A stretch of DNA of 64,000 bases from Malaciobacter mytili LMG 24559 (GTDB lineage: Bacteria; Campylobacterota; Campylobacteria; Campylobacterales; Arcobacteraceae), in contig NZ_CP031219.1 of the NCBI RefSeq assembly GCF_003346775.1, forward strand, positions 2,728,001-2,792,000, given 5' to 3'. The first letter of the stretch is position 1; every line of letters starts with the position of its first letter. A program made the translations under genes and the position numbers. Positions 1 through 64,000 of this stretch are shown in pieces. The notes beneath the pieces are model-generated. The model did no database searches and was not told where the DNA came from. It saw only the letters and a list, made by a program, of their open reading frames with translations.

Positions 1-426
1 TTTTAGAATATTTTTTGCTCTTTTATGATTAAAAATATCTTCACCAACTATTAATACTTTATTTCTTTTTTCTTGTGAAAGTTCTAAAATCTCTTCAAAT
101 TCTTCTTCTCCGGCACTTGATTCAGCAGAGATATATCCAATATCCAACTCATCTATATATTCTTGTATATTGTTATTTGAGTTTTTAACAAAAGTATCTA
201 AAAGTAAAGCACTAACGCCTTCTTCACTTCCTGCTTCATATTTTATAAATTGTGTATAAAAATCTTTTAAAGATAAAGTATCAACAGCATGCATATAAAC
301 AATATTGGCACTATTATTCTCTTTTGCTTCTTGTATTGCTTGAAAGATCTCTTTATTTGTATTTGATAAAAAAATACCAAAAGTTAAAATAAAATCACTA
401 TTTTTTAAAACTTCTAAATTCTTCAT
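1..426 (-). CDS. Complex I subunit in the NuoF position (partial, C-terminus outside window)
   Basis: The first 142 residues are visible; the gene runs off base 1. It starts with ATG at 426, overlapping the stop of the upstream small gene by 4 bases (ATGA), so the two are translationally coupled in the nuo operon. The visible part has no cysteine and no NADH- or FMN-binding glycine motif, so it is not a classical NuoF. Segments such as YEAGSEEGVSALLL recall the molybdopterin-fold part of NuoG. In Campylobacter jejuni the same place is held by Cj1574c, a non-canonical subunit thought to let complex I take electrons from flavodoxin instead of NADH. I infer the same role here from position. A fragment of NuoG is the alternative. 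Confidence 0.6.
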   Translation of the reverse strand, partial: MKNLEVLKNSDFILTFGIFLSNTNKEIFQAIQEAKENNSANIVYMHAVDTLSLKDFYTQFIKYEAGSEEGVSALLLDTFVKNSNNNIQEYIDELDIGYISAESSAGEEEFEEILELSQEKRNKVLIVGEDIFNHKRAKNILK

Positions 427-695
427 AGGTTCTCTTCTTTTTCTTCTAAAATCTCTTTTTTTTCTGGTTGCACTTTTTTAACTACAATTGTCCAATCAAC
501 TTCATTAAACTTAATTGAGTTCATTAAGGTATAACCATTTTCATATAATAAATCTGCACTTTTTTGAATAGGAGTAAAATCCCCTATTTCAAAGATAAAA
601 ATAGCATTTTCACCATCTTTTATATCATCTTTTAATAACTCTAACATTCTGTTATAAAAATTATCTTTTAAAGCTCTTAAATCATATCTTTTCAC
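423..695 (-). CDS. Small complex I subunit in the NuoE position (Cj1575c-like)
   Basis: This 90-residue protein lies directly after nuoD and before the NuoF-position gene. It contains no cysteine, so it cannot carry the [2Fe-2S] cluster of true NuoE, and it is about half the usual NuoE length. The end is strongly acidic and basic (EKKEILEEKEENL). In Campylobacter and relatives an equally small protein replaces NuoE, and complex I there uses a reduced flavodoxin or ferredoxin rather than NADH. The role as adaptor for the electron-input module is inferred from that precedent and from operon position. Confidence 0.65.
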   Translation of the reverse strand: MKRYDLRALKDNFYNRMLELLKDDIKDGENAIFIFEIGDFTPIQKSADLLYENGYTLMNSIKFNEVDWTIVVKKVQPEKKEILEEKEENL

Positions 696-704
696 AATTT
701 GCCT

Positions 705-1937
705 TTAACGATCAATTTCACCAAATACAACATTTAAGTTACCAATTAAAGTAACCACATCTGCTAATTGATGGCCAGGTAATAGGTCTTCTAAAAGTCC
801 CGTATGGAAAAAACTTGGCGCTCTTAATTTTAATTTATAAGCATAAGGGCTTCCATCACTTACAATCATAAAACCTAATTCACCTTTTGGTGATTCTGTT
901 GCAACATAAATTTCACCTTTTGGTGGTCTCATACCTTGTGTTACTAAAACAAAGTGTTGCATTAAAGAGTAGTTTTGAGTCATTATTTGCTCTTTAGGAG
1001 CTGAAATATACTCAGGAGCATGTGCCATTAATTCACTTTGGCTACTTTTATACATAGGTACTAATTGTCTTAAAATTTTTATAGACTCTCTTATTTCTTG
1101 CATATAACATTTATATCTTCCATAAGAATCCCCTGTAGTTGCAACTGGAATATCAAAATCAAGTTCAGGATATATACCATAAGGCATCTCACGTCTTAGA
1201 TCCCATTTAATCCCTGAACCTCTTAATGCAACCCCTGATACACCCCAAGATTTTGCAAGTTCAGGAGTTATTATACCTACATTTTCAAGTCTCATTCTCC
1301 AAATTCTATTCTCAGTTAATAAACCTTCATATTTATCAACTTCTACTTCTAAAATCTTTAAATATTTCTGTAAATCCTCACACCAAGAAGATGGTAAATC
1401 TAAAGGCACTCCACCTATTCTAACTGCACTATGAGTAAGCCTTGCACCGCAATAGTCTTCCATTAAGTCCATTGCGAACTCTCTTTCTCTAAAAGTATAT
1501 AAAAATACACTCATAGCTCCAACATCAAGGGCATGGGTTGCAAGCCAAAATAGATGAGAAATAATTCTATTTAATTCTAAAAGCATAGTTCTAATAATCT
1601 CAGCTCTTCTAGGAACTTGTATATCTAAAAGTTTTTCAACAGCTAAAGCAAAACCATAGTTATTTGAAGTAGAAGCTATATAATCCATTCTATCAGTAGT
1701 TGGCAAGAATTCATTATATATCATATTTTCTGCCATTTTTTCCATACCTCTATGAAGGTATCCCACATCAGGTCTAGCTTTTACTACTTCTTCCCCTTGA
1801 AGCTCTAAAATAAGTCTCATTTGCCCATGTGCAGAAGGGTGTTGTGGTCCAAAATTAACCACCATTGTATTATCTTCTCTTTCGAAATTTATATTTTCAA
1901 AAAAAGGTTTTAATCTATTTCCTACTTGTTGTTGCAT
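705..1937 (-). CDS. nuoD: NADH-quinone oxidoreductase (complex I) subunit D
   Basis: This 410-residue protein is the 49-kDa subunit of complex I, which sits in the peripheral arm and forms the quinone-binding pocket with NuoB. Diagnostic stretches are [15 protein letters not shown] near residue 30, [16 protein letters not shown], and the C-terminal [18 protein letters not shown] and [18 protein letters not shown]. The length is normal and the frame intact. The gene is 3 bases from the end of nuoC and 9 bases before the NuoE-position gene, all on the minus strand, so it is a middle gene of the nuo operon. Confidence 0.97.
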
Positions 1938-1940
1938 AAC

Positions 1941-2750
1941 TTATCTTCTCTCTTTTAATGTTACAGAGTCTTCTTCTTTAAACTTCTTAATAAGTTTTAC
2001 TCCTTGCTCTTCTTGATAAGCCAATGGTGTATGTTCTGGTTCTTTACCATTTGATATATCAACTCCATAAGGCACTTCATGTCCTAATCTTGCAAATCTT
2101 GTAGTATCATATCTATCAATAGCTGCTGCATCTCTTATTTCTGGGCCTATTATTTGCCTTGCTTCTTTTCCAAAAATTTTATCAACTTCATACCAAGATG
2201 CTGCCTCATCTCCATGTAAAGGGTATGTTTTTCTTAAAGGATGATCATGCCAATCATTAGGCATAAGGATTCTTTTCATATTTGGATGATTTAAAATTTT
2301 CACCCCATACATATCATACATCTCTCTTTCTGCCCAATTTGCCATTTTAAATAAAGAATATACAGACTCTATTGGTTGTTTTTCTTCAATAAAACATTTA
2401 ACCCTAAGCCTTTTTCTTTTTGTTAAAGAAAGCATTTCATAAAATATTTCAAAACCACCCTTTGAAGCTATATAATCAATAGCAGAAAGCTCCATTAGCA
2501 TCTCATATTCAAGTTTAGTTTTTAAAAGCTCTAAAGTTTTTAAATTATCTTTAGGATTTATATATATTACTAAATGCTCTTTTTCAAGATATTTATCTAA
2601 AAGCTTTATTGTTGAAGATAAAACTTCCACATCATTTGCAAAAACTTCATCAGTAGATACTTCAAGTCTAGGAATTAAAGGAGTTACAAAAAATCTATCA
2701 TTATAGTATGCTTTTTGCTGCACATCAGTTTTTGATTTATACTCTCTCAT
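1941..2750 (-). CDS. nuoC: NADH-quinone oxidoreductase (complex I) subunit C
   Basis: This 269-residue protein is the 30-kDa peripheral-arm subunit of complex I. It has the family signature around residues 150-185: [18 protein letters not shown] followed by [19 protein letters not shown]. It is not fused to NuoD, unlike the NuoCD of Escherichia coli. The start overlaps the end of nuoB by 4 bases (ATGA), which indicates coupled translation. The C-terminal 50 residues after the signature are longer than in many NuoC proteins, as is common in this group. Confidence 0.96.
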
Positions 2751-3256
2751 ACTAATCTCTTTTTCTTAATATTTCTAAAAATAGATTCTCTTCTAATCTT
2801 TTTTTGTAGCATCATAAGTGCATATTGTAAAGTTTCAGGTCTAGGAGCACACCCTGGAAGATATATATCAACTGGCACAATTCTATCTGCACCTTGAACA
2901 GTTGCATAAGTATTAAACATCCCACCTGTATTAGCGCAACTTCCCATAGAAATAACCCATTTAGGATCCGGCATTTGATCATATAATCTTCTCATAAATT
3001 CAGCATGTTTTTTTGTAAGAGTTCCAGCTATTACAATAACATCAGCTTGCCTTGGACTTGCTCTAAAAATAGTTCCAAATCTATCAAAGTCGTATCTAGA
3101 AGCTCCTGTTGCCATCATCTCAATAGCACAACAGGCAAGACCATAAGTTAGAGGCCATAAAGAGTTACTTCGTCCCCAATTTACTAGCTTATCAACTGTT
3201 GTTAAAGCTATTGGAGCACCGCCATTTGAAAAATAGTCTACTTTATGCTGTGCCAT
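2747..3256 (-). CDS. nuoB: NADH-quinone oxidoreductase (complex I) subunit B
   Basis: This 169-residue protein carries the N2 [4Fe-4S] cluster that hands electrons to quinone. The cluster ligands are visible: the paired cysteines in [11 protein letters not shown], one in [11 protein letters not shown] and one in LPGCAPRPE. The start lies 19 bases inside the end of nuoA, and the stop overlaps the nuoC start by 4 bases. Length and motifs are normal. Confidence 0.97.
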
Positions 3257-3630
3257 TCAAGTGCTCCTTTTTTCCATGCATAAATAAATCCAATAGTTAA
3301 AATTACAATAAATAAAATCATCTCAATAAATCCAAACCAACCAAGAACTTTAAAATCCACAGCCCAAGGGAACATAAAGATAATTTCAATATCAAATAAA
3401 ATAAATAATAAAGCCATAAGATAGAATTGAACCGAGATAGTATTAGGTTGTTTTGTAACTTCAGGTCCACACTCATATAAAGATACTTTTAACTTTTCAG
3501 TATTTAGCCTTGCAATTTTTCTACTAATAACCCTTGCAAGATACACAGTTAAGATAAAAGCAGTAAATGTTAAAACGAACATAACAAATACACCAAAATA
3601 CGGATGAGAAAAATCCATATGCGTCATCAT
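3238..3630 (-). CDS. nuoA: NADH-quinone oxidoreductase (complex I) subunit A
   Basis: This 130-residue membrane subunit has three predicted hydrophobic helices and the conserved segment YECGPEV after helix 1, followed by [19 protein letters not shown]. It is the first gene of the nuo operon. Two adjacent ATG codons (3630 and 3627) follow the Shine-Dalgarno sequence AAGGA. The second gives the more usual spacing, so the true start may be three bases later. Confidence 0.95.
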
Positions 3631-4231
3631 GTATCCTTAAGATTTAATTTATACACTTAAGTGTTAATTAATTTATTATTTAAATCCTATCTAATATCTA
3701 CTAAAGCTATACTTATGCTACGCTTGGCTACATACTTAAATTAAGAAAATTTTTAGATATTATTAGAATCCATAAAAAATTTTATAAATTTCTTACAAAA
3801 AAGTAATATAGAAAAGTTACCTATATTATAATTTTGCAGTTTTATTTGTCACTATCTTCCTAGTAAGATAATTTTACAAATCTTTAATATTTTATTTTTT
3901 AAAAATAAATGATTATTATTATAATTATAATGTAGATAAATATAGATAAAATTTTATTTTTTAATTAACTTTTTTAGAAAGACTATTTTAAGGTGCCTTG
4001 AGAAGTTTTTAAAATTTATTTCTAAAATAAATATATAATTTTTATATAAAAAAAATCTATTTTAAAGAATTCTTAAACCTTAAAAATAAGTTTTATTTAT
4101 TTTTATATTTGTCATTTTTTTATTTGATTTTTTATAATAAAAGGTGGTTACTTAAATAAAAAGATTTTTTTCAATTAAAAATATGAGTTTTAGCTCTTTT
4201 TTTATAAGTATAACTTATAGTATAAAAATAA
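3631..4231. other. 600-base intergenic region upstream of the nuo operon
   Basis: No open reading frame with a recognisable product, tRNA or other RNA gene is visible here. The stretch is extremely AT-rich. It should hold the nuo promoter close to 3650-3700, where a 12-base palindrome lies. A run around 3909-3931 (TGATTATTATTATAATTATA) is faintly like a Fur box, but at this base composition it cannot be separated from chance. Confidence 0.5.
3653..3664. promoter_or_regulatory. Palindrome upstream of nuoA (possible operator)
   Basis: ACACTTAAGTGT is a perfect 12-base palindrome lying 23 bases before the first nuoA ATG. Read on the minus strand it is followed by TATAAA. It could be an operator or sit in the 5' leader of the nuo transcript. 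The binding protein is unknown. Confidence 0.3.
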
Positions 4232-4258
4232 AAAAAGTAGAAATTACTTCTACTTTTT
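4232..4258 (-). terminator. Hairpin terminator after the AAA ATPase gene
   Basis: Arms AAAAAGTAGAA (4232-4242) and TTCTACTTTTT (4248-4258) are complementary around a 5-base loop. On the minus strand the stem ends in a run of T. It begins 8 bases after the stop of the ATPase gene. Confidence 0.7.
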
Positions 4259-4265
4259 AACTATT

Positions 4266-6002
4266 TTAACTCATAAATCCCATTTTATTTTCTGTATCAA
4301 AATTGCCTTTTTGCTCTTTTTCTATTTGTTCTTTAAAAGACTCAACAGTAAAAATTGGTTCCTCTTCTAGGGCAATTTTATAAGCTGTATTTTTAATAAT
4401 CATCTCAATTTGTCCACCTGTTAATTCATATGAAACAAGTTTTTCTATATCAAAATTCTCACTTAAAGGTAAAGATTCAGGAAGTAGTTTTTCCCAAAGT
4501 TTTCTTCTTTGTTCTAAATTTGGTTTTTTAAATTCTATTTTATAATTAAATCTTCTTGAAAAAGCTGTATCAATAGATTCTAATAAATTTGTAGTGGCTA
4601 TTAAAATCCCATCAAATCTCTCAATTTGCTCTAAGAAAATATTTTGCATTTGGTTATGCATTTTTTCACTTCCACTATTTGAAGTGCTACTTCTTGAGCT
4701 TAAAAACTGATCTGCTTCATTTAAAAGCAATATAGGTTCTGATTTAGTTTTATCTACTAAATCTCTATATGTATCAAAAATACTTCTAACATTTTTTTCA
4801 CTCTCACCCACATACATAGATAAAATCTTACTACAATCAAAACTTAATACTTCTCTTTTTAAAGATTTTGCTAAAGCTAAAGCGGTTAAAGTTTTTCCTG
4901 TTCCTGCAAAACCATAGAAAATAATTCTTGCTTCAATTCCTTTTCTTTTATCTTTTACTCCCCACTGCTTTAACCTATTTAAAACATTTTTATCTACTTG
5001 TTTAAGTAAAGCATCTAAAGTTTCTCTTGTTTTTTCATTTAAAACAACATCTTCTAAAGTTTTATTTGTAGAGATAAGTTCAAACATCTCTTGCTCTTTA
5101 ATAACAGAGTCTAATTTCATCTTAGCTCTTCTACTTTTCTTTTTTGTAGGATGAGAGATTTTATATAAGATTTCATCAGGAATAAAAAAGTTTCTATTAA
5201 TCCCTCCAAAAGGTGTTAAAACCTCATCATAATCTATTAAACTATTTGATACTAGTTTAGAACTTTCTTCAAGTAAACTTCTATATTTAATCTTTTCATA
5301 ATCATCACTAGAAATAAGTTCAATTAAAGAATTCATATCTCTAATTGTCCCATCACCACCTGAATACTCCTCTTTTAATAAAGCTAAAAATATCATTTGT
5401 TCTTGCTCATTTAGTGAGTGTTCTTTAAAAAAGTCTTCAAGCATTATCTCTTTTTCTGTAACTTTAACTCTCTCTTTAATTCTATTTTCTAACATCATTA
5501 GTTTTGATTTTAGTCTATTTCTATTAGGAGAGTTCTCATCAAAATTTCTTTTAACCATATTTAACTGTTGAGCTAAATCTATTTTAAAAAACTGATCTTG
5601 CAAATACTCTAAATGATCACTATATTTTTTAATTTCAGGAAGAATGAACTCTAAAGAACCTTCCTCTAAAAGTTTTAAAAATGAAGTTGATAAAGATACA
5701 GATGAGTTTAAAAGTTCAAGCTTTGAAATATCACTTATTTTTACATGATCAAAACTATTATGTACTAGCCACCCCAATTCTAAAAGTGATTTAATACAGT
5801 CAATTTTATATAAATGCTCATAGTTTTTTATTTCATAAAATTCACTTAAAATATCAATTACAATTAAAGCATCTCTACCACTTATATACTCTTTTGTAAT
5901 ATATTGTAAGATTTTTGCTTCTTCATTTGTACACTTTAATTGTCCAAATAAAGTAGTTTTTGTTATATCTTTTGCATTAATAAACTCAATTATTTCTTTC
6001 AT
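4266..6002 (-). CDS. AAA-family ATPase of unknown role
   Basis: This 578-residue protein has an N-terminal helical region (about 1-330) without recognisable motifs and a C-terminal AAA module. Walker A is FYGFAGTGKTLTALALAKSL near residue 365. The Walker B region reads PILLLNEADQFLSSR, where the usual aspartate before the glutamate is asparagine. ATTNL and SRRFNYKIEFKKP give the sensor and arginine-finger region, and GGQIEMIIKNTA fits sensor 2. The layout resembles FtsH/Cdc48-type AAA proteins without a protease domain. The gene overlaps the upstream small membrane-protein gene by 17 bases, so the two probably work together. Substrate and function are not evident. Confidence 0.8.
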   Translation of the reverse strand: MKEIIEFINAKDITKTTLFGQLKCTNEEAKILQYITKEYISGRDALIVIDILSEFYEIKNYEHLYKIDCIKSLLELGWLVHNSFDHVKISDISKLELLNSSVSLSTSFLKLLEEGSLEFILPEIKKYSDHLEYLQDQFFKIDLAQQLNMVKRNFDENSPNRNRLKSKLMMLENRIKERVKVTEKEIMLEDFFKEHSLNEQEQMIFLALLKEEYSGGDGTIRDMNSLIELISSDDYEKIKYRSLLEESSKLVSNSLIDYDEVLTPFGGINRNFFIPDEILYKISHPTKKKSRRAKMKLDSVIKEQEMFELISTNKTLEDVVLNEKTRETLDALLKQVDKNVLNRLKQWGVKDKRKGIEARIIFYGFAGTGKTLTALALAKSLKREVLSFDCSKILSMYVGESEKNVRSIFDTYRDLVDKTKSEPILLLNEADQFLSSRSSTSNSGSEKMHNQMQNIFLEQIERFDGILIATTNLLESIDTAFSRRFNYKIEFKKPNLEQRRKLWEKLLPESLPLSENFDIEKLVSYELTGGQIEMIIKNTAYKIALEEEPIFTVESFKEQIEKEQKGNFDTENKMGFMS

Positions 6003-6348
6003 TTTGTAACTTTTCCTGTAAAAATTTATAAAAGATTTCCATATCTTCTTTTGAATTAAAATCTAACTTTTTATCATTAAATATTATGCTATTTTTTTGT
6101 TTTTCTATCTTATTTATATCTTTAAAAAAATACTCAGCCTTATTTTTTTGTAAATCTATTACTAAACTATTTTTCATCTCTAAAACTCTATTTTCACATA
6201 TGGCTTTATATGAACCTTTAGAATAGATATAATTTTTACAATTTTGAGTTTTTATATACTCTTCAAGCTCTTTTAAATTTGAGTTGTCATACATATTTAG
6301 TGCGATAAAAATAAATGCTATAAAACCGAAAAACACTAAAAATAACAT
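5986..6348 (-). CDS. Small single-pass membrane protein
   Basis: This 120-residue protein begins with a hydrophobic segment (LFLVFFGFIAFIFIALNMY) and continues with a lysine- and glutamate-rich soluble part. I recognise no family. It contains two cysteines (QNCKNY, AICENR) in the soluble part. Its end overlaps the start of the AAA ATPase gene by 17 bases, so it is very likely co-transcribed and may anchor or regulate that ATPase at the membrane; this is inference. Confidence 0.6.
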   Translation of the reverse strand: MLFLVFFGFIAFIFIALNMYDNSNLKELEEYIKTQNCKNYIYSKGSYKAICENRVLEMKNSLVIDLQKNKAEYFFKDINKIEKQKNSIIFNDKKLDFNSKEDMEIFYKFLQEKLQNERNN

Positions 6349-6563
6349 AACCTACTCCTAAAATAAAAGAATAGATAATACATAAAAGTCTCTTAACTGT
6401 TAATGAGTTAATTTTTATAAGTATTTTATGTGCTATAGCTTGAATTAAGATTAGTTAGTCTATTATCAGATTTTAATAATGGTTGTTAATTACAACTAAG
6501 TTAGATTTTATCTAAAATTGGTGGTACAAAGTACTAAATTATTTTAATTAAAAAAGAGAGATT

Positions 6564-8921
6564 ATGAAAATAGCAATATCAATTTTTTTAACCTTATTAT
6601 TTTTAACTGGTTGTTCTACTTTGAATTTTCAAAATACTGTAAGTTCAAAAGAAGAATTAATAAATAAAGCAAATAAGGGTGATATTAAAGCAATGATTGC
6701 TTTAAATAAGTATTATAAATTCCCAGAAACAAAAGAGGGATTTGATCTTTATAATAAATGGTATGAAACTATTAATAAAGAAGATAAAACAGAAGATATT
6801 TTAGAGTTTGCAAATATTTTTTCAAAATACAATGATATGTTTATTAATGGAAAACAAAAAACTCAACATTTATATAATCTTGCAGTTGAGTTAGGAAGTG
6901 AAGATGCTTTATTTTTACAAATTGAAGCATATTTAAAAGAGTATAATTATCCTAAAATCAATCAAATAAAGAAAAAAATTTTAGAAAATCCAACAGAAGA
7001 AAAATTAACTAAATTATATACTCTTTATAAAAGTAAATATATGAATACAGAAGCTTCAAAAATAATTGAGCTTATGACAAGTTACGGATTTACTTATAAA
7101 CAAACAACAGAAGAAAAGCTAAAGGATTTAATATATAAAAAAGATAGTCAAGATGAGATAAATAAAATTTTAGAGGAAGTTATAGCTTCAAAAGACTCTA
7201 AAGAGATTTTTCAAACAGCAGATTATCTAAAAAAGAAATATAAATATACTTATGCTTTAAAACTTTATGAAGCAGGACTTTTACTTGATAATACAAATGC
7301 TCATGCTTATTATGAAGCTTCAGAAATTTACAGAAGAGGTAACTATACTGAAAATCTAAAAAGAGATGAGAATAAAGCTCTTGAGTCATTACAAAAAGCT
7401 GCTGATTATAATCACTTTAAAGCAAGTGCTGAGTTATTAAGAGAATATACAAAAAATCAAGAGAATATACAAGATTATTTTAATTTAGTAGAAAAACTAA
7501 AACAAACAAAAGAAGGTAAAAGAGCCTTAGCACAGTATTACTACAACAATTATAAAAAAGCTAAAGCAAATGAGATTTTAAATGAGCTAGCACAAGAAGG
7601 TGATGAAGAGGCTATTTTAGAGCTTGCTTTAAGAATTCCATCAAAATATAGTTTTAATCCTGAAGAGTTTAATTTAACAAAAAAATGGCAAAAAAATATT
7701 ATTGAAAGTAATAATCTATCTTTAAAAAAGAAATTTGAAGAAAAAATCTCTTCTTTTAGATTCGCTTCTTATTATACAACAATGAATGAAGAGTTAGTAA
7801 AAAAAGCTTTAGAAGAAAAAAATATTATAACTTTAAGAGAGCTATATATAAAAAATAGATATAGAAATTATGATATAGCACTTGAGTATTTACAAACAGC
7901 TGCAAATTATGGTGATGTAAAAAGTAATTTAAATTTAGCAAGAGACTATTTAGGAAGTAAAAAAGAGGAAGATATAAATAAAGTTTTAGCTATTTATGAA
8001 GATTTAGCACAAAAAGGTGATATAAATACTACAAGAACCTTAGCAGAATTTTATTTCTATCCTCCATATACAAAAGAAAATTTTAAAGACTATAAAAAAG
8101 CTATTTACTACTATGAAAAAGCTGCTAATATGGGTGATTTAAGATCTATTAAAAAACTAGCTCAAATATTTCTTTGTGGAGAATGTGAAAGTAAAAAACT
8201 TGTAGATTATAAAAAAGCTAAAATTTATTTAGAAAAATTAGCACAAATGGGAGAAGCTAGAGATTTATTTAATCTTGGATGGACTTATAATTTTGGAAAA
8301 GGTGTAGAAAAAGATTTACTAAAAGCAAAAGAGTATTATGAAAAAGCAGCAAATTTAGGATTTTCAAGTGCTTATTATAATCTTGCATGGTTATATTATA
8401 AAGATGATGTAATTAAAGTAGATTATAAAAAAGCTTTAGAATATCTAAAAAAAGGTGTAGAATTAAATAACTCAAATTGTATAAATCTTTTAGGATTATT
8501 TTATGAAAAAGGGTATGGAGTTGAAAAAAATATGCAAACTGCCATTTCATATTATAAACAAATAGCTAATTTTGATAAATATGCAGCAAATAATCTTGCA
8601 AACTATTATAGAGATAATAAAAACTATAAAGAAGCTTTTAAATATTATGAAATTGGAAGCCAATTAGGAAATGATGAGTCTATGAATGAATTAGGTATTA
8701 TTTATGAACAAGGATTAGGAGTGCAAAAAGATATACAAACTGCACTAAACTATTATAATAAAGCTTATAATGCCAATTTAAACCCACATGCAGCATATAA
8801 TATAGGTTTAATATATCATTATGCAAAAGGTGGAATTAAAAAAGATTTACAATTAGCAAAAAAATGGTATAAAAGATCAACAATTGATGATGCTAAAAAA
8901 CAACTAGCAAAAATTAAATAA
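6564..8921 (+). CDS. Sel1-repeat (TPR-like) lipoprotein
   Basis: The 785-residue product starts with a lipoprotein signal peptide ending in LFLTGCS, so Cys17 should be lipidated. From about residue 240 to the end there are repeated Sel1-type units with the pattern A..Y..G.GV.KD..KA..YY.KAA, clearest in the C-terminal half (for example GWTYNFGKGVEKDLLKAKEYYEKAANLG). Such solenoids bind other proteins. At 785 residues this is a long member. It is transcribed alone from a divergent region and ends at a bidirectional terminator shared with the AEC gene. The partner is not known. Confidence 0.85.
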   Translation: MKIAISIFLTLLFLTGCSTLNFQNTVSSKEELINKANKGDIKAMIALNKYYKFPETKEGFDLYNKWYETINKEDKTEDILEFANIFSKYNDMFINGKQKTQHLYNLAVELGSEDALFLQIEAYLKEYNYPKINQIKKKILENPTEEKLTKLYTLYKSKYMNTEASKIIELMTSYGFTYKQTTEEKLKDLIYKKDSQDEINKILEEVIASKDSKEIFQTADYLKKKYKYTYALKLYEAGLLLDNTNAHAYYEASEIYRRGNYTENLKRDENKALESLQKAADYNHFKASAELLREYTKNQENIQDYFNLVEKLKQTKEGKRALAQYYYNNYKKAKANEILNELAQEGDEEAILELALRIPSKYSFNPEEFNLTKKWQKNIIESNNLSLKKKFEEKISSFRFASYYTTMNEELVKKALEEKNIITLRELYIKNRYRNYDIALEYLQTAANYGDVKSNLNLARDYLGSKKEEDINKVLAIYEDLAQKGDINTTRTLAEFYFYPPYTKENFKDYKKAIYYYEKAANMGDLRSIKKLAQIFLCGECESKKLVDYKKAKIYLEKLAQMGEARDLFNLGWTYNFGKGVEKDLLKAKEYYEKAANLGFSSAYYNLAWLYYKDDVIKVDYKKALEYLKKGVELNNSNCINLLGLFYEKGYGVEKNMQTAISYYKQIANFDKYAANNLANYYRDNKNYKEAFKYYEIGSQLGNDESMNELGIIYEQGLGVQKDIQTALNYYNKAYNANLNPHAAYNIGLIYHYAKGGIKKDLQLAKKWYKRSTIDDAKKQLAKIK

Positions 8922-8922
8922 T

Positions 8923-8947
8923 AAAGAGTAGTTTTAAACTACTCTTT
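8923..8947. terminator. Bidirectional hairpin terminator between the convergent Sel1 and AEC genes
   Basis: AAAGAGTAGTTT and AAACTACTCTTT form a near-uninterrupted inverted repeat with a single central base. It overlaps the stop codon of the minus-strand gene and follows the plus-strand stop by 1 base, and T-runs flank it on both strands. Confidence 0.75.
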
Positions 8948-9873
8948 TAAAAATATCCTTGAAGAAGCATTAAAAATGCAGAGATTGTAAAAATAGAAAC
9001 TAAAGTTTCTGCTGTAATAATTGTAGACATTAATTTTAAATCTCCTCCAAGTTCCCTTGCTAAAATATAAGAGCTTGAAGCTGTTGGCATTGAACCAAAA
9101 AGAACTAATATTGCTAAAGCTTGGCCTTGTATTCCAAAAGCTTGCCCTATAAAAAAAATAAAAGTAGGAAATAATGCAAGTTTAGTAAAAAGTGAACTAA
9201 ATAACTCTAATTTTACTTCTTTAATATGTTTTATATGAAGTCCTACTCCAACAGATAAAAGTCCTAAAGGAAGTGCTGCAGAACTTAAAATACCTAAAGT
9301 TTTTTCAATTGGTGCATATAAACTAATTCCAAAATAGTTTAATAAACCTCCAAATATACATCCTAAAATTAGGGGATTTTTAATAATAGACTTAATAAAA
9401 GAGATTACTGTTATTTTACTACTAGCAGCATATATAGAAAAAATACTAATACAAAATACATTTATTATTGGTATCATAAAAGTCATTAAAAGTGCAGCTA
9501 AAACTAAACCACTATCTCCAAAAATAGCATCTGTTAAAGCTAAAAATACATAAGTATTAAACCTTATTGCACCTTGATAAATAGAAGTAAAAGCTTTACC
9601 ATCAAATAAAAATAAAAATTTAGATAAAAGCATTAAAAATATAGTTATAAATATTAAAGTAAGTATAGATGAAGAAATAAATGCAAAACCATCTATTTCA
9701 TTTAAAGAAGCAGTTGAAAGTTTATAAACTAATAAAGCAGGGAAAAGTACATAATATGTAAATTTATCTGCATACTGCCAAAATTCAATACTTGGAAACT
9801 CTATTCGTTTAAATAAATATCCTAAAAAAATTAAAAAAGAAACAGGTAATAGTGCCACTAAAATTGTTTCCAT
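8947..9873 (-). CDS. AEC (auxin efflux carrier) family permease
   Basis: The 308-residue protein is almost entirely hydrophobic, with about ten membrane helices in two halves typical of the AEC/malate permease family. Recognisable parts are the N-terminal LLPVSFLIFLGYLFKR, the middle NPLILGCIFGGLLNYFG, and the C-terminal FGSMPTASSSYILARELGGD, a conserved family signature. These permeases move carboxylates or related anions; the substrate cannot be read from sequence. The gene stands alone on the minus strand. Confidence 0.85.
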   Translation of the reverse strand: METILVALLPVSFLIFLGYLFKRIEFPSIEFWQYADKFTYYVLFPALLVYKLSTASLNEIDGFAFISSSILTLIFITIFLMLLSKFLFLFDGKAFTSIYQGAIRFNTYVFLALTDAIFGDSGLVLAALLMTFMIPIINVFCISIFSIYAASSKITVISFIKSIIKNPLILGCIFGGLLNYFGISLYAPIEKTLGILSSAALPLGLLSVGVGLHIKHIKEVKLELFSSLFTKLALFPTFIFFIGQAFGIQGQALAILVLFGSMPTASSSYILARELGGDLKLMSTIITAETLVSIFTISAFLMLLQGYF

Positions 9874-10019
9874 AATTCTCCCTTTGAAAACATTTTTCTT
9901 TATTGATTAAAAATTAAAGGGGAAATTATACTCTTTTTTTCAATATTTTCAATTAGAGTAAAAAAGTAACTATTATTTAATTTTAAACTAAAACATTTTT
10001 TTAATATATTTATAAAAAA

Positions 10020-10259
10020 TCACTTAAAAAACTCTGATATTTCAACATCTAATACATATGCAATTTTACCCAAATGTTCAAGATTAAAATGGTAACCTTT
10101 ATGGTATATCTCTGCATAAGAGATAACACTAACACTTTTATGTCCTATTGCATGAGACAAGGCTAATTGGCTTATCCCTTTTTGTATTCTTATTTGCTTT
10201 ACATTGTTTCCTATTTTTTTATGAAATTGCTCTAAATTGAAATTATCAATATCTTTCAT
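10020..10259 (-). CDS. Small XRE-family DNA-binding regulator
   Basis: This 79-residue protein is essentially one helix-turn-helix domain: IGNNVKQIRIQKGISQLALSHAIGHKS, followed by helices that end in EISEFF. It is divergent from the 75-residue gene at 10383, and the 123-base gap holds a perfect 18-base palindrome, the expected arrangement for an autoregulator controlling both promoters. No toxin gene is visible beside it. Confidence 0.8.
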   Translation of the reverse strand: MKDIDNFNLEQFHKKIGNNVKQIRIQKGISQLALSHAIGHKSVSVISYAEIYHKGYHFNLEHLGKIAYVLDVEISEFFK

Positions 10260-10326
10260 TATATAATTTTTTTGCCTTATTTATATAAGTTGAGATTAAA
10301 TTTTAGGAAGTTATAATCAAATGTAC

Positions 10327-10344
10327 AACTTATTATAATAAGTT
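10327..10344. promoter_or_regulatory. Perfect 18-base palindrome, candidate operator
   Basis: AACTTATTATAATAAGTT is perfectly self-complementary and lies between the XRE regulator start and the divergent gene at 10383. It is probably the binding site for the XRE protein, and it overlaps a possible -10 element (TATAAT). Confidence 0.5.
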
Positions 10345-10382
10345 TTGGCTTATTTTAATTATTTTTTAAAGAGAGGAGTGAT

Positions 10383-10610
10383 ATGAAGGAAGTTATAAAA
10401 TTATTAGGGAAGTTAGATTTAAAATCAAATATTTTTTATAACAAAATTATTGAAAATAAAAATTCTGTAATGATAAAAAAGTCCTGTGAAAAAAAAATTA
10501 CGGCACTTGAAATTAAAGAATTAGTGAGTATATATGATCTTATTTATACATATAAAGATTTAAAAATAAAAGTTGCAGAAAATGGAGATATTTTAATAAA
10601 AAAGATTTAG
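10383..10610 (+). CDS. Small hypothetical protein
   Basis: This 75-residue lysine-rich protein (MKEVIKLLGKLDLK and onwards) has a good Shine-Dalgarno sequence (GAGAGGAG) and ends in a bidirectional terminator, so I regard it as a real gene. I recognise no domain. It has no signal peptide or membrane helix. Its only context is the divergent XRE regulator, which may control it. Confidence 0.6.
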   Translation: MKEVIKLLGKLDLKSNIFYNKIIENKNSVMIKKSCEKKITALEIKELVSIYDLIYTYKDLKIKVAENGDILIKKI

Positions 10611-10631
10611 TGGAATTAATTTTCCACTAAA
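10606..10631. terminator. Bidirectional terminator between the small hypothetical gene and nfo
   Basis: TTTAGTGGAA (10606-10615) pairs with TTCCACTAAA (10622-10631) around a six-base loop. The hairpin includes the stop codons of both convergent genes. Confidence 0.75.
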
Positions 10632-11461
10632 TTATAAAGTGCTTGTATTTCTTCTTCCCAAATCTCTTCATTTATTGTTTCTAAAATAAGAGGAATGTCA
10701 TCCATTCTTTCATCATTCATAATATATTTAAAAGCATCCCAACCAATTTTCCCAAGACCTAAAGAATCATGTCTATCAACTCTACTCCCTAGTTCTGGCT
10801 TGGAGTCATTTATATGCATACCTAAAAGAAACTGTTTTCCAACAACTCTATCAAACTCTTCCCAAGTTTTATCATATGCTTCTTTTGTTCTTATATCATA
10901 CCCAGCTGTAAACATATGACAAGTATCAATACATACTCCAACTCTACTTTTATCTTCTACTTTATCAATTAAATACGCAAGATGTTCAAATTTATACCCT
11001 AAATTGCTTCCTTGTCCAGCTGTATTTTCAATTACTAGTTTTACATCTTTAGTAGCTTCAATTGCTTGATTCATAGATAAAGCAATTCTATCTAAACACT
11101 CTTCTTCAGATATTTTTCTTAAATGCGAACCAGGATGAAAATTTAATCTATCCAGTCCCAAAATTTCGCATCTTTGTATTTCGTGAATAAAGCTATTTAA
11201 AGATTTTTCCCTTGCTTCTTCACTTGGGTGTCCTAAATTTATAAGATAACTATCATGAGGTAAAATATGCTTTGGTTGAATTTTTGATTTTTCTAACTCT
11301 TCAAACCATTTATCAATAGTTTTACTATCTAACTCTTTTGCTGTCCATTGTCTTTGATTTTTAGTAAAAAGGGCAAAGGCCTTTGCTTTAATTGCAGTTG
11401 CATTTATAGGTGCATTAAATACTCCACCACTTGCGCTTACATGTGCTCCAACATATTTCAT
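10616..11461 (-). CDS. nfo: Endonuclease IV (AP endonuclease)
   Basis: This 281-residue protein is a zinc-dependent AP endonuclease that cuts 5' of abasic sites in base-excision repair. The start [14 protein letters not shown] and the motifs [57 protein letters not shown] and PLILETI supply the metal-binding histidines, glutamates and aspartates of the family. The length is normal. It is transcribed alone on the minus strand. Confidence 0.95.
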
Positions 11462-11600
11462 AGTCCGTCCTCGTTTTACGTGGATTTTACAAAAAATGTG
11501 CTTTAAAAATTATTTGATATACAAATCACAAATTTTAATAAAATTATTTCTTATTAAGTAATAACTTTATACAATAACTAAAAAATTATTTTGAGTTTCT

Positions 11601-13559
11601 ATGGATAAATCAACAACGTATAAAAAACTGATTACTAAAATTATTTTCTTTACACTCTTTGTCACTTTAGGTGTAGCTTTTATATATGGAGAGTACCTTA
11701 AAAAAGATGCCATAGAAAAACTTACAAAAATAGATGCAAAAAAAACTAGTAAACTTATCTTTCAATCTTTATACTCAGCAATGGAAAAAGGTTGGACAAA
11801 AAAAGATTTAGCAAATATTATTGATAGAATTAATACTATTGATGAAGAGATGGTAGTAAATGTATATAGAAGTCCAATTGTAGCTGAACTTTATGGTGAT
11901 ATTGAAAATGATGAAAAAGCAAGAAAAGCAAATCCTTTTGTAAAAAAAGCTTTAGAAAAAGAAGAAGTTTTAAATATCATAGATAAATCTTTAATTCAAT
12001 TTTATTATCCAATAGTTGCAGAAAAAAAATGTCTTACATGTCATACAAACGCCCAAATAGGTAATGTTTTAGGAGTAATTGATATTTCTTATCCTGTACA
12101 TGATTTAAAAGTCTCTTTAACAGGTATGATTAACTTTTTTGCAATGTTTATTATTCTTTTTTCTATAATTATATTTTTAGCTTTATATTTTGAGTTTGAT
12201 AAATATTTAGTAAAACCAATAAAAAAATTTGTACATATAATAAATGAAATTTCAGAAAATAAAGATATAAAACAAAGAATTCAAATTGATAATAAAATAG
12301 AAGAGATTACTTCTATGCAAAAAGTATTTAATAATATGCTTGATTCTTTAGAATATCAATTTTATAATGATGAATTAACTTCTCTTCCAAATAGAAAAAA
12401 ATTATTAGAAACTATTGCTGAAAATAAGTATGCTTCTTTAATGCTTATTAATATTGATAAATTCCAAGAGATAAATGATTTATATGGGGATAATATAGGG
12501 AATAACCTTTTAGTTCATATTTCAACTATATTAGAAGAAAACTCTCCTAAATCTTCAGTTTTATTTAAAATGCACGCAGATGAATATGCTTTATATTATG
12601 AACAAGACTTATCTTTAGAAGAGTTAAAAAGTTTAGCTTTATATTTAATTGATAGCATAGAAAAAAATGCTTTTGTGGTAACAAATGGAAATGAAGCCCA
12701 TGTAAATGCATCAATTGGTATTGCTATTGGAAATGAAGCACTTTTAACAAATGCAGATATAGCTTTAAAAATTGCAAAAAGAAAAAGACAAAAATATATA
12801 GTTTATGACTCATCAATGAAAATTGAGCATGAATATGAGCAAAATTTAAAATGGGGTAAAAAAATAAAAGACGCCATAAAAGAAGATAGAATTATCCCAT
12901 TATTTCAACCAATAGTTGATACACAAACTCAAAAAATTTTAAAGTATGAGTCATTAATTAGAATGATAGATAAAAATGGAGAATTAATCTCTCCTATTCA
13001 CTTTTTAGAATTGGCAAAGAAAAATAAACTATATCCTCAACTTACAATGATAATGATTAAAAAAACATTTGAAAAGTTTAGTAAAATAGATAAAAAAATC
13101 TCTATAAATTTAAGTGTTGATGATATTTTAAATAAAGAAGTATATGACTGTATAATAAAACATCTAAAAGTATCAAATTTAGGTCCTAGAGTTGTATTTG
13201 AACTAATAGAATCTGAAGGAATTGAAAACTTTGAAGAGGTTTTAAATTTTATTGAAGAGGTTAAAACATATGGATGTCAAATCTCTATTGATGATTTTGG
13301 AACAGGATACTCAAACTTTGAATATCTAATGAAGTTAAAAGTTGATTATATTAAAATTGATGCTTCAATGATTAGAAATATAGATACAAATAGAAACTCA
13401 CAAATGGTAACAGAAACTATTATAGATTTTGCAAATAAGATGAAAATAGAGACTATTGCTGAGTTTATTCACTCAAAAAATGTATATGAAAAAGTAAAAG
13501 AATTAGGTATTCATTATGCACAAGGATACTATTTTGGAGAGCCAACTAGTTTAGACTAG
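11601..13559 (+). CDS. Membrane c-di-GMP protein: haem-type sensor, degenerate GGDEF, EAL
   Basis: The 652-residue protein has an N-terminal membrane helix (residues 12-30), a periplasmic region resembling the Tll0287/DUF3365 domain with a c-type haem motif CLTCH near residue 140, a second helix (about 175-200), a HAMP-like linker, then GGDEF and EAL domains. The GGDEF site reads HADEY, so cyclase activity is probably lost. The EAL domain keeps its metal and catalytic motifs (YESLIR, ELIESEG, IDDFGTGYSN, DYIKID), so the protein probably degrades c-di-GMP. I infer that redox state or a ligand at the haem controls the phosphodiesterase. It is monocistronic. Confidence 0.85.
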   Translation: MDKSTTYKKLITKIIFFTLFVTLGVAFIYGEYLKKDAIEKLTKIDAKKTSKLIFQSLYSAMEKGWTKKDLANIIDRINTIDEEMVVNVYRSPIVAELYGDIENDEKARKANPFVKKALEKEEVLNIIDKSLIQFYYPIVAEKKCLTCHTNAQIGNVLGVIDISYPVHDLKVSLTGMINFFAMFIILFSIIIFLALYFEFDKYLVKPIKKFVHIINEISENKDIKQRIQIDNKIEEITSMQKVFNNMLDSLEYQFYNDELTSLPNRKKLLETIAENKYASLMLINIDKFQEINDLYGDNIGNNLLVHISTILEENSPKSSVLFKMHADEYALYYEQDLSLEELKSLALYLIDSIEKNAFVVTNGNEAHVNASIGIAIGNEALLTNADIALKIAKRKRQKYIVYDSSMKIEHEYEQNLKWGKKIKDAIKEDRIIPLFQPIVDTQTQKILKYESLIRMIDKNGELISPIHFLELAKKNKLYPQLTMIMIKKTFEKFSKIDKKISINLSVDDILNKEVYDCIIKHLKVSNLGPRVVFELIESEGIENFEEVLNFIEEVKTYGCQISIDDFGTGYSNFEYLMKLKVDYIKIDASMIRNIDTNRNSQMVTETIIDFANKMKIETIAEFIHSKNVYEKVKELGIHYAQGYYFGEPTSLD

Positions 13560-13936
13560 TTTCTCTTTACTTTTATTAAAATTGCATTTTTTCTATCTTT
13601 AAAATTTATCTCATTATCTTCTTTTTCAAAAAGCTCTTTTATAAATTTTTCATTATACGAACTACTTAAATATTGTTTATTAAAACTTTTATAATCTAAA
13701 CAACTAAAAGTATCACTACAAACTTGTTGTTTATAAAGTTTTAAATTTAAAATACTCTTTCCTGCTGTAAATATCTGAACTTGTGTAAAATCTTGATATT
13801 TTGTAATAAATCCTGTATCATAAAACTTCATAGTTGGTGTTTTAATAAGTATTGTTGCACTATGGCTTTTTATTGGCTGTTTAGTTGCACAAGCACTAAA
13901 AAGTAAAGTAATTATTAAAAAAATATATTTATTTAT
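13556..13936 (-). CDS. Small lipoprotein, probably initiated at an ATA codon
   Basis: From the first in-frame ATG (13831) the protein would be 91 residues with no signal. Reading upstream in the same frame, 35 more codons encode a lipoprotein signal peptide (NKYIFLIITLLFSAC). That extension has no ATG, GTG or TTG between the upstream in-frame stop and 13831, but an ATA at 13934-13936 sits 6 bases after the Shine-Dalgarno AAGGA, exactly where a start belongs. The 126-residue product would be exported and lipidated. The mature part has a pair of cysteines (VCSDTFSCLDY); I recognise no domain. The 3' end overlaps the convergent c-di-GMP gene by 4 bases. Confidence 0.6.
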   Translation of the reverse strand: MNKYIFLIITLLFSACATKQPIKSHSATILIKTPTMKFYDTGFITKYQDFTQVQIFTAGKSILNLKLYKQQVCSDTFSCLDYKSFNKQYLSSSYNEKFIKELFEKEDNEINFKDRKNAILIKVKRN

Positions 13937-13966
13937 AGCTTTTCCTTTTGTTTTGGATTATTTTAC

Positions 13967-13972
13967 TATAAT
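13967..13972 (+). promoter_or_regulatory. -10 element upstream of queH
   Basis: TATAAT lies 29 bases before the queH start in an AT-rich context with no clear -35 box, as is usual for sigma-70 promoters of Campylobacterota. Confidence 0.5.
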
Positions 13973-14000
13973 TGCGCAAAAATATGAGTAAAGGTTAGTT

Positions 14001-15074
14001 TTGTTAGTACATATATGTTGTTCAGTAGATAGCCACTACTTTTTAGAAAAAATTCAAGAAGATTACCCAAATGAAGAGCTTGTAGGGTATTTTTATGACC
14101 CTAATATTCATCCTTATAGTGAATATAGATTAAGATACTTAGATGTAGAACATTCATGTAAAAAATTAGGTATAAAATTAATCGAAGGTCCTTATAATCT
14201 TGAAGAATGGCTAAAAAAAGTAAAAGGGATGGAACATCTTCCTGAAAAAGGAGATAGATGTACAGTATGTTATGATGATAGGCTAGAAAATAGTGTTCAA
14301 AAAGCACTGGAATTAGGACATAATAAATTTACAACTACACTTCTTATTTCTCCTAAAAAATCCCAAGAAAAACTTGAAAAAATAGGAAATGAACTTCAAG
14401 AAAAAACAGCTGTTGAGTTTGTTTTTAAAGATTATAGAGCAGGAAATGGAACACAACTACAAGGGGAAGTTGTAAAAAAATTCTCTTTATATAGACAAAA
14501 TTATTGTGGTTGCCTTTTTGGTCTAACAGCACAAAGAGAGAGTCAAAAAAAAGTAATGGATGAGATGTTTAATCCAATTTCAAATCAAATTTTGCCTGAG
14601 TCAATTGAGCAAAGATTAGAACTTTATCAAAAAAGAAATAAATTTGAAGAAGAAAATAAACCCTATAAGATTATTAAACAAAGATTTTTAAATTATCGAT
14701 TATTTAATGGAAAAGTTGCTATAAATAAGCAAACTATTCCTTCATATTTTTTATGTTATTCAACAATAAATAGAACAAATACAAATGGAAGAATAGAGTA
14801 TTGTAAAGATGGGATAAACTACTTAAATAGAGATGAAGTAAAATTACTTGATTTAGATACTTTTAATACTTTAGCAAATAGTGATTATGCAAATGTAAAA
14901 GAGCTTATGTATAATCCTTTAAAATTTGAAGAGGAATTAGAAGTAAGAAATAAAATAGTTAATAATGCTTATGATTTAAGTGCTGTTATAATTGTAGATA
15001 CAATTATTGATGGAAAATATGAAATACAATTAGATGCTCAAACATACGAAGATATAAAGGAAGAGATTATATGA
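14001..15074 (+). CDS. queH: Epoxyqueuosine reductase QueH
   Basis: The 357-residue protein belongs to the QueH (DUF208) family, which makes the last reduction in tRNA queuosine synthesis. The cysteine motifs are all present: the N-terminal CC (HICCSVDS), CTVCYD near residue 90 and YCGCLFG near residue 170, which bind the metal and iron-sulfur centre. It is longer than minimal QueH proteins; the C-terminal 170 residues have no function I can name. The start is TTG at 14001, preceded by AAAGG, because the family begins MLVHICCS. It overlaps lpxB by 4 bases. Confidence 0.88.
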   Translation: MLVHICCSVDSHYFLEKIQEDYPNEELVGYFYDPNIHPYSEYRLRYLDVEHSCKKLGIKLIEGPYNLEEWLKKVKGMEHLPEKGDRCTVCYDDRLENSVQKALELGHNKFTTTLLISPKKSQEKLEKIGNELQEKTAVEFVFKDYRAGNGTQLQGEVVKKFSLYRQNYCGCLFGLTAQRESQKKVMDEMFNPISNQILPESIEQRLELYQKRNKFEEENKPYKIIKQRFLNYRLFNGKVAINKQTIPSYFLCYSTINRTNTNGRIEYCKDGINYLNRDEVKLLDLDTFNTLANSDYANVKELMYNPLKFEEELEVRNKIVNNAYDLSAVIIVDTIIDGKYEIQLDAQTYEDIKEEII

Positions 15075-16114
15075 AAATATTAGTAAGTGCATTGGAGACT
15101 TCTTCAAATATTCATTTAAAAGAGTTAAAAAAATATTTAAGTGATGAAGTAGAGTTTGTTGGAGTATTTGATAAAGAGTTAGGAACTCCCTTATATGATT
15201 TAACTGCACTTGCTATTATGGGTTTTATAGATGCTTTAAAAAAATTAAGATTTTTCTTTAAATTAAGAGATGAATTAGTAGAGCTTGCAAAAGATTGTGA
15301 TAAGGTTTTATTAATGGATAGTTCAGGGTTTAATTTACCTTTAGCAAAAAAACTTAAAGAGACTTATCCAAATAAACAGATTATTTATTATATCTTACCT
15401 CAAGCTTGGGCATGGAAGAAAAAAAGAGTAGAAAAACTACAAGCATATTGTACAAAGCTTTGTTCAATTATTCCTTTTGAAGAAGAACTTTATACAAAAA
15501 AAGATTTAATTACTTATGTGGGGCACCCCTTATTAGATGAGATAAAACACTTTAAACAAACATATGAGAAAACTAATAAAATTATATATATGCCAGGAAG
15601 TAGAAAAACAGAAATAGTAAATCATATGCCTGTTTTTAGACAAATAGTAAAAGAATTACCAAATAAAGAACATATTTTAATAATTCCTTCAAAATTTGAC
15701 CAAGAGTATATAAATAGAGTCTATGGAGACATTAGTGATTTTACAATTTCAAATGACGCTCATAAAAGTTTAATTGAAGCTGAGTTTGGTTTTATTTGCT
15801 CGGGAACAGCAACCCTAGAAGCAAGTTTAATAGGAACACCTTTTGTTATGTCATATGTGGCTAAGAAACTTGATTATTTTATTGGAAGACTTTTTGTAAA
15901 ACTTCCATATATTGGTTTAGCAAATATATTTTTTGATAAAATGGGTAAAAAGGCTATTCATAAAGAGTTTTTTCAAGAAGAGGTTACTTTTAAAAATCTA
16001 TTAGATGAGTATCATAATATGAACAAAGAAAATTTTTTAAATAATTCAAAAATATTAAGAGAGTATTTAAAAAATGGTAGTTCAAAAAATGTTGCTCAAA
16101 TAATACAAAACTAA
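15071..16114 (+). CDS. lpxB: Lipid-A-disaccharide synthase
   Basis: This 347-residue GT-B glycosyltransferase joins UDP-2,3-diacylglucosamine and lipid X to make the lipid A disaccharide. Signatures include LMDSSGFNLPLAKKLK, YYILPQAWAWKKKR, YVGHPLLDE, YMPGSRKTEI and FICSGTATLEASLIGTPFVMSY. It is a little shorter than the E. coli enzyme, as is normal in this group. It starts within the queH stop (ATGA) and is followed by fabZ and lpxA, a lipid A cluster. Confidence 0.95.
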   Translation: MKILVSALETSSNIHLKELKKYLSDEVEFVGVFDKELGTPLYDLTALAIMGFIDALKKLRFFFKLRDELVELAKDCDKVLLMDSSGFNLPLAKKLKETYPNKQIIYYILPQAWAWKKKRVEKLQAYCTKLCSIIPFEEELYTKKDLITYVGHPLLDEIKHFKQTYEKTNKIIYMPGSRKTEIVNHMPVFRQIVKELPNKEHILIIPSKFDQEYINRVYGDISDFTISNDAHKSLIEAEFGFICSGTATLEASLIGTPFVMSYVAKKLDYFIGRLFVKLPYIGLANIFFDKMGKKAIHKEFFQEEVTFKNLLDEYHNMNKENFLNNSKILREYLKNGSSKNVAQIIQN

Positions 16115-16170
16115 TTTTTTTTTAGATAAAATGTATAGCTATTAAAAACACACAGTATATAGGATATAGA

Positions 16171-16614
16171 ATGTTAGATGTTATGGAAATTCAAGAAATT
16201 TTACCTCATAGATACCCATTTTTATTAGTAGATAGAATTACTGAAATGGAAAAAGGTAAGAGTGTAACTGGTTATAAAAATATTTCTATTAGTGAACCTG
16301 CATTTATGGGACACTTTCCAGGACACCCTATTTACCCAGGAGTATTAATTCTTGAAGGTATGGCTCAAGCAGGTGGAGTTTTAGCTTTAAAAAGTAATGA
16401 TTTATCAGCAGAAGAGTTACAAAATAAAGTTATCTATTTTATGAGTATTGATAAAGCAAAATTTAGAAGCCCTGTAAGACCAGGAGACCAATTAGTTTAT
16501 AAAATTGAAATTTTAAAATTAAGAGGTAGTCTAATTGTATTAGATGGGAAAGCTTATGTAGATGGAAAACTAGTTGCTGAGGCAGAATTAAAAGCAATGG
16601 TTGTAGATAAATAA
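16171..16614 (+). CDS. fabZ: (3R)-hydroxyacyl-ACP dehydratase
   Basis: This 147-residue hot-dog-fold enzyme dehydrates 3-hydroxyacyl-ACP in fatty acid elongation. The motif [13 protein letters not shown] is followed by [20 protein letters not shown], which holds the catalytic histidine and glutamate. It lies 11 bases upstream of lpxA. The grouping makes sense because FabZ and LpxA compete for the same hydroxyacyl-ACP pool. Confidence 0.96.
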
Positions 16615-16625
16615 TTAGGTTTGAT

Positions 16626-17408
16626 ATGAACAACATTCACAAAACAGCAATAATTGAAGAAGGTGCACAATTAGGTGATAATATTACTATTGGTGCATAT
16701 ACAATTATTGGAAAAGATGTAAAAATTGGAGATGGAACTACTATTGGTTCTCATACATTAATTGAAGGAAAAACTACGATTGGACAAAACAATCAAATTT
16801 TTTCTCATGCTACACTAGGGTCAATTCCTCAAGATTTAAAATTTCAAGGGGAAGATGTAGAGTTAATTATTGGTAATAATAATAAAATTAGAGAATATAC
16901 TTTATTTAATCCGGGAACAATAGGTGGTGGAAGTAAAACAGTTATTGGTGATAATAACCTTTTTATGGGATATACTCATGTAGCTCATGATTGTATTATT
17001 GGAAATAATTGTATTTTTGCAAATGTTGCAACATTAGCTGGTCATGTGGAGTGTGGTGATGCAGTTGTTGTAGGAGGACTTACACCTGTTCACCAATTTT
17101 GTAAACTAGGAAGTTATGCAATGATTGGTGGAGGTTCAGTTGTAACACAAGATATACCTCCATTTTGTTTAGCAGAAGGGAATCGTGCAGTTTTAAGAGG
17201 TCTTAACTTAACAGGTCTTAGAAGAAGACTTGATAATAGAGAAGATATTGATGAAATAAAAAAAGCTTATAAAGCAATTTTTCAATCTAAAGACCCAATT
17301 GCGGATGTTGCTAATAAATTACTTGAAGAGAGTAATAATAGTTATGTACATGAATTGGCTCAATTTGTATTAGATACAAAAAGAGGAATTCCATTTAATA
17401 GAAAATAG
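16626..17408 (+). CDS. lpxA: UDP-N-acetylglucosamine O-acyltransferase
   Basis: This 260-residue left-handed beta-helix enzyme adds the first hydroxyacyl chain in lipid A synthesis. Hexapeptide repeats (IGDNTTIG type) run through residues 10-190. The active-site region reads GYTHVAHDCIIGNN with the catalytic histidine, followed by GGLTPVHQFCKLGSYAMIGGGS and the C-terminal helical part (GLNLTGLRRR). Length and frame are normal. Confidence 0.96.
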   Translation: MNNIHKTAIIEEGAQLGDNITIGAYTIIGKDVKIGDGTTIGSHTLIEGKTTIGQNNQIFSHATLGSIPQDLKFQGEDVELIIGNNNKIREYTLFNPGTIGGGSKTVIGDNNLFMGYTHVAHDCIIGNNCIFANVATLAGHVECGDAVVVGGLTPVHQFCKLGSYAMIGGGSVVTQDIPPFCLAEGNRAVLRGLNLTGLRRRLDNREDIDEIKKAYKAIFQSKDPIADVANKLLEESNNSYVHELAQFVLDTKRGIPFNRK

Positions 17409-17426
17409 TGGAGAATTTTATAAAAT

Positions 17427-18650
17427 ATGAGTAGTGTAAAGTGTGATTTTTGTGGAGTTAGTGAATCAAAAGATAATCCAATTATTGCAGGAGATAATGG
17501 ATATATTTGTAAAGGTTGTGTAACTGCAGCATATGATATTTTAAATGGTGTAGAACCAAGAAATTTTGATGATGAAGAAGTACCACAACAAGAAGAACAA
17601 AAAGAGATTAAACTAAAAACTCCAGCGCAATTAAAAGCTATATTAGATGACTATGTAGTAGGACAAAATAGAGCCAAAAAAGTTTTATCGGTTGCAGTAT
17701 ATAACCACTATAAAAGAATATTTAGAAATGATTTTAATGAAGATGAAACTGAAATTAATAAATCAAATGTTCTTTTAATAGGACCAACAGGAAGTGGAAA
17801 AACTTTACTTGCTCAAACAATTGCAAAATACCTTGATGTTCCTTTAGCAATTGCTGATGCTACTTCATTAACAGAAGCTGGTTATGTGGGTGATGATGTT
17901 GAAAATGTTATTACAAGACTTCTTCAAGCAGCTAATGGTGATGTAAAAAAAGCCGAAAAAGGTATTATTTTTATTGATGAAGTGGATAAAGTAGCAAGAA
18001 TGAGTGAAAATCGTTCTATAACTAGAGATGTATCAGGTGAGGGAGTACAACAAGCACTACTTAAAATTGTTGAAGGTGCGGTTGTAAATGTACCACCAAA
18101 AGGTGGAAGAAAACATCCTGGACAAGATGCTATTCAAGTTGATACTACAAATATCTTATTTATTTGTGGTGGGGCTTTTGATGGAATCGAAGATATTATA
18201 AAAAAGAAAAAAGGTGCAAATATCTTAGGATTTAATCAAGATAAAAAAAGTAAAAATGAACAAACTGACTTAATCTCTGAAGTTGAAGCTCATGATTTAG
18301 TTAAATTTGGACTTATTCCAGAATTAATTGGAAGACTTCATATGATTGCAACTTTAAATGAGATAAGTGAAGATGATATGGTTCATATTTTAACAGAACC
18401 AAAAAATGCACTTATAAAACAATACATCAAACTATTTAAAATGGATGATGTAGATTTAAGTTTTAAAAAAGATGCTCTAAAAGAAATTGCAAAAAAAGCA
18501 ATTGAGAGAAAAACAGGAGCAAGAGGTTTAAGATCAATTTTAGAAGATATTATGTTAGATATAATGTTTGATTTACCAAACTACAAAGGTAAAAAAATTA
18601 CAATAACAAAAGCAGTTGTTTTAAAAGAAAAAGAAGTTGAAGTAGCATAA
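17427..18650 (+). CDS. clpX: ATP-dependent Clp protease ATP-binding subunit ClpX
   Basis: This 407-residue unfoldase feeds substrates to ClpP. The N-terminal zinc-binding domain has two CxxC pairs (CDFCG and CKGC). Walker A is [15 protein letters not shown], Walker B is [12 protein letters not shown], and the sensor 2 region is [20 protein letters not shown] in the second half fits the ClpP-contacting IGF-type loop. It lies 18 bases after lpxA and 15 before mreB, so it is probably in the same transcription unit. Confidence 0.97.
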
Positions 18651-18665
18651 TAAAGGATAAGAAGA

Positions 18666-19694
18666 ATGTTAAATAAATTAATAGGTCTATTTTCGAATGA
18701 TATGGCGATTGATTTAGGAACAGCAAATACTGTTGTTTCTATTAGAGGGAAAGGTATCATAATTAATGAACCTTCTGTTGTTGCAGTTCAGCATGATAGA
18801 TATGGAAGAGATAAAATATTAGCTGTTGGGCAAGAAGCAAAACAGATGATAGGTAAAACTCCACTTAATATTCAAGCTGTAAGGCCTATGAAAGATGGTG
18901 TAATAGCTGACTTTGAGATGACTGAAAGAATGATTAGATATTTCATTGAAAAAGCTCACTCAAGAAAATCATTTATTAGACCTAGAATCATTATTTGCAT
19001 TCCTTTTGGTATTACTCAAGTTGAGAAAAAAGCAGTAAAAGAATCAGCTATGAGTGCAGGAGCAAGAGAAGTATTTCTTGTAGAAGAACCAATGGCAGCA
19101 GCAATTGGTGCAGGTATTCCTGTATCTGATCCTTCTGGTTATGTTGTTGTAGATATTGGTGGAGGGACAACTGAAATTGGAGTTACTTCACTTGGTGGAC
19201 TAGTATTATGTAAATCTATTAAAGTTGCAGGAGATAGATTTGATAAAGCAATTATGGATTATGTAAGACAAAACTATAATCTATATATTGGTGAAAGAAC
19301 AGCAGAAAGTATTAAAATAGAAATAGGAACTGCTATAAAACTTGAAAAAGAGTTAAAAATCAAAGTAAAAGGAAGAGATAACTCTGGATTGCTTTCAACT
19401 ATTGAGTTAGGAAGTGAAGGAGTTAGAACTGCAATAAAAGAACCTTTAAGAGAAATTGTTTCAGCAGTGAAGAGTGTATTAGAAGATATGCCACCTGATT
19501 TAGCAAGTGATATTGTTGATAATGGAGTTATTTTAACTGGTGGAGGAGCTTTAATTAGAGGTCTAGACACATATTTAGCAGATATTATTAAATTACCTGT
19601 AAAAGTTGCTGATGAGCCTTTATTAGCAGTTGCTTATGGTACAAGTAATGTCTTAAATCAAGCGGAGCTTTTAAAACTTATCACTAATGAATAA
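18666..19694 (+). CDS. mreB: Rod-shape determining protein MreB
   Basis: This 342-residue bacterial actin homologue organises cell-wall synthesis. The phosphate and nucleotide motifs are present: IDLGTANTVVSIRG, VVVDIGGGTTEIGV and LTGGGALIRGLD. It is followed by mreC, whose start overlaps its end by 8 bases. Confidence 0.97.
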   Translation: MLNKLIGLFSNDMAIDLGTANTVVSIRGKGIIINEPSVVAVQHDRYGRDKILAVGQEAKQMIGKTPLNIQAVRPMKDGVIADFEMTERMIRYFIEKAHSRKSFIRPRIIICIPFGITQVEKKAVKESAMSAGAREVFLVEEPMAAAIGAGIPVSDPSGYVVVDIGGGTTEIGVTSLGGLVLCKSIKVAGDRFDKAIMDYVRQNYNLYIGERTAESIKIEIGTAIKLEKELKIKVKGRDNSGLLSTIELGSEGVRTAIKEPLREIVSAVKSVLEDMPPDLASDIVDNGVILTGGGALIRGLDTYLADIIKLPVKVADEPLLAVAYGTSNVLNQAELLKLITNE

Positions 19695-20493
19695 ACTAAT
19701 CTTCTTTATTCTTTTTTTAATAGTAAGTTTGTTATACATCTTAGATGTAAACAAACTTATGAGTACAAATTTTACTTTTTTTAATAAAATCAAAGAATTT
19801 TATATTGAAAAAGTTATAAGCATAACTAACTTTACAGAAAAATATTTTAATCAAGCAAAAAATATTTCCATATTAAAAAAAGAAAATGAAGAATTATTAA
19901 AATACAAAACTTTATATATTGATCAAAAAACTCAACTAAATGAAATCCAAAAAAAATCTTCTTTACAAACAATACAAGAGTCTGTAACTTTAGTAAAAGC
20001 TCTTTCTTATGTTGAATTTGATGACTTAACAAGAGTATGGTTAGATTTAAAAAAAGAAGATACTAAAATTGCTGGACTTATTTATAATAACTTTGCAGCA
20101 GGAATAGTAGTAAAAAAAGATGATAAAGCTTTAGCTTTATTAAATGGAAATGAAAAAGCAAATTATGCAGTTTTTATTGGAGAGAATAGTGCTCCGGGAA
20201 TTATTCATGATTATAGAAAAAGTAAATATATAGTTGCAAAGTATATTCCTATTTGGATAGATATAAAAATAGGAGATGAAGTTATAACTTCAGGAATGGA
20301 TAATATATTCTTTAAAGGTTTAAAAGTAGGAAAAGTAATCTCTATAAATAAAATGGCTGATATGCAAGAGGCAGTTATTGCCCCTTATGCACAGGTTTTA
20401 AAAGAGAGATTTTTTTACCTTTATGAAACAAAAGCAGAAATACCCAAAAATATAAAAGTTGAAACACAAGAAGAAAAACAACAACCTAAATAA
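19687..20493 (+). CDS. mreC: Rod-shape determining protein MreC
   Basis: This 268-residue protein has one N-terminal membrane helix (LIFFILFLIVSLLYIL), a coiled-coil stretch (about 50-90) and a beta-rich periplasmic domain with the family motif VITSGMDNIFFKGLKVGKV. It links MreB to the periplasmic wall-synthesis machinery. It follows mreB with an 8-base overlap, and its end overlaps the convergent GMC oxidoreductase gene by 8 bases. No mreD gene is visible next to it. Confidence 0.92.
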   Translation: MNKLIFFILFLIVSLLYILDVNKLMSTNFTFFNKIKEFYIEKVISITNFTEKYFNQAKNISILKKENEELLKYKTLYIDQKTQLNEIQKKSSLQTIQESVTLVKALSYVEFDDLTRVWLDLKKEDTKIAGLIYNNFAAGIVVKKDDKALALLNGNEKANYAVFIGENSAPGIIHDYRKSKYIVAKYIPIWIDIKIGDEVITSGMDNIFFKGLKVGKVISINKMADMQEAVIAPYAQVLKERFFYLYETKAEIPKNIKVETQEEKQQPK

Positions 20494-22126
20494 TTGTTTT
20501 TATATAATCAGCAACTCTAAATGAATTTGCATATATTGTCCAAGTGTGAGGTACACTTCCTCCTGTTGGCATAAAACTTCCATCTGTTATAAAAAGATTT
20601 TTTAAATCATGACTTTGACAATATTTATTTAAAACAGAAGTTTTAGGATTGTTTCCAAATCTACACCCTCCTGCTTGTAAATTTGAAGAAGGTAAAGAAC
20701 TCATCTCTAATTTAATATTTTTTGCACCCATTTGCTCTAAAACATCTTTTCCTTTTTGTGCTAAAAAATTTGCAACTTTTAAGTCTTGAGGATGGGCACC
20801 TATTCTTATATTAGCAACAGGAATTCCATATTTATCTTTATACTTCTCATCAACACTTACAAAACAGTTATCATTTGGAGTCCAATCAGTAAAAATTTCA
20901 AAATTTAAAACTCTTTTTTTTGTAAAATTATTATAAATATTTTCTTGTAAAGCTTTTCCAAAAAGTAATTTGCCTTGCTCATCTTTTTTATATAAATTTG
21001 CTTTTCTTATTGGATTTGCATGTTCAAAAAGAAAATCTATTGTTCCACCTTTAAACTCTTTTGTATAATACCAATCTTTTAAAGCCCTATTTACAAAAAG
21101 ACCTTGAGTAAAAAGCTCTTTATACTCTAAATTTGTTTTATCAAACTCTGCACTTCCAATACCACCACCTGTAAAAATCATATTTTTACCAACTTGCTTT
21201 GAACTATTTGCAAGTCCATTAACAAAATATTGATTTTTTGAATTTAATAAAAGTCTTGAAGTCTCTACAGCTTGTGCTGCAACTACAAATAGCTTTGCTT
21301 GAATACTTTTTTTAGTACCCTCTTTTGTAAAATAATAAGCCTTTGTAACTTCTGTTTTTGTACTATCTAACTTATATACAAAACAGTTTGATTTTATAAT
21401 TAAATTTCCTGTTTTTAAAGCTTGAACTAAAAGGGAAGCTCTAGAGCTTCCTTTTGCACCACTACTACAACCATAACTTCCACAAAAATTTGAATAATAA
21501 CAAGCATTTCTATGATCTTTAGCTTGGCTTAAAATTGCTCTTGGAACTTTATATGAAGTATAATTTAACTCTTTGCAGGCCTTATCAAAAAGCTTTGTAA
21601 TTGGATGTTCTTCTAGTGGTTTATATGCATACTGTTTTTTACTTCTTGGCTCATGATGCTTATAGTTGGTAACTTCACCAGAAACTCCCACTACTTCTTC
21701 TACTTTTGTATAATATTTTTCTAAATCATCATAAGTAATAGGCCAATCTTCAATATTTGAACCTTCCAATTTTCCATATTCACTTTTAAGCCTAAAATCT
21801 TTGGGTTTTAATCTATGAAAATAACCACTCATAAAATTTGAAGAGCCTCCTAAAATATTCCCATTCCACCAACTCCAACCAGTCTCATAAGTGGGAAATT
21901 TCATCCATTTATTATCTACAAACTCTTCAATAGTATGATATTGTTCTTGTAAAGAAGGTGTAATTATATTTCTTCTAACAAAGGCTATTTCATCTTTTGA
22001 AAAATCTTTTTCATTATATATAGAGCCTTTTTCTAAAATAAGTACTTTTTTACCCTCTTTTGTAAGTTCATAAGCAATAGGTCCAGCACCTGCTCCACTT
22101 CCAATTATACAAATATCATAAACCAT
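20486..22126 (-). CDS. GMC-family FAD oxidoreductase (gluconate dehydrogenase large-subunit type)
   Basis: The 546-residue flavoprotein begins with the FAD-binding IIGSGAGAGPIAYELTKEG and ends with the GMC C-terminal block (FGNNPKTSVLNKYCQSHDLKNLFITDGS and GSVPHTWTIYANSFRVAD). This is the family of gluconate 2-dehydrogenase and related sugar or alcohol dehydrogenases. The upstream gene encodes a Tat-exported subunit-3-like protein and overlaps it by 11 bases, so the two form a periplasmic enzyme exported together. The substrate is unknown, and no cytochrome c subunit is adjacent. Confidence 0.85.
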   Translation of the reverse strand: MVYDICIIGSGAGAGPIAYELTKEGKKVLILEKGSIYNEKDFSKDEIAFVRRNIITPSLQEQYHTIEEFVDNKWMKFPTYETGWSWWNGNILGGSSNFMSGYFHRLKPKDFRLKSEYGKLEGSNIEDWPITYDDLEKYYTKVEEVVGVSGEVTNYKHHEPRSKKQYAYKPLEEHPITKLFDKACKELNYTSYKVPRAILSQAKDHRNACYYSNFCGSYGCSSGAKGSSRASLLVQALKTGNLIIKSNCFVYKLDSTKTEVTKAYYFTKEGTKKSIQAKLFVVAAQAVETSRLLLNSKNQYFVNGLANSSKQVGKNMIFTGGGIGSAEFDKTNLEYKELFTQGLFVNRALKDWYYTKEFKGGTIDFLFEHANPIRKANLYKKDEQGKLLFGKALQENIYNNFTKKRVLNFEIFTDWTPNDNCFVSVDEKYKDKYGIPVANIRIGAHPQDLKVANFLAQKGKDVLEQMGAKNIKLEMSSLPSSNLQAGGCRFGNNPKTSVLNKYCQSHDLKNLFITDGSFMPTGGSVPHTWTIYANSFRVADYIKTII

Positions 22127-22601
22127 TTATTTTCCCATATTTTACTTTTGGTTTTGGATTTCCTGCTTGAAAATTCAAAGCTTTATATCCTATTTCATTT
22201 TTATTACCACCATAAATTGGATCACTAAGCATTGCTTCAATACCATAATAAATAAGTAGAGATAACCAACTTTCACCATAACTATTTAAACTTACTTCTT
22301 GAATAATTTCTTCTTTTTGTTTTTTTGAAGCTTTTAAAAATAAAGGAAAAGAAGAGTTAAAATCAAGTGCTCCTTGAAGCAAATATTCTAAATCACTTTT
22401 ATCAAAACTCTTTTCTTTAGAGTTTTGATATAAATAGTTTAAAGCCCCAAACTCTTTTGAACTAGGCATATTATTAGTTTTAGGAAACAAAACTTCAAAG
22501 ACCTCTTCTATTATAATCCAAGGAAGGTTATCTTCTTTTGCATTTAATAAAGTAGTCGTGGCAAGAAGTGCACTTGTAACTAAAAAATCTCTTCTTTTCA
22601 T
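22116..22601 (-). CDS. Gluconate 2-dehydrogenase subunit 3-like protein, Tat-type signal
   Basis: The 161-residue protein starts with a twin-arginine-like signal (MKRRDFLVTSALLATTTLLNA). The rest resembles the small subunit 3 of membrane gluconate dehydrogenases, which acts as a chaperone or hitchhiking exporter for the GMC flavoprotein. It overlaps the GMC gene by 11 bases, and its ATG overlaps the ribE stop by 1 base (TAATG). Confidence 0.75.
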   Translation of the reverse strand: MKRRDFLVTSALLATTTLLNAKEDNLPWIIIEEVFEVLFPKTNNMPSSKEFGALNYLYQNSKEKSFDKSDLEYLLQGALDFNSSFPLFLKASKKQKEEIIQEVSLNSYGESWLSLLIYYGIEAMLSDPIYGGNKNEIGYKALNFQAGNPKPKVKYGKINGL

Positions 22602-23212
22602 TAGTATCTTGCCATTATATTATCAACTTCATCCCAAGATAATTTATTTTCTTTATTTTTAAACATATTATAAATATATCTTGCAAACATATCGGTTTCT
22701 AAATTTACTCTTGTTCCAACTTTATATCTTTTAAAAATTGTATTTTCTATTGTATGAGGAATAATTGTAAGCCTAAAACTATTTGTAAAAACTTCATTTA
22801 CTGTTAAGGATACTCCATCTATTGTAACACTACCTTTTGGTATTATATATTTTGAATATTCTTTTGGTAAAGAGATTATATAGTCTGTTGAATTTCCATT
22901 TTGTTTTATTGAAGTTACTATTCCAAGACAATCCACATGTCCTTGAACTATGTGTCCTTCAAATCTATCTTTCATCATCATTGCAGGTTCAATATGAACT
23001 TTACCTCTATAATTTTCCATAGCAAGGATTTTTTGAGATTCTAAAGATAACTCAACAGTAAAAGTTCCTGTAGAAACTCTTACAACTGTTAAACATGCTC
23101 CATTTACAGCAATAGAATCTCCAATCTTTGGTTTATATTTGGCTTTTAATGTTAAAAAATTATTATTAAAACTTAAAACTTCTGCCAATTCTCTAATTAA
23201 TCCTGTAAACAC
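22601..23212 (-). CDS. ribE: Riboflavin synthase alpha subunit
   Basis: This 203-residue enzyme converts 6,7-dimethyl-8-ribityllumazine to riboflavin. Two lumazine-binding repeats are present: repeat 1 starts MFTGLIRELAEV and contains GDSIAVNGACLTV; repeat 2 contains GHIVQGHVDCLG and GSVTIDGVSLTVNEV. It lies directly upstream of the FAD-dependent GMC pair. No FMN riboswitch is recognisable upstream. Confidence 0.95.
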   Translation of the reverse strand: MFTGLIRELAEVLSFNNNFLTLKAKYKPKIGDSIAVNGACLTVVRVSTGTFTVELSLESQKILAMENYRGKVHIEPAMMMKDRFEGHIVQGHVDCLGIVTSIKQNGNSTDYIISLPKEYSKYIIPKGSVTIDGVSLTVNEVFTNSFRLTIIPHTIENTIFKRYKVGTRVNLETDMFARYIYNMFKNKENKLSWDEVDNIMARY

Positions 23213-23264
23213 ATAAATCCTTCAACAATAATTTGATAATGTCCAAAATATTTGGAATAATTTC

Positions 23265-23291
23265 AATTTTTTGGTATCATACCGAAAAATT
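23265..23291. promoter_or_regulatory. 27-base near-perfect inverted repeat between ribE and mnmG
   Basis: The core GGTATCATACC is flanked by T- and A-runs (AATTTTTT on the left, GAAAAATT on the right), with one mismatch across 13-base arms. It lies 53 bases before the ribE start in the divergent region. It could be an operator or a hairpin. Confidence 0.35.
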
Positions 23292-23429
23292 ATTGAGAAG
23301 CAAATTTTAATATTATTTACTATACTAAATGCTTCCTTTCTTAAAGACTTTTTTAAAAAACAGAAAAGCTTATCTTTTAAATGGCCTGTTTTTAAAATAT
23401 AACATACATAATATTTTTATGGAGATAAA

Positions 23430-25301
23430 ATGAACTATGACATAATCGTCGTTGGAGGCGGACACGCTGGAATTGAAGCTTCATTAGCAAGTGCTAGAAT
23501 GGGGAAAAAAACTCTTCTAATTACTATGCTTGTAGAACAAATTGGTGCAGCTTCATGTAACCCAGCAATTGGAGGATTAGCCAAAGGGCATCTTGTTAGA
23601 GAACTTGATGCTATTGGTGGTGAAATGGGGCTTTGTACAGATTCAACTGGTATTCAATTTAGAATATTAAATGCTAGTAAAGGTGCAGCAGTACAAGGTA
23701 GTAGAGCACAAATAGATATGGATAAATATAGAGAGTATATGAGAAAAGTTTGTCATAATACTACTAATTTAGAAGTATATCAAGATGAAGTAAAATCTCT
23801 AATTTTAGATGAGCAAGGGAATGTTTGTGGAGTTAAAACTAAACTAACAGAAGAGTTTAAAGCAAAAAAAGTAATTCTTACAACAGGTACTTTTATGAGA
23901 GGTCTTATTCATATTGGTGAAAATAAATATGAAGCTGGAAGAGCATGGGAATTACCCTCAACTACTCTATCAATTCAATTAAAAGAACTAGGATTAAATG
24001 TAGGAAGATTAAAAACAGGGACTCCTTCAAGAATTGATGCAAACTCTATTGATTTTTCAGTAATGGAAGCGCATGGAGGAGATGAAAAGCCTACTCCTTT
24101 TTCATTTAGAACAAATAAAAAAGAGTTTAATCCAAAACAGTTTCCATGTTATATAACATATACAAATACGGGAACTCATCATACAATTACATCAAACTTT
24201 GATAGAGCCCCACTTTTTACAGGACAAATTCAAGGTTTAGGACCAAGATACTGTCCAAGTATTGAAGATAAAGTAAATAGATTTAGCGAAAGAGATAGAC
24301 ACCAACTATTTTTAGAACCACAAACTGCAATGTGTACAGAGTATTATATAAATGGACTTAGTACTTCTTTACCTATTGATGTACAAAAAGAGATGATTCA
24401 CTCAATCAAAGGTTTAGAAAATGCAAAAATTATTAGATATGGATATGCTATTGAGTATGATTATGTTGATCCAACAGAATTAAAACATACTTTAGAGACT
24501 AAAAAAATCAATAACTTATATCTAGCTGGACAAATCAATGCAACAACAGGATATGAAGAAGCGGCTTCGCAAGGATTAATCGCAGGAATTAATGCTGCAT
24601 TGGCAATTGATAATAAAGAACCATTTGTATTAAGAAGAGATGAAGCTTATATTGGAGTTTTAATTGATGATTTAGTTACTAAAGGAACTAATGAACCATA
24701 TAGAATGTTTACAAGTAGAGCTGAATATAGACTTCTTTTAAGAGAAGAAAGTGCTGATTTAAGACTAAGTAAATATGGTCATGAGTTAGGATTAATTGAT
24801 GATGAAACAATGGCTAATGTTGAATATAAAAGAAAAGTTATTAATGATGCAGTTGAGTTTATGGCAAAGGAATGGTTTACTTCTAAAAAAGAGAATTTAG
24901 AGCTTCTTGATAGATTAGGTGAAGAGAGAATTAAAGATAGAGCTTTACTAATTGACTTAGTTGGAAGAAGCACTATTGATGCAACTAAATTTGATGAACT
25001 AGTTCCTTCTTTAAAAGATGTAGATGAATATCTAAAAGAACAAATTATTATTGAAGCTAAATATTATAGATATATTTCTAAACAACAAAAACAAATTGAA
25101 AAAATGCAAAAAATGTTAAAAATGAAAATTCCTGAAGATTTTGATTATTCAAAAATCTCTGGATTATCAAATGAAGTAATTGAAAAGCTTCAAAAATTTA
25201 AACCACCAACGCTATTTAATGCAAGTGAAATTTCAGGAGTAACACCAGCTGCAATTGATATTTTACATATGTATATAAATGTGAAATCTCAAAAACAATA
25301 A
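23430..25301 (+). CDS. mnmG: tRNA uridine-5-carboxymethylaminomethyl modification enzyme MnmG (GidA)
   Basis: The 623-residue FAD protein works with MnmE to modify U34 of tRNAs. Motifs are [19 protein letters not shown] at the start, [26 protein letters not shown]-type sequence near residue 45 and [17 protein letters not shown] near residue 430. The body ends at [14 protein letters not shown]; the last residues (VKSQKQ) and the stop codon fall in sequence that recurs at 51333-51353 beside another Tn7-like left end. The transposon may therefore have supplied the C-terminal tail. This 3' end is the apparent attachment site of the island. Confidence 0.96.
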
Positions 25302-25358
25302 AAAATGAGAATGGACATTAAAAATTGATAATGTGTACATTAAAATTTGAGAATGGAG
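25296..25358 (+). repeat. Left end of Tn7-like element 1: three tandem TnsB-type repeats
   Basis: Three head-to-tail copies lie at 25296-25315 (CAATAAAAAATGAGAATGGA), 25316-25337 (CATTAAAAATTGATAATG...) and 25338-25358 (CATTAAAATTTGAGAATGGA plus G). The first contains the mnmG stop codon. Copy 3 is identical over 20 bases to the inverted copy at 41100-41119. Confidence 0.75.
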
Positions 25359-25370
25359 TTTTAAAATAAA

Positions 25371-27016
25371 ATGGTACGAGGTAAAAGTATCATTCCAGAT
25401 TTTATGGCTGAAAACCCATATGATACATTTAGACTACTTTTACCTCTTAAACTTAACTTGGATGAGGATAAGTATGGAAATAGCCATTTTAAAGTCATTA
25501 TTAAAAATATGACTCAAAATGAGCTATTTACATATGATTTATCTCCAGAATTATTATTTACTCATTTCCCTTTAGAAAAATCTTTTAGTAATGGTCAACA
25601 AAATAACTACTATCAAAATAAAACAATCTTTGAAAAAGATTTTATAATCGATACTACAAATATCTCTAAAAATAATTAGTATAAACTTCATGAACTTCTT
25701 GATGAAAAAAGTATTGTTTCTATTAGTGGTTGGAAAAGAAAATTCTTAAATGAATCAAAATACATTAACTGTTATCTTATAGAACAAAATGGGAATAAAA
25801 TCATTATTCCTGATTTTGCAATTGCTATATATTACTACTTTAGATTTTCGGAAATGAGAGAAGCTGCCTTAGACTGTAATCTTGAAGACCTATATGTAAT
25901 GTGTACTCCCGATAGAAATGATGCAAAAATTGTCTTATCAATACCTAGAAATGATGAAGACGCAGCTTTTATACATAGATATGCTTGTAATGAAATTGCA
26001 CAGAAAAAGTTTGATAATATAGGTAAATACATAAACAACTATTTAAGCTATATAAGAAATCTTGATATTGATAAAGAGATTGAAAATATCCCAATAAAAG
26101 CAAATTTCCCTATAAAAGAAAAGTTCAAAATAGAAACTAGATGTAGTATTCTAACTAATGAAGAAAGTAAGGAAAAATACTATTTTATACATGAAATACT
26201 AAATGACTATTCTGATATTAGTTTTGATAAATTTACTAAAATTATTGAACAAAATAAAACAATAACTACAATAGATGAATTTGAAAATCTTCCTAAAGTA
26301 GATAAAGAAATACCTGGAAATATTACGGAAATACTTAAAGGTAAACCTGCAAATAAAAAGTATACTCAAACTCATCATAGAAAAGATAAAAAGAAAAGTT
26401 GTGGTAGTTTAAATAGAATTGAAATTGAGTATGAAACTATTACAAAAGATACTTTAATCGATATACTAAAAATATATCAAGAACAACAAAATAATGAATC
26501 TATAGACCAGAGCTTAACAGAATCATCTAATAAAGGTGAAAAGAATATAAGTAAGATTATCATATCAAGCGAGTTTGAAAAAGAGAATGAAGAAAGAAAC
26601 CTCTTATAAAAAAATTTAATATTTCAGAAGTTCAGTATTTACCAGAAGTTAAAATAAAAGATACAGAAGATATAAATAAACGATGTAAAATAAGAAAGAG
26701 ACAAAAACAATATCTTATTGCAACATTTCAATATGAAGAAATATATGTAGGACTATTAGAACTTGAAAACAATCCTTCATCAGAAGCTGCTACTTGGGTA
26801 ATAATTTCAAGAGAAAATTATATTTCCGAGCATATATTTAATAGCTTTATTTCATTTTATTTAAAAGACAATTTATCAATCAAAGATTTAAAGGCTATAT
26901 ATAATAAATCTCCCATAAAATTCATTACAAAAAATCACGAAAGGGATGAGAACTTAACAATAGAACAACTTAGCAAATGGCTAGCTGCATTAATAGGAAA
27001 ACTATCAATCAATTGA
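25371..27016 (+). pseudogene. tnsE: tnsE-like transposition gene, broken by a nonsense codon and a frameshift
   Basis: Three pieces together read as one TnsE-like protein of about 548 codons, the length of Tn7 TnsE. Piece 1 (25371-25676) begins MVRGKSIIPDFMAENPYDTF. An in-frame TAG (25677-25679) separates it from piece 2, which continues in the same frame to 26609 and contains GWKRKF and IIIPDFAIAIYYYF, similar to the middle of TnsE. A one-base frameshift near 26590-26609 leads to piece 3, ending ERDENLTIEQLSKWLAALIG, which matches the TnsE C-terminal domain (Tn7: GLGELQVSREDMEGWAERVV). TnsE directs Tn7 to replicating DNA, especially conjugal plasmids. Here it is almost certainly inactive. 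It sits at the left end, opposite in orientation to tnsABCD, unlike Tn7. Confidence 0.75.
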
Positions 27017-27024
27017 AAGCCAAG

Positions 27025-27801
27025 CTAAAAATATTCACTTAAATCAATTTCTATTCCAATGGGACAATGGTCTGAACCTAAGACATCTTTTAAAATAAAG
27101 GCATCTTTTAGTTTCGATTTTAAGTCTTCTGAAATCAATATATAATCTATTCTCCAACCTTCATTTTTTTCTCTAGCTTTTGAACGATAAGGGAAAAGAG
27201 AATATGCATCCTCTACATCACCATTAATATATCTAAAAGTATCAATAAAACCATTCTCAAGAAATTGACTAAAATACTCTCTTTCAATATCTGAAAATCC
27301 AGACTTGCTATATATTTTTGTTTTCTTTAAATCTATATCTTTATGGGCAGTATTAAAATCTCCACAAATAATTATAAGTTTTCCTTCTTCTTTTAAGTTT
27401 AAGCAATAATATAAAAAGTTTTCATAAAAACTAAGTTTGATTTTTAATCTTTCCTCATTTAATTTACCATTTGGGAAATAGACATTAAACAATACTACCT
27501 TTCCAAAATGTTGTTCAATTATTCTTCCTTCATAATTTGAATCTATTTGAAAACAAAAATCCTTTTTATCACAAATAAAATCGGCATAAATTGTTGTGCC
27601 TGAAAAGCCTTTATTTACACTAATATTTGAAATTATATTTTTAAATTTTTTTTGAAATAGACAAGAATGCTCAAAGTCCGGTATAGATAATTTTGTTTCT
27701 TGGAGACATAAAATATTTGGTCTATATAAATCTACCCAATTTAAGGCTTTCTTCTTTTCTATAGCTCTTAGTCCATTTACATTCCAAGATAAAATTTTCA
27801 C
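27025..27801 (-). CDS. xth: Exodeoxyribonuclease III-family AP endonuclease
   Basis: The 258-residue protein has the exonuclease/endonuclease/phosphatase fold: MKILSWNVNGLRAI, LCLQETKLS (metal-binding glutamate), LFNVYFPNG, IICGDFNTAHKDID, WRIDYILIS and LGSDHCPIG (catalytic histidine). It should cut at abasic sites and trim 3' ends. It lies inside the Tn7-like element, convergent with the tnsE remnant (8 bases apart), so it is cargo rather than backbone and may be a second copy of a chromosomal gene. Whether it serves repair, transposition or defence is not evident. Confidence 0.85.
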   Translation of the reverse strand: MKILSWNVNGLRAIEKKKALNWVDLYRPNILCLQETKLSIPDFEHSCLFQKKFKNIISNISVNKGFSGTTIYADFICDKKDFCFQIDSNYEGRIIEQHFGKVVLFNVYFPNGKLNEERLKIKLSFYENFLYYCLNLKEEGKLIIICGDFNTAHKDIDLKKTKIYSKSGFSDIEREYFSQFLENGFIDTFRYINGDVEDAYSLFPYRSKAREKNEGWRIDYILISEDLKSKLKDAFILKDVLGSDHCPIGIEIDLSEYF

Positions 27802-27910
27802 AGATTCACATACCTTTATTAAGTTATATTTTTTTCAAAGTAAGAGTTAAAATCAATAATATCAATAAATACTAATTTTTAGCTTATACTTTTATCTAAC
27901 TAGCAGCTTT

Positions 27911-27936
27911 CTTTTGATATATTTATACATCAAAAG
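27911..27936 (+). promoter_or_regulatory. Hairpin covering the Shine-Dalgarno of the methyltransferase gene
   Basis: CTTTTGAT (27911-27918) pairs with ATCAAAAG (27929-27936) around a 10-base loop. The right arm contains most of the Shine-Dalgarno AAAAGG (27932-27937) of the gene starting at 27946, so the stem could restrict translation of the four-gene operon. Confidence 0.45.
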
Positions 27937-27945
27937 GTAGTATAG

Positions 27946-29328
27946 ATGAATAAGAAATATCAGGGAAGCATTTTTTTTAATGATTTTTTATTAAATTTAA
28001 TAGACAATTATAAAAAAGACCCTACTCCACAAATAGTAAATTTTAGAAAATTAGTTACACAAATTACAAATATGGATAGACATACTCACTTTATTCATGC
28101 TTATCCGGCTAAATTATTACAACAAATTCCTTATCTCTTTCTAAACAATGATATTTTTTCAAAAGAAGGTGATACTATATTAGATACCTTCTGTGGAACA
28201 GGAACTGTACCTCTTGAAGCCTCTATTGCAAATAGAAATGCTATAGGAGTAGATGTCAATCCCTTAGCTGCTTTAATTGCAAAAACAAAAACTTCTAAAC
28301 AAAGTATTAAATCATTAGAAATTAAACTAGAAGAGATACAACAACTTTTTAAAGAATATCAATCTTCTAAGAAAAAGTTTTATATTCCTAATATTGCCAA
28401 TATTAATCATTGGTATAATAAAGAAACTATCAGAAAATTATCTAAAATAAAATATATTATAGATAATATTGAAGAAACAGAAATCAAAGAATTTTTTCAA
28501 GTAGTATTTTCGATTTGCTGCAGAAAGTATAGCTACTCTGACCCTAGAATTTCTGTACCTGTTAAGATAAATGAAGAAAAATTTCCCGAGGGTCACTCTT
28601 TAAGAGAAGCTGCTGCAAAACATCTCGACTTTATTAAAAGAAATAAAATATATGAATACTTTGTTGAACAAGCAAAGAAGAACATTCTTAGATTAAGAAA
28701 CTACCAAAACTCGACAATGCTTAATAACAGTAAAGTTTCAATTTTTAATACAGATATAAAATCTATTCATGAAGCTAAAATTCAAGCTAATACTATTCAA
28801 ATGATTTTGACTTCTCCTCCTTATGTTAGTGCTCAAAAATATATTAGAGCCTCTAGTTTGAGTTTACAATGGCTAGAACTCCATGACAAAGATTTAGCAT
28901 CTTTGGATAAACAATCTATAGGGAGAGAATATTTCTCACCTTCAGTATACAAACAGTTTCATGTTATAGGTTTTAATAGTATAGATAATATTTTATTGAA
29001 AATATTCAAAAAGAATAAACTACGTGCATATATTACATATATGTACTTAATAGAAATGAAACAAACCTTACAAAAATCCTTTAAACTACTTAAAACTAAT
29101 GGGTATTTTGTTATGGTTATAGGAAATAATACCATTGCTGGTTATGAATTCTTAACATATAAATACTTGATAGAAATTGCAGAATCAATTGGATTTAAAA
29201 CAGAACTTGTACTAATTGATGATATTAAGTCTCGGGGATTAATGACAAAAAGGAATAAAACTGCAAGTGTTATTTCAAGAGAATATATTGTTGTATTTAA
29301 AAAGAGGTTTAATAATGAACTATTTTGA
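27946..29328 (+). CDS. DNA methyltransferase-like protein, first gene of a putative defence operon
   Basis: The 460-residue protein has the AdoMet-binding motif ILDTFCGTGTVPLEASIANRN near residue 80, an acidic strand IGVDVNPLAA, and the amino-methyltransferase catalytic motif TSPPYVSAQKY near residue 285. AdoMet motif before SPPY is the order of alpha/gamma-type N6-adenine or N4-cytosine methyltransferases. MQTL.KSFKLLKTNGYFVMVIGNN-like sequence completes the fold. It overlaps the next gene by 14 bases. With the phosphoribosyltransferase-like, ATPase and CARF-like genes that follow it forms one transcription unit. It probably marks self DNA; the target is unknown. Confidence 0.75.
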   Translation: MNKKYQGSIFFNDFLLNLIDNYKKDPTPQIVNFRKLVTQITNMDRHTHFIHAYPAKLLQQIPYLFLNNDIFSKEGDTILDTFCGTGTVPLEASIANRNAIGVDVNPLAALIAKTKTSKQSIKSLEIKLEEIQQLFKEYQSSKKKFYIPNIANINHWYNKETIRKLSKIKYIIDNIEETEIKEFFQVVFSICCRKYSYSDPRISVPVKINEEKFPEGHSLREAAAKHLDFIKRNKIYEYFVEQAKKNILRLRNYQNSTMLNNSKVSIFNTDIKSIHEAKIQANTIQMILTSPPYVSAQKYIRASSLSLQWLELHDKDLASLDKQSIGREYFSPSVYKQFHVIGFNSIDNILLKIFKKNKLRAYITYMYLIEMKQTLQKSFKLLKTNGYFVMVIGNNTIAGYEFLTYKYLIEIAESIGFKTELVLIDDIKSRGLMTKRNKTASVISREYIVVFKKRFNNELF

Positions 29329-30289
29329 AGATGAATCTGAAGAAGTAAAATACGAAAAAGAATATCATTATTTAGAATCAAAAATTAAAATCTTATCTCA
29401 AAGTTTCTTATGGAATGGTAGTGAGGTAAGTGAGAGATTACAAGATTGGCAATCAAACTTTAATGGACAAGTAAAAGATTCTAAAATAGAATTGCATAAT
29501 GCAATGTTTTTACTAAGTCAATTTATGTTCTTTAATGATAAAACTATTAGAAATTTTCTTCAATCAATTTATAAAGATCTTATTGTTAAACCTATAATTG
29601 ATAGTATTAGAAGAAATAATGAAAATACTATTGATTTAACTTTTATTCAAGAAAACTTGAATACAAAACTTTCTTTAATAAAATTTATTCCAATTGGAAA
29701 AATATCTGGTAGTGGTGCGATGATTTCATATCTTTTTAGACAAGCAACAGATATATCAGAAGAACAAGTTATACTAGCTTCAGATTTATATAATTCTTCT
29801 GGAAATTTAAATTTTCCAGAAATTGAACATTATATTTTAATTGATGACTTAGCAGGGAGCGGTACACAAGTTTGTGACTTTGTAACAAAACATAAGATTT
29901 TAAATCTAAAAATAGAAAACAAACATATACAAATATCATATCTACCTATATTTTCAACTAGTATAGCAATTGAAAAAATAAAAAAGTCAACTTTTCATCA
30001 AATATATGTAAATCCATTATTTGAGCTTGATGAAAGCTATCAAGTTTATTCACAAAAAAGTAGATATTTTTCAAATGTAAAAAAACATAAGTATATTGGT
30101 AGACTTATGTCAAAATATATATTTAAGAAGTATGCAAAAAATCTAAATTTTATAGAAGAAAACTCATTAGGCTATTCTAATACACAATTAATGTTAGCTT
30201 TTTCACATAATACTCCAGATAATACACTACCATTATTTTGGGAAGATTCAAAATGGAATGCTATCTTTAAAAGATATAATAAAAAATAG
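29315..30289 (+). CDS. Phosphoribosyltransferase-like protein of the putative defence operon
   Basis: I place the start at ATG 29315, after AGAGG at good spacing, rather than at 29267; the product is then about 324 residues. The middle contains HYILIDDLAGSGTQVCDF, which matches the PRPP-binding loop of type I phosphoribosyltransferases (hydrophobic strand, paired acids, then a Gly/Ser/Thr loop). KISGSGAMISYLFR upstream is compatible with the pyrophosphate loop. Flanking regions are not familiar. Such proteins occur in bacterial conflict systems, where nucleotide chemistry may generate or sense a signal; the role here is inferred. It overlaps the methyltransferase gene and lies 8 bases before the ATPase gene. 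Confidence 0.65.
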   Translation: MNYFEDESEEVKYEKEYHYLESKIKILSQSFLWNGSEVSERLQDWQSNFNGQVKDSKIELHNAMFLLSQFMFFNDKTIRNFLQSIYKDLIVKPIIDSIRRNNENTIDLTFIQENLNTKLSLIKFIPIGKISGSGAMISYLFRQATDISEEQVILASDLYNSSGNLNFPEIEHYILIDDLAGSGTQVCDFVTKHKILNLKIENKHIQISYLPIFSTSIAIEKIKKSTFHQIYVNPLFELDESYQVYSQKSRYFSNVKKHKYIGRLMSKYIFKKYAKNLNFIEENSLGYSNTQLMLAFSHNTPDNTLPLFWEDSKWNAIFKRYNKK

Positions 30290-30297
30290 GTAATTAT

Positions 30298-32349
30298 ATG
30301 ATTAAAAATCCCTTTGAAAATACAAAAGCATCTTATATGAGCAATGAAGAAATCCTTTCTTATTGGACAGATATTAATAATCAAACTATTATATCAACCG
30401 AACAAGAAGAAGTTGATAACACAGAATTAGAAATCCAGAATTATCACTATATAATGAATCCAAGACTATCTCTACCTATTTTCATTCTAGGTAGTAAAGG
30501 TAGTGGGAAAACTCATTTATTACGGTATTTCTCACTTGAACTTCAAGAAAAAGATGCTGAAGATAACCATATAAGTCTTTTAGAACAAATTAAAAAAGAC
30601 CAATATCTAGGTATTTTATTTACTTCTAGTTCCTTTGAATTTCAAATGTTCCAAAATGATGGAGATTCTAATTCTGTGTATATTTATTATTCAAATCTAG
30701 TATTTATAGAGGTTTTTTTTGTTCACTGTAATAAACTATTTGAATGTATTAATGATAAAGAACATGAAAAAAAACTACTTGCTCAACTAGCCCCATTATT
30801 CTTTCCAAGATTTAGAGAAAATATAATTAATATTTCTAACCTTCAAAAATTTTTAGAATTCATCACAGATACTAGAATGAATCTTGAAGAAGAAATTTTA
30901 ATGTCAAAGGCAAATAAAGCATATACACCAAATTACAAATTTTTATTTAATCCTGCTCCAAGTTTTTTCCAGAAAGTAATTAAATATACCTTCTCAAATA
31001 CTATTGATCTGAAAGACATACATATATTATTTATGATTGATGAATTTGAAAACTTTGATGAATACCAACAAAAATACATCAATACATGTTTAAGGCATCC
31101 TGAATATCCAGATTATCTTTCTATTCGTATTTGTGGTAGATTATATTCCATTAAAACAGATGAAACTTTCGATGACAATGAACCTCTTATGGAAGGAGCC
31201 GAAAAAAAAACATCTATTTTAGATAAAGTATTATCTTCAAACAATCGGTCGGGTTTTACAAACTATGCCTCACAGCTTGCTATCAATAGAATAAGAGAAA
31301 ATATAAAAACAGACCTTGAATCTAATGATTTTTTAAAATTATTTAAAGACTTAGATAGAGAAAACTATTTTTATAATATATTAAACTCATCGCAAAAAGA
31401 CAATGAAGTATTTTCAAAAAAACTAATTTCTTACTTAGAACAGGAAGGTTTTGTTAAAACTCAAATTCATAACATAATAAAGAAACTTTTTATTAAAGAA
31501 AACTTATTTTTATCAAAATTGAACTTTTTATTATTGTATAAAAGCTGGTATAAATCTCCTGATTTAATTAAAAGAAGTACAGAAATTCAGAAATCCCTTC
31601 AAAATCTTTTAAATAATAAAAAAAATTTTCATCAAACACAGATAGATCATCATGGAGTTGATATGCTTTATCAAGTATATAAAGATACTAAAAATTTATA
31701 CAATTATTGTGGTTTTGATTCTATAATTAATATGTCTGAAGCGAATCCTAGAAATTATTTAACTATTCTAAGTAATTTACATAGACACTGTACCTTTAAA
31801 AATATTAATATGTTTGAAGGAGATGAAATACCAATTACTTTACAAAATAAAGCTATGAGAGAAACATCTGAGTGGTTCTGGAATGATATTCATAAATATA
31901 AAAATTTAATTGATAATAAAATTTTCTTTGTTCTTGAAAGATTATGTCATTTTTTCCGTTTACATAGAATCTCAGATAAACCAGTAGAAAAAACTTTAAT
32001 TTCTTTTTCTTTTGATATTAATAGTATTAACAAAGATATATTAAAAATAATTGATGATGCAGTAAAACATTCAATCTTTATTGAGCAATCTTCAGGTAAA
32101 AAAACTAAAAATGAACATTCTATTATAAAACAATATAGTATTAATGCAATGTTTTCACCTAAATGGGATTTACCTCTTCAAATAGGTGGTACCATTGAAT
32201 TAAAAAAAGAAGAAATACATGCTTTATTTGATGAAGATAAAAAATCTTGGGAAAGATATAGAGATATACGATTGTCTAGATATAACTATCCATTTAAAGA
32301 TAAAACTTCAAATAGTTTATTTGATACGGTAATAGGTATAGAAAAATGA
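30298..32349 (+). CDS. Large P-loop ATPase (ORC/Cdc6-like) of the putative defence operon
   Basis: The 683-residue protein has Walker A at about residue 62-70 (ILGSKGSGKTHLLRYF) and a Walker B at about 240 (IHILFMIDEFENFDEYQ), separated by an unusually long insertion, as in some ORC/Cdc6-like and STAND-like ATPases. The C-terminal half is helical and ends in a domain that looks like a winged helix (SINAMFSPKWDLPLQIGG). There is no nuclease motif. It probably acts as the NTP-driven switch of the four-gene system. The start follows the previous stop by 8 bases and the end overlaps the next gene by 4 (ATGA). Confidence 0.7.
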   Translation: MIKNPFENTKASYMSNEEILSYWTDINNQTIISTEQEEVDNTELEIQNYHYIMNPRLSLPIFILGSKGSGKTHLLRYFSLELQEKDAEDNHISLLEQIKKDQYLGILFTSSSFEFQMFQNDGDSNSVYIYYSNLVFIEVFFVHCNKLFECINDKEHEKKLLAQLAPLFFPRFRENIINISNLQKFLEFITDTRMNLEEEILMSKANKAYTPNYKFLFNPAPSFFQKVIKYTFSNTIDLKDIHILFMIDEFENFDEYQQKYINTCLRHPEYPDYLSIRICGRLYSIKTDETFDDNEPLMEGAEKKTSILDKVLSSNNRSGFTNYASQLAINRIRENIKTDLESNDFLKLFKDLDRENYFYNILNSSQKDNEVFSKKLISYLEQEGFVKTQIHNIIKKLFIKENLFLSKLNFLLLYKSWYKSPDLIKRSTEIQKSLQNLLNNKKNFHQTQIDHHGVDMLYQVYKDTKNLYNYCGFDSIINMSEANPRNYLTILSNLHRHCTFKNINMFEGDEIPITLQNKAMRETSEWFWNDIHKYKNLIDNKIFFVLERLCHFFRLHRISDKPVEKTLISFSFDINSINKDILKIIDDAVKHSIFIEQSSGKKTKNEHSIIKQYSINAMFSPKWDLPLQIGGTIELKKEEIHALFDEDKKSWERYRDIRLSRYNYPFKDKTSNSLFDTVIGIEK

Positions 32350-33338
32350 TTCTTAATTCTTATAATTTGTATTATCATGATACATATAAAACATTGGATG
32401 ATTTTTCTTCAAATTCAAAAAATTATGATTTATTTATTTCTGGTTACACAGAAGAGACAATGGTCAGAAGTGTTTATGATAAAGTTGATTCAATAAAAAA
32501 GGTATGGTTAATTTTTCCAGATTATCATTTAACCTCTATACCTTCCGAAGAAAATTTTACAGAGACTATATCAATAGATAATACATACTTAGAATCTACA
32601 TTTACAAATAACTTTTTTACAAATTATTCATTAGATAAATATATTGATAAAAAAATATGTATCGATATTACAGGTTTTATAAAACCTTATATTTTTTCAT
32701 TGATACGTTTATTTAAAGAAAATAACTTTAAAAACATCGATATAATATATAGTGAACCTAAATATTATAAAGATAAAGAAAAAACTAAATTTTCATCACA
32801 GATTTTATCTGTACGTGCAATTAATTTTTTTAATTCTTCAAATCCTGATACTTCAAAAGACATGCTAATAATAAATGCGGGGTATGACATTAATTTAATT
32901 TCTTCAGTAATTGAAAGATATAGTAGTATTAAACAAAAAAAGTTACTTTTAGGTTCCCCACCATTAATGCCAGATATGCTCCAAGAAAACCTTTTAAATA
33001 TTGAAAATATAAAAAATGATTTTCATAGTTTTAATCCATTATTTTCTCCTGCAAATAATCCTTTTGAAACAGCCAATGTGATTTCAACGTATATTCAAGA
33101 GTATACTCAAAAAAATAAAATAACTAACTTATATATAGCACCATTAGCTACAAAACCACAAGCTCTTGGATTACTTCTTTTTTTAATGGCAGAAAAAGTT
33201 AAATTAGAAAAAGAGCATAATATTAAAATTAAAGTTATATATCCTTTTACAGAATCATATTCATCCTCAGCAGGGAAGGAGATATCTCGAATTAATATAT
33301 ATAATTTAGATTTTAATATTTTAAATTTAAGTAATTAG
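32346..33338 (+). CDS. CARF-like Rossmann-fold protein, last gene of the putative defence operon
   Basis: The 330-residue protein shows alternating strands and helices of a Rossmann-type fold. The segment KKICIDITGFIKPYIFSLIRLF recalls the DxTGGxK signature of CARF domains, which bind cyclic oligonucleotides or related nucleotides. Other conserved-looking pieces are FISGYTEETMVRSVYD, LIINAGYDINLISSVIE and LYIAPLATKPQALGLLLFLM. The match to CARF is suggestive only. If right, this protein senses a nucleotide signal. It overlaps the ATPase gene by 4 bases and ends 13 bases from the convergent tniQ gene. Confidence 0.5.
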   Translation: MILNSYNLYYHDTYKTLDDFSSNSKNYDLFISGYTEETMVRSVYDKVDSIKKVWLIFPDYHLTSIPSEENFTETISIDNTYLESTFTNNFFTNYSLDKYIDKKICIDITGFIKPYIFSLIRLFKENNFKNIDIIYSEPKYYKDKEKTKFSSQILSVRAINFFNSSNPDTSKDMLIINAGYDINLISSVIERYSSIKQKKLLLGSPPLMPDMLQENLLNIENIKNDFHSFNPLFSPANNPFETANVISTYIQEYTQKNKITNLYIAPLATKPQALGLLLFLMAEKVKLEKEHNIKIKVIYPFTESYSSSAGKEISRINIYNLDFNILNLSN

Positions 33339-33351
33339 AAATACACTTTAT

Positions 33352-34533
33352 TTATTCTTTTATATTTTTAATTACTTTATACATTTTATTGTATTCCTTA
33401 TGGATCATGGAATGGCATCCTATAACTTCTGCAACATTTAATTGGTTTACAATCTCTCCTTTTTCTTGTAAATATTTTATTGCACCAATAACTTCACTTT
33501 CACTAATAACTCTTCCTGTTTTATTTTTCATTGGAATAAGTTCATCTATCATATTCTTGTACCAAAATGAAAAGTTATTGAAACCATGAACAAATTCTCT
33601 ATGTGTTAAGTTATTTTGATAAGCAAAATTTACAAAGTTTTTTGGATAGTTTTGGAAAAGAAAATAAACCATTAAAGTTAATATAAACTCTTTTTTTATT
33701 GATAAGGCTTTCTTTGAATTATACTCATTAAGTTTGATACAAATATCTTTATATTCCTCAATCATTGGAAATTCATTTAAATTCAATTTTTCTTTTCTAT
33801 TGAGAAGATATCTTAGCTTTGTAAAACTATCAAATACAAATACTGAATTTATCTTTTTTTTATTGATAAAAAAATAGCCTTTATTTAATCCATTTTCAAA
33901 CCAGTCAATTGCTTTTAATCCATAAAGAAAATTTGATGGTATTGGCAAAGATATTGTTTCTCTCAAATCTCTTTCACATTTAAAACAAAAACATAATTCC
34001 TTAAAATGTCTGATTTTGGATAAATTAATTTTTTCATAACATTTCCAACATCTATCAGTCAAAAATATTTTATGTTTGGGACAGGCATTATAGAAACTGT
34101 ATCTCCATTTCTTTCTAAAGTAAGGAATATTATCTTCAGCTAAACACTTAGGACAATACATTAAACCATTATGAGTTCTCTTATCTACTAATTTTCTAAT
34201 TTGAAAAGTTGGATATAAACTATTTTCTTCACAAGTGAATAAATATCCCTCTTCACTTCTTAAAGACATTTGCAAAATTTGTTTTAGAGATAATCCACTT
34301 TTAAAAGAGATCTGATTAATCAATTTTTCGTCATATAAAAAATCTAAATCCGTTCTAGATGTTGCACAACCTTCATGACGAATAAATAAACTAATAAAAG
34401 TAGATAAGTTTCTTTGATGTTCTATTGCCATTCTGATAAACCAAGAACTTAATAATTCTTTATCTTGAACTTTAGGTATAAATAAAAAGAAATAGTCTTG
34501 AACCCAATCTCTATTTCTTTTTTGAGTAGCCAT
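33352..34533 (-). CDS. tniQ: TniQ/TnsD-family target-selection protein
   Basis: The 393-residue protein belongs to the TniQ family. The N-terminus has KELLSSWFIRMAIEHQRNLSTFI, followed by zinc-binding clusters MYCPKCLAED, YNACPKHKIFLTDRCWKCY and FCFKCERD. In Tn7 the homologue TnsD binds the 3' end of glmS; since this element sits at the 3' end of mnmG, this protein probably recognises mnmG. It is shorter than Tn7 TnsD (about 500 residues). No Cas genes are present, so it does not belong to a CRISPR-guided transposon. It lies 1 base after tnsC and appears intact. Confidence 0.85.
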   Translation of the reverse strand: MATQKRNRDWVQDYFFLFIPKVQDKELLSSWFIRMAIEHQRNLSTFISLFIRHEGCATSRTDLDFLYDEKLINQISFKSGLSLKQILQMSLRSEEGYLFTCEENSLYPTFQIRKLVDKRTHNGLMYCPKCLAEDNIPYFRKKWRYSFYNACPKHKIFLTDRCWKCYEKINLSKIRHFKELCFCFKCERDLRETISLPIPSNFLYGLKAIDWFENGLNKGYFFINKKKINSVFVFDSFTKLRYLLNRKEKLNLNEFPMIEEYKDICIKLNEYNSKKALSIKKEFILTLMVYFLFQNYPKNFVNFAYQNNLTHREFVHGFNNFSFWYKNMIDELIPMKNKTGRVISESEVIGAIKYLQEKGEIVNQLNVAEVIGCHSMIHKEYNKMYKVIKNIKE

Positions 34534-34534
34534 T

Positions 34535-35404
34535 TTATAACTTTGGTAAGTATTCTATATCATCAACAATAATATATTCTCTTTTAGACTTTATAGCTTT
34601 AACAGCTGCTTTTTTTATTAAATTTACAGTCTTACCTATTAAACCTTCTGATTTATGAAAAAGAGCACTCATAATCTCTGGATCTTCTGCTAGATTTGAA
34701 GCTTCTTTTAAAGGTAAACATCTTTCATATGTTGCTAAAAAGGACCTATATTTTCTATCATTATTCCATCGAGGTAATTCAATTGAAGGGAATCTAGATT
34801 CTGTTTCAGCACCAATAGATAAAGCTGAATGAGCAATTCTAGTACCAGCTAAAATTATAGTCAAAGACAAACTATTACTTAGCTGTTTTAAATCATCAAT
34901 AAAGGTTCTTTGTTTATTTAGATTCCCTGTTAAAGAACTATGTATTTCATCGATAAGTATCATTCTAGTACCTAACTTACACAGATAATGCTTCACTAAA
35001 TTTGCTTTTATTGAAACCTTTTCAATTCTTTTGTGAGGAACACATAATTCATCTAAGATAAGACTATATAACCTACTCTCATCAGGAATTGTTGGAGCTT
35101 GGAAATATAGTATTGGAATTTCATAAGTAGTAATATTCCCTTTTTCAATTGCTTCTAATTTTACTTTATGTAAATCGTACATCCTTTTTAAAATTACTGT
35201 TTTGCCATTATTTGAATCCCCATAAATAAGTAATCCCTCATGTCTCATTTGAGGTGGGTCTAAAAATTTATCTTCTAAAATCTCTACAAGTTTTGCAGCT
35301 GAACCATATCCAATCCAATGGTCTTTTTTACAATATATAATTCTTTCTTCATCACTTTTACTTAAATATTCAAAAGCGTCAGGTGTTAAATTTCTATCAT
35401 TCAT
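34535..35404 (-). CDS. tniB: Transposition ATPase of TniB/TnsC type
   Basis: The 289-residue AAA ATPase has Walker A LLIYGDSNNGKTVILKRM, Walker B RMILIDEIHSSL, and sensor sequence LTIILAGTRIAHSAL. The length and motifs are TniB-type; TnsC of Tn7 is nearly twice as long. It should couple target selection by the TniQ protein to the TnsB transposase. It is intact. Between it and the annotated end of tnsB lie 150 bases that still encode a TnsB tail. Confidence 0.88.
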   Translation of the reverse strand: MNDRNLTPDAFEYLSKSDEERIIYCKKDHWIGYGSAAKLVEILEDKFLDPPQMRHEGLLIYGDSNNGKTVILKRMYDLHKVKLEAIEKGNITTYEIPILYFQAPTIPDESRLYSLILDELCVPHKRIEKVSIKANLVKHYLCKLGTRMILIDEIHSSLTGNLNKQRTFIDDLKQLSNSLSLTIILAGTRIAHSALSIGAETESRFPSIELPRWNNDRKYRSFLATYERCLPLKEASNLAEDPEIMSALFHKSEGLIGKTVNLIKKAAVKAIKSKREYIIVDDIEYLPKL

Positions 35405-35407
35405 AAA

Positions 35408-35554
35408 TTAACCTATTGGGTAAATTTCATAATCACTATCATCTTCTTCATTAAATTGTTTTTCTAAATTTAATTTTGATTGAGATTTGGGAGTCACATC
35501 TAGTACTTTTGATTCATATTCCATTGTTTTTTCTTGATGTTTTTTTGTACTTTT
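35408..35554 (-). pseudogene. Detached C-terminal tail of TnsB beyond an in-frame stop
   Basis: After the TAA that ends tnsB the same frame stays open for about 48 codons and ends at a stop 3 bases before the tniB start. It encodes a lysine-rich linker then a short acidic end (NEEDDSDYEIYPIG). In Tn7-like elements the TnsB C-terminal tail contacts the TnsC ATPase. An internal ATG exists, so a 38-residue peptide could also be made. Confidence 0.55.
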
Positions 35555-37285
35555 TTATCTTCTAACAGACTTAGTTTCTTTTTTAGCATCTAAAATATAT
35601 TGATTTAATCTTTCATGTGCTTCAAAAATATCATGAGGTTCAAGTTCTCTACCAGTGATAGCTTTTTTTGCTTCACTTATAGATCTTCTTAATTCTGTTA
35701 AATCCATAGCTGGTCTTCTTATATCTGCATATGGGATAATAATATATTCTTTAATATCTTCATCATAAACATAGATTTTACTAATATCTCTTGGGTCTCT
35801 TCTACACTCAACTTCATTTATCAAATCAGGTTTTAATTTTTTATATTGAGATGGAATTATATATTTTCTAAGAGTTTCTGAAAAATAAGTAATGTAATCA
35901 ATAGTTATCCCATTTTTTTGAACACTTCTTTTTATTTTTGGTAATAATGACATTCTGAATTTTATAGTATCAGCAGGTACTATTGGTAAAAATGGTATTT
36001 CTTTCTCATCTCTAACTCCAAGTAAACCTTGATAAAATTTTTCTTCAGGTGTCATACCTAAAGAACTATGTACAGTTTTATGATATACATTTACTATAAA
36101 ATCAATATACCACTTTTCTAATTCAGAAACTGTTACAGCTGCTTTTTTACCAGATTTATATTTACCTTTTTCAAATATATTTGAAAAAGTACTTCCTGGT
36201 AATTGATGTGTTTTTTTCATAAAAGTGCCTATAACACGTTCAACTGCACCACCAAATTCAGGACGTGCTACTGGACGATAAATATCCTCAATAGCAAATT
36301 CACTACAAAAACTATGTAAGCTTATCGACCTAAAATCTTTTCCATTGTCCATATGAATTTTACGAGGTAAACCATAAACTGGCCACTCTCCTTTTATACC
36401 ATGTTGATTCAAAAAATCATCTTTTGGTAATACTGCATTTAAAAAACATTGTCCCACACTAAAATAACTAGGAGCATTTAATGAAATATAAAAACCATAA
36501 ATCATTCTACTAATAGCAACAGTAATAAATGGTCTTCCTATTTCTTCTCTTGTTTCTTCATCAACTAAAATTACATCAACTTTAGTATGATCTATTTGTA
36601 TAATATCTAGAGGTAGTTTTACTTCAGGAAACTTTCCAGGCATTCCTCTAGTTTCTCTTACACTAAGATTTTTTCTATGTTTTGCAATTAATTTAGGATT
36701 AATATTATTAAGCCGATTTCTGATTGCTCCTTTTTTAGAAATCTGAACATTAAATTTTTTACATTCATTAGCTATTACATTGTAAATATTTGAAAATGGT
36801 AATTGCTGGTCATCTAAATATACTTCATTAATTATTGTATTTATAATTTCTTCTGTTTCTTGAGGAAATCTAGATTTTCCTTTAGCTCCACAATTTTCTC
36901 TATTTCCAGCAAGGGAACTAACTGTGCCAAACTTTTCAAAAGTTTCAATCCATCTATAAAGAGTTGCCATACCTTTTTTAAATTTTTTAGCTCGTTTTTC
37001 TACATCTTTAGCTGTTCTATTCTTCATTTCAAGTAAAGGTTTAATTATTTCATACTTTTCTTTTGCTTTATCTAGATCTTTATCTCCATATTCTACTTGT
37101 GATTTTTCAGGTTCATTTGCATTTTTAAATTCTTTTGTTAAATCATTTACTTTTACAATAACTTCTTTATAAGGATTAATACTCTGTTTTAATAAAACTT
37201 TATCAGCAGAAGGAAAACTTTTTATTATATATTCATTATCTTCATAAAATATTTTTGAGTTTATATTAAATTTAATTACTCCCAT
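35555..37285 (-). CDS. tnsB: TnsB/TniA-type DDE transposase
   Basis: The 576-residue protein has a winged-helix region (about 70-200, AKKFKKGMATLYRWIETFEKFG) and an RNase-H-type integrase core with the DDE triad visible: Asp in IIQIDHTKVD, Asp in IHMDNGKDF, Glu in GGAVERVIGTF. A Mu-type beta domain follows (HSSLGMTPEEKF onwards). It joins the 3' ends of the transposon to the target. The start overlaps tnsA by 14 bases. The annotated end is a TAA at 35555; the frame remains open to 35408, so the protein has probably lost its last 48 residues. Confidence 0.88.
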   Translation of the reverse strand: MGVIKFNINSKIFYEDNEYIIKSFPSADKVLLKQSINPYKEVIVKVNDLTKEFKNANEPEKSQVEYGDKDLDKAKEKYEIIKPLLEMKNRTAKDVEKRAKKFKKGMATLYRWIETFEKFGTVSSLAGNRENCGAKGKSRFPQETEEIINTIINEVYLDDQQLPFSNIYNVIANECKKFNVQISKKGAIRNRLNNINPKLIAKHRKNLSVRETRGMPGKFPEVKLPLDIIQIDHTKVDVILVDEETREEIGRPFITVAISRMIYGFYISLNAPSYFSVGQCFLNAVLPKDDFLNQHGIKGEWPVYGLPRKIHMDNGKDFRSISLHSFCSEFAIEDIYRPVARPEFGGAVERVIGTFMKKTHQLPGSTFSNIFEKGKYKSGKKAAVTVSELEKWYIDFIVNVYHKTVHSSLGMTPEEKFYQGLLGVRDEKEIPFLPIVPADTIKFRMSLLPKIKRSVQKNGITIDYITYFSETLRKYIIPSQYKKLKPDLINEVECRRDPRDISKIYVYDEDIKEYIIIPYADIRRPAMDLTELRRSISEAKKAITGRELEPHDIFEAHERLNQYILDAKKETKSVRR

Positions 37286-37943
37286 TATTTATCTCCACAA
37301 TAGATTTCATCGTGACCTTTTCATTTTCTAAATCAGTTTTTAAAATATTTTGAGCCACAAGTTTCCAAATATTATTTGAAACTCTTTGATACTCAACTGG
37401 AGATTTCATTATTAAATTTGTAAGTTCAAATGCTGATATTTTTTTATCTTTTAATTTATCCAATATAATATCATCATACTTATCTTCAGATGGATGAAGA
37501 ATAAATCTATATAAAAAATCAATATTTGATATATAAATATCATTAAAATTAAGTTCTGTAAGAAATTTAAAATCTACCCCTATTCCCTCACATCTTATTT
37601 TTGCTACATTAAATTTTTTTTCATAAGTATCTTTATTCTTTTCAAATTCACTTAAGTATTTAACTTAAATAAGTGCATCTTTTAGATTTGTTTTTTTGTA
37701 TCTTTTAACAAAGCAATCTACATCATACTTTTGGGGTTTACCATTTTTAATTATCATTATTCGGGGTTGTTCTCGGTAAGTTTCTACAGTATTATCAAAT
37801 TCTAGATAAAGAAAAAGTGTCTTTTCAAGTGAAGAGTCAAATTCAATAGATCTATTATTTTTAACACTTGGGAAATGTCCAGTTACGGAACAATAGCTTT
37901 TTTTAATTTGTCTTTGTCCAAAAGTTATTGCATCATCATACAT
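37272..37943 (-). pseudogene. tnsA: tnsA endonuclease gene with an in-frame stop in the active site
   Basis: Codons 1-92 (37943-37668) encode the TnsA catalytic domain: SIEFDSSLEKTLFLYLEF with the metal-binding glutamate, ETYREQPR, and KYDVDCFV. A TAA at 37665-37667 follows LKDALI; the same frame then continues without a break for 130 codons, starting VKYLSEFEKN and ending where tnsB begins. In TnsA this point normally reads Glu-Val-Lys or Gln-Val-Lys with the catalytic lysine, so one base change in GAA or CAA explains the stop. TnsA makes the 5' cuts that free Tn7; loss should leave at best replicative transposition by TnsB. A downstream TTG at 37463 could restart a C-terminal fragment. Confidence 0.8.
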
Positions 37944-38212
37944 AATTTATCCAAAGTAATTTTAATAAATTATAGTATAAATAGTCTTTTATATAAATAT
38001 TAAAATATTTCTTCGTATTATTAATTTATAATGTATTAATAAAAATTTATTTTTTATGATGAGATTGTGTATAAACTAGATACAATAATTACTAAGAATA
38101 AAAAAGAGATATAATCAATTGTCTTGATAAATCAAAAACTGAAAGAACTATAAATAGCTTCCAGGCATATAAAAGAGCATAGTATCTCAATAATTATTTA
38201 AGGAAAAATTTA
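37944..38212. other. Intergenic region between tnsA and the Septu-like genes
   Basis: No recognisable gene or end repeat is visible. It must contain the divergent promoters of the tns operon and of the gene at 38213. A short frame near 38105-38181 (INSFQAYKRA before a stop) may be a remnant of something; I cannot assign it. Confidence 0.4.
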
Positions 38213-40003
38213 ATGCAATTAATATATCAATGGATAGATAAATATAGAAGTATTAATGATAATAATTTACTAAACAGCTTAGAACTTAATTTTCATCATA
38301 AATATAGATTTAAATATGATGGAAAAGATAAACTAGAATTTGAAATATTAGAAAAAACTAACTATATTGATACTTATTATAAAGAAAATCAATACTATTC
38401 TATGATTGTTGGTAAAAATGGAAGTGGTAAAAGTTCTATATTTGAAATGCTTTATAATGGTATAAACATATCACTTGATATGAAAAGTAGAAAAGAAAAG
38501 ATAAGAGATAAATTTATTGCAATTTTTTTAGATGAAGATAAGTTCTTATTTTATGGTTTTGAAATAAATGGGCAAAATGAAATTTATGTATCTAGGATAG
38601 AATCAATAAATAAAATAAACCTTGATATAGAATATAGAGAATACATAGACAACTTGAGAATTTTAAGTATTAATTCAGATTTTGGAAGTTTAGAAAATAT
38701 AGAAACTAACTATGAAATGTCAAGAGAGAGAATAAAAATATCTGATAATATAAAAAAGAAAGATATAACAACATTTTTATTAGATAGGCAACAAGCATTC
38801 GAAAATAATTCTTTTATGAATTCCAATATGTATGAATCAATATTAAATTATTCTAAAAATGATTTTATTCAAAGTTTTTTATTAAACTATAAATATTTTA
38901 AAAGTATAGAAAATAATGATATAGAATTACCACAATATGTATACTTCAAATTTGACATTCCTCCTAAAAATTATTATGAATATAAGTTCAAAAAAGTGAT
39001 AAATGAAAGTAGTGAAAAAATAAAAGATTTTTTGATAGAGCTTTCAGAAACTTTGTTAGATTATTATGATTCAATTAAACTTTCATCTGAATTATCAATT
39101 TTTCAGAAAATAGAATCATTTTATATATTTTATTTAATAGATAAGTACTTATTTTATACATCAGATATACTAGTATTTAGTGATACTCTATTAAAAGTTG
39201 ACATTATTTCTAAAATCAAAGACATAAATTTTGGAGATTTAGATAATTTGTACTTTGATGATGCTATTGATATTAGGTTTAATCCATTTGGAGAATTTTT
39301 AATTTTAAAAGACATTATTCTTGCTCTACAAAATACTTATCATAAAGTAATTGATAATTCAATAATAATTAATAGATTAGAGAATCAAAAATATATGAGG
39401 AACTTAATTTCAAGTGTAGATTCATTTAAACAAATATTTACATTAGGACAGATTTATCTTTCTTATGACTTTTATCCTATATTATCTAGTGGTCATCAAC
39501 AACTTTTTAAAACATTTAATTATATTTTAGAAGGTATTGAAAAATTTAAAAAAGACAGGGATAGTTATAAAAAAGATGTGTTAATATTACTTGATGAACC
39601 AGATATAAGATTACACTATGAATGGCAAAGAAATTACATCAAATGGTTGTCTATATTTTTAGAACAATTTGAAGATTTCAATTTTCATATAATTATTAAT
39701 ACTCATTCAAATTTAATGCTAAGTGATATACCAAAAGAAAATGTAATAGTGTTAGATAGAAAAGATAATAAAACAAGTGTTAAAAATATTACTTCACAAA
39801 CATTAGCACAAAATTTATTTGAGAATTTGAACAATGACTTTTTCTTAGATAAGTTTATTGGTGGATATATTGAAGATAAGATAAAGAATATACTTGAAAA
39901 AGATGATGCTATAACAACTAATGAAAAAGAATTAATTAGCAATTTAGGTGAAAAGATTTTAAGAGTTTCTCTAGAAATGAAATATGATATAGAGAGTAAA
40001 TAA
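38213..40003 (+). CDS. ptuA: PtuA-like AAA ATPase of a Septu-type defence system
   Basis: The 596-residue protein is an ABC/OLD-like AAA ATPase: Walker A MIVGKNGSGKSSIFEMLYNG near residue 66, Walker B ILLDEPDIRLHYEWQ near residue 463, and the following histidine switch NTHSNLMLSDIP. Signature-like sequence SSGHQQLFKTFNYIL lies before Walker B. The next gene, overlapping by 1 base, encodes an HNH nuclease, the gene pair of Septu (PtuA and PtuB), in which the ATPase restrains and triggers the nuclease on phage infection. The pair sits between tnsA and the right end of the Tn7-like element. Confidence 0.75.
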   Translation: MQLIYQWIDKYRSINDNNLLNSLELNFHHKYRFKYDGKDKLEFEILEKTNYIDTYYKENQYYSMIVGKNGSGKSSIFEMLYNGINISLDMKSRKEKIRDKFIAIFLDEDKFLFYGFEINGQNEIYVSRIESINKINLDIEYREYIDNLRILSINSDFGSLENIETNYEMSRERIKISDNIKKKDITTFLLDRQQAFENNSFMNSNMYESILNYSKNDFIQSFLLNYKYFKSIENNDIELPQYVYFKFDIPPKNYYEYKFKKVINESSEKIKDFLIELSETLLDYYDSIKLSSELSIFQKIESFYIFYLIDKYLFYTSDILVFSDTLLKVDIISKIKDINFGDLDNLYFDDAIDIRFNPFGEFLILKDIILALQNTYHKVIDNSIIINRLENQKYMRNLISSVDSFKQIFTLGQIYLSYDFYPILSSGHQQLFKTFNYILEGIEKFKKDRDSYKKDVLILLDEPDIRLHYEWQRNYIKWLSIFLEQFEDFNFHIIINTHSNLMLSDIPKENVIVLDRKDNKTSVKNITSQTLAQNLFENLNNDFFLDKFIGGYIEDKIKNILEKDDAITTNEKELISNLGEKILRVSLEMKYDIESK

Positions 40004-40983
40004 TGATAAATATTGAAATTCTCAGTAATATAGATATAGATTATTATAATTTTGTAGTATTATCACAAGATAAAGATAAATGGGATGTGACTACAAATAT
40101 TGATGGTCTAAAAAAGAAAATTGAAAGAGAAGCTAAAAAGGTAAAAAACAAAGATGATTTAGAGTTTATAAGTTTTATCCAAAAAAGATTGAAAACGATT
40201 GTAAAGGGTGATATAAATAAACTAAAAAAAATTCAAAATATAATTGAAGTTAAATATACAAAAGTATGGAAAAAGATTAAATCCTATAATGAAAATGCTC
40301 CTAAAGGTAAAAAACGAAAGTTTATATATACAATACTAGAAAAGATATTCGTAACTTATGGTTATGAAAGTATTATAAGTGAAAAAATAGCATATAAAAT
40401 GCTTAGAAAGTTAGATATTAAGGTTTGCCCATACTGTAATATTAATTATATATCATTTTCAGGAACAAATAGTAATAAAGGTATAAGACCAGAATTAGAT
40501 CATTTCTACCCTAAAAGTCATTATCCATATTTTGCAGTTAGTTTTTATAATCTTATTCCCTCTTGTAGAAATTGTAATGGACTTAAATCAAATAATTTTC
40601 CAAAAGGACTTTATTCACCATATGAAATATCGGAAAATAATGATGATTTTAAGTTTAAATATATAGCTAAAAATATAAATATACTTTCTACAAGTTTAAA
40701 TAATATAGAAAAAGGTATTGATAAAATAACATTTCAAAAAGAAATTATAGCTAACAATAAAATGTTTCATTTAGATGATTTATACCAAGTACATAAAGAT
40801 GTAGTTGCAGAAGTTATCTGGAAAAATAGAAACTTTCCAAATGTATTAAGAGATAGTTATAAAAATTTTGGAATTAGTAAAAGGGAAGCATATAGAATAG
40901 TTTTCTGTAACTATAGTGATGTAAATGAATTCAATAAAAGACCATTAAGTAAATTAACTTATGATATACAAAAATATTTTTAA
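40003..40983 (+). CDS. ptuB: PtuB-like HNH endonuclease of a Septu-type defence system
   Basis: The 326-residue protein has a zinc-supported HNH domain at about 140-195: VCPYCNINY, RPELDHFYPKSHYPYFAVS, FYNLIPSCRNCNGLKSN. The two CxxC pairs and the DHF.PKS...NL.PSC..CN pattern are typical of PtuB and related HNH effectors. The N-terminal 130 residues are lysine-rich without known motifs. It is coupled to the ATPase gene and ends 28 bases before the inverted end repeats begin. Confidence 0.75.
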   Translation: MINIEILSNIDIDYYNFVVLSQDKDKWDVTTNIDGLKKKIEREAKKVKNKDDLEFISFIQKRLKTIVKGDINKLKKIQNIIEVKYTKVWKKIKSYNENAPKGKKRKFIYTILEKIFVTYGYESIISEKIAYKMLRKLDIKVCPYCNINYISFSGTNSNKGIRPELDHFYPKSHYPYFAVSFYNLIPSCRNCNGLKSNNFPKGLYSPYEISENNDDFKFKYIAKNINILSTSLNNIEKGIDKITFQKEIIANNKMFHLDDLYQVHKDVVAEVIWKNRNFPNVLRDSYKNFGISKREAYRIVFCNYSDVNEFNKRPLSKLTYDIQKYF

Positions 40984-41010
40984 TTTTAAGAAAACAAATG
41001 ACTATAGTTT

Positions 41011-41119
41011 ATTCTCACTTTTTAATGTACACATTAATATACAGAAATTTAACCAATTGTATTGTACAATCTAATATAAGGTAGGTGTCATATGAAAAAT
41101 CCATTCTCAAATTTTAATG
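41011..41119 (-). repeat. Right end of Tn7-like element 1: inverted copies of the end repeat
   Basis: Read on the minus strand, 41119-41100 is CATTAAAATTTGAGAATGGA, identical over 20 bases to 25338-25357. A second copy (41036-41011) matches the left end over 24 of 26 bases, including GTGTACATTAAAA. The outermost bases (41125-41130) are GACAGC, joined directly to another left-end-like sequence at 41131. Confidence 0.75.
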
Positions 41120-41130
41120 AATATGACAGC

Positions 41131-41184
41131 AATAAAAAATGAGGATATGTAAAGTAAACTTTGATAATGGAAGTTTACTTTAAT
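41131..41184 (+). repeat. Left end of Tn7-like element 2
   Basis: AATAAAAAATGAGGATATG followed by TTGATAATGGAAG corresponds in order and spacing to the left-end repeats at 25297-25358. A 14-base run (CAATAAAAAATGAG, 41130-41143) is identical to 25296-25309. It directly precedes a tnsE-like start. Confidence 0.6.
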
Positions 41185-41310
41185 ATGTCAAAAAAGAAAA
41201 GTATCATTCCTGAATTTTTGGTTAATAATCCAGATGATACTTTTAAATTTTTATTTCCTTTAAAACTAATACTTGATTAAGAAAATCTTGGTAATAGTCT
41301 TTTACAAAAA
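41185..41310 (+). pseudogene. tnsE 5' fragment (element 2)
   Basis: ATG at 41185 opens a frame reading MSKKKSIIPEFLVNNPDDTF and then FPLKLILD before a TAA at 41278. In frame after the stop comes ENLGNSLL, matching DKYGNSHF of the tnsE copy at 25371. The rest of the gene is missing; IS-like sequence follows. Confidence 0.7.
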
Positions 41311-41356
41311 ATGCCCCTGTAAATTAAACTGTATAAATCACCTTTAGCTTAAATTT

Positions 41357-41451
41357 TCACTTTGTATATTTTTCCATAATTCCATATCCATTTTCAACAA
41401 CTTGTTTTACTGCATCTCTTCTAAACTTTCACTATATTATCTTCTTCTCAT
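41357..41451 (-). pseudogene. Degenerate IS3-family OrfA fragment
   Basis: On the minus strand, ATG at 41451 followed by arginine codons and a frameshifted frame encodes RRDAVKQVVENGYGI, the characteristic N-terminal helix-turn-helix of IS3 OrfA transposases. Stops and a frameshift interrupt it and the rest is absent. Upstream, the frame INSWNDPKNIDTNQF at about 41525-41480 is unassigned. Confidence 0.55.
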
Positions 41452-41690
41452 TTTTAATTCCTTTAACTATTAAACAATTTTCTCTGAATTGATTTGTATC
41501 TATATTTTTGGGGTCATTCCAACTATTAATAAAAGCTGAAAAAGTATTGATGCGTCAAAAATAAAGAAAAAAATGTTCGGAAAAAATATAAATCTTAAAA
41601 ATCTACAGATGTCGAAAAACAACAAACATATATAAAGTTTGTTGATTTATATAGCAATGTTACTAGAACTAATTACTTTTAGTAAATAGA

Positions 41691-41723
41691 AAAACTATCC
41701 AACCTTTAAGGTTGGGTAGTTTT
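41691..41723 (-). terminator. Hairpin terminator at the end of the CDF exporter gene
   Basis: AAAACTATCCAACC (41691-41704) pairs with GGTTGGGTAGTTTT (41710-41723) with a single G-T pair. It includes the stop codon, and on the minus strand it ends in a T-run. Confidence 0.75.
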
Positions 41724-42656
41724 ATTTAATTCTATTGTTATATGAACAAGCTCTTCATGAATTTGTAACTCTTTTTTAAAATATTCACTATCAATATCCT
41801 CATTTACATCTAAACAAAGAATACAAGAGTATTTGCCTTTTCCTACATGCCATACATGAAAGTCTGTGATTTTAGCATCGACTTTAGAGTTTTCAATAAC
41901 TTCTACAATTTCACTAACAACAGGTGCATCCATACTAGCATCAAGTAAAACTTTTCCTGATTGTTTAATAAGTCCTAGTGCCCAAACAAAAACTAATACA
42001 GAACCAACTATACCCATAACTGGGTCAAGCCATGCTGCACCCCAAAGCATCCCTGCAATTAAAGCTACTATTGCAAGTATTGAAGTTAAAGCATCAGCTA
42101 ATACATGTAAATATGCAGCTTTTAAATTCATATCGTGGTGATGATGACCATGGTGGTGTTCGTGGTCGTGATGTTCATGTCCATGGTGATGATGTGAATG
42201 GTCATCTTTTAAAAGCCATGCACAAATTAAATTTATAATAAGACCCAATACAGCTACAAATATTGCTTCCTTATAATGTATATCAACTGGATTAAAAAAT
42301 CTCTCAATTGAATGATAAGCCATAAAAAATGCAACTACTAAAAGTAGTATTGCACTTGTATAAGCTCCTAGTATCTCAATTTTATATGTTCCAAAACTAA
42401 ATCTAATGTCACTTTTATATTTACTTGCCATTGCATAAGCAAAGAATGATAATCCTAAAGCTAAAGCATGTGAACTCATATGCCAACCATCTGCAAGAAG
42501 TGCCATAGAATTAAATATCATACCAGCTGCAATTTCAGCAATCATCATTACAAATGTTAAAATTGTTGCATAAAGAGTGTTTCTTTTTGCAATACTATTT
42601 GTATCATCAAAACTGTGAGAATGGGAAAGATTCTCTAAAATAGCTGTTGTTTGCAT
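41706..42656 (-). CDS. CDF-family metal cation exporter with a histidine-rich loop
   Basis: The 316-residue protein has six membrane helices of the cation diffusion facilitator family (MALLADGWHMSSHALALGLSF with the metal-site histidine and aspartate; LHVLADALTSILAIVALI with the second site). A loop near residues 150-172 is almost pure histidine (HHHGHEHHDHEHHHGHHHHD), probably a metal buffer. It is divergent from an RcnR-type repressor across a predicted operator, which points to nickel or cobalt, perhaps also zinc, export. It replaces RcnA, the usual partner of RcnR. Confidence 0.9.
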   Translation of the reverse strand: MQTTAILENLSHSHSFDDTNSIAKRNTLYATILTFVMMIAEIAAGMIFNSMALLADGWHMSSHALALGLSFFAYAMASKYKSDIRFSFGTYKIEILGAYTSAILLLVVAFFMAYHSIERFFNPVDIHYKEAIFVAVLGLIINLICAWLLKDDHSHHHHGHEHHDHEHHHGHHHHDMNLKAAYLHVLADALTSILAIVALIAGMLWGAAWLDPVMGIVGSVLVFVWALGLIKQSGKVLLDASMDAPVVSEIVEVIENSKVDAKITDFHVWHVGKGKYSCILCLDVNEDIDSEYFKKELQIHEELVHITIELNKTTQP

Positions 42657-42682
42657 TTTATACCTTTTTAAAAATATTTATG

Positions 42683-42701
42683 ATACTATACCCCAGTATA
42701 G
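42683..42701. promoter_or_regulatory. RcnR-type operator between the exporter and repressor genes
   Basis: ATACTATACCCCAGTATAG has A/T-rich inverted arms (TATAC or TACT type) flanking a C4 tract, the pattern bound by RcnR/FrmR-class repressors. It lies in the 70-base gap between the two divergent starts, so it can control both. Confidence 0.7.
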
Positions 42702-42726
42702 CTTAGAAAATTTTAAAGGTTGAATT

Positions 42727-42999
42727 ATGGCACATACAATTGCAAATAAAGAGAAACTGATTTTAAGAATTAAAAAAATAAAAGGTCAGTTAAATAGTAT
42801 AGAAAAATCTTTAGAAGATGAAAAAGATTGTTTTAAAATATTACAACAGATAAGTGCTAGCAGAGGAGCAATACAATCACTTATGAGTGAAGTTTTAGAT
42901 GGACATATAAAAGAGCATTTGGGAAATCATGTTAGTGAAGAACAAAGAGAAATTGAAATAGAAAATTTAGCTACACTTTTAAAAAGTTATCTAAAATAA
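42727..42999 (+). CDS. rcnR: RcnR-like metal-sensing repressor
   Basis: The 90-residue protein belongs to the CsoR/RcnR (DUF156) family, four-helix DNA-binding metal sensors. The RcnR ligand set is exactly present: His3, Cys35, His60 and His64, which distinguishes nickel/cobalt sensors from copper-sensing CsoR and formaldehyde-sensing FrmR. It is divergent from the CDF exporter with an RcnR-type operator between them. Metal binding should release the operator and induce export. Confidence 0.88.
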   Translation: MAHTIANKEKLILRIKKIKGQLNSIEKSLEDEKDCFKILQQISASRGAIQSLMSEVLDGHIKEHLGNHVSEEQREIEIENLATLLKSYLK

Positions 43000-43060
43000 C
43001 TGTTTGCTTTTATTTAGTTTTATATAATTATAATATATTACGGAAGATAGATTATATGGA

Positions 43061-43091
43061 TATACGAGCGACTATAAAATAAACTCGTATA
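43061..43091. repeat. Inverted repeat downstream of rcnR
   Basis: TATACGAG (43061-43068) and CTCGTATA (43084-43091) form an 8-base stem with a 15-base loop and no T-run. The region 43000-43337 otherwise holds no recognisable gene. Confidence 0.4.
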
Positions 43092-43178
43092 ATAAAACCT
43101 TGGAAATATGATGGTATATTTTCAAAGAGTTCAAAAAGATAATATGTCGAAAAAATTAACGATACAATTATTAATAAA

Positions 43179-43223
43179 GTGGTGCATTTTTACTTTGCAC
43201 TAGTGGTATATTTTACCTTTGCA
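43179..43223 (+). repeat. Two tandem 21-base repeats upstream of fic (IS21-end-like)
   Basis: GTGGTGCATTTTTACTTTGCA (43179-43199) and GTGGTATATTTTACCTTTGC (43203-43222) share most positions at a 24-base period. Multiple tandem repeats of this style occur at IS21-family ends; no IstA/IstB sequence remains nearby. An iterated operator is the alternative. Confidence 0.4.
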
Positions 43224-43337
43224 TTTAATAATAAAGTTCATTTATAAGATAATATTTAATTTACGCACAAATATTTGTACGTAAAATTTGATTTTTCGTA
43301 TAAATTCTATTATAATGAGATAAAAAAGGCAATAGTT

Positions 43338-44465
43338 ATGAATAAAAGATGGATTTGGGAATTTGAAAATTACCCATCATTTGAATATGATGTAAAAAAT
43401 ATTAATCCACTAATAAAAGATATTATATTTTTACAAGGCACATTATCAACTCTTTGTTCATTTGCATCTAAAGAAAAGATACAAGAAAAATTAGCTGAAA
43501 CATTAACAGATGAAATTATTAGTAGTTCAGCAATAGAAGGTGAGTTTCTAAATAGAGATAGTGTTAGAAAATCTATTGCTAAAAAACTAGGTATAGAGGA
43601 ATATACAAATACTGATTATGTAACTGATGGTCTTGTAAGTATTTTAATTGATGCCTGCACAAATTATAATGATGAGTTAGATATTGAAAGACTTAAAAAA
43701 TGGCATAGTGCAATATTTCCAACAGGAAGAAATCATGAAGGAACTAAAATTGATGTAGGTGAGTTAAGAGGAGATAATGAAATGACAGTAAGTGGAAGTG
43801 GACCTAAAGAAATAGTTTACTATCAAGCTCCTCCTCCTGATATACTTTTTGATGAAATGGTTGATTTTTTTGACTGGTTCAATAAAACTGAAGATGGATT
43901 GATTAAGGCAGCTATTGCTCATTTATGGTTTTTAATCATACATCCTTTTGATGATGGAAATGGAAGAATCGCAAGAACAATATCTGAATATGTATTAGCA
44001 AGAGTAGAAAATTCATATTACTCAAAAATATATTCAATTTCAAAAACTAGTTATGAAAGAAAAAAAGATTATTATGAAGTTCTTGAAAAAACTACAGGAT
44101 TTAGAAAAAAAGATAATCCACTAGATATTACTTTGTGGATAGAATATTTCTTAAAAACTTTATTAAAATCATTACAAGAATCAAGAGCAGGAATTCAATA
44201 TATAATAGAAAAAACAAAATTTTGGGATTTACACAAAGATAAAGACTTAAATGCGAGACAAATTAAGGTTTTAAATAAAGTTCTTGATATAGGAATTGAA
44301 AACTATGAAGGAGGTATTACAAAATCAAAATATGTAGCAATTACTAAAGCTTCAACATCAACTGCTTCAAATGATTTAAAACAATTACTTGAGTGGAATT
44401 GTATTAAACAAATTGAAGGAACTTCAGGAAGAGGAACAAAATATACTATTTTGTTAGGTAATTAA
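43338..44465 (+). CDS. Fic-family AMPylase-like protein
   Basis: I choose ATG 43338 because family members begin MNKRWIWEFENYP; an earlier ATG at 43275 adds 21 unlikely residues. The 375-residue product has an N-terminal Fic_N domain with the inhibitory helix motif SSAIEGE, the catalytic loop HPFDDGNGRIARTI near residue 215, and a C-terminal winged helix (SKYVAITKASTSTASNDLKQLLEW). The intact catalytic motif suggests transfer of AMP or another nucleotide to a protein, held in check by the internal inhibitory helix. No separate antitoxin gene is present. The region is accessory. Confidence 0.88.
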   Translation: MNKRWIWEFENYPSFEYDVKNINPLIKDIIFLQGTLSTLCSFASKEKIQEKLAETLTDEIISSSAIEGEFLNRDSVRKSIAKKLGIEEYTNTDYVTDGLVSILIDACTNYNDELDIERLKKWHSAIFPTGRNHEGTKIDVGELRGDNEMTVSGSGPKEIVYYQAPPPDILFDEMVDFFDWFNKTEDGLIKAAIAHLWFLIIHPFDDGNGRIARTISEYVLARVENSYYSKIYSISKTSYERKKDYYEVLEKTTGFRKKDNPLDITLWIEYFLKTLLKSLQESRAGIQYIIEKTKFWDLHKDKDLNARQIKVLNKVLDIGIENYEGGITKSKYVAITKASTSTASNDLKQLLEWNCIKQIEGTSGRGTKYTILLGN

Positions 44466-44849
44466 CTATTTATAGTTTTTTTGTTCTATTAGACACTGTC
44501 AAACTAACTGTGTAAGTTCAAAAATACAAATTTATCAGATAGTATAAAATGCATCTATCTAACACAGAACTTTTATTATCACAAGATAAAATATTAAATA
44601 AAGTAATCTATTTGAATTACTATTTTGATAAGAGATATTAATCTATATCAACTTTTCAAGAACACTGTTGTTATCTCTATCTAATTATATAAATATAATA
44701 TTACATATTTTTTATTTTTTATAAAAAATGATATAAAATTATTTTTATATTTATTTATTGTAGATATAATAACTAAATATAAATACAAGATAGTAAAGAA
44801 CTAACTTTAAAAAATAAAAAAGTTGGGCTTCTTTCAACAGGAAAAATTA
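44466..44849. other. Intergenic region between fic and the type III methyltransferase gene
   Basis: No intact gene. A 30-codon frame at 44549 (MHLSNTELLLSQDK and onwards) and the nearby GACACTGTCAAACTAACTGT look like insertion-sequence debris but cannot be assigned. The promoter of the restriction-modification genes should lie at its right side. Confidence 0.35.
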
Positions 44850-46628
44850 ATGCCTACACTCAACTGGATTGGTAAAGAAAATGTTATTAACCATCACAAT
44901 GAAATTGAATACAATGTATTAGCATGTAAAGAAAATTTTGGAGAGAAAAACAGTGGTAATTTATTAGTTAAAGGAGATAATCTCTTGGCTCTTAAAGCAC
45001 TATTACCTTATTATGCTAATCAAATTAAAATGATTTATATTGACCCTCCATATAACACAGGAAATACATCATGGGTCTACAATGATGCTGTGGATTCTCA
45101 TATTATAAAAAAATGGCTTCATGCAACAGTAGACAAAGAAGATTTATCTAGAACTGACAAGTGGCTTTGTATGATGTATCCAAGATTAAAGCTTTTACAT
45201 AAATTTTTGAAAGAAGATGGTGTAATTTTTATATCTATAGATGAAGCAGAGATAAATACATTAAAATTAATAATGGATGAAATATTTGGAAGTCAAAATT
45301 ATGCTACAACGTTATTTTGGCAATCTCGTACATCTAAACAGAATGACACTGATATTAGTACTAATGGTGAATATATATTAGCTTATGCAAAAAACAGAAG
45401 ATTAAAAGATAGGAGATTAAAAGAAACAAATATTTCTAGTTGGTTTAATGATGAATCATTTGTATTTTATCCAGATGAAGTTGATATTAAAAGATATTCT
45501 AATCCTGATAATGATCCTAGAGGTCCTTGGAAAGCAGATCCTTTTGATGCACCAAATATCAGAGAAAATTTAACTTATGAAATTGTAAATCCCATCACTA
45601 AAGTTAAATATTTACCTCCTGAAGGTAGATGTTGGAGAACAGAGGAATCAAGTTACGATAAATTGTATGAAGATGAAAGAATAATATTTGGTGCTGATGG
45701 ATTAGGGAAACCACAATTAAAAGTATTTTATGAAGAAAAAAAGATATTTGGTGAAGTTCCTACAACTTGGCTGCCTGGTAATGATTATGGAACAACAACA
45801 TCAGCTTCAAAAGAATTAAAAAATATATTTGGTAAAAAAGTATTTGATTATCCTAAGCCTGTTGAATTAATAAAGCACTTACTACATCTTGCTACAAAAG
45901 ATGGAGATATAGTGTTAGATTCATTTGCAGGGAGTGGATCAACTGCTCAAGCAGTTTTAGAGCAAAATCAAAAAGACGGATTTAATAGAAAATTTATTCT
46001 TATTGAAATGGAAGAATATGCAGAAGAAATTACAGCTAATCGAATAAAAAAAGTTATTAAAGGGTATGAATTTACAGGAACCCAAAAAACTGAATTATTT
46101 AAAAAGAAATTAGGTATGGCACAAATATTAAAGCCAAACATTATGGAAAAATTGTCAATCGATATTGAAAATACGATTACTGAACAAACACCAAATTTTG
46201 ACAAAATATCAAAATCATTTAAAGAAAATACAGTAACTTTAATTGGACAAAATAATATAAAAAAATTTAAAAAAGGGATTGGTGGAGGTTTTCAGTATTG
46301 TGAATTATCAGAACCTCTTTTTGATGAATATGGTTTATTGAATGAAAAAATATCACATTCAACACTCGCTAAACATCTTTACTTTACAGAATTTGGACAA
46401 GCATTAAATATACAAATAACAAATGAAAATTATTTAGGGACCATTAATAATGTTTCACTTTATTTGTTTTCGAAAGAAGATTTCAAAAAAAATAATTTTA
46501 ATCAAATTATTAAAAACAATAATCAACAATCAATAGTATATGCAGATAGAACTACAATATCAGAATATGAATTATCTAAACACAATATCACATTTAAACA
46601 ATTACCATTCTCGATTAAGGATAAATAG
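44850..46628 (+). CDS. mod: Type III restriction-modification system methyltransferase (Mod)
   Basis: I take ATG 44850, preceded by AGGAAAAA, over an upstream TTG. The 592-residue protein has beta-class methyltransferase order: catalytic MIYIDPPYNTGNTSW near residue 70, then AdoMet motif IVLDSFAGSGSTAQAVLEQN near residue 355. HVS-like sequences and a variable C-terminal region follow. It methylates adenine on one strand of an asymmetric site. Its stop overlaps the GTG start of the res gene by 1 base. The recognition sequence cannot be read from here. Confidence 0.92.
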   Translation: MPTLNWIGKENVINHHNEIEYNVLACKENFGEKNSGNLLVKGDNLLALKALLPYYANQIKMIYIDPPYNTGNTSWVYNDAVDSHIIKKWLHATVDKEDLSRTDKWLCMMYPRLKLLHKFLKEDGVIFISIDEAEINTLKLIMDEIFGSQNYATTLFWQSRTSKQNDTDISTNGEYILAYAKNRRLKDRRLKETNISSWFNDESFVFYPDEVDIKRYSNPDNDPRGPWKADPFDAPNIRENLTYEIVNPITKVKYLPPEGRCWRTEESSYDKLYEDERIIFGADGLGKPQLKVFYEEKKIFGEVPTTWLPGNDYGTTTSASKELKNIFGKKVFDYPKPVELIKHLLHLATKDGDIVLDSFAGSGSTAQAVLEQNQKDGFNRKFILIEMEEYAEEITANRIKKVIKGYEFTGTQKTELFKKKLGMAQILKPNIMEKLSIDIENTITEQTPNFDKISKSFKENTVTLIGQNNIKKFKKGIGGGFQYCELSEPLFDEYGLLNEKISHSTLAKHLYFTEFGQALNIQITNENYLGTINNVSLYLFSKEDFKKNNFNQIIKNNNQQSIVYADRTTISEYELSKHNITFKQLPFSIKDK

Positions 46629-49270
46629 TGGAATTAAAAATATATCAACAAGAAGCACTTAATACACTTATTTCATTTTGTAAAAACTATAAAAAATCAT
46701 CTGGTAAAGTAGAAGAAGCTTTTAACAATACATTGAAAAATTCAGAACAGTTTTCTGAACCATATGAACCCTATTTAAAAGTTAAAGAATCAACTGCTCC
46801 TTATCTATGCATTAGAATACCTACGGGTGGAGGTAAAACATTAATAGCTGCTAAAAGTTTGAAACCAGTAATAGAAGAATTATATGAAAGTGATAAAACA
46901 TTTTTAGTAATTTGGTTGGCTCCAAAAGATATCATAGTCAATCAAACAATTAAAGCCCTCAAAAATCCAAAACACTCTTATAGAAAAGCCATAGAAGAAG
47001 ACTTCCCCTCAGCTTCTATAAATGTAATGAGATTAAAAGATGCGTTAAAAAATACTTTTAATAAAAAGACAGACATTACAATTTTAGTTGGAAGTATGCA
47101 ATCATTTAATGTTGGGAATGATGATATTAGAAAATTTTATGAATTAAATAGTAATTATGCAAATTTTTTAGAAAATAGCAAATATCAAGATGAGCCAAGT
47201 CTTGCAAATGCAATTAAGCAATCATCTCCATATATTATTATTGATGAAGCACATAAAGTACGTGCAAATTTAAGCTTATCTAATATAATTAATTTAAATC
47301 CTTCTTTTGTTCTTGAGCTAACGGCAACACCTGAAAGGAATCATAAGCCAAATGCAGGTAAATATGCAAGTAATATTATATATAGTGTATCAGCAAGTCA
47401 ATTAAAAGCTGAAAATATGATTAAGTTACCAATTATTTTAGAAACAGTTGATAATTGGGAGAAAACTGTTAAATATTCTAAAGATAGAAGAGAGAATCTT
47501 GATGCATTAGCAATTAGTGAAAAAAAATATATTCGACCTATTGTACTTTTTAGAGCAGAACCAGATCGAAATGAAGACTCTATAACTTATGAAAGAATAA
47601 AGAATTACTTGTTAAAAATAGGAGTAAAAGAAAATGAAATAGTAATTGCAACAGGAACTATTAAAGAATTAGACAATATATCAAGTAGAGGTTGTAAGTC
47701 TATTGAAGATAAAGAATGCCCTGTTAAATATATAATTACAGTTGATGCTTTAAAAGAAGGGTGGGACTGTCCATTTGCTTATGTATTAGGCGTTGTTTCA
47801 GATTTAAGTTCAGCAACTTCAGTTGAGCAATTGTTAGGAAGAATATTACGTAATCCCTATGTTGAACAAAAAGAAAATGAAGAATTAAATTATTCTTATG
47901 CAATCGTTTCATCTAAAAAATTTCAAGAAACAGCACAAACACTAAAAGATCAATTAATAGATAATGGTTTTGAAGAAATTGAAGCTAATTTGAGTATTAT
48001 AAAAGATCCCCATACTAATCCTGAAGCAAATTCTATTGGTGGGTTATTTGATATTGATAGCTTGCATGAAAACAATAGTATTGATGTATCAAATTTTGAT
48101 ATTGGGCAAGTTAGTATAAAAAATCAAGAAGCTATAGATTACAATAATATTACCAAAAAGTTTACATTATTTAAACGACCAATAAATCCTAACTCTCTTA
48201 AAAAAGAACTAAGATCAGCTATACAAGATGAGAATGAATATAAACAAGTTGAGAAATTAATAGATGAAGCTATTTCTAATAAAATTATACGTATCTCACA
48301 AAATGGAGATTTTTCAATTCCTCTATTGACAATCAAGAATGATCAAGGTATTTTTGAAGTATTTGAAGAAAGTCATATTCAAGAACATATTAATTGGACA
48401 GAAGAAGAATTTCTAGCTCAAGCATTTCTGACTGAAGATGAATTCCATATTGAAGAAAATTCTACAGTTGAGTCAATAGATATTGACTCGAAGACTAAAA
48501 AAGTTGTTATTAATCCACTTAGAGAAAGATTAGTACATTTTTCTAAGAATCAATTATTTAAAACCAATATTGAACCAAGAGACATAATAAAAGTTATTCT
48601 TAGTAATAACAGCAAAGAATTAAATAGTAGTCCAAGTAAAAGCGTACAAAAATTTGCCTCACATGTTATTAGAAATTTAATTGATAAAGGATATAGCATA
48701 GATGATCTATATATTTATAGAATTAAATTAAAAAAAGCTATAATGAAAAAAATTAAAGATACTAATCAATTGAATAAAACAAAATATTTTAATAGTTTGT
48801 TTGATAATTTTGATTTTGAAGTTTCTCCAAATATTCAATTTACATTTAGTAAACAAACATATCCTACTTCAAATATCGATGCTCGTAGTTCAGAATTTAA
48901 AAAACACTATTATCCTAATAGAATACAAATGCTAGGAAAAAAAGAAGAATATGAATGTGCAAAATACATTGACAAGCTTGAAAATATTGAAACTTGGATT
49001 AGAAATATAGACAGAAGACCTGATTATTCTTTTTGGCTTCAAACTTCAACCGACAAATTTTATCCAGATTTTATTCTCAAATTAATAAATGGGAAAATAT
49101 TAGTTATTGAATACAAGGGTGAAGATCGATCAACAAATGATGATAGTAAGGAAAAGAATAAAGTTGGAAGTGTTTGGGAAGACTTAAATCCAAATGTTGG
49201 CTTTATAATGGTTAGTGCAAATGATTATATGCACAAAATAAAAAATAAAATCGATAGACTTTTGTATTAA
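46628..49270 (+). CDS. res: Type III restriction enzyme helicase-nuclease (Res)
   Basis: The 880-residue protein starts at GTG 46628, directly at the mod stop. It has superfamily 2 helicase motifs: Walker A RIPTGGGKTLIAAKSL, DEAH-type IIIDEAHKVR, LELTATPERN, and the motif VI-like SVEQLLGRILRNP. The C-terminus carries the PD-(D/E)XK nuclease FYPDFILKLINGKILVIEYKGED. It appears intact, so the restriction system is probably active. Confidence 0.92.
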   Translation: MELKIYQQEALNTLISFCKNYKKSSGKVEEAFNNTLKNSEQFSEPYEPYLKVKESTAPYLCIRIPTGGGKTLIAAKSLKPVIEELYESDKTFLVIWLAPKDIIVNQTIKALKNPKHSYRKAIEEDFPSASINVMRLKDALKNTFNKKTDITILVGSMQSFNVGNDDIRKFYELNSNYANFLENSKYQDEPSLANAIKQSSPYIIIDEAHKVRANLSLSNIINLNPSFVLELTATPERNHKPNAGKYASNIIYSVSASQLKAENMIKLPIILETVDNWEKTVKYSKDRRENLDALAISEKKYIRPIVLFRAEPDRNEDSITYERIKNYLLKIGVKENEIVIATGTIKELDNISSRGCKSIEDKECPVKYIITVDALKEGWDCPFAYVLGVVSDLSSATSVEQLLGRILRNPYVEQKENEELNYSYAIVSSKKFQETAQTLKDQLIDNGFEEIEANLSIIKDPHTNPEANSIGGLFDIDSLHENNSIDVSNFDIGQVSIKNQEAIDYNNITKKFTLFKRPINPNSLKKELRSAIQDENEYKQVEKLIDEAISNKIIRISQNGDFSIPLLTIKNDQGIFEVFEESHIQEHINWTEEEFLAQAFLTEDEFHIEENSTVESIDIDSKTKKVVINPLRERLVHFSKNQLFKTNIEPRDIIKVILSNNSKELNSSPSKSVQKFASHVIRNLIDKGYSIDDLYIYRIKLKKAIMKKIKDTNQLNKTKYFNSLFDNFDFEVSPNIQFTFSKQTYPTSNIDARSSEFKKHYYPNRIQMLGKKEEYECAKYIDKLENIETWIRNIDRRPDYSFWLQTSTDKFYPDFILKLINGKILVIEYKGEDRSTNDDSKEKNKVGSVWEDLNPNVGFIMVSANDYMHKIKNKIDRLLY

Positions 49271-49314
49271 TTATTTATTTTAAATAAAGAATAGTTCTTT
49301 ACTAACCAAGGTTC

Positions 49315-49338
49315 AAAAGAGGCATTTTAGCCTCTTTT
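49315..49338. terminator. Bidirectional terminator between res and the recombinase gene
   Basis: AAAAGAGGC (49315-49323) pairs with GCCTCTTTT (49330-49338) around ATTTTA, with a T-run on the plus strand. The convergent genes res and the recombinase end on either side. Confidence 0.85.
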
Positions 49339-49339
49339 T

Positions 49340-50275
49340 TTAATGAATATTTAGATGTTTTCTAGGATGTCTAGTTTTTAAAATCTTTTTTTGATGTTGA
49401 GAATTGACTACTGTATATATCTGTGTAGTTAAGATTGATGAATGTCCTAAAATATTTTGAATGTATCTAATATCAACATTTTCCTCTAATAATCCTGTTG
49501 CTAGTGTATGTCTAAATTGATGAGGGGTCACATGTTTTCTAATTCCTGATAATAATTGGTATCTTTTTATCATATGCCTTACAGAATCTTCAGAAAGCAT
49601 ATTATTAAGTCTGTTAATAAAGAAGAAGTTTTTTTCATAAATTTTTTTATTAAATAGTTTATAATATTCTACAAGAGATTGTTTTACTTCAGGGTCGCAA
49701 ATCTGAATGGCTCTTTCTTTTGATCCTTTTCCAAAAATATTGACAATTCCTCTTTGTATATTAATATCAGTTGGTTTTAAATGACAAAGCTCTGAGACTC
49801 TCATCCCTGTTGCAAATAGCAGTTCTGTTACTGCAATATCTCTTACTGCTGCATAATAAGTATATGAATTTTTATCTTCTATATTTTCTTTATATGCATA
49901 TATAAATTTAAAGAAACGTCTTAGGTCTTTTTTATCTATAGTTTTAGGAAGTCTCTTTGGTAGTTTTATTGATAATTGCATTTTTTTAAATGGACTAAAC
50001 TCAATAAACTCTTCAAATTCTAAAAAATTAAAAAATGTCTTTAATGTTCCGACTTTACGTTTAATACTTTTTGCTTTTAATTCCTGCTCAAATAAATATT
50101 TTACATACTCTTTAATATAAATTTTATCAAATAAATCAAGTGAACTATTCTCACTATCTTTATATTCTCTAAATTGCTTTAAATCTATATTGTAAGCTTT
50201 AACTGTTTTACTACTTAAATTTTTCTCATAAATACAATGTGCTTCAAATAATTTTATCATTTCAAATAGTTTCAT
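49340..50275 (-). CDS. Tyrosine recombinase (XerC/D-like integrase)
   Basis: The 311-residue protein has an N-terminal SAM-like domain (LSSKTVKAYNIDLKQFREY) and a catalytic domain with all residues visible: Arg in FATGMRVSELCHL, Lys in FGKGSKERAIQI, HQFRHTLATGLL, LGHSSILTTQIY with the nucleophilic tyrosine. It differs from the chromosomal XerH type in length and lies in the accessory island, so it is probably from an integrated element. Two similar 14-15-base sequences upstream (50364 and 50465) could be binding sites. Its own element borders are not evident. Confidence 0.85.
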   Translation of the reverse strand: MKLFEMIKLFEAHCIYEKNLSSKTVKAYNIDLKQFREYKDSENSSLDLFDKIYIKEYVKYLFEQELKAKSIKRKVGTLKTFFNFLEFEEFIEFSPFKKMQLSIKLPKRLPKTIDKKDLRRFFKFIYAYKENIEDKNSYTYYAAVRDIAVTELLFATGMRVSELCHLKPTDINIQRGIVNIFGKGSKERAIQICDPEVKQSLVEYYKLFNKKIYEKNFFFINRLNNMLSEDSVRHMIKRYQLLSGIRKHVTPHQFRHTLATGLLEENVDIRYIQNILGHSSILTTQIYTVVNSQHQKKILKTRHPRKHLNIH

Positions 50276-50580
50276 ATATTATCCTTATTAATTTTAGATC
50301 CATATTATCAATAACTATTTAAAAATTTATAATTCTTAATAAAATAATAAACTTGTTAATTCTCAAAGATTAATAATATCTCTACCTAATTCTTAAACTC
50401 AAAAAATACTTTTCAATTTTTATTAAGTATTTACAGCTTTTTTAATATTCCTTTTACCTGTTAGCAAAGGATTAATAATCTTATATTTTTATTTGCTTTT
50501 TCCCACTCTTTTTTATATTTAAGAAGGTTTAATATAGAATGCTATATTAATAAATAATTAGGTTTTTAAGGAAATATTAA
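50276..50580. other. Intergenic region between the recombinase and methyltransferase genes
   Basis: No gene is visible. It contains direct repeats CAAAGATTAATAAT (50364-50377) and CAAAGGATTAATAAT (50465-50479), and an inverted repeat TTAATATAG/CTATATTAA (50529-50550) near the promoter of the following gene. Confidence 0.4.
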
Positions 50581-51180
50581 GTGAAACCAGAAGAGATAGG
50601 AAAAGCATATAATCAAATTACTCACATTTGGGATAGTAAAAAATTTGATATGAGTAATGGTATTGCTCAGCACAAAAAAGCAATAAGCTTTGTTAAAAAT
50701 CGTGGTAACGCTTTAGATATTGGCTGTGGATGTACTGGTCGATTTATTGAATTACTCTTAAATGAAGGTTTTATACCTATTGGTTTAGATATTTCAGACA
50801 AGATGCTAAATATTGCACGAAAAAAACATCCAAAGGTTCACTTTATACAAGCTGATATTTGCAAATACAAGTTGTCTGAAAAGTATGACTTTATAACAGC
50901 ATGGGACAGTATTTGGCATGTTCCTCTATTGGAGCAACGAAATGTTCTTTATAAAATTATTGAAAGTCTTAATGTTGGTGGAGTATTTATATTTTCATTT
51001 GGAGGTACAGATGAAGAAGGTGCTCATATTAACAATTTTATGGGACCTGATGTTTATTATTCATCACTTGGACTAAATGGTTTCATAAAATTATTCATTG
51101 AATTAGGATGTATTATCAGACACTTAGAGTTTGATCAATATCCAGAAGTTCATACCTACCTTGTGGTAGAAAAAGTCTAA
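50581..51180 (+). CDS. Class I SAM-dependent methyltransferase
   Basis: The 199-residue protein starts at GTG 50581 after AAGGAAA. It has the Rossmann methyltransferase motifs ALDIGCGCTGRFIELLL (AdoMet loop), PIGLDISDKMLNIARKK and HFIQADICKY. The substrate is not evident; small-molecule methyltransferases of this type are common. It is alone, next to the junction between elements 2 and 3. Confidence 0.8.
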   Translation: MKPEEIGKAYNQITHIWDSKKFDMSNGIAQHKKAISFVKNRGNALDIGCGCTGRFIELLLNEGFIPIGLDISDKMLNIARKKHPKVHFIQADICKYKLSEKYDFITAWDSIWHVPLLEQRNVLYKIIESLNVGGVFIFSFGGTDEEGAHINNFMGPDVYYSSLGLNGFIKLFIELGCIIRHLEFDQYPEVHTYLVVEKV

Positions 51181-51305
51181 AGAATATGTTAAGTCAGACA
51201 ATCAATATGCATACATATACTTCCAAATAGTTTTATATTTAATATTGAAATAACTATTTTTTCATAATAGTTACTTTTGAATCAATTATATTTAAAAAAA
51301 TATTA

Positions 51306-51332
51306 TTCTCAATAACTAATATATATTTTATA
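51306..51332 (-). repeat. Degenerate right end of Tn7-like element 2
   Basis: ATTCTCAA....TAAT..ATAT aligns with the right end of element 1 at 41103-41124 (16 of 22 positions). It lies immediately to the left of a third left-end copy. The match is short and AT-rich. Confidence 0.4.
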
Positions 51333-51384
51333 AAATCTCAAAAACAATAAAAATTGAAAATAAGAGTTTAATTTAACATAATTT
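51333..51384 (+). repeat. Left end of Tn7-like element 3, containing the mnmG 3' sequence
   Basis: Bases 51333-51353 are identical to 25284-25304, the last codons and stop of mnmG plus the first bases beyond it. TTGAAAATAAGAG follows in the place of the left-end repeats, then a tnsE-like frame. Confidence 0.6.
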
Positions 51385-51531
51385 AATAAGAAAAGTATCA
51401 TCCCTAAATTTACCTTAAATAACCCGGATAATACTTTTCACTTTCAATTTTATGTACAAAGAATACTTTATAAAGATAAATTTCTTAATAGTCATTTTAA
51501 TATGTATTATAACTTGATATTTAGAAAATAA
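51385..51531 (+). pseudogene. tnsE 5' fragment (element 3)
   Basis: The frame reads NKKSIIPKFTLNNPDNTFHF and later FLNSHFNMYYNL, matching KSIIPDFMAENPYDTF and GNSHFKVIIKNM of the tnsE copy at 25371. It has no start codon and ends at 51529-51531. Confidence 0.65.
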
Positions 51532-51633
51532 ATTATTATTTTAAAATTTCAAGTAAATTATTTATTGACAAATATAATATTAATTTAATATTTCATTTAT
51601 TATAATTTGTAATTCCCATAATTCAAAGAAAAT

Positions 51634-53298
51634 ATGAAAAAAAATTATTACAATATACTTAAATATAAGATTTTTAAAAATCTTTTTGATTTAGACAACG
51701 CACCTTGCCTATATTTTTTAACCAAAAAAGATGAACAATCAATAAATAGAAAAAATTTAAATAAGTTATCTCTAAATCTAGCATCACACTTTATAGATAA
51801 GTTTCCAAAAGATAAATATATTTTAGTATGCATGGATCCTAGTATAGAATTTGTAGTAACACTTATAGGTTCTATATATTCAAAAATAACTATTGTTCCT
51901 ATTCCTGTACCAAGAAGTAAAACAGAGATAACAAGAATAAAAAATATTATAAATGAATTAAATATAAAAACAGTAATAACTACCCCTAAATATAAAAAAT
52001 ATTTTGTTGATAATAACTCTTTATTAAATTTGGATTCTATTTTTTCATTTGATGATGAGTTAATAACTGATATAAAAGATAATATAATTAATCAAGAAAA
52101 TGTATTTTATGAATTAGAAAAAAAGACATTGAATAAAGAGTATAAAGAGGTTGTCGTTCAATACACATCAGGAACTACCAATATACCTAAAGGTGTAAAA
52201 ATTACAAGTTTTAATATTTTAAAAAATTATGAAGAATTAGATAAAAAATGGAGATTTGATACTAATAAAAATTTTTTAACATGGCTTCCAATATTTCATG
52301 ACATGGGATTATTTAGTATTATTTATTGTTTTTTAATAAGCGGAATGAAAACTTATTTAATGACTCCACAAGAATTTATAAAAAACCCAATTAATTGGTT
52401 AAAACTTATTAGTGAAAAAAAAATTTATATAAGTGGTGGTCCTCCTTTTGCTTATGAAATGTGTACTAAAATATTAAATGAAAACAATAATTTTGATTTT
52501 GATTTATCAAATTGGAAATTGGCTTTTTGTGGAGCTGATTATGTTTCGCATCAACTTCTTGAAGAATTTAGAACTTCAACAAATAAATATAAGTTAAATA
52601 AAAATTCTGTTTTTGCTACATATGGAATGGCCGAAGCAACCTTATTTATATTAGGAGAACCTTTTTGGGAAAATATCGCTTTTGATAAAAAGAATATTAG
52701 AACATTTTCAGAAGGATGCTATTTTTCAGAAGAATCTTTAACAAATCTATTAATATATAATAATAGTTCAAAAAAAATTGTAAAAGAAAAAGAGGAAGGA
52801 GAAATCCTTATTTGTGGAGATAATTTAACTAAAGAGTATATTTCACAAAAACTAGATACTATTCATATAAATGGAAAAGAATGGTTTAAAACAGGAGATA
52901 TAGGTTTTATTGATAAAAACTGTCTTTTTATATCAGGTAGAATTAAAAATTTAATTAAAATATATGGTAGAAATCTATTCTCAAATGATATTATAAATGT
53001 TTTAGCAAACGAATTTAAAGATATTCATTTTTCAAAATCATTAATTTTTAAAGCTAATGAATTATCTAACTCTGTAGTTGTAATAATTGAATTAAATAAA
53101 AAAATTTCTTCCTATGAAAAAGATTTTTTAATTTCTTTAAAAGAGAATATAAAAAATGTTTTATTTAAAGAATTTGGACTAAGTGTTGAAAATTTAATTA
53201 TAGTTAGCAGAGGGAGTTTACCAAAAACAACAAGTGGAAAACTTCAACAAATAAGAATAAAAGAGTTATATAAAAAAGGATTACTTACAAATGAATAA
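51634..53298 (+). CDS. AMP-dependent acyl ligase (FAAL-like), first gene of biosynthetic cluster
   Basis: The 554-residue protein is an adenylate-forming enzyme: VVQYTSGTTNIPKGVKIT (P-loop) near residue 175, LTWLPIFHDMGL, ATYGMAEATLFILGEP near residue 330 (style of fatty acyl-AMP ligases), KTGDIGFIDKNCLFISGRIKNLIKIYGRN, and the C-terminal lysine region LPKTTSGKLQQIRI. It should activate a carboxylic acid, probably a fatty acid, and load it on the acyl carrier protein encoded four genes on. It overlaps the first P450 gene by 8 bases. Confidence 0.85.
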   Translation: MKKNYYNILKYKIFKNLFDLDNAPCLYFLTKKDEQSINRKNLNKLSLNLASHFIDKFPKDKYILVCMDPSIEFVVTLIGSIYSKITIVPIPVPRSKTEITRIKNIINELNIKTVITTPKYKKYFVDNNSLLNLDSIFSFDDELITDIKDNIINQENVFYELEKKTLNKEYKEVVVQYTSGTTNIPKGVKITSFNILKNYEELDKKWRFDTNKNFLTWLPIFHDMGLFSIIYCFLISGMKTYLMTPQEFIKNPINWLKLISEKKIYISGGPPFAYEMCTKILNENNNFDFDLSNWKLAFCGADYVSHQLLEEFRTSTNKYKLNKNSVFATYGMAEATLFILGEPFWENIAFDKKNIRTFSEGCYFSEESLTNLLIYNNSSKKIVKEKEEGEILICGDNLTKEYISQKLDTIHINGKEWFKTGDIGFIDKNCLFISGRIKNLIKIYGRNLFSNDIINVLANEFKDIHFSKSLIFKANELSNSVVVIIELNKKISSYEKDFLISLKENIKNVLFKEFGLSVENLIIVSRGSLPKTTSGKLQQIRIKELYKKGLLTNE

Positions 53299-54385
53299 TA
53301 TAAAAATTATTACTTCACAAACTATTAGCCAACAAATTTTGAAATCCCCTAAAATGAGAGCTTTTAATATTGTGCCATATCTTGAAGAATTACAAGAAAA
53401 ATCAAATGAAGATTTTAAAGAATTAATTGAAATTTGTAAATCTATGCTTTCTTTTATGAATGGAGCAGAACATCTAAAGTTAAGAAAAATAATTTCTAAG
53501 CCAATGTCAATGAAATCAATTTCTATATATAAAGACCAAATAAATAACATTATTGAAAAGATTTTAGATAATTTTTTAAAGGAATCTAATCCTGATTTAG
53601 TTTTACATTTTACAAACCCACTTTATATTAGTATCATTGAAGATATTTTTGGTTTTAAAATTAAAGATAAAGATGTTTTTTTAAAAAATATTGAACTTTC
53701 AACTACAATTACTGAACCTTTGTTATCCATTAAGAGTTTAAAAAAACTTCAAAAAAACTATTTAGAATTAGCAGAAGAAATTCATAAACAAATAATTATT
53801 GAAAAAAATAGTGGATTATTAGATGAAATATCAAAAAATATGAAAGAAAATATAGAAGAAAAACAATTAATAATCATTCTTATGACATTAGTAATTGCAT
53901 CAAGAACAACTACTGAAAGTTTAGTTTGTATTCTTTGTGAATATAACAATTTAGATAATGAAATAAAAAATAAAATGATTGATGAATTTTGGCTTATGCA
54001 TAATGTGGATCATTTAGTAAGACTTTGTGCATCAACAAAATATTTAACAAGAGTAGCAAATGAAGATATTTCTTTTGATGATTTACATTTAAAAAAAGAT
54101 GAACAAATTATAATTGATGTTTATAAAGCAAATAGAGATACATCTTTTTATGAAAATAACATTGATTTTTCACAACTTTCAAATAAAGAAAATTCACATA
54201 TTGGATTTGGAGGTGGCTCACATATTTGCTCAGGCTTACATTTTGCAAAACTAGTTATAATAGCTACCATCCCTAGATTTTTCAATAAAATAAAACAGTT
54301 TAAATATGATAAAAATAAAATTACATATCAATTTTCTACTTTTGCTAAAAGAGCAAAAAGTTGTCCAATAACTTTTGATAATTAA
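53291..54385 (+). CDS. Cytochrome P450-like protein 1 with altered ExxR motif
   Basis: The 364-residue protein has the haem-ligand loop GFGGGSHICSGLHFAK near residue 310 with its cysteine, the C-helix NGAEHLKLRKIISKPM, and an I-helix with threonines (ASRTTTESL). The K-helix position, normally ExxR, reads HLVRLCASTKYLTR, so the glutamate is replaced. It is somewhat shorter than typical bacterial P450s. Its neighbours suggest that it oxidises an acyl chain held on the carrier protein. It lies 17 bases before the second P450 gene. Confidence 0.8.
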   Translation: MNNIKIITSQTISQQILKSPKMRAFNIVPYLEELQEKSNEDFKELIEICKSMLSFMNGAEHLKLRKIISKPMSMKSISIYKDQINNIIEKILDNFLKESNPDLVLHFTNPLYISIIEDIFGFKIKDKDVFLKNIELSTTITEPLLSIKSLKKLQKNYLELAEEIHKQIIIEKNSGLLDEISKNMKENIEEKQLIIILMTLVIASRTTTESLVCILCEYNNLDNEIKNKMIDEFWLMHNVDHLVRLCASTKYLTRVANEDISFDDLHLKKDEQIIIDVYKANRDTSFYENNIDFSQLSNKENSHIGFGGGSHICSGLHFAKLVIIATIPRFFNKIKQFKYDKNKITYQFSTFAKRAKSCPITFDN

Positions 54386-54402
54386 ATTAATTAGGATTAA
54401 AT

Positions 54403-55470
54403 ATGAATAATAAATTTGAAAATAAAGAAGGGATTATCATTATTAAAGATTTTGATACTGCAATAAGTATTTTAAAAGATTCTTCATTTGTAGTACCTGA
54501 TTTATTAAGTTTTTTAGATAAATTATCAGAAGCTTCAAATATTGATTTATCAACATTACGTCTTTTTACAACAATGTCCCCTTTCTTTTTAGAAGGAGAA
54601 AAACATCAATATCTAAGAAGTATTGGTCAAGTATACTTAGGGACAAAATATTATGAAAAATGGTTACCTTTTTTTCAAAATACTATTGATAAAATATTAA
54701 ATAGAATAAATTCTTTAGAAGAATTTGACTTAATTCAAGAACTAAATATCCCAATATTTACAGAACTTTTAAAACCATATTTAGGTATTTATTCTAATAA
54801 TGAAAAAGATTTTGATAAAAAAGCCATAGTTTTACAAAGATTAATAGAACCAATGTTATCTATAAATAAATTAAAACTTGTAAACTCTGATTTAAAAGAA
54901 TTAATAGATAGTTTAGATTTAGAAAAAACACATAATCAAGATTCAATATTTAAAGATTTATTAGATAATAATATTGAATTATCATTAGATGAAAAAAAAG
55001 CTTATATAATTGTTCTTTATGCTGCAATTGCACCCTTAGCACAAACAATAATAAATATCATTGTGTATCTTTATGAAAATAAACCAAATATCTCAAAAAA
55101 AGATTTTTTAAATAATATTGATTACTATATATGGAAATGTGCAGCCCCTATTTTTATACATAGAATTGCAGTAGAAGATAAAATAATCAATAATACTTTT
55201 ATAAAAAAAGGCAATACACTTTTAATTGACATTTCAACAAGTATTAAAAATCATAAAAATAATTGTCCAATGGAAAATAAAAATTTTGCATTTGGACATG
55301 GAAAACATCTTTGTTTAGGTGCTTTTATATCTAGAAGCTTGATTTCTGAAATAGTTCCAAGATTTTTAGATACAATTTCTTTAAAAATACTTTCAAAAGA
55401 AAAAGATAAGACAAATCATATTGCAAATTCTTATATGAAAATAATAGTTAAAAATATAAAGGAGTCATAA
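54403..55470 (+). CDS. Cytochrome P450-like protein 2, more divergent
   Basis: The 355-residue protein resembles the first P450 in layout. The haem loop AFGHGKHLCLGAFISR keeps the cysteine and the C-helix reads LEGEKHQYLRSIGQ. The I-helix lacks the usual acid-threonine pair (AAIAPLAQTIINI) and the K-helix reads IWKCAAPIFIHR, with lysine for arginine and no glutamate. It may be a catalytically altered P450, or one that works on the carrier-bound substrate without normal oxygen activation. It ends 1 base before the carrier protein gene. Confidence 0.75.
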   Translation: MNNKFENKEGIIIIKDFDTAISILKDSSFVVPDLLSFLDKLSEASNIDLSTLRLFTTMSPFFLEGEKHQYLRSIGQVYLGTKYYEKWLPFFQNTIDKILNRINSLEEFDLIQELNIPIFTELLKPYLGIYSNNEKDFDKKAIVLQRLIEPMLSINKLKLVNSDLKELIDSLDLEKTHNQDSIFKDLLDNNIELSLDEKKAYIIVLYAAIAPLAQTIINIIVYLYENKPNISKKDFLNNIDYYIWKCAAPIFIHRIAVEDKIINNTFIKKGNTLLIDISTSIKNHKNNCPMENKNFAFGHGKHLCLGAFISRSLISEIVPRFLDTISLKILSKEKDKTNHIANSYMKIIVKNIKES

Positions 55471-55471
55471 A

Positions 55472-55726
55472 ATGAATATTAAAAAAGAAGAAGTTATTAA
55501 TTTTATAATTAATAAAGTTAAAAAACTAACAAAAAACGAAGAGTCTGAGATTTTGGCCCATACAAGCTTATCATCTGTAGGAGTAGATTCACTTTCTGCT
55601 GTTTTAATTTGTGGATATATTGAGGATGAATATAATATAGAAGTTGAACCTATTATTATGTTTGAATGTAAAAATGCAAATGAAGTTGCAAATGAAGTAA
55701 TCAGATTAATTGAAGAACAGTTATGA
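55472..55726 (+). CDS. Acyl carrier protein
   Basis: The 84-residue protein is a free-standing carrier. SSVGVDSLSAVLICGYIEDEY holds the phosphopantetheine serine in a DSL motif, and the rest is acidic and helical (EFNI...VEPIIMFECKNANEVANEV). It should carry the acyl chain activated by the AMP ligase past the P450s. It has a good Shine-Dalgarno (AAGGAG) and overlaps the next gene by 4 bases. Confidence 0.9.
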   Translation: MNIKKEEVINFIINKVKKLTKNEESEILAHTSLSSVGVDSLSAVLICGYIEDEYNIEVEPIIMFECKNANEVANEVIRLIEEQL

Positions 55727-57396
55727 GTCGATATTATATAGGGTTATCTACTTCAGGACATGATCCTTCTTTTACAATCGTAGATTCAAAAGGAAAAGTT
55801 TTAGTAGCAGAAGCCACAGAACGTTATTTACAAGATAAACGAGCATGGGGTTCTTTACCTGACCATATGAATCATTTAAAATCTTTTTTAGAAAAAATTA
55901 TTGATACTGATGAAAATGCAGAATTTCAAATTGCCAAAAGTTGGAAAAAAATAAAAGCAGATTTACCAGTTGAAATATCTGATGATTTAATTGAAAAAAG
56001 TATTGGGGAGTGGATAAGAAATTTACAAGCAATAGTTCAAAAAAATGCAGGAGTGCATTGTCAAATGATTGCTAAAAATAGGATTCTTCCTGATTTTTTA
56101 AATTTTGATCATCATCATTGTCATGCTACAGCTGCAGTTTATTCTGCTCCATTTAATAATGCTGTTTGTTTAGTTTTAGATGGTGAGGGGGAAGTGGGTT
56201 CTGCTTCTGTATTTATGTGGGATGGTATAACTTTAAAAAGGATTTGGCGTTCTTGGGGACCTGGAAGTTTAGGTACATTTTATAGTACATTAACTGAATT
56301 ATGTGGTTTTAGTACTATTGCAGGAGAAGAATGGAAAGTTATGGGCTTAGCAGCATATGGTAAAGTTGATGATAAAATCGTAGAATTACTTAGAAAATTA
56401 ATTACTATTGAAGATGGAAAACCAATGCTTGCAGTGGAAAATAATTTAAAAGAAGTTATGGCAGAACTAAAAAAATATAAACATAAAGAATCAGAAGATA
56501 TTTTAAATTCTGCAAATTTAGCAGCATCAGGACAATTTGTTTATAGTGAACTTGCAAACCAAATTTTAAAAAGTATATCAAATTTAAGTGAAAATCTTAT
56601 ACTAACTGGTGGGTGTGCATTAAACTCTTCTTTTAATGGTACTATTTTAAAAAACCATCCATTTAAATCTGTTCATATACCTTCTGCACCTGCAGACGAT
56701 GGGAACTCATTGGGTGCAGCAATTTTAGCTTGGAAACATAATCAAACTAATTTATCACTGCCTTTTAATCAAGTAAGTCCATTTTTAGGTAGTGAAGTTA
56801 ATTTAAAAGATTTAAATAATTTAACTAATCATTCGGGATTGGAAATAACGCAAATTGATATAAATGATACTAATTTTATTGCTAAAAAATTATCTCAAGG
56901 AATTATTATAGGAGTTATGAGAGGGAAAGCTGAATTTGGACCAAGAGCATTAGGAAATAGATCAATTTTAGCTGATCCAAGACCTAAAAATATGAAAGAA
57001 AGAATAAATAAAATAGTTAAAGGAAGGGAAAATTATCGACCATTTGCACCAATTATCCCTTTTGAGTTAATGAATAATTGGTTTGAACAAGTTCAACCTT
57101 GTACTTATATGTCATTTACATTAAAATGGAAAAATAATGCAAAAGAGCTTGTACCTGCTGTAGTACATGAAGATAATACAGGAAGAGTACAAACTTTAGA
57201 TAAGCACAATTTTTCGTGGTTATATAATTTGTGTATGGAGTTTAATAATATAACTGGTATTCCTATTTTACTAAATACTAGTTTTAATGTTATGGGGAAG
57301 CCTATTGTTCATACAGTAAATGATGCAATTTCAGTATTGCATACAACAGGTTTAAATGCAATATTAATAGAAAACATATATATAGAAAAAAGATAA
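55723..57396 (+). CDS. Carbamoyltransferase (NodU/CmcH family)
   Basis: The 557-residue protein has the N-terminal YgjD-like fold with LNFDHHHCHATAAVYSAPF (metal-binding histidines) and LVLDGEGEVGSASV, and the C-terminal Sua5-like part MRGKAEFGPRALGNRSILADPR and NYRPFAPIIPFELM. These enzymes transfer a carbamoyl group from carbamoyl phosphate to a hydroxyl of a natural product or sugar. The likely acceptor is a hydroxyl introduced by the P450s. It starts within the carrier gene stop (ATGA). Confidence 0.9.
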   Translation: MSRYYIGLSTSGHDPSFTIVDSKGKVLVAEATERYLQDKRAWGSLPDHMNHLKSFLEKIIDTDENAEFQIAKSWKKIKADLPVEISDDLIEKSIGEWIRNLQAIVQKNAGVHCQMIAKNRILPDFLNFDHHHCHATAAVYSAPFNNAVCLVLDGEGEVGSASVFMWDGITLKRIWRSWGPGSLGTFYSTLTELCGFSTIAGEEWKVMGLAAYGKVDDKIVELLRKLITIEDGKPMLAVENNLKEVMAELKKYKHKESEDILNSANLAASGQFVYSELANQILKSISNLSENLILTGGCALNSSFNGTILKNHPFKSVHIPSAPADDGNSLGAAILAWKHNQTNLSLPFNQVSPFLGSEVNLKDLNNLTNHSGLEITQIDINDTNFIAKKLSQGIIIGVMRGKAEFGPRALGNRSILADPRPKNMKERINKIVKGRENYRPFAPIIPFELMNNWFEQVQPCTYMSFTLKWKNNAKELVPAVVHEDNTGRVQTLDKHNFSWLYNLCMEFNNITGIPILLNTSFNVMGKPIVHTVNDAISVLHTTGLNAILIENIYIEKR

Positions 57397-57398
57397 TA

Positions 57399-58934
57399 AT
57401 GTCATTTATTCAATATTATTTAGTTTTTTTCCCTATTTTAATCTTATTGTTTTATTCTGTAAGATTTTTTACTAAAAAACTATCTAAATATATTATTCTA
57501 TTAGTTTCAATCTTTTTTTTATTATATTTAGATAGTTTATCTTTTTATATTCTTTGTATATTATGTTTAATTAATTACTTGTTTATAAAACTAATTATCA
57601 AAGGTTTTAATAAAAATATATTAAGATCTTTGGGTATTATAATAAATTTATTACCATTATTTTATTATAAATACATAAATAGCTATGTTCTTATAGAAAC
57701 TAATGATACAAATATGTTTCTAGGAATTCCTTTAGGTTTATCCTTTTATGTTTTACAGCAAATTACTGCACTTTTTGATGCAACAAAAAAAGAAAATTTA
57801 GATAAATTCAATTTTATAAACTATTTATTTTTCTCTTTTTTCTTTATATATATTATTTCTGGACCATTAACTCCTTACAAAAAAGTTATAAAACAATTTG
57901 ATTGTATTTTTAAATATAAAATCTCAATTGAAAATATAACTATAGGATTAAGCTTATTTATATTGGGATTTGCAAAAAAAACTATACTTGCTGACCCAAT
58001 AAAAGAAAGAATTGATTCATTTTACTTAGTTGCAAATTCACATTCTGAAGTACAATTTTCTATAATTGAACTTTTTTATATTGCGTGGGGGAATACAGTA
58101 GAATTTTATTTTTCTTTTTCTGCATTTAGTGATATGGCAATAGGTATGGCATTATGCTTTGGTATTATTTTACCAATTAATTTTAATTCTCCTTTAAAAA
58201 CTAAAACTCCAATGGAATATATTTCTTCTTGGCACATGAGTTTTATGTCATTTGTTAGGGAGTATATTTTTCAACCATCTTTTATGCTATTAAAAAAGCT
58301 TCCAATTAAAAATTTAGAATTTAAATATACATTTGCATGGTCAATTTCAGTATTTTTAACTTTCTTTCTAACAGGAGCATGGCATGCTCCTGTTCAGACC
58401 TCAATTTTAATAAGTACTTTTGTTGCAATAATAATGGTAAGTATTGAATTATTAAAAAGATTTATTTCTTTACCAAATACTTTTAATAATTTAGCAAATT
58501 TCTTATCAAGAATTTTATTATTATTTATGATAATAATTACATCTACTTATTTTAGAACACCTGATAATATTGATATAGAAAATCTATTTTTTAATAATAT
58601 ATATTTAAGTTTACCAAATAGCTTTTCAGAAATTCTATATTTTTTAAAGCCATATAATATTTATTTTGAAGGTATTTTTCCTTCAAATAAATATTTAGAA
58701 ATTGCACCATTACTTTGGGAAGGAAGAGCAATATTACATATTTTTATATGTACTATAATCATTTTTTTATTCCCAAATACAATGGAGATTTTTAATTTAG
58801 TAGATAGTAACAAATATTCACTTTTTAAAATCAAATGGCAAAATAATATAAAAAATGCTATATTAATAGGTATACTATTTACATTTTGTTTATTATTATT
58901 AGATAATAATTCTGGATTTATTTATGGACAATAA
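57399..58934 (+). CDS. MBOAT-family membrane O-acyltransferase (AlgI-like)
   Basis: The 511-residue protein has about ten membrane helices. The MBOAT signature is present: YISSWHMSFMSFVREYIFQP near residue 275 and the catalytic histidine in FLTGAWHAPVQ near residue 330. It acylates a hydroxyl, taking the acyl group across the membrane. It overlaps the next gene, an SGNH-like protein, by 11 bases; MBOAT plus SGNH-like partner is the usual pair in alginate or D-alanylation systems. It suggests final acylation and export of the cluster's product. Confidence 0.88.
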   Translation: MSFIQYYLVFFPILILLFYSVRFFTKKLSKYIILLVSIFFLLYLDSLSFYILCILCLINYLFIKLIIKGFNKNILRSLGIIINLLPLFYYKYINSYVLIETNDTNMFLGIPLGLSFYVLQQITALFDATKKENLDKFNFINYLFFSFFFIYIISGPLTPYKKVIKQFDCIFKYKISIENITIGLSLFILGFAKKTILADPIKERIDSFYLVANSHSEVQFSIIELFYIAWGNTVEFYFSFSAFSDMAIGMALCFGIILPINFNSPLKTKTPMEYISSWHMSFMSFVREYIFQPSFMLLKKLPIKNLEFKYTFAWSISVFLTFFLTGAWHAPVQTSILISTFVAIIMVSIELLKRFISLPNTFNNLANFLSRILLLFMIIITSTYFRTPDNIDIENLFFNNIYLSLPNSFSEILYFLKPYNIYFEGIFPSNKYLEIAPLLWEGRAILHIFICTIIIFLFPNTMEIFNLVDSNKYSLFKIKWQNNIKNAILIGILFTFCLLLLDNNSGFIYGQ

Positions 58935-59820
58935 TTATAAATTTATTTTTACATTAATTACTTCAATAATTTTTTCTTTATCAATAATATTATTTATAAA
59001 TTACACAATTAATCCATTTAATTATTTTAAAAAATCGGGTAATAATTTTCTTTCATCTTCTTTTTTTAGTAAAACACCTCCATCAAATATAATGTATAAA
59101 ATGACTGAAGATTTAAAATATAATAAATTAAAAGAAATAATTATTGGCTCGTCAAGAACACTATATGGATTTAATACTTGTGAAAAAGATATTTTAAAAG
59201 TTGGAAAAACTGGAATTACACTTAATGAAACAAATTTACTTTTAAATGAAGCTCTTAAAAATAAAAATATAAAAACCATTTTTATTGAAGTTGGAATTTT
59301 GGATACTAATAAAAATAAAGTTGTTTCTTCTATTCAACCTTCTTTTTGGGAAGCTAATTTTACATTAAATGCTTTATATGTTTCAATTAGAACTTTTTTT
59401 GAATATTTATTTGAAAAACAAACTTATCAATCTCCAAACTGTAATTTTAAAGTATTTAAAGTATTTCATGAAGCAAACGATAAAAAATTATTAGACTATT
59501 ATAGTAAAATTTCTTCAGATTTATTTTTAAAAAACATATCATTCTTTATATCAACTCTAATAGAAAATAAAGATTTAAATAATAAAAAAATTATATTCTT
59601 TCTTCCTCCTATTAATTCACAAATTACAAATTTACCTATTAAGGAATTGATTTCTAAAAAATTTAAAGATAAGATTAATGTTAATCCTTCTGTTAAATTT
59701 ATATCATATAATGAAGTATTAAAAGTAAATGATTCAATAAAGCAAGATTGGTATGATTTAAATCATTTTAAACCCATCTTAGGAAATAAGTTTCTTGAAA
59801 AAATCCAAACTATATATTAA
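58924..59820 (+). CDS. SGNH-like membrane-anchored partner of the MBOAT protein
   Basis: The 298-residue protein has an N-terminal membrane anchor (FIFTLITSIIFSLSIILFINY) and an extracytoplasmic domain with IIIGSSRTLYGFN (possible nucleophilic serine) and WYDLNHFKP near the end (Asp-x-x-His dyad). This pattern fits the AlgJ/AlgX/DltD-type SGNH proteins that work with MBOAT acyltransferases. Sequence similarity is low, so the assignment relies on the motifs and the 11-base overlap with the MBOAT gene. Confidence 0.65.
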   Translation: MDNNYKFIFTLITSIIFSLSIILFINYTINPFNYFKKSGNNFLSSSFFSKTPPSNIMYKMTEDLKYNKLKEIIIGSSRTLYGFNTCEKDILKVGKTGITLNETNLLLNEALKNKNIKTIFIEVGILDTNKNKVVSSIQPSFWEANFTLNALYVSIRTFFEYLFEKQTYQSPNCNFKVFKVFHEANDKKLLDYYSKISSDLFLKNISFFISTLIENKDLNNKKIIFFLPPINSQITNLPIKELISKKFKDKINVNPSVKFISYNEVLKVNDSIKQDWYDLNHFKPILGNKFLEKIQTIY

Positions 59821-59830
59821 AGGATAAAAT

Positions 59831-61384
59831 ATAAATAATTCAATATATCTAATCAACCCAAAAACTGATTATCCCAGCTATTATGGAGCAGAAATAATAG
59901 AATCAATGGGTTATCAACCTGGTGTAATGATGGCTGATTTAGCTATACCAACGGTAGCTGCTTTTGTACCAAATGATTTTAAAATTGATATATGTGATGA
60001 ACATATATCTAAAATAAATTTTGAAATTGATTCTAAATTTATAGGTATTACAGGAAGAGTATATCAAAAAAATAGAATGATAGAAATAGCAAAAGAATTT
60101 AAAAAAAGAGGAAAAATAATCATAATGGGTGGCTCATATGTTACATTATCCCCTAATATAATGAGAGAGTACTGTGATATACTTGTTCAAGGTGAAATAG
60201 AAGAAATACATACTGAATTATTTAATGATTTAAGAAATAATACATATAAAGATACGTATTATGGAACAAAAGCTGATTTAGCATTAACTCCCACACCAAG
60301 ATGGGATTTATATCCAAATAATCATGCATCAGCAGGCTCAATACAAACTTCAAGAGGATGCCCCTATCAATGTGAATTTTGTGATGTTATTGTTTATTTA
60401 GGAAGAAAACAAAGACATAAACCAATTGATGATGTAATTAAAGAATTAGAAGTATTATATAGTTTAGGATATAGAAGTATTGTTTTTTCTGATGATAATT
60501 TTACAGTTAATAGACCTCATGCTAAAAAACTATTAAAAAGACTAAGAGATTGGAATTTAAAACATAAAAAAAGTCCAGTAAGATTTTGTACACAAGTATC
60601 AACAGATATTGTAAAAGATGATGAATTATTACAATTATGTGCCCAAGCAGGTTTTGATCAGGTTTTTATTGGAATTGAATCCCCTAATTCAGAGAGTATG
60701 ACTGAAGTAAAAAAATTTCATAATACAAAATTAGAAATGACAAATGTTATTAAAAAATTTTATAATTATGGAATACTACCTTATTGTGGAATGATTTTAG
60801 GGTTTGATTCAGATTATAAAAATATATTTAAAGAACAATTTGAATTGGCAATGGACTCATTTAGTCCATACTTTATGATTAATGTTTTAATTGCACCTGA
60901 TCAAACACCTTTATATAATCGATTAAAAAAAGAAAATAGAATTATTACAAATAGATATGTAGAAGTAGGTTCTCCATTAAACTCAAATATAATTTTTAAA
61001 AATTTTTCTACGGATGAGATGAATTTAGGTATGAAATGGCTTGCTACAAATTTATATGAACCTAAAAATTTCACTTTAAGAGTTTTAAATATGCTAGATA
61101 ACTTTAATACTTATAAACAACCTAAAAGTGCTAGTCAACTTTATGAAATAAATGGAGATCATATATTAAAAGATATTTCAAAAATTATTTCAAAAATCAA
61201 AAATCTTGGGGAAGAAGAAAAAAAAATGTGGAATATAATTGGTGAAAAAATCATAGAAAAAAATGCCCCTAAAGAATTATTTATTACTTTAATGTTTTTT
61301 TATATGCAACTTAGACATGTTTACAATGAAAATGGTATTTGGCAACCAGAACTAATTGGTGCAGATATAGATTTTGAAAAATAG
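59831..61384 (+). CDS. B12-binding-type radical SAM enzyme, probably initiated at an ATA codon
   Basis: The radical SAM site is SRGCPYQCEFCDV (CxxxCxxC). The region before it is the cobalamin-binding-type domain (FIGITGRVYQKNRMIE, IIMGGSYVTLSPN), and the C-terminal part resembles hopanoid or lipid methylases of this class. The first in-frame ATG (59906) would cut away LINPKTDYPSYYGAEI, the typical start of the family. Upstream there is no ATG, GTG or TTG back to an in-frame stop at 59825, but an ATA at 59831 lies 7 bases after AAGGA. I therefore begin at 59831 (517 residues). It probably methylates or otherwise alters the lipid product. Confidence 0.8.
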   Translation: MNNSIYLINPKTDYPSYYGAEIIESMGYQPGVMMADLAIPTVAAFVPNDFKIDICDEHISKINFEIDSKFIGITGRVYQKNRMIEIAKEFKKRGKIIIMGGSYVTLSPNIMREYCDILVQGEIEEIHTELFNDLRNNTYKDTYYGTKADLALTPTPRWDLYPNNHASAGSIQTSRGCPYQCEFCDVIVYLGRKQRHKPIDDVIKELEVLYSLGYRSIVFSDDNFTVNRPHAKKLLKRLRDWNLKHKKSPVRFCTQVSTDIVKDDELLQLCAQAGFDQVFIGIESPNSESMTEVKKFHNTKLEMTNVIKKFYNYGILPYCGMILGFDSDYKNIFKEQFELAMDSFSPYFMINVLIAPDQTPLYNRLKKENRIITNRYVEVGSPLNSNIIFKNFSTDEMNLGMKWLATNLYEPKNFTLRVLNMLDNFNTYKQPKSASQLYEINGDHILKDISKIISKIKNLGEEEKKMWNIIGEKIIEKNAPKELFITLMFFYMQLRHVYNENGIWQPELIGADIDFEK

Positions 61385-61475
61385 ATATATTATATATAAA
61401 AACAATTAGTATTTATTAAATACTATATTAATAAATTATTTAGTATATTCTTTAAAATTGTAAATAGGAAAAAAA

Positions 61476-62291
61476 ATGCAACTATATATTTATGCTAAAA
61501 GTGGACATAACTTTGGATTGGATTGTGTAAGAAGAAGTGCAGCTGTTGCTTTTTTACTTAAAGAGTTTAATCCCATTTTATGTACAAGTGATTTTAGAGC
61601 AGGTGCATATGCTAAAGAGTATTTAGAAGTAAAAAAATATATTCCTATTGATGTAATTTCAAATCTTTCAAATATTATGCAAAAAGGTGATATTCTTATT
61701 TATGATAGTAATGAAGTAAGCCAAACTTTATTAAATGAGATTAAAAAATATTGCTCAAAAGTATATAAAGTTGGAGATGACATTCCATATGAGGTTATTC
61801 ATCCTCTTTTTTTAGAGAAAAAGAGTAATCAAAGTATTGAAAAACTATTTTTTTATGGAGATGATGACTATAATCAAAATCTTTTTAAAATTAGCCAAGA
61901 TAGTTTAAAACATGATTTACCTTTACTTTTTGGGCATTACTTTTTTTTAGGAAGTGAAAAAAACTATATAAATTCATTTAGCAAAATTTATGATGAAGAA
62001 GAGTATTTAGAATGTATAAAAAATACAAAATATCTTTTAACGGGTTCTTTAAATACAGTACTTGAATCTATTTTTTGTGGTAATTCTCCCGTATTATTAA
62101 AAAGAAATGATAAAGAGTATGATGAAAATACTATAAAAAAATATAATATTCCTTATATTCAAGAGAAATCTTTAGATAAATTAATTTTAGAGTTTAATAA
62201 TATAATATTAAATTACCCTACATTAGCTACAATTAAGCCATTTAATTTCGATAAGATAAGCTCTGAAATACAAAACATAATAACAACTTAA
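61476..62291 (+). CDS. Conserved hypothetical protein, PseG/GT-B-like
   Basis: The 271-residue protein has a Rossmann-like N-terminus (YAKSGHNFGLDCVRRSAAVAFLLKEF) and a C-terminal segment (LLTGSLNTVLESIFCGNSPVLLKR) that resembles the nucleotide-binding half of PseG-like GT-B enzymes. No catalytic histidine is evident. I regard it as backbone between mnmG and ccoG, because the biosynthetic cluster ends before it and it has a good ribosome site (TAGGAAAAAAA). Function is unknown. Confidence 0.55.
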   Translation: MQLYIYAKSGHNFGLDCVRRSAAVAFLLKEFNPILCTSDFRAGAYAKEYLEVKKYIPIDVISNLSNIMQKGDILIYDSNEVSQTLLNEIKKYCSKVYKVGDDIPYEVIHPLFLEKKSNQSIEKLFFYGDDDYNQNLFKISQDSLKHDLPLLFGHYFFLGSEKNYINSFSKIYDEEEYLECIKNTKYLLTGSLNTVLESIFCGNSPVLLKRNDKEYDENTIKKYNIPYIQEKSLDKLILEFNNIILNYPTLATIKPFNFDKISSEIQNIITT

Positions 62292-62308
62292 ATTAGGTAA
62301 TTAATTTA

Positions 62309-62398
62309 AATAACAGCAGAATTATAACCTTAGCTTATATATACTTATGTTTATTATAAGGTTGTTTTATATACAATACTTGTAACAATTCTGTTATT
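62309..62398 (+). promoter_or_regulatory. Nested inverted repeats upstream of ccoG
   Basis: An outer pair AATAACAG (62309-62316)/CTGTTATT (62391-62398) encloses an inner pair AACCTTA (62326-62332)/TAAGGTT (62357-62363). It may be the folded leader of ccoG or a terminator of the preceding gene. No riboswitch class is recognisable. Confidence 0.35.
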
Positions 62399-62414
62399 AT
62401 ATAAAGGAAATATT

Positions 62415-63797
62415 ATGAGTCAAGAGAATGAATATTTAAATAAGACTCCTTATAGAATAAAAAGATACTATGCCTATGCATTAGCAACTATCTTTGCTTT
62501 AGTTATCCCTTTTATTACAATCAATGGGAATCATCTATTTTTATTATCATTTGATAAAAAACAACTTCATTTAATGGGTGTTGCATTTGATATGCAAGAA
62601 CTTTACCTTATGCCATTTTTATTAATGCTTTTATTTTTAGGGATTTTTGCAGTTACTGCTATTGGTGGTAGAGCTTGGTGCGGATGGGCCTGTCCCCAAA
62701 CTATTTTTAGGGTAATTTACAGAGATTTAATAGAATCAAAACTATTAGGTTTAAGAAGAATTAAAAATAAGCAAAAAGAACCTGATTGGAAAAAAGCAGA
62801 AAATGCTTCAAAAAGAGTTATTGGTATTTTAATTTGGGCTTTTATTTCATTGGTTGCAGCAGCTGATTTTATGTGGTTCTTTGTACCACCTGAAGATTTT
62901 TTTGCTTACTTACAAAATCCTACAGAACATATGTTTTTAATAGGATTTGTTTTAGCAATTGCTGGATTTTTAATTTATGATGTAATTTTCTTAAAAGAAG
63001 AGTTTTGTGTATATGTATGTCCTTACTCAAGGGTTCAATCTGTTTTATATGATGATAATACATATCAAGCTATTTATTCTACATCAAGAGGTGGGAACAT
63101 CTATAATGAGAGTAAAGAAAAGATTATATTTAAACAAAAAGATTTACCAGATGAAAAAAATGAATGTACAACATGCGAAGCTTGTGTAACTGTTTGTCCT
63201 ACTCATATTGATATTAGAAAAGGTTTACAACTTGAATGTATTAACTGTTTAGAATGTGTTGATGCATGTACTACAGTTATGGGAAAACTTGGGAAGCCTT
63301 CTCTTGTTCAATGGTCAAGTACAAATGAAATCAAACATAATAAAGAAACAAAAATTGTTAGAAAATCTACAATTTTATACACAGTTGCACTTCTTGTTAT
63401 TATTGGATTGTTATTTGTAATGGGTGGTAAAAAAGAGTATATGTTATTAAATGTAAATAAAACTACTCAATTATATAAAATTAAAGAAGGTAATGAAGTT
63501 ACAAATAACTTTTTATTACTATTCCAAAATACTGATTCTAAAAAACATACATATAATTTAGAATTAATTGACCATAAAGATATTGTTATTAAAAGATTTA
63601 ATCCATTTACTTTAAATCCTCATCAAATGACTAAAAAAGTAGTAGTTTTAAGTACAACTGCTAGATTAGTAAATGACAAAACAAAAGATACACCAATTAC
63701 AGTTACTTTAAGAGCTTATGCACAAGATGATCCTCAAAGAGTTAGTGTATTAAGAAAAGCTGTATTTATCTATCCAAGAGCTGATAAGCTTAAATAA
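62415..63797 (+). CDS. ccoG: Cytochrome c oxidase accessory protein CcoG (RdxA/FixG)
   Basis: The 460-residue membrane protein has polyferredoxin motifs: RAWCGWACPQTIFR, CVYVCPYSRVQ, CTTCEACVTVCPTHIDIRKG and CINCLECVDACTTVMGK. Membrane helices lie near residues 18-35, 65-88, 135-155, 175-195 and 325-345, and the C-terminus is a periplasmic immunoglobulin-like domain. CcoG supports copper handling and assembly of the cbb3 oxidase, expected in a microaerophile. It ends at a terminator before pyrG. Confidence 0.93.
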   Translation: MSQENEYLNKTPYRIKRYYAYALATIFALVIPFITINGNHLFLLSFDKKQLHLMGVAFDMQELYLMPFLLMLLFLGIFAVTAIGGRAWCGWACPQTIFRVIYRDLIESKLLGLRRIKNKQKEPDWKKAENASKRVIGILIWAFISLVAAADFMWFFVPPEDFFAYLQNPTEHMFLIGFVLAIAGFLIYDVIFLKEEFCVYVCPYSRVQSVLYDDNTYQAIYSTSRGGNIYNESKEKIIFKQKDLPDEKNECTTCEACVTVCPTHIDIRKGLQLECINCLECVDACTTVMGKLGKPSLVQWSSTNEIKHNKETKIVRKSTILYTVALLVIIGLLFVMGGKKEYMLLNVNKTTQLYKIKEGNEVTNNFLLLFQNTDSKKHTYNLELIDHKDIVIKRFNPFTLNPHQMTKKVVVLSTTARLVNDKTKDTPITVTLRAYAQDDPQRVSVLRKAVFIYPRADKLK

Positions 63798-63800
63798 ACC

Positions 63801-63827
63801 GCAAAAGAAGTCCTAAACTTCTTTTGC
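63801..63827 (+). terminator. Hairpin terminator after ccoG
   Basis: GCAAAAGAAGT (63801-63811) pairs perfectly with ACTTCTTTTGC (63817-63827) around CCTAA. The T-run is weak. Confidence 0.7.
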
Positions 63828-63854
63828 TTAACTTTATCTTAACCCAAACTACGC

Positions 63855-63860
63855 TATAAT
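63855..63860 (+). promoter_or_regulatory. -10 element of the pyrG promoter
   Basis: TATAAT within ACGCTATAATCGCG lies 38 bases before the pyrG ATG and just after the ccoG terminator. Confidence 0.6.
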
Positions 63861-63897
63861 CGCGAAATTATTATTATCATTTTTTACGGAGTTTTTA

Positions 63898-64000
63898 ATG
63901 ACAAAATTCATTTTTGTAACGGGTGGAGTTCTAAGTTCTTTAGGAAAAGGAATCACTTCTGCTTCAATTGCAACAATATTAAAACAATCTGGACTTAGAG
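63898..64000 (+). CDS. pyrG: CTP synthase (partial, N-terminus only)
   Basis: The first 34 codons are visible: [19 protein letters not shown] and onwards, the invariant start of CTP synthase with its ATP-binding loop ([10 protein letters not shown]). The enzyme makes CTP from UTP. The gene follows its own promoter, has ACGGAG as ribosome site and runs off the window. Confidence 0.95.

Follow-up and report, generated by a model that had tools for sequence, protein, structure and literature searches.

A conserved four-gene operon encoding a PRTase-CE protein, probably a defence-type system, is linked to thymidylate synthase or dUTPase genes in about a quarter of its copies

The operon at positions 27946-33338 (+ strand) of the window, by which we mean the whole stretch of 64,000 nucleotides of Malaciobacter mytili LMG 24559 analysed here (genome of 3.04 Mb), is probably a conserved defence-type system made of already catalogued protein families. 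These families had been listed before; what is new is the link between the operon and genes encoding thymidylate synthases or dUTPases. The operon consists of four intact, tightly spaced open reading frames (ORFs): the methyltransferase and PRTase genes overlap by 14 bases, a gap of 8 bases separates the PRTase and ATPase genes, and the ATPase and CARF genes overlap by 4 bases.

27946..29328, + strand: DNA methyltransferase, 460 aa (Pfam N6_N4_Mtase, E=2.6e-13; PADLOC MTase_II, E=7.4e-50)
29315..30289, + strand: PRTase-CE protein, start ATG at 29315 (PF24390, E=2e-53)
30298..32349, + strand: ORC-CDC6-like AAA+ ATPase, 683 aa (PF24389, E=2.1e-83, full length)
32346..33338, + strand: CARF6 protein, 330 aa (PADLOC CARF6 PDLC01914, E=2.6e-112)

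A preliminary description of this DNA had proposed four coupled genes with these positions and this spacing, encoding a methyltransferase, a protein with a PRPP loop, an ATPase, and a CARF sensor. The ORF coordinates agree with it, the motifs it quoted for the four proteins are all found in the translations, and the Pfam and PADLOC matches give the same assignments. It had called the system undescribed. This goes too far, as the PRTase, ATPase, and CARF families are named in Pfam or PADLOC; for the set, a full-text literature search of partial coverage found no named system matching the four genes, although an earlier mention is possible. The HMM and structure-prediction searches that it suggested gave families for all four proteins and models of the PRTase and CARF folds.

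A search with the PRTase profile over 84,980 species genomes returned 80 loci, and viral contigs gave 4 more. Plasmid and relative loci brought the set to 92; with those found later, among them L115 and L124, the total is about 96, including a few near-duplicates such as L080 and L109. The order methyltransferase-PRTase-ATPase-CARF, whose conservation the preliminary description had proposed to check, recurs with short gaps or overlaps in nearly all of the 92 homologous loci. Together with the strong Pfam and PADLOC matches, this recurrence excludes a chance origin of the operon. The loci span more than 10 bacterial phyla (among them Pseudomonadota, Bacteroidota, Chlorobiota, Actinomycetota, Bacillota, Nitrospirota, Myxococcota, Elusimicrobiota, Verrucomicrobiota, Poribacteria, Cloacimonadota, and Caldisericota) and three archaeal lineages, and many are metagenome-assembled, so that single phylum labels may err. 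Phage records held no match to the ATPase or the PRTase of the operon, and a DNA-level search of E. coli genomes with a Thorsellia query, which distant copies could escape, found none.

The operon had also been described as cargo of a Tn7-like element, and genes for TniQ, TnsC/TniB, TnsB, and a broken tnsA at 33352-37943 bear this out, as do the end repeats. Since these repeats, at 25329-25367 and 41011-41119, flank the operon, it lies within an element of approximately 15.8 kb bounded by inverted end repeats. The features around the operon are the following, with identities of the transposition proteins given relative to L019, a locus in another genome of the same family.

25329..25367, + strand: left end repeats, directly past the mnmG stop codon (inverted-repeat pairs I5 and I13, 90-92% complementary)
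27025..27801, - strand: extra exonuclease III gene (xthA), cargo divergent from the operon (Exo_endo_phos, E=7e-21)
33352..34533, - strand: TniQ (PF06527, E=5.2e-23; 69% identical to the L019 TniQ)
34535..35404, - strand: TnsC/TniB ATPase (PF05621, E=5.7e-49; 80% identical)
35555..37285, - strand: TnsB transposase (Mu-transpos_C; PADLOC TnsB, E=1.4e-39; 68% identical)
37285..37943, - strand: tnsA with an internal stop codon (frame translation)
38213..40983, + strand: PDC-M62A/B, a Septu-like ATPase and an HNH protein, second defence cargo (PADLOC, E=1.8e-32 and 7.4e-61)
41011..41119, - strand: right end repeats (inverted-repeat pairs I5 and I13)

In L019, the neighbour of the transposition proteins (68-80% identical) is a divergent form of the operon; its PRTase and that of the window share only ~25% identity. 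In the Acinetobacter locus L033, the operon comes after a TnsE gene. Tn7-like carriage is thus repeated, because the window, L019, and L033 all show such a setting. We considered exonuclease III as a component of the system and rejected it: it adjoins the operon in the window only and is best seen as cargo. The genome holds two more copies of xthA, 57% and 51% identical to the cargo copy. Scanning 25-42 kb against Rfam gave no match to any RNA family. A defence-context scan of 130 proteins encoded by the flanking genes of the loci gave scattered matches to restriction and other systems, a modest signal.

The PRTase of the window matches PF24390 over its full length (182.3 bits against a curated cut-off of 27). 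It retains the PRPP loop DDLAGSG, and has GKISGSG in place of a nearly invariant GNPSESG-like motif, from which it differs at three positions; the glutamate of this motif is absent in just 4 of the 92 aligned PRTase rows. This departure and the internal stop of tnsA would fit decay or alteration of the window copy in a family whose other members are active, a reading compatible with the others discussed below. We find it improbable: none of the four ORFs is interrupted, and neither the PRPP loop nor the Walker motifs have been lost. The best PDB matches of the AlphaFold2 model of the PRTase (pLDDT 93.5) are uracil PRTases (Z 11.2 over 135 residues at 2.6 A); PRTases for orotate and purines score nearly as well. 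The substrate is not readable from this fold similarity.

The ATPase is matched over its full length by PF24389 (281.5 bits against a cut-off of 27). Its Walker A (GSKGSGKT) and Walker B (MIDEFENF) motifs are intact, the Walker residues are conserved across 88 homologues, and its role is probably that of a gate or a DNA scanner. In the AlphaFold2 model of the CARF protein (pLDDT 92.4), there are two tandem CARF/SAVED-like Rossmann domains and no added effector domain. The best matches of this model include Can1 (6sce; Z 12.5, 223 residues, 3.6 A), and also Csm6 and Card1; the SAVED protein Cap5 matches with Z 9.6 (195 residues, 4.2 A). As modelled, the CARF6 protein is probably a ligand sensor. 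A sequence-profile search of solved structures found no relative for the PRTase, the CARF protein, or the ATPase.

The methyltransferase is of the N4/N6-type class: its SAM motif DTFCGTGT stands N-terminal of the catalytic motif TSPPY, and the PADLOC model of type II methyltransferases (MTase_II) spans the entire protein. It probably serves in the self-marking of DNA. A restriction-modification arrangement was considered, and none of the four proteins has a Pfam nuclease domain, in line with what the preliminary description had stated; nor do the loci share a conserved fifth gene that might encode a nuclease. A homologue of the methyltransferase is the first gene in nearly all related operons. 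Most of the loci that lack it are truncated by a contig end or bear a methyltransferase of another kind, L085 being a clear exception. These substitutes, found in divergent members, are unrelated kinds: a gamma-type N6 enzyme, a C5 enzyme (L098), and an MTS/Eco57I-like enzyme (L018). Tree distances of the PRTase, the ATPase, and the CARF protein correlate with one another at r=0.79-0.84, and those of the methyltransferase correlate with the three at r=0.54-0.62 only (permutations reach ≤0.16). Exchange of the specificity gene would be expected to weaken the correlation in this way. Judging from these trees, the PRTase, ATPase, and CARF genes travel together as a core, with more frequent swapping of the methyltransferase.

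Elsewhere, the PRTase-CE domain is sparse and found in varied company. In a survey of ~400 genomes of each of three phyla, it was present in 6 of 397 genomes of Campylobacterota, and in 18 of 398 of Pseudomonadota and 17 of 395 of Bacteroidota, the latter two phylum names resting on the loci used as centres. We fetched 40 PRTase-CE loci from the three-phylum and plasmid searches (L138 duplicates L049). A reverse transcriptase adjoins the PRTase in many of them, as in retron III-A; in others, PRTase-CE is accompanied by NADAR or forms part of fusions with TPR/AAA, AAA, or HD-containing proteins, STAND-like ATPases being among the fusion partners. In L133, PRTase-CE has an ORC-type partner and no methyltransferase, and L129, L134, and L135 look similar. 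PRTase/WH genes are typical effector genes of retron III-A1 (PMC12548924). As the domain travels among unrelated triggers, the simplest analogy makes PRTase-CE the likely effector of the operon rather than its signal maker. This fits the fallback of the preliminary description, in which the effector would be one of the four proteins. Its main model loses ground; there, the PRTase would produce or modify a nucleotide signal for the CARF protein to sense, and the attack would fall to the ATPase or the methyltransferase. The operon does encode a CARF/SAVED-like fold and no cyclase, which leaves the PRTase as the sole candidate for making a nucleotide, but the same domain looks effector-like in retron III-A, in STAND-like and AAA fusions, and in NADAR pairs, where no CARF partner was seen. 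We thus regard this model as unlikely.

An operon for DNA modification or nucleotide salvage, with no role in defence, would account for the methyltransferase, the metabolic neighbours, and the ordinary fold of the PRTase. It would agree poorly with the patchy distribution of PRTase-CE in Campylobacterota, with carriage by Tn7-like elements and plasmids, with the CARF and ORC-type partners, and with the exchange of methyltransferases. We give it very little credence.

ThyX and ThyA are unrelated thymidylate synthases. One of them, or a dUTPase, is encoded beside the operon in 25 of the 96 loci, against none of the 35 other PRTase-CE loci (Fisher p=2.5e-4, with related loci treated as independent). 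Among the first 92 loci, 23 carry an operon-adjacent gene of this sort, for a total of 24 genes: 18 loci have ThyX, 3 have ThyA, and 3 have a dUTPase, the dUTPases belonging to two unrelated families; ThyX and a dUTPase occur together in one locus. All 24 lie within ~550 bp of the operon, and the 573 ORFs at distances above 3 kb include none (p=8e-9, in a proximity test that also treats related loci as independent). In L070, for example, thyX lies 1511 bp before the PRTase gene and upstream of the methyltransferase gene. L115 and L124, both found later, differ in arrangement: thyX overlaps the methyltransferase gene in L115, and the dUTPase gene is on the opposite strand in L124. On the tree, the presence or absence of a linked gene must have switched at least 14 times. 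All 18 searched hosts with an operon-linked synthase own another one (in L105 the second is a weak ThyA-like match only), and active-site motifs are intact in the linked enzymes that were checked. Given these state changes, the second synthase of the hosts, and the intact motifs, the linked gene is, on sequence grounds, a repeatedly gained and dedicated extra copy. Since the other PRTase-CE loci lack thymidylate genes, the link seems tied to the methyltransferase-PRTase-ATPase-CARF type of operon, and perhaps to its trigger. The element of the window carries no thymidylate gene, and its host genome has ThyA alone, far off. DefensePredictor is reported to have newly validated a thymidylate synthase domain in defence (PMC13092281).

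These results raise the tentative possibility of an immune system with the thymidylate node (dUTP, dUMP, dTMP) as its trigger or its weapon, in which the attached enzymes would set a threshold or provide self-protection. A stricter version is conceivable, if doubtful: the trigger or target would be the dUTP-dUMP-dTMP pool, or uracil or thymine in DNA, the CARF protein or the ATPase would act as responder, and a linked ThyX, ThyA, or dUTPase would hold the resting level down or shield the host during activation. The contrast between operon and other loci, the closeness of the linked genes, their repeated gain in hosts that own a second synthase, and the resemblance of the PRTase fold to uracil PRTases all point in this direction. 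However, three quarters of the loci, including the window, have no such gene, the Fisher tests count related loci as independent, and the effect could be protection, a threshold, or substrate supply, the fold leaving the substrate unfixed. It may also be a special form of the reading that we favour.

On balance, we lean towards a nuclease-free, methylation-linked anti-phage system with PRTase-CE as its effector. The methyltransferase would mark the host chromosome, and the ORC/Cdc6-type ATPase and the double-CARF ligand sensor would survey incoming DNA or an infection-linked nucleotide. An absent mark or an arriving ligand would release the effector. By analogy with its use elsewhere, PRTase-CE might then attack the nucleotide or nucleobase pool, or the bases of DNA, by PRPP chemistry, and bring the growth of the phage to a halt, probably because the infected cell is disabled. 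Because approximately a quarter of the copies attach a thymidylate synthase or a dUTPase, the dUTP-dUMP-dTMP step is implicated, and would be either disturbed by the system or used to set its threshold. Three observations speak against this favoured reading: the operon has no cyclase to supply the CARF sensor, the PRTase of the window departs from the nearly invariant motif and may be altered or inactive, and the defence-context signal of the flanks is only modest. The effector role would fall if the similarity to the fold of uracil PRTases meant ordinary salvage.

The operon shares parts with several known systems. Its PRTase is of the same Pfam family as that of retron III-A and matches the PADLOC profile PRTase_III-A (E=2.5e-33); both proteins keep the D-x-x-x-GSG loop and an N-x-P-x-NT-x-x-I-x-W-like motif. 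We rejected CRISPR type III-A as the meaning of this profile name, as the reverse-transcriptase partner shows that it refers to the retron. Retron III-A combines a reverse transcriptase, a PRTase, and a winged-helix protein; the operon has instead an ORC-type ATPase gate, a CARF protein, and a methyltransferase, and a Pfam scan of the ORFs of the Tn7-like element found no reverse transcriptase. A 2026 commentary on retrons counts phosphoribosyltransferases among the effectors awaiting characterisation (PMC13158370). BREX also joins a marking methyltransferase with an ATPase of the ORC/Cdc6 clade, as BrxC has been described (PMC12839542), but the operon has a PRTase and a CARF protein, and neither PglZ nor BrxC was found by Pfam or PADLOC among the four proteins and their neighbours in the element. 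The double Rossmann ligand-binding fold is common to the type III CRISPR ancillary proteins Can1, Csm6, and Card1 and to SAVED effectors of CBASS. Unlike these, the CARF protein of the operon has no effector domain; Pfam scans of the element found no Cas10 or Csm genes beside its gene, and Pfam and PADLOC found no CBASS CD-NTase cyclase in the operon. The CARF protein itself belongs clearly to the PADLOC family CARF6, a name that does not define a system.

In summary, the operon family is a nuclease-free and widespread candidate system built on PRTase-CE, its likely effector domain. If the favoured reading is true, it would be a methylation-linked system with a CARF sensor acting outside CRISPR. 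The repeated pairing with a spare thymidylate synthase or dUTPase makes the function of the operon directly testable through the levels of dUTP, dUMP, and dTTP.

The Tn7-like element that carries the operon lies directly after mnmG (window 23430-25301). In L116, a locus from another genome, a fusion of PRTase-CE (the PF24390 phosphoribosyltransferase family) with TPR is encoded about 3 kb after an mnmG-like gene (L116:1033-2955). Since both follow mnmG or a gene like it, the region after mnmG may be an integration hotspot. Two similar ORF starts (KSIIP-F...) are located close to the element ends, one just inside the left end (25371-25679) and the other just outside the right end (at approximately 41186-41280); perhaps they are a relic of an earlier insertion, or else a duplicated target region. 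The stretch adjoining the element (43275-50275) encodes a Fic protein and a phage-type integrase, together with an N6/N4 methylase and ResIII, which form a type III-like restriction pair.

Besides the operon, the element contains, among others, these genes:
27025-27801, minus strand: additional copy of the exonuclease III gene, adjoining the operon
37285-37943, minus strand: tnsA, with an internal stop codon
38213-40983, plus strand: PDC-M62A/B, a second defence cargo

Two further copies of exonuclease III, 57% and 51% identical, are found elsewhere in the genome, and one of them has a stop. The tnsA of the window is interrupted, whereas that of L019, a relative from another genome of the same family, is full length. 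PDC-M62A/B, a PADLOC candidate, resembles Septu in combining an ATPase with an HNH protein.

Some of the other PRTase-CE loci have extra genes beside the operon. An HhH-GPD base-excision glycosylase gene lies 3' of the CARF gene in L097 and L098; because the methyltransferase of L098 is of the C5-cytosine type, its glycosylase may repair deaminated 5-methylcytosine. A small gene cassette with an AIR-synthase-like protein lies next to the operon in three loci (L048:13998-16622, L106, and L052), and two of its proteins had no Pfam or PADLOC match.

PRTase-CE is also found in other gene settings. In a second subtype (L133), it occurs with an ORC-CDC6-like protein (PF24389, an AAA+ ATPase family) and without a methyltransferase; the gene order of L129, L134, and L135 resembles this subtype. 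In L133, HAD-like and PfkB-like genes come next. In eight loci (L117, L120, L121, and L140-L144), a NADAR gene lies directly 3' of PRTase-CE. The two are possibly a toxin-antitoxin pair, which would hint at a base-ribosylating activity.
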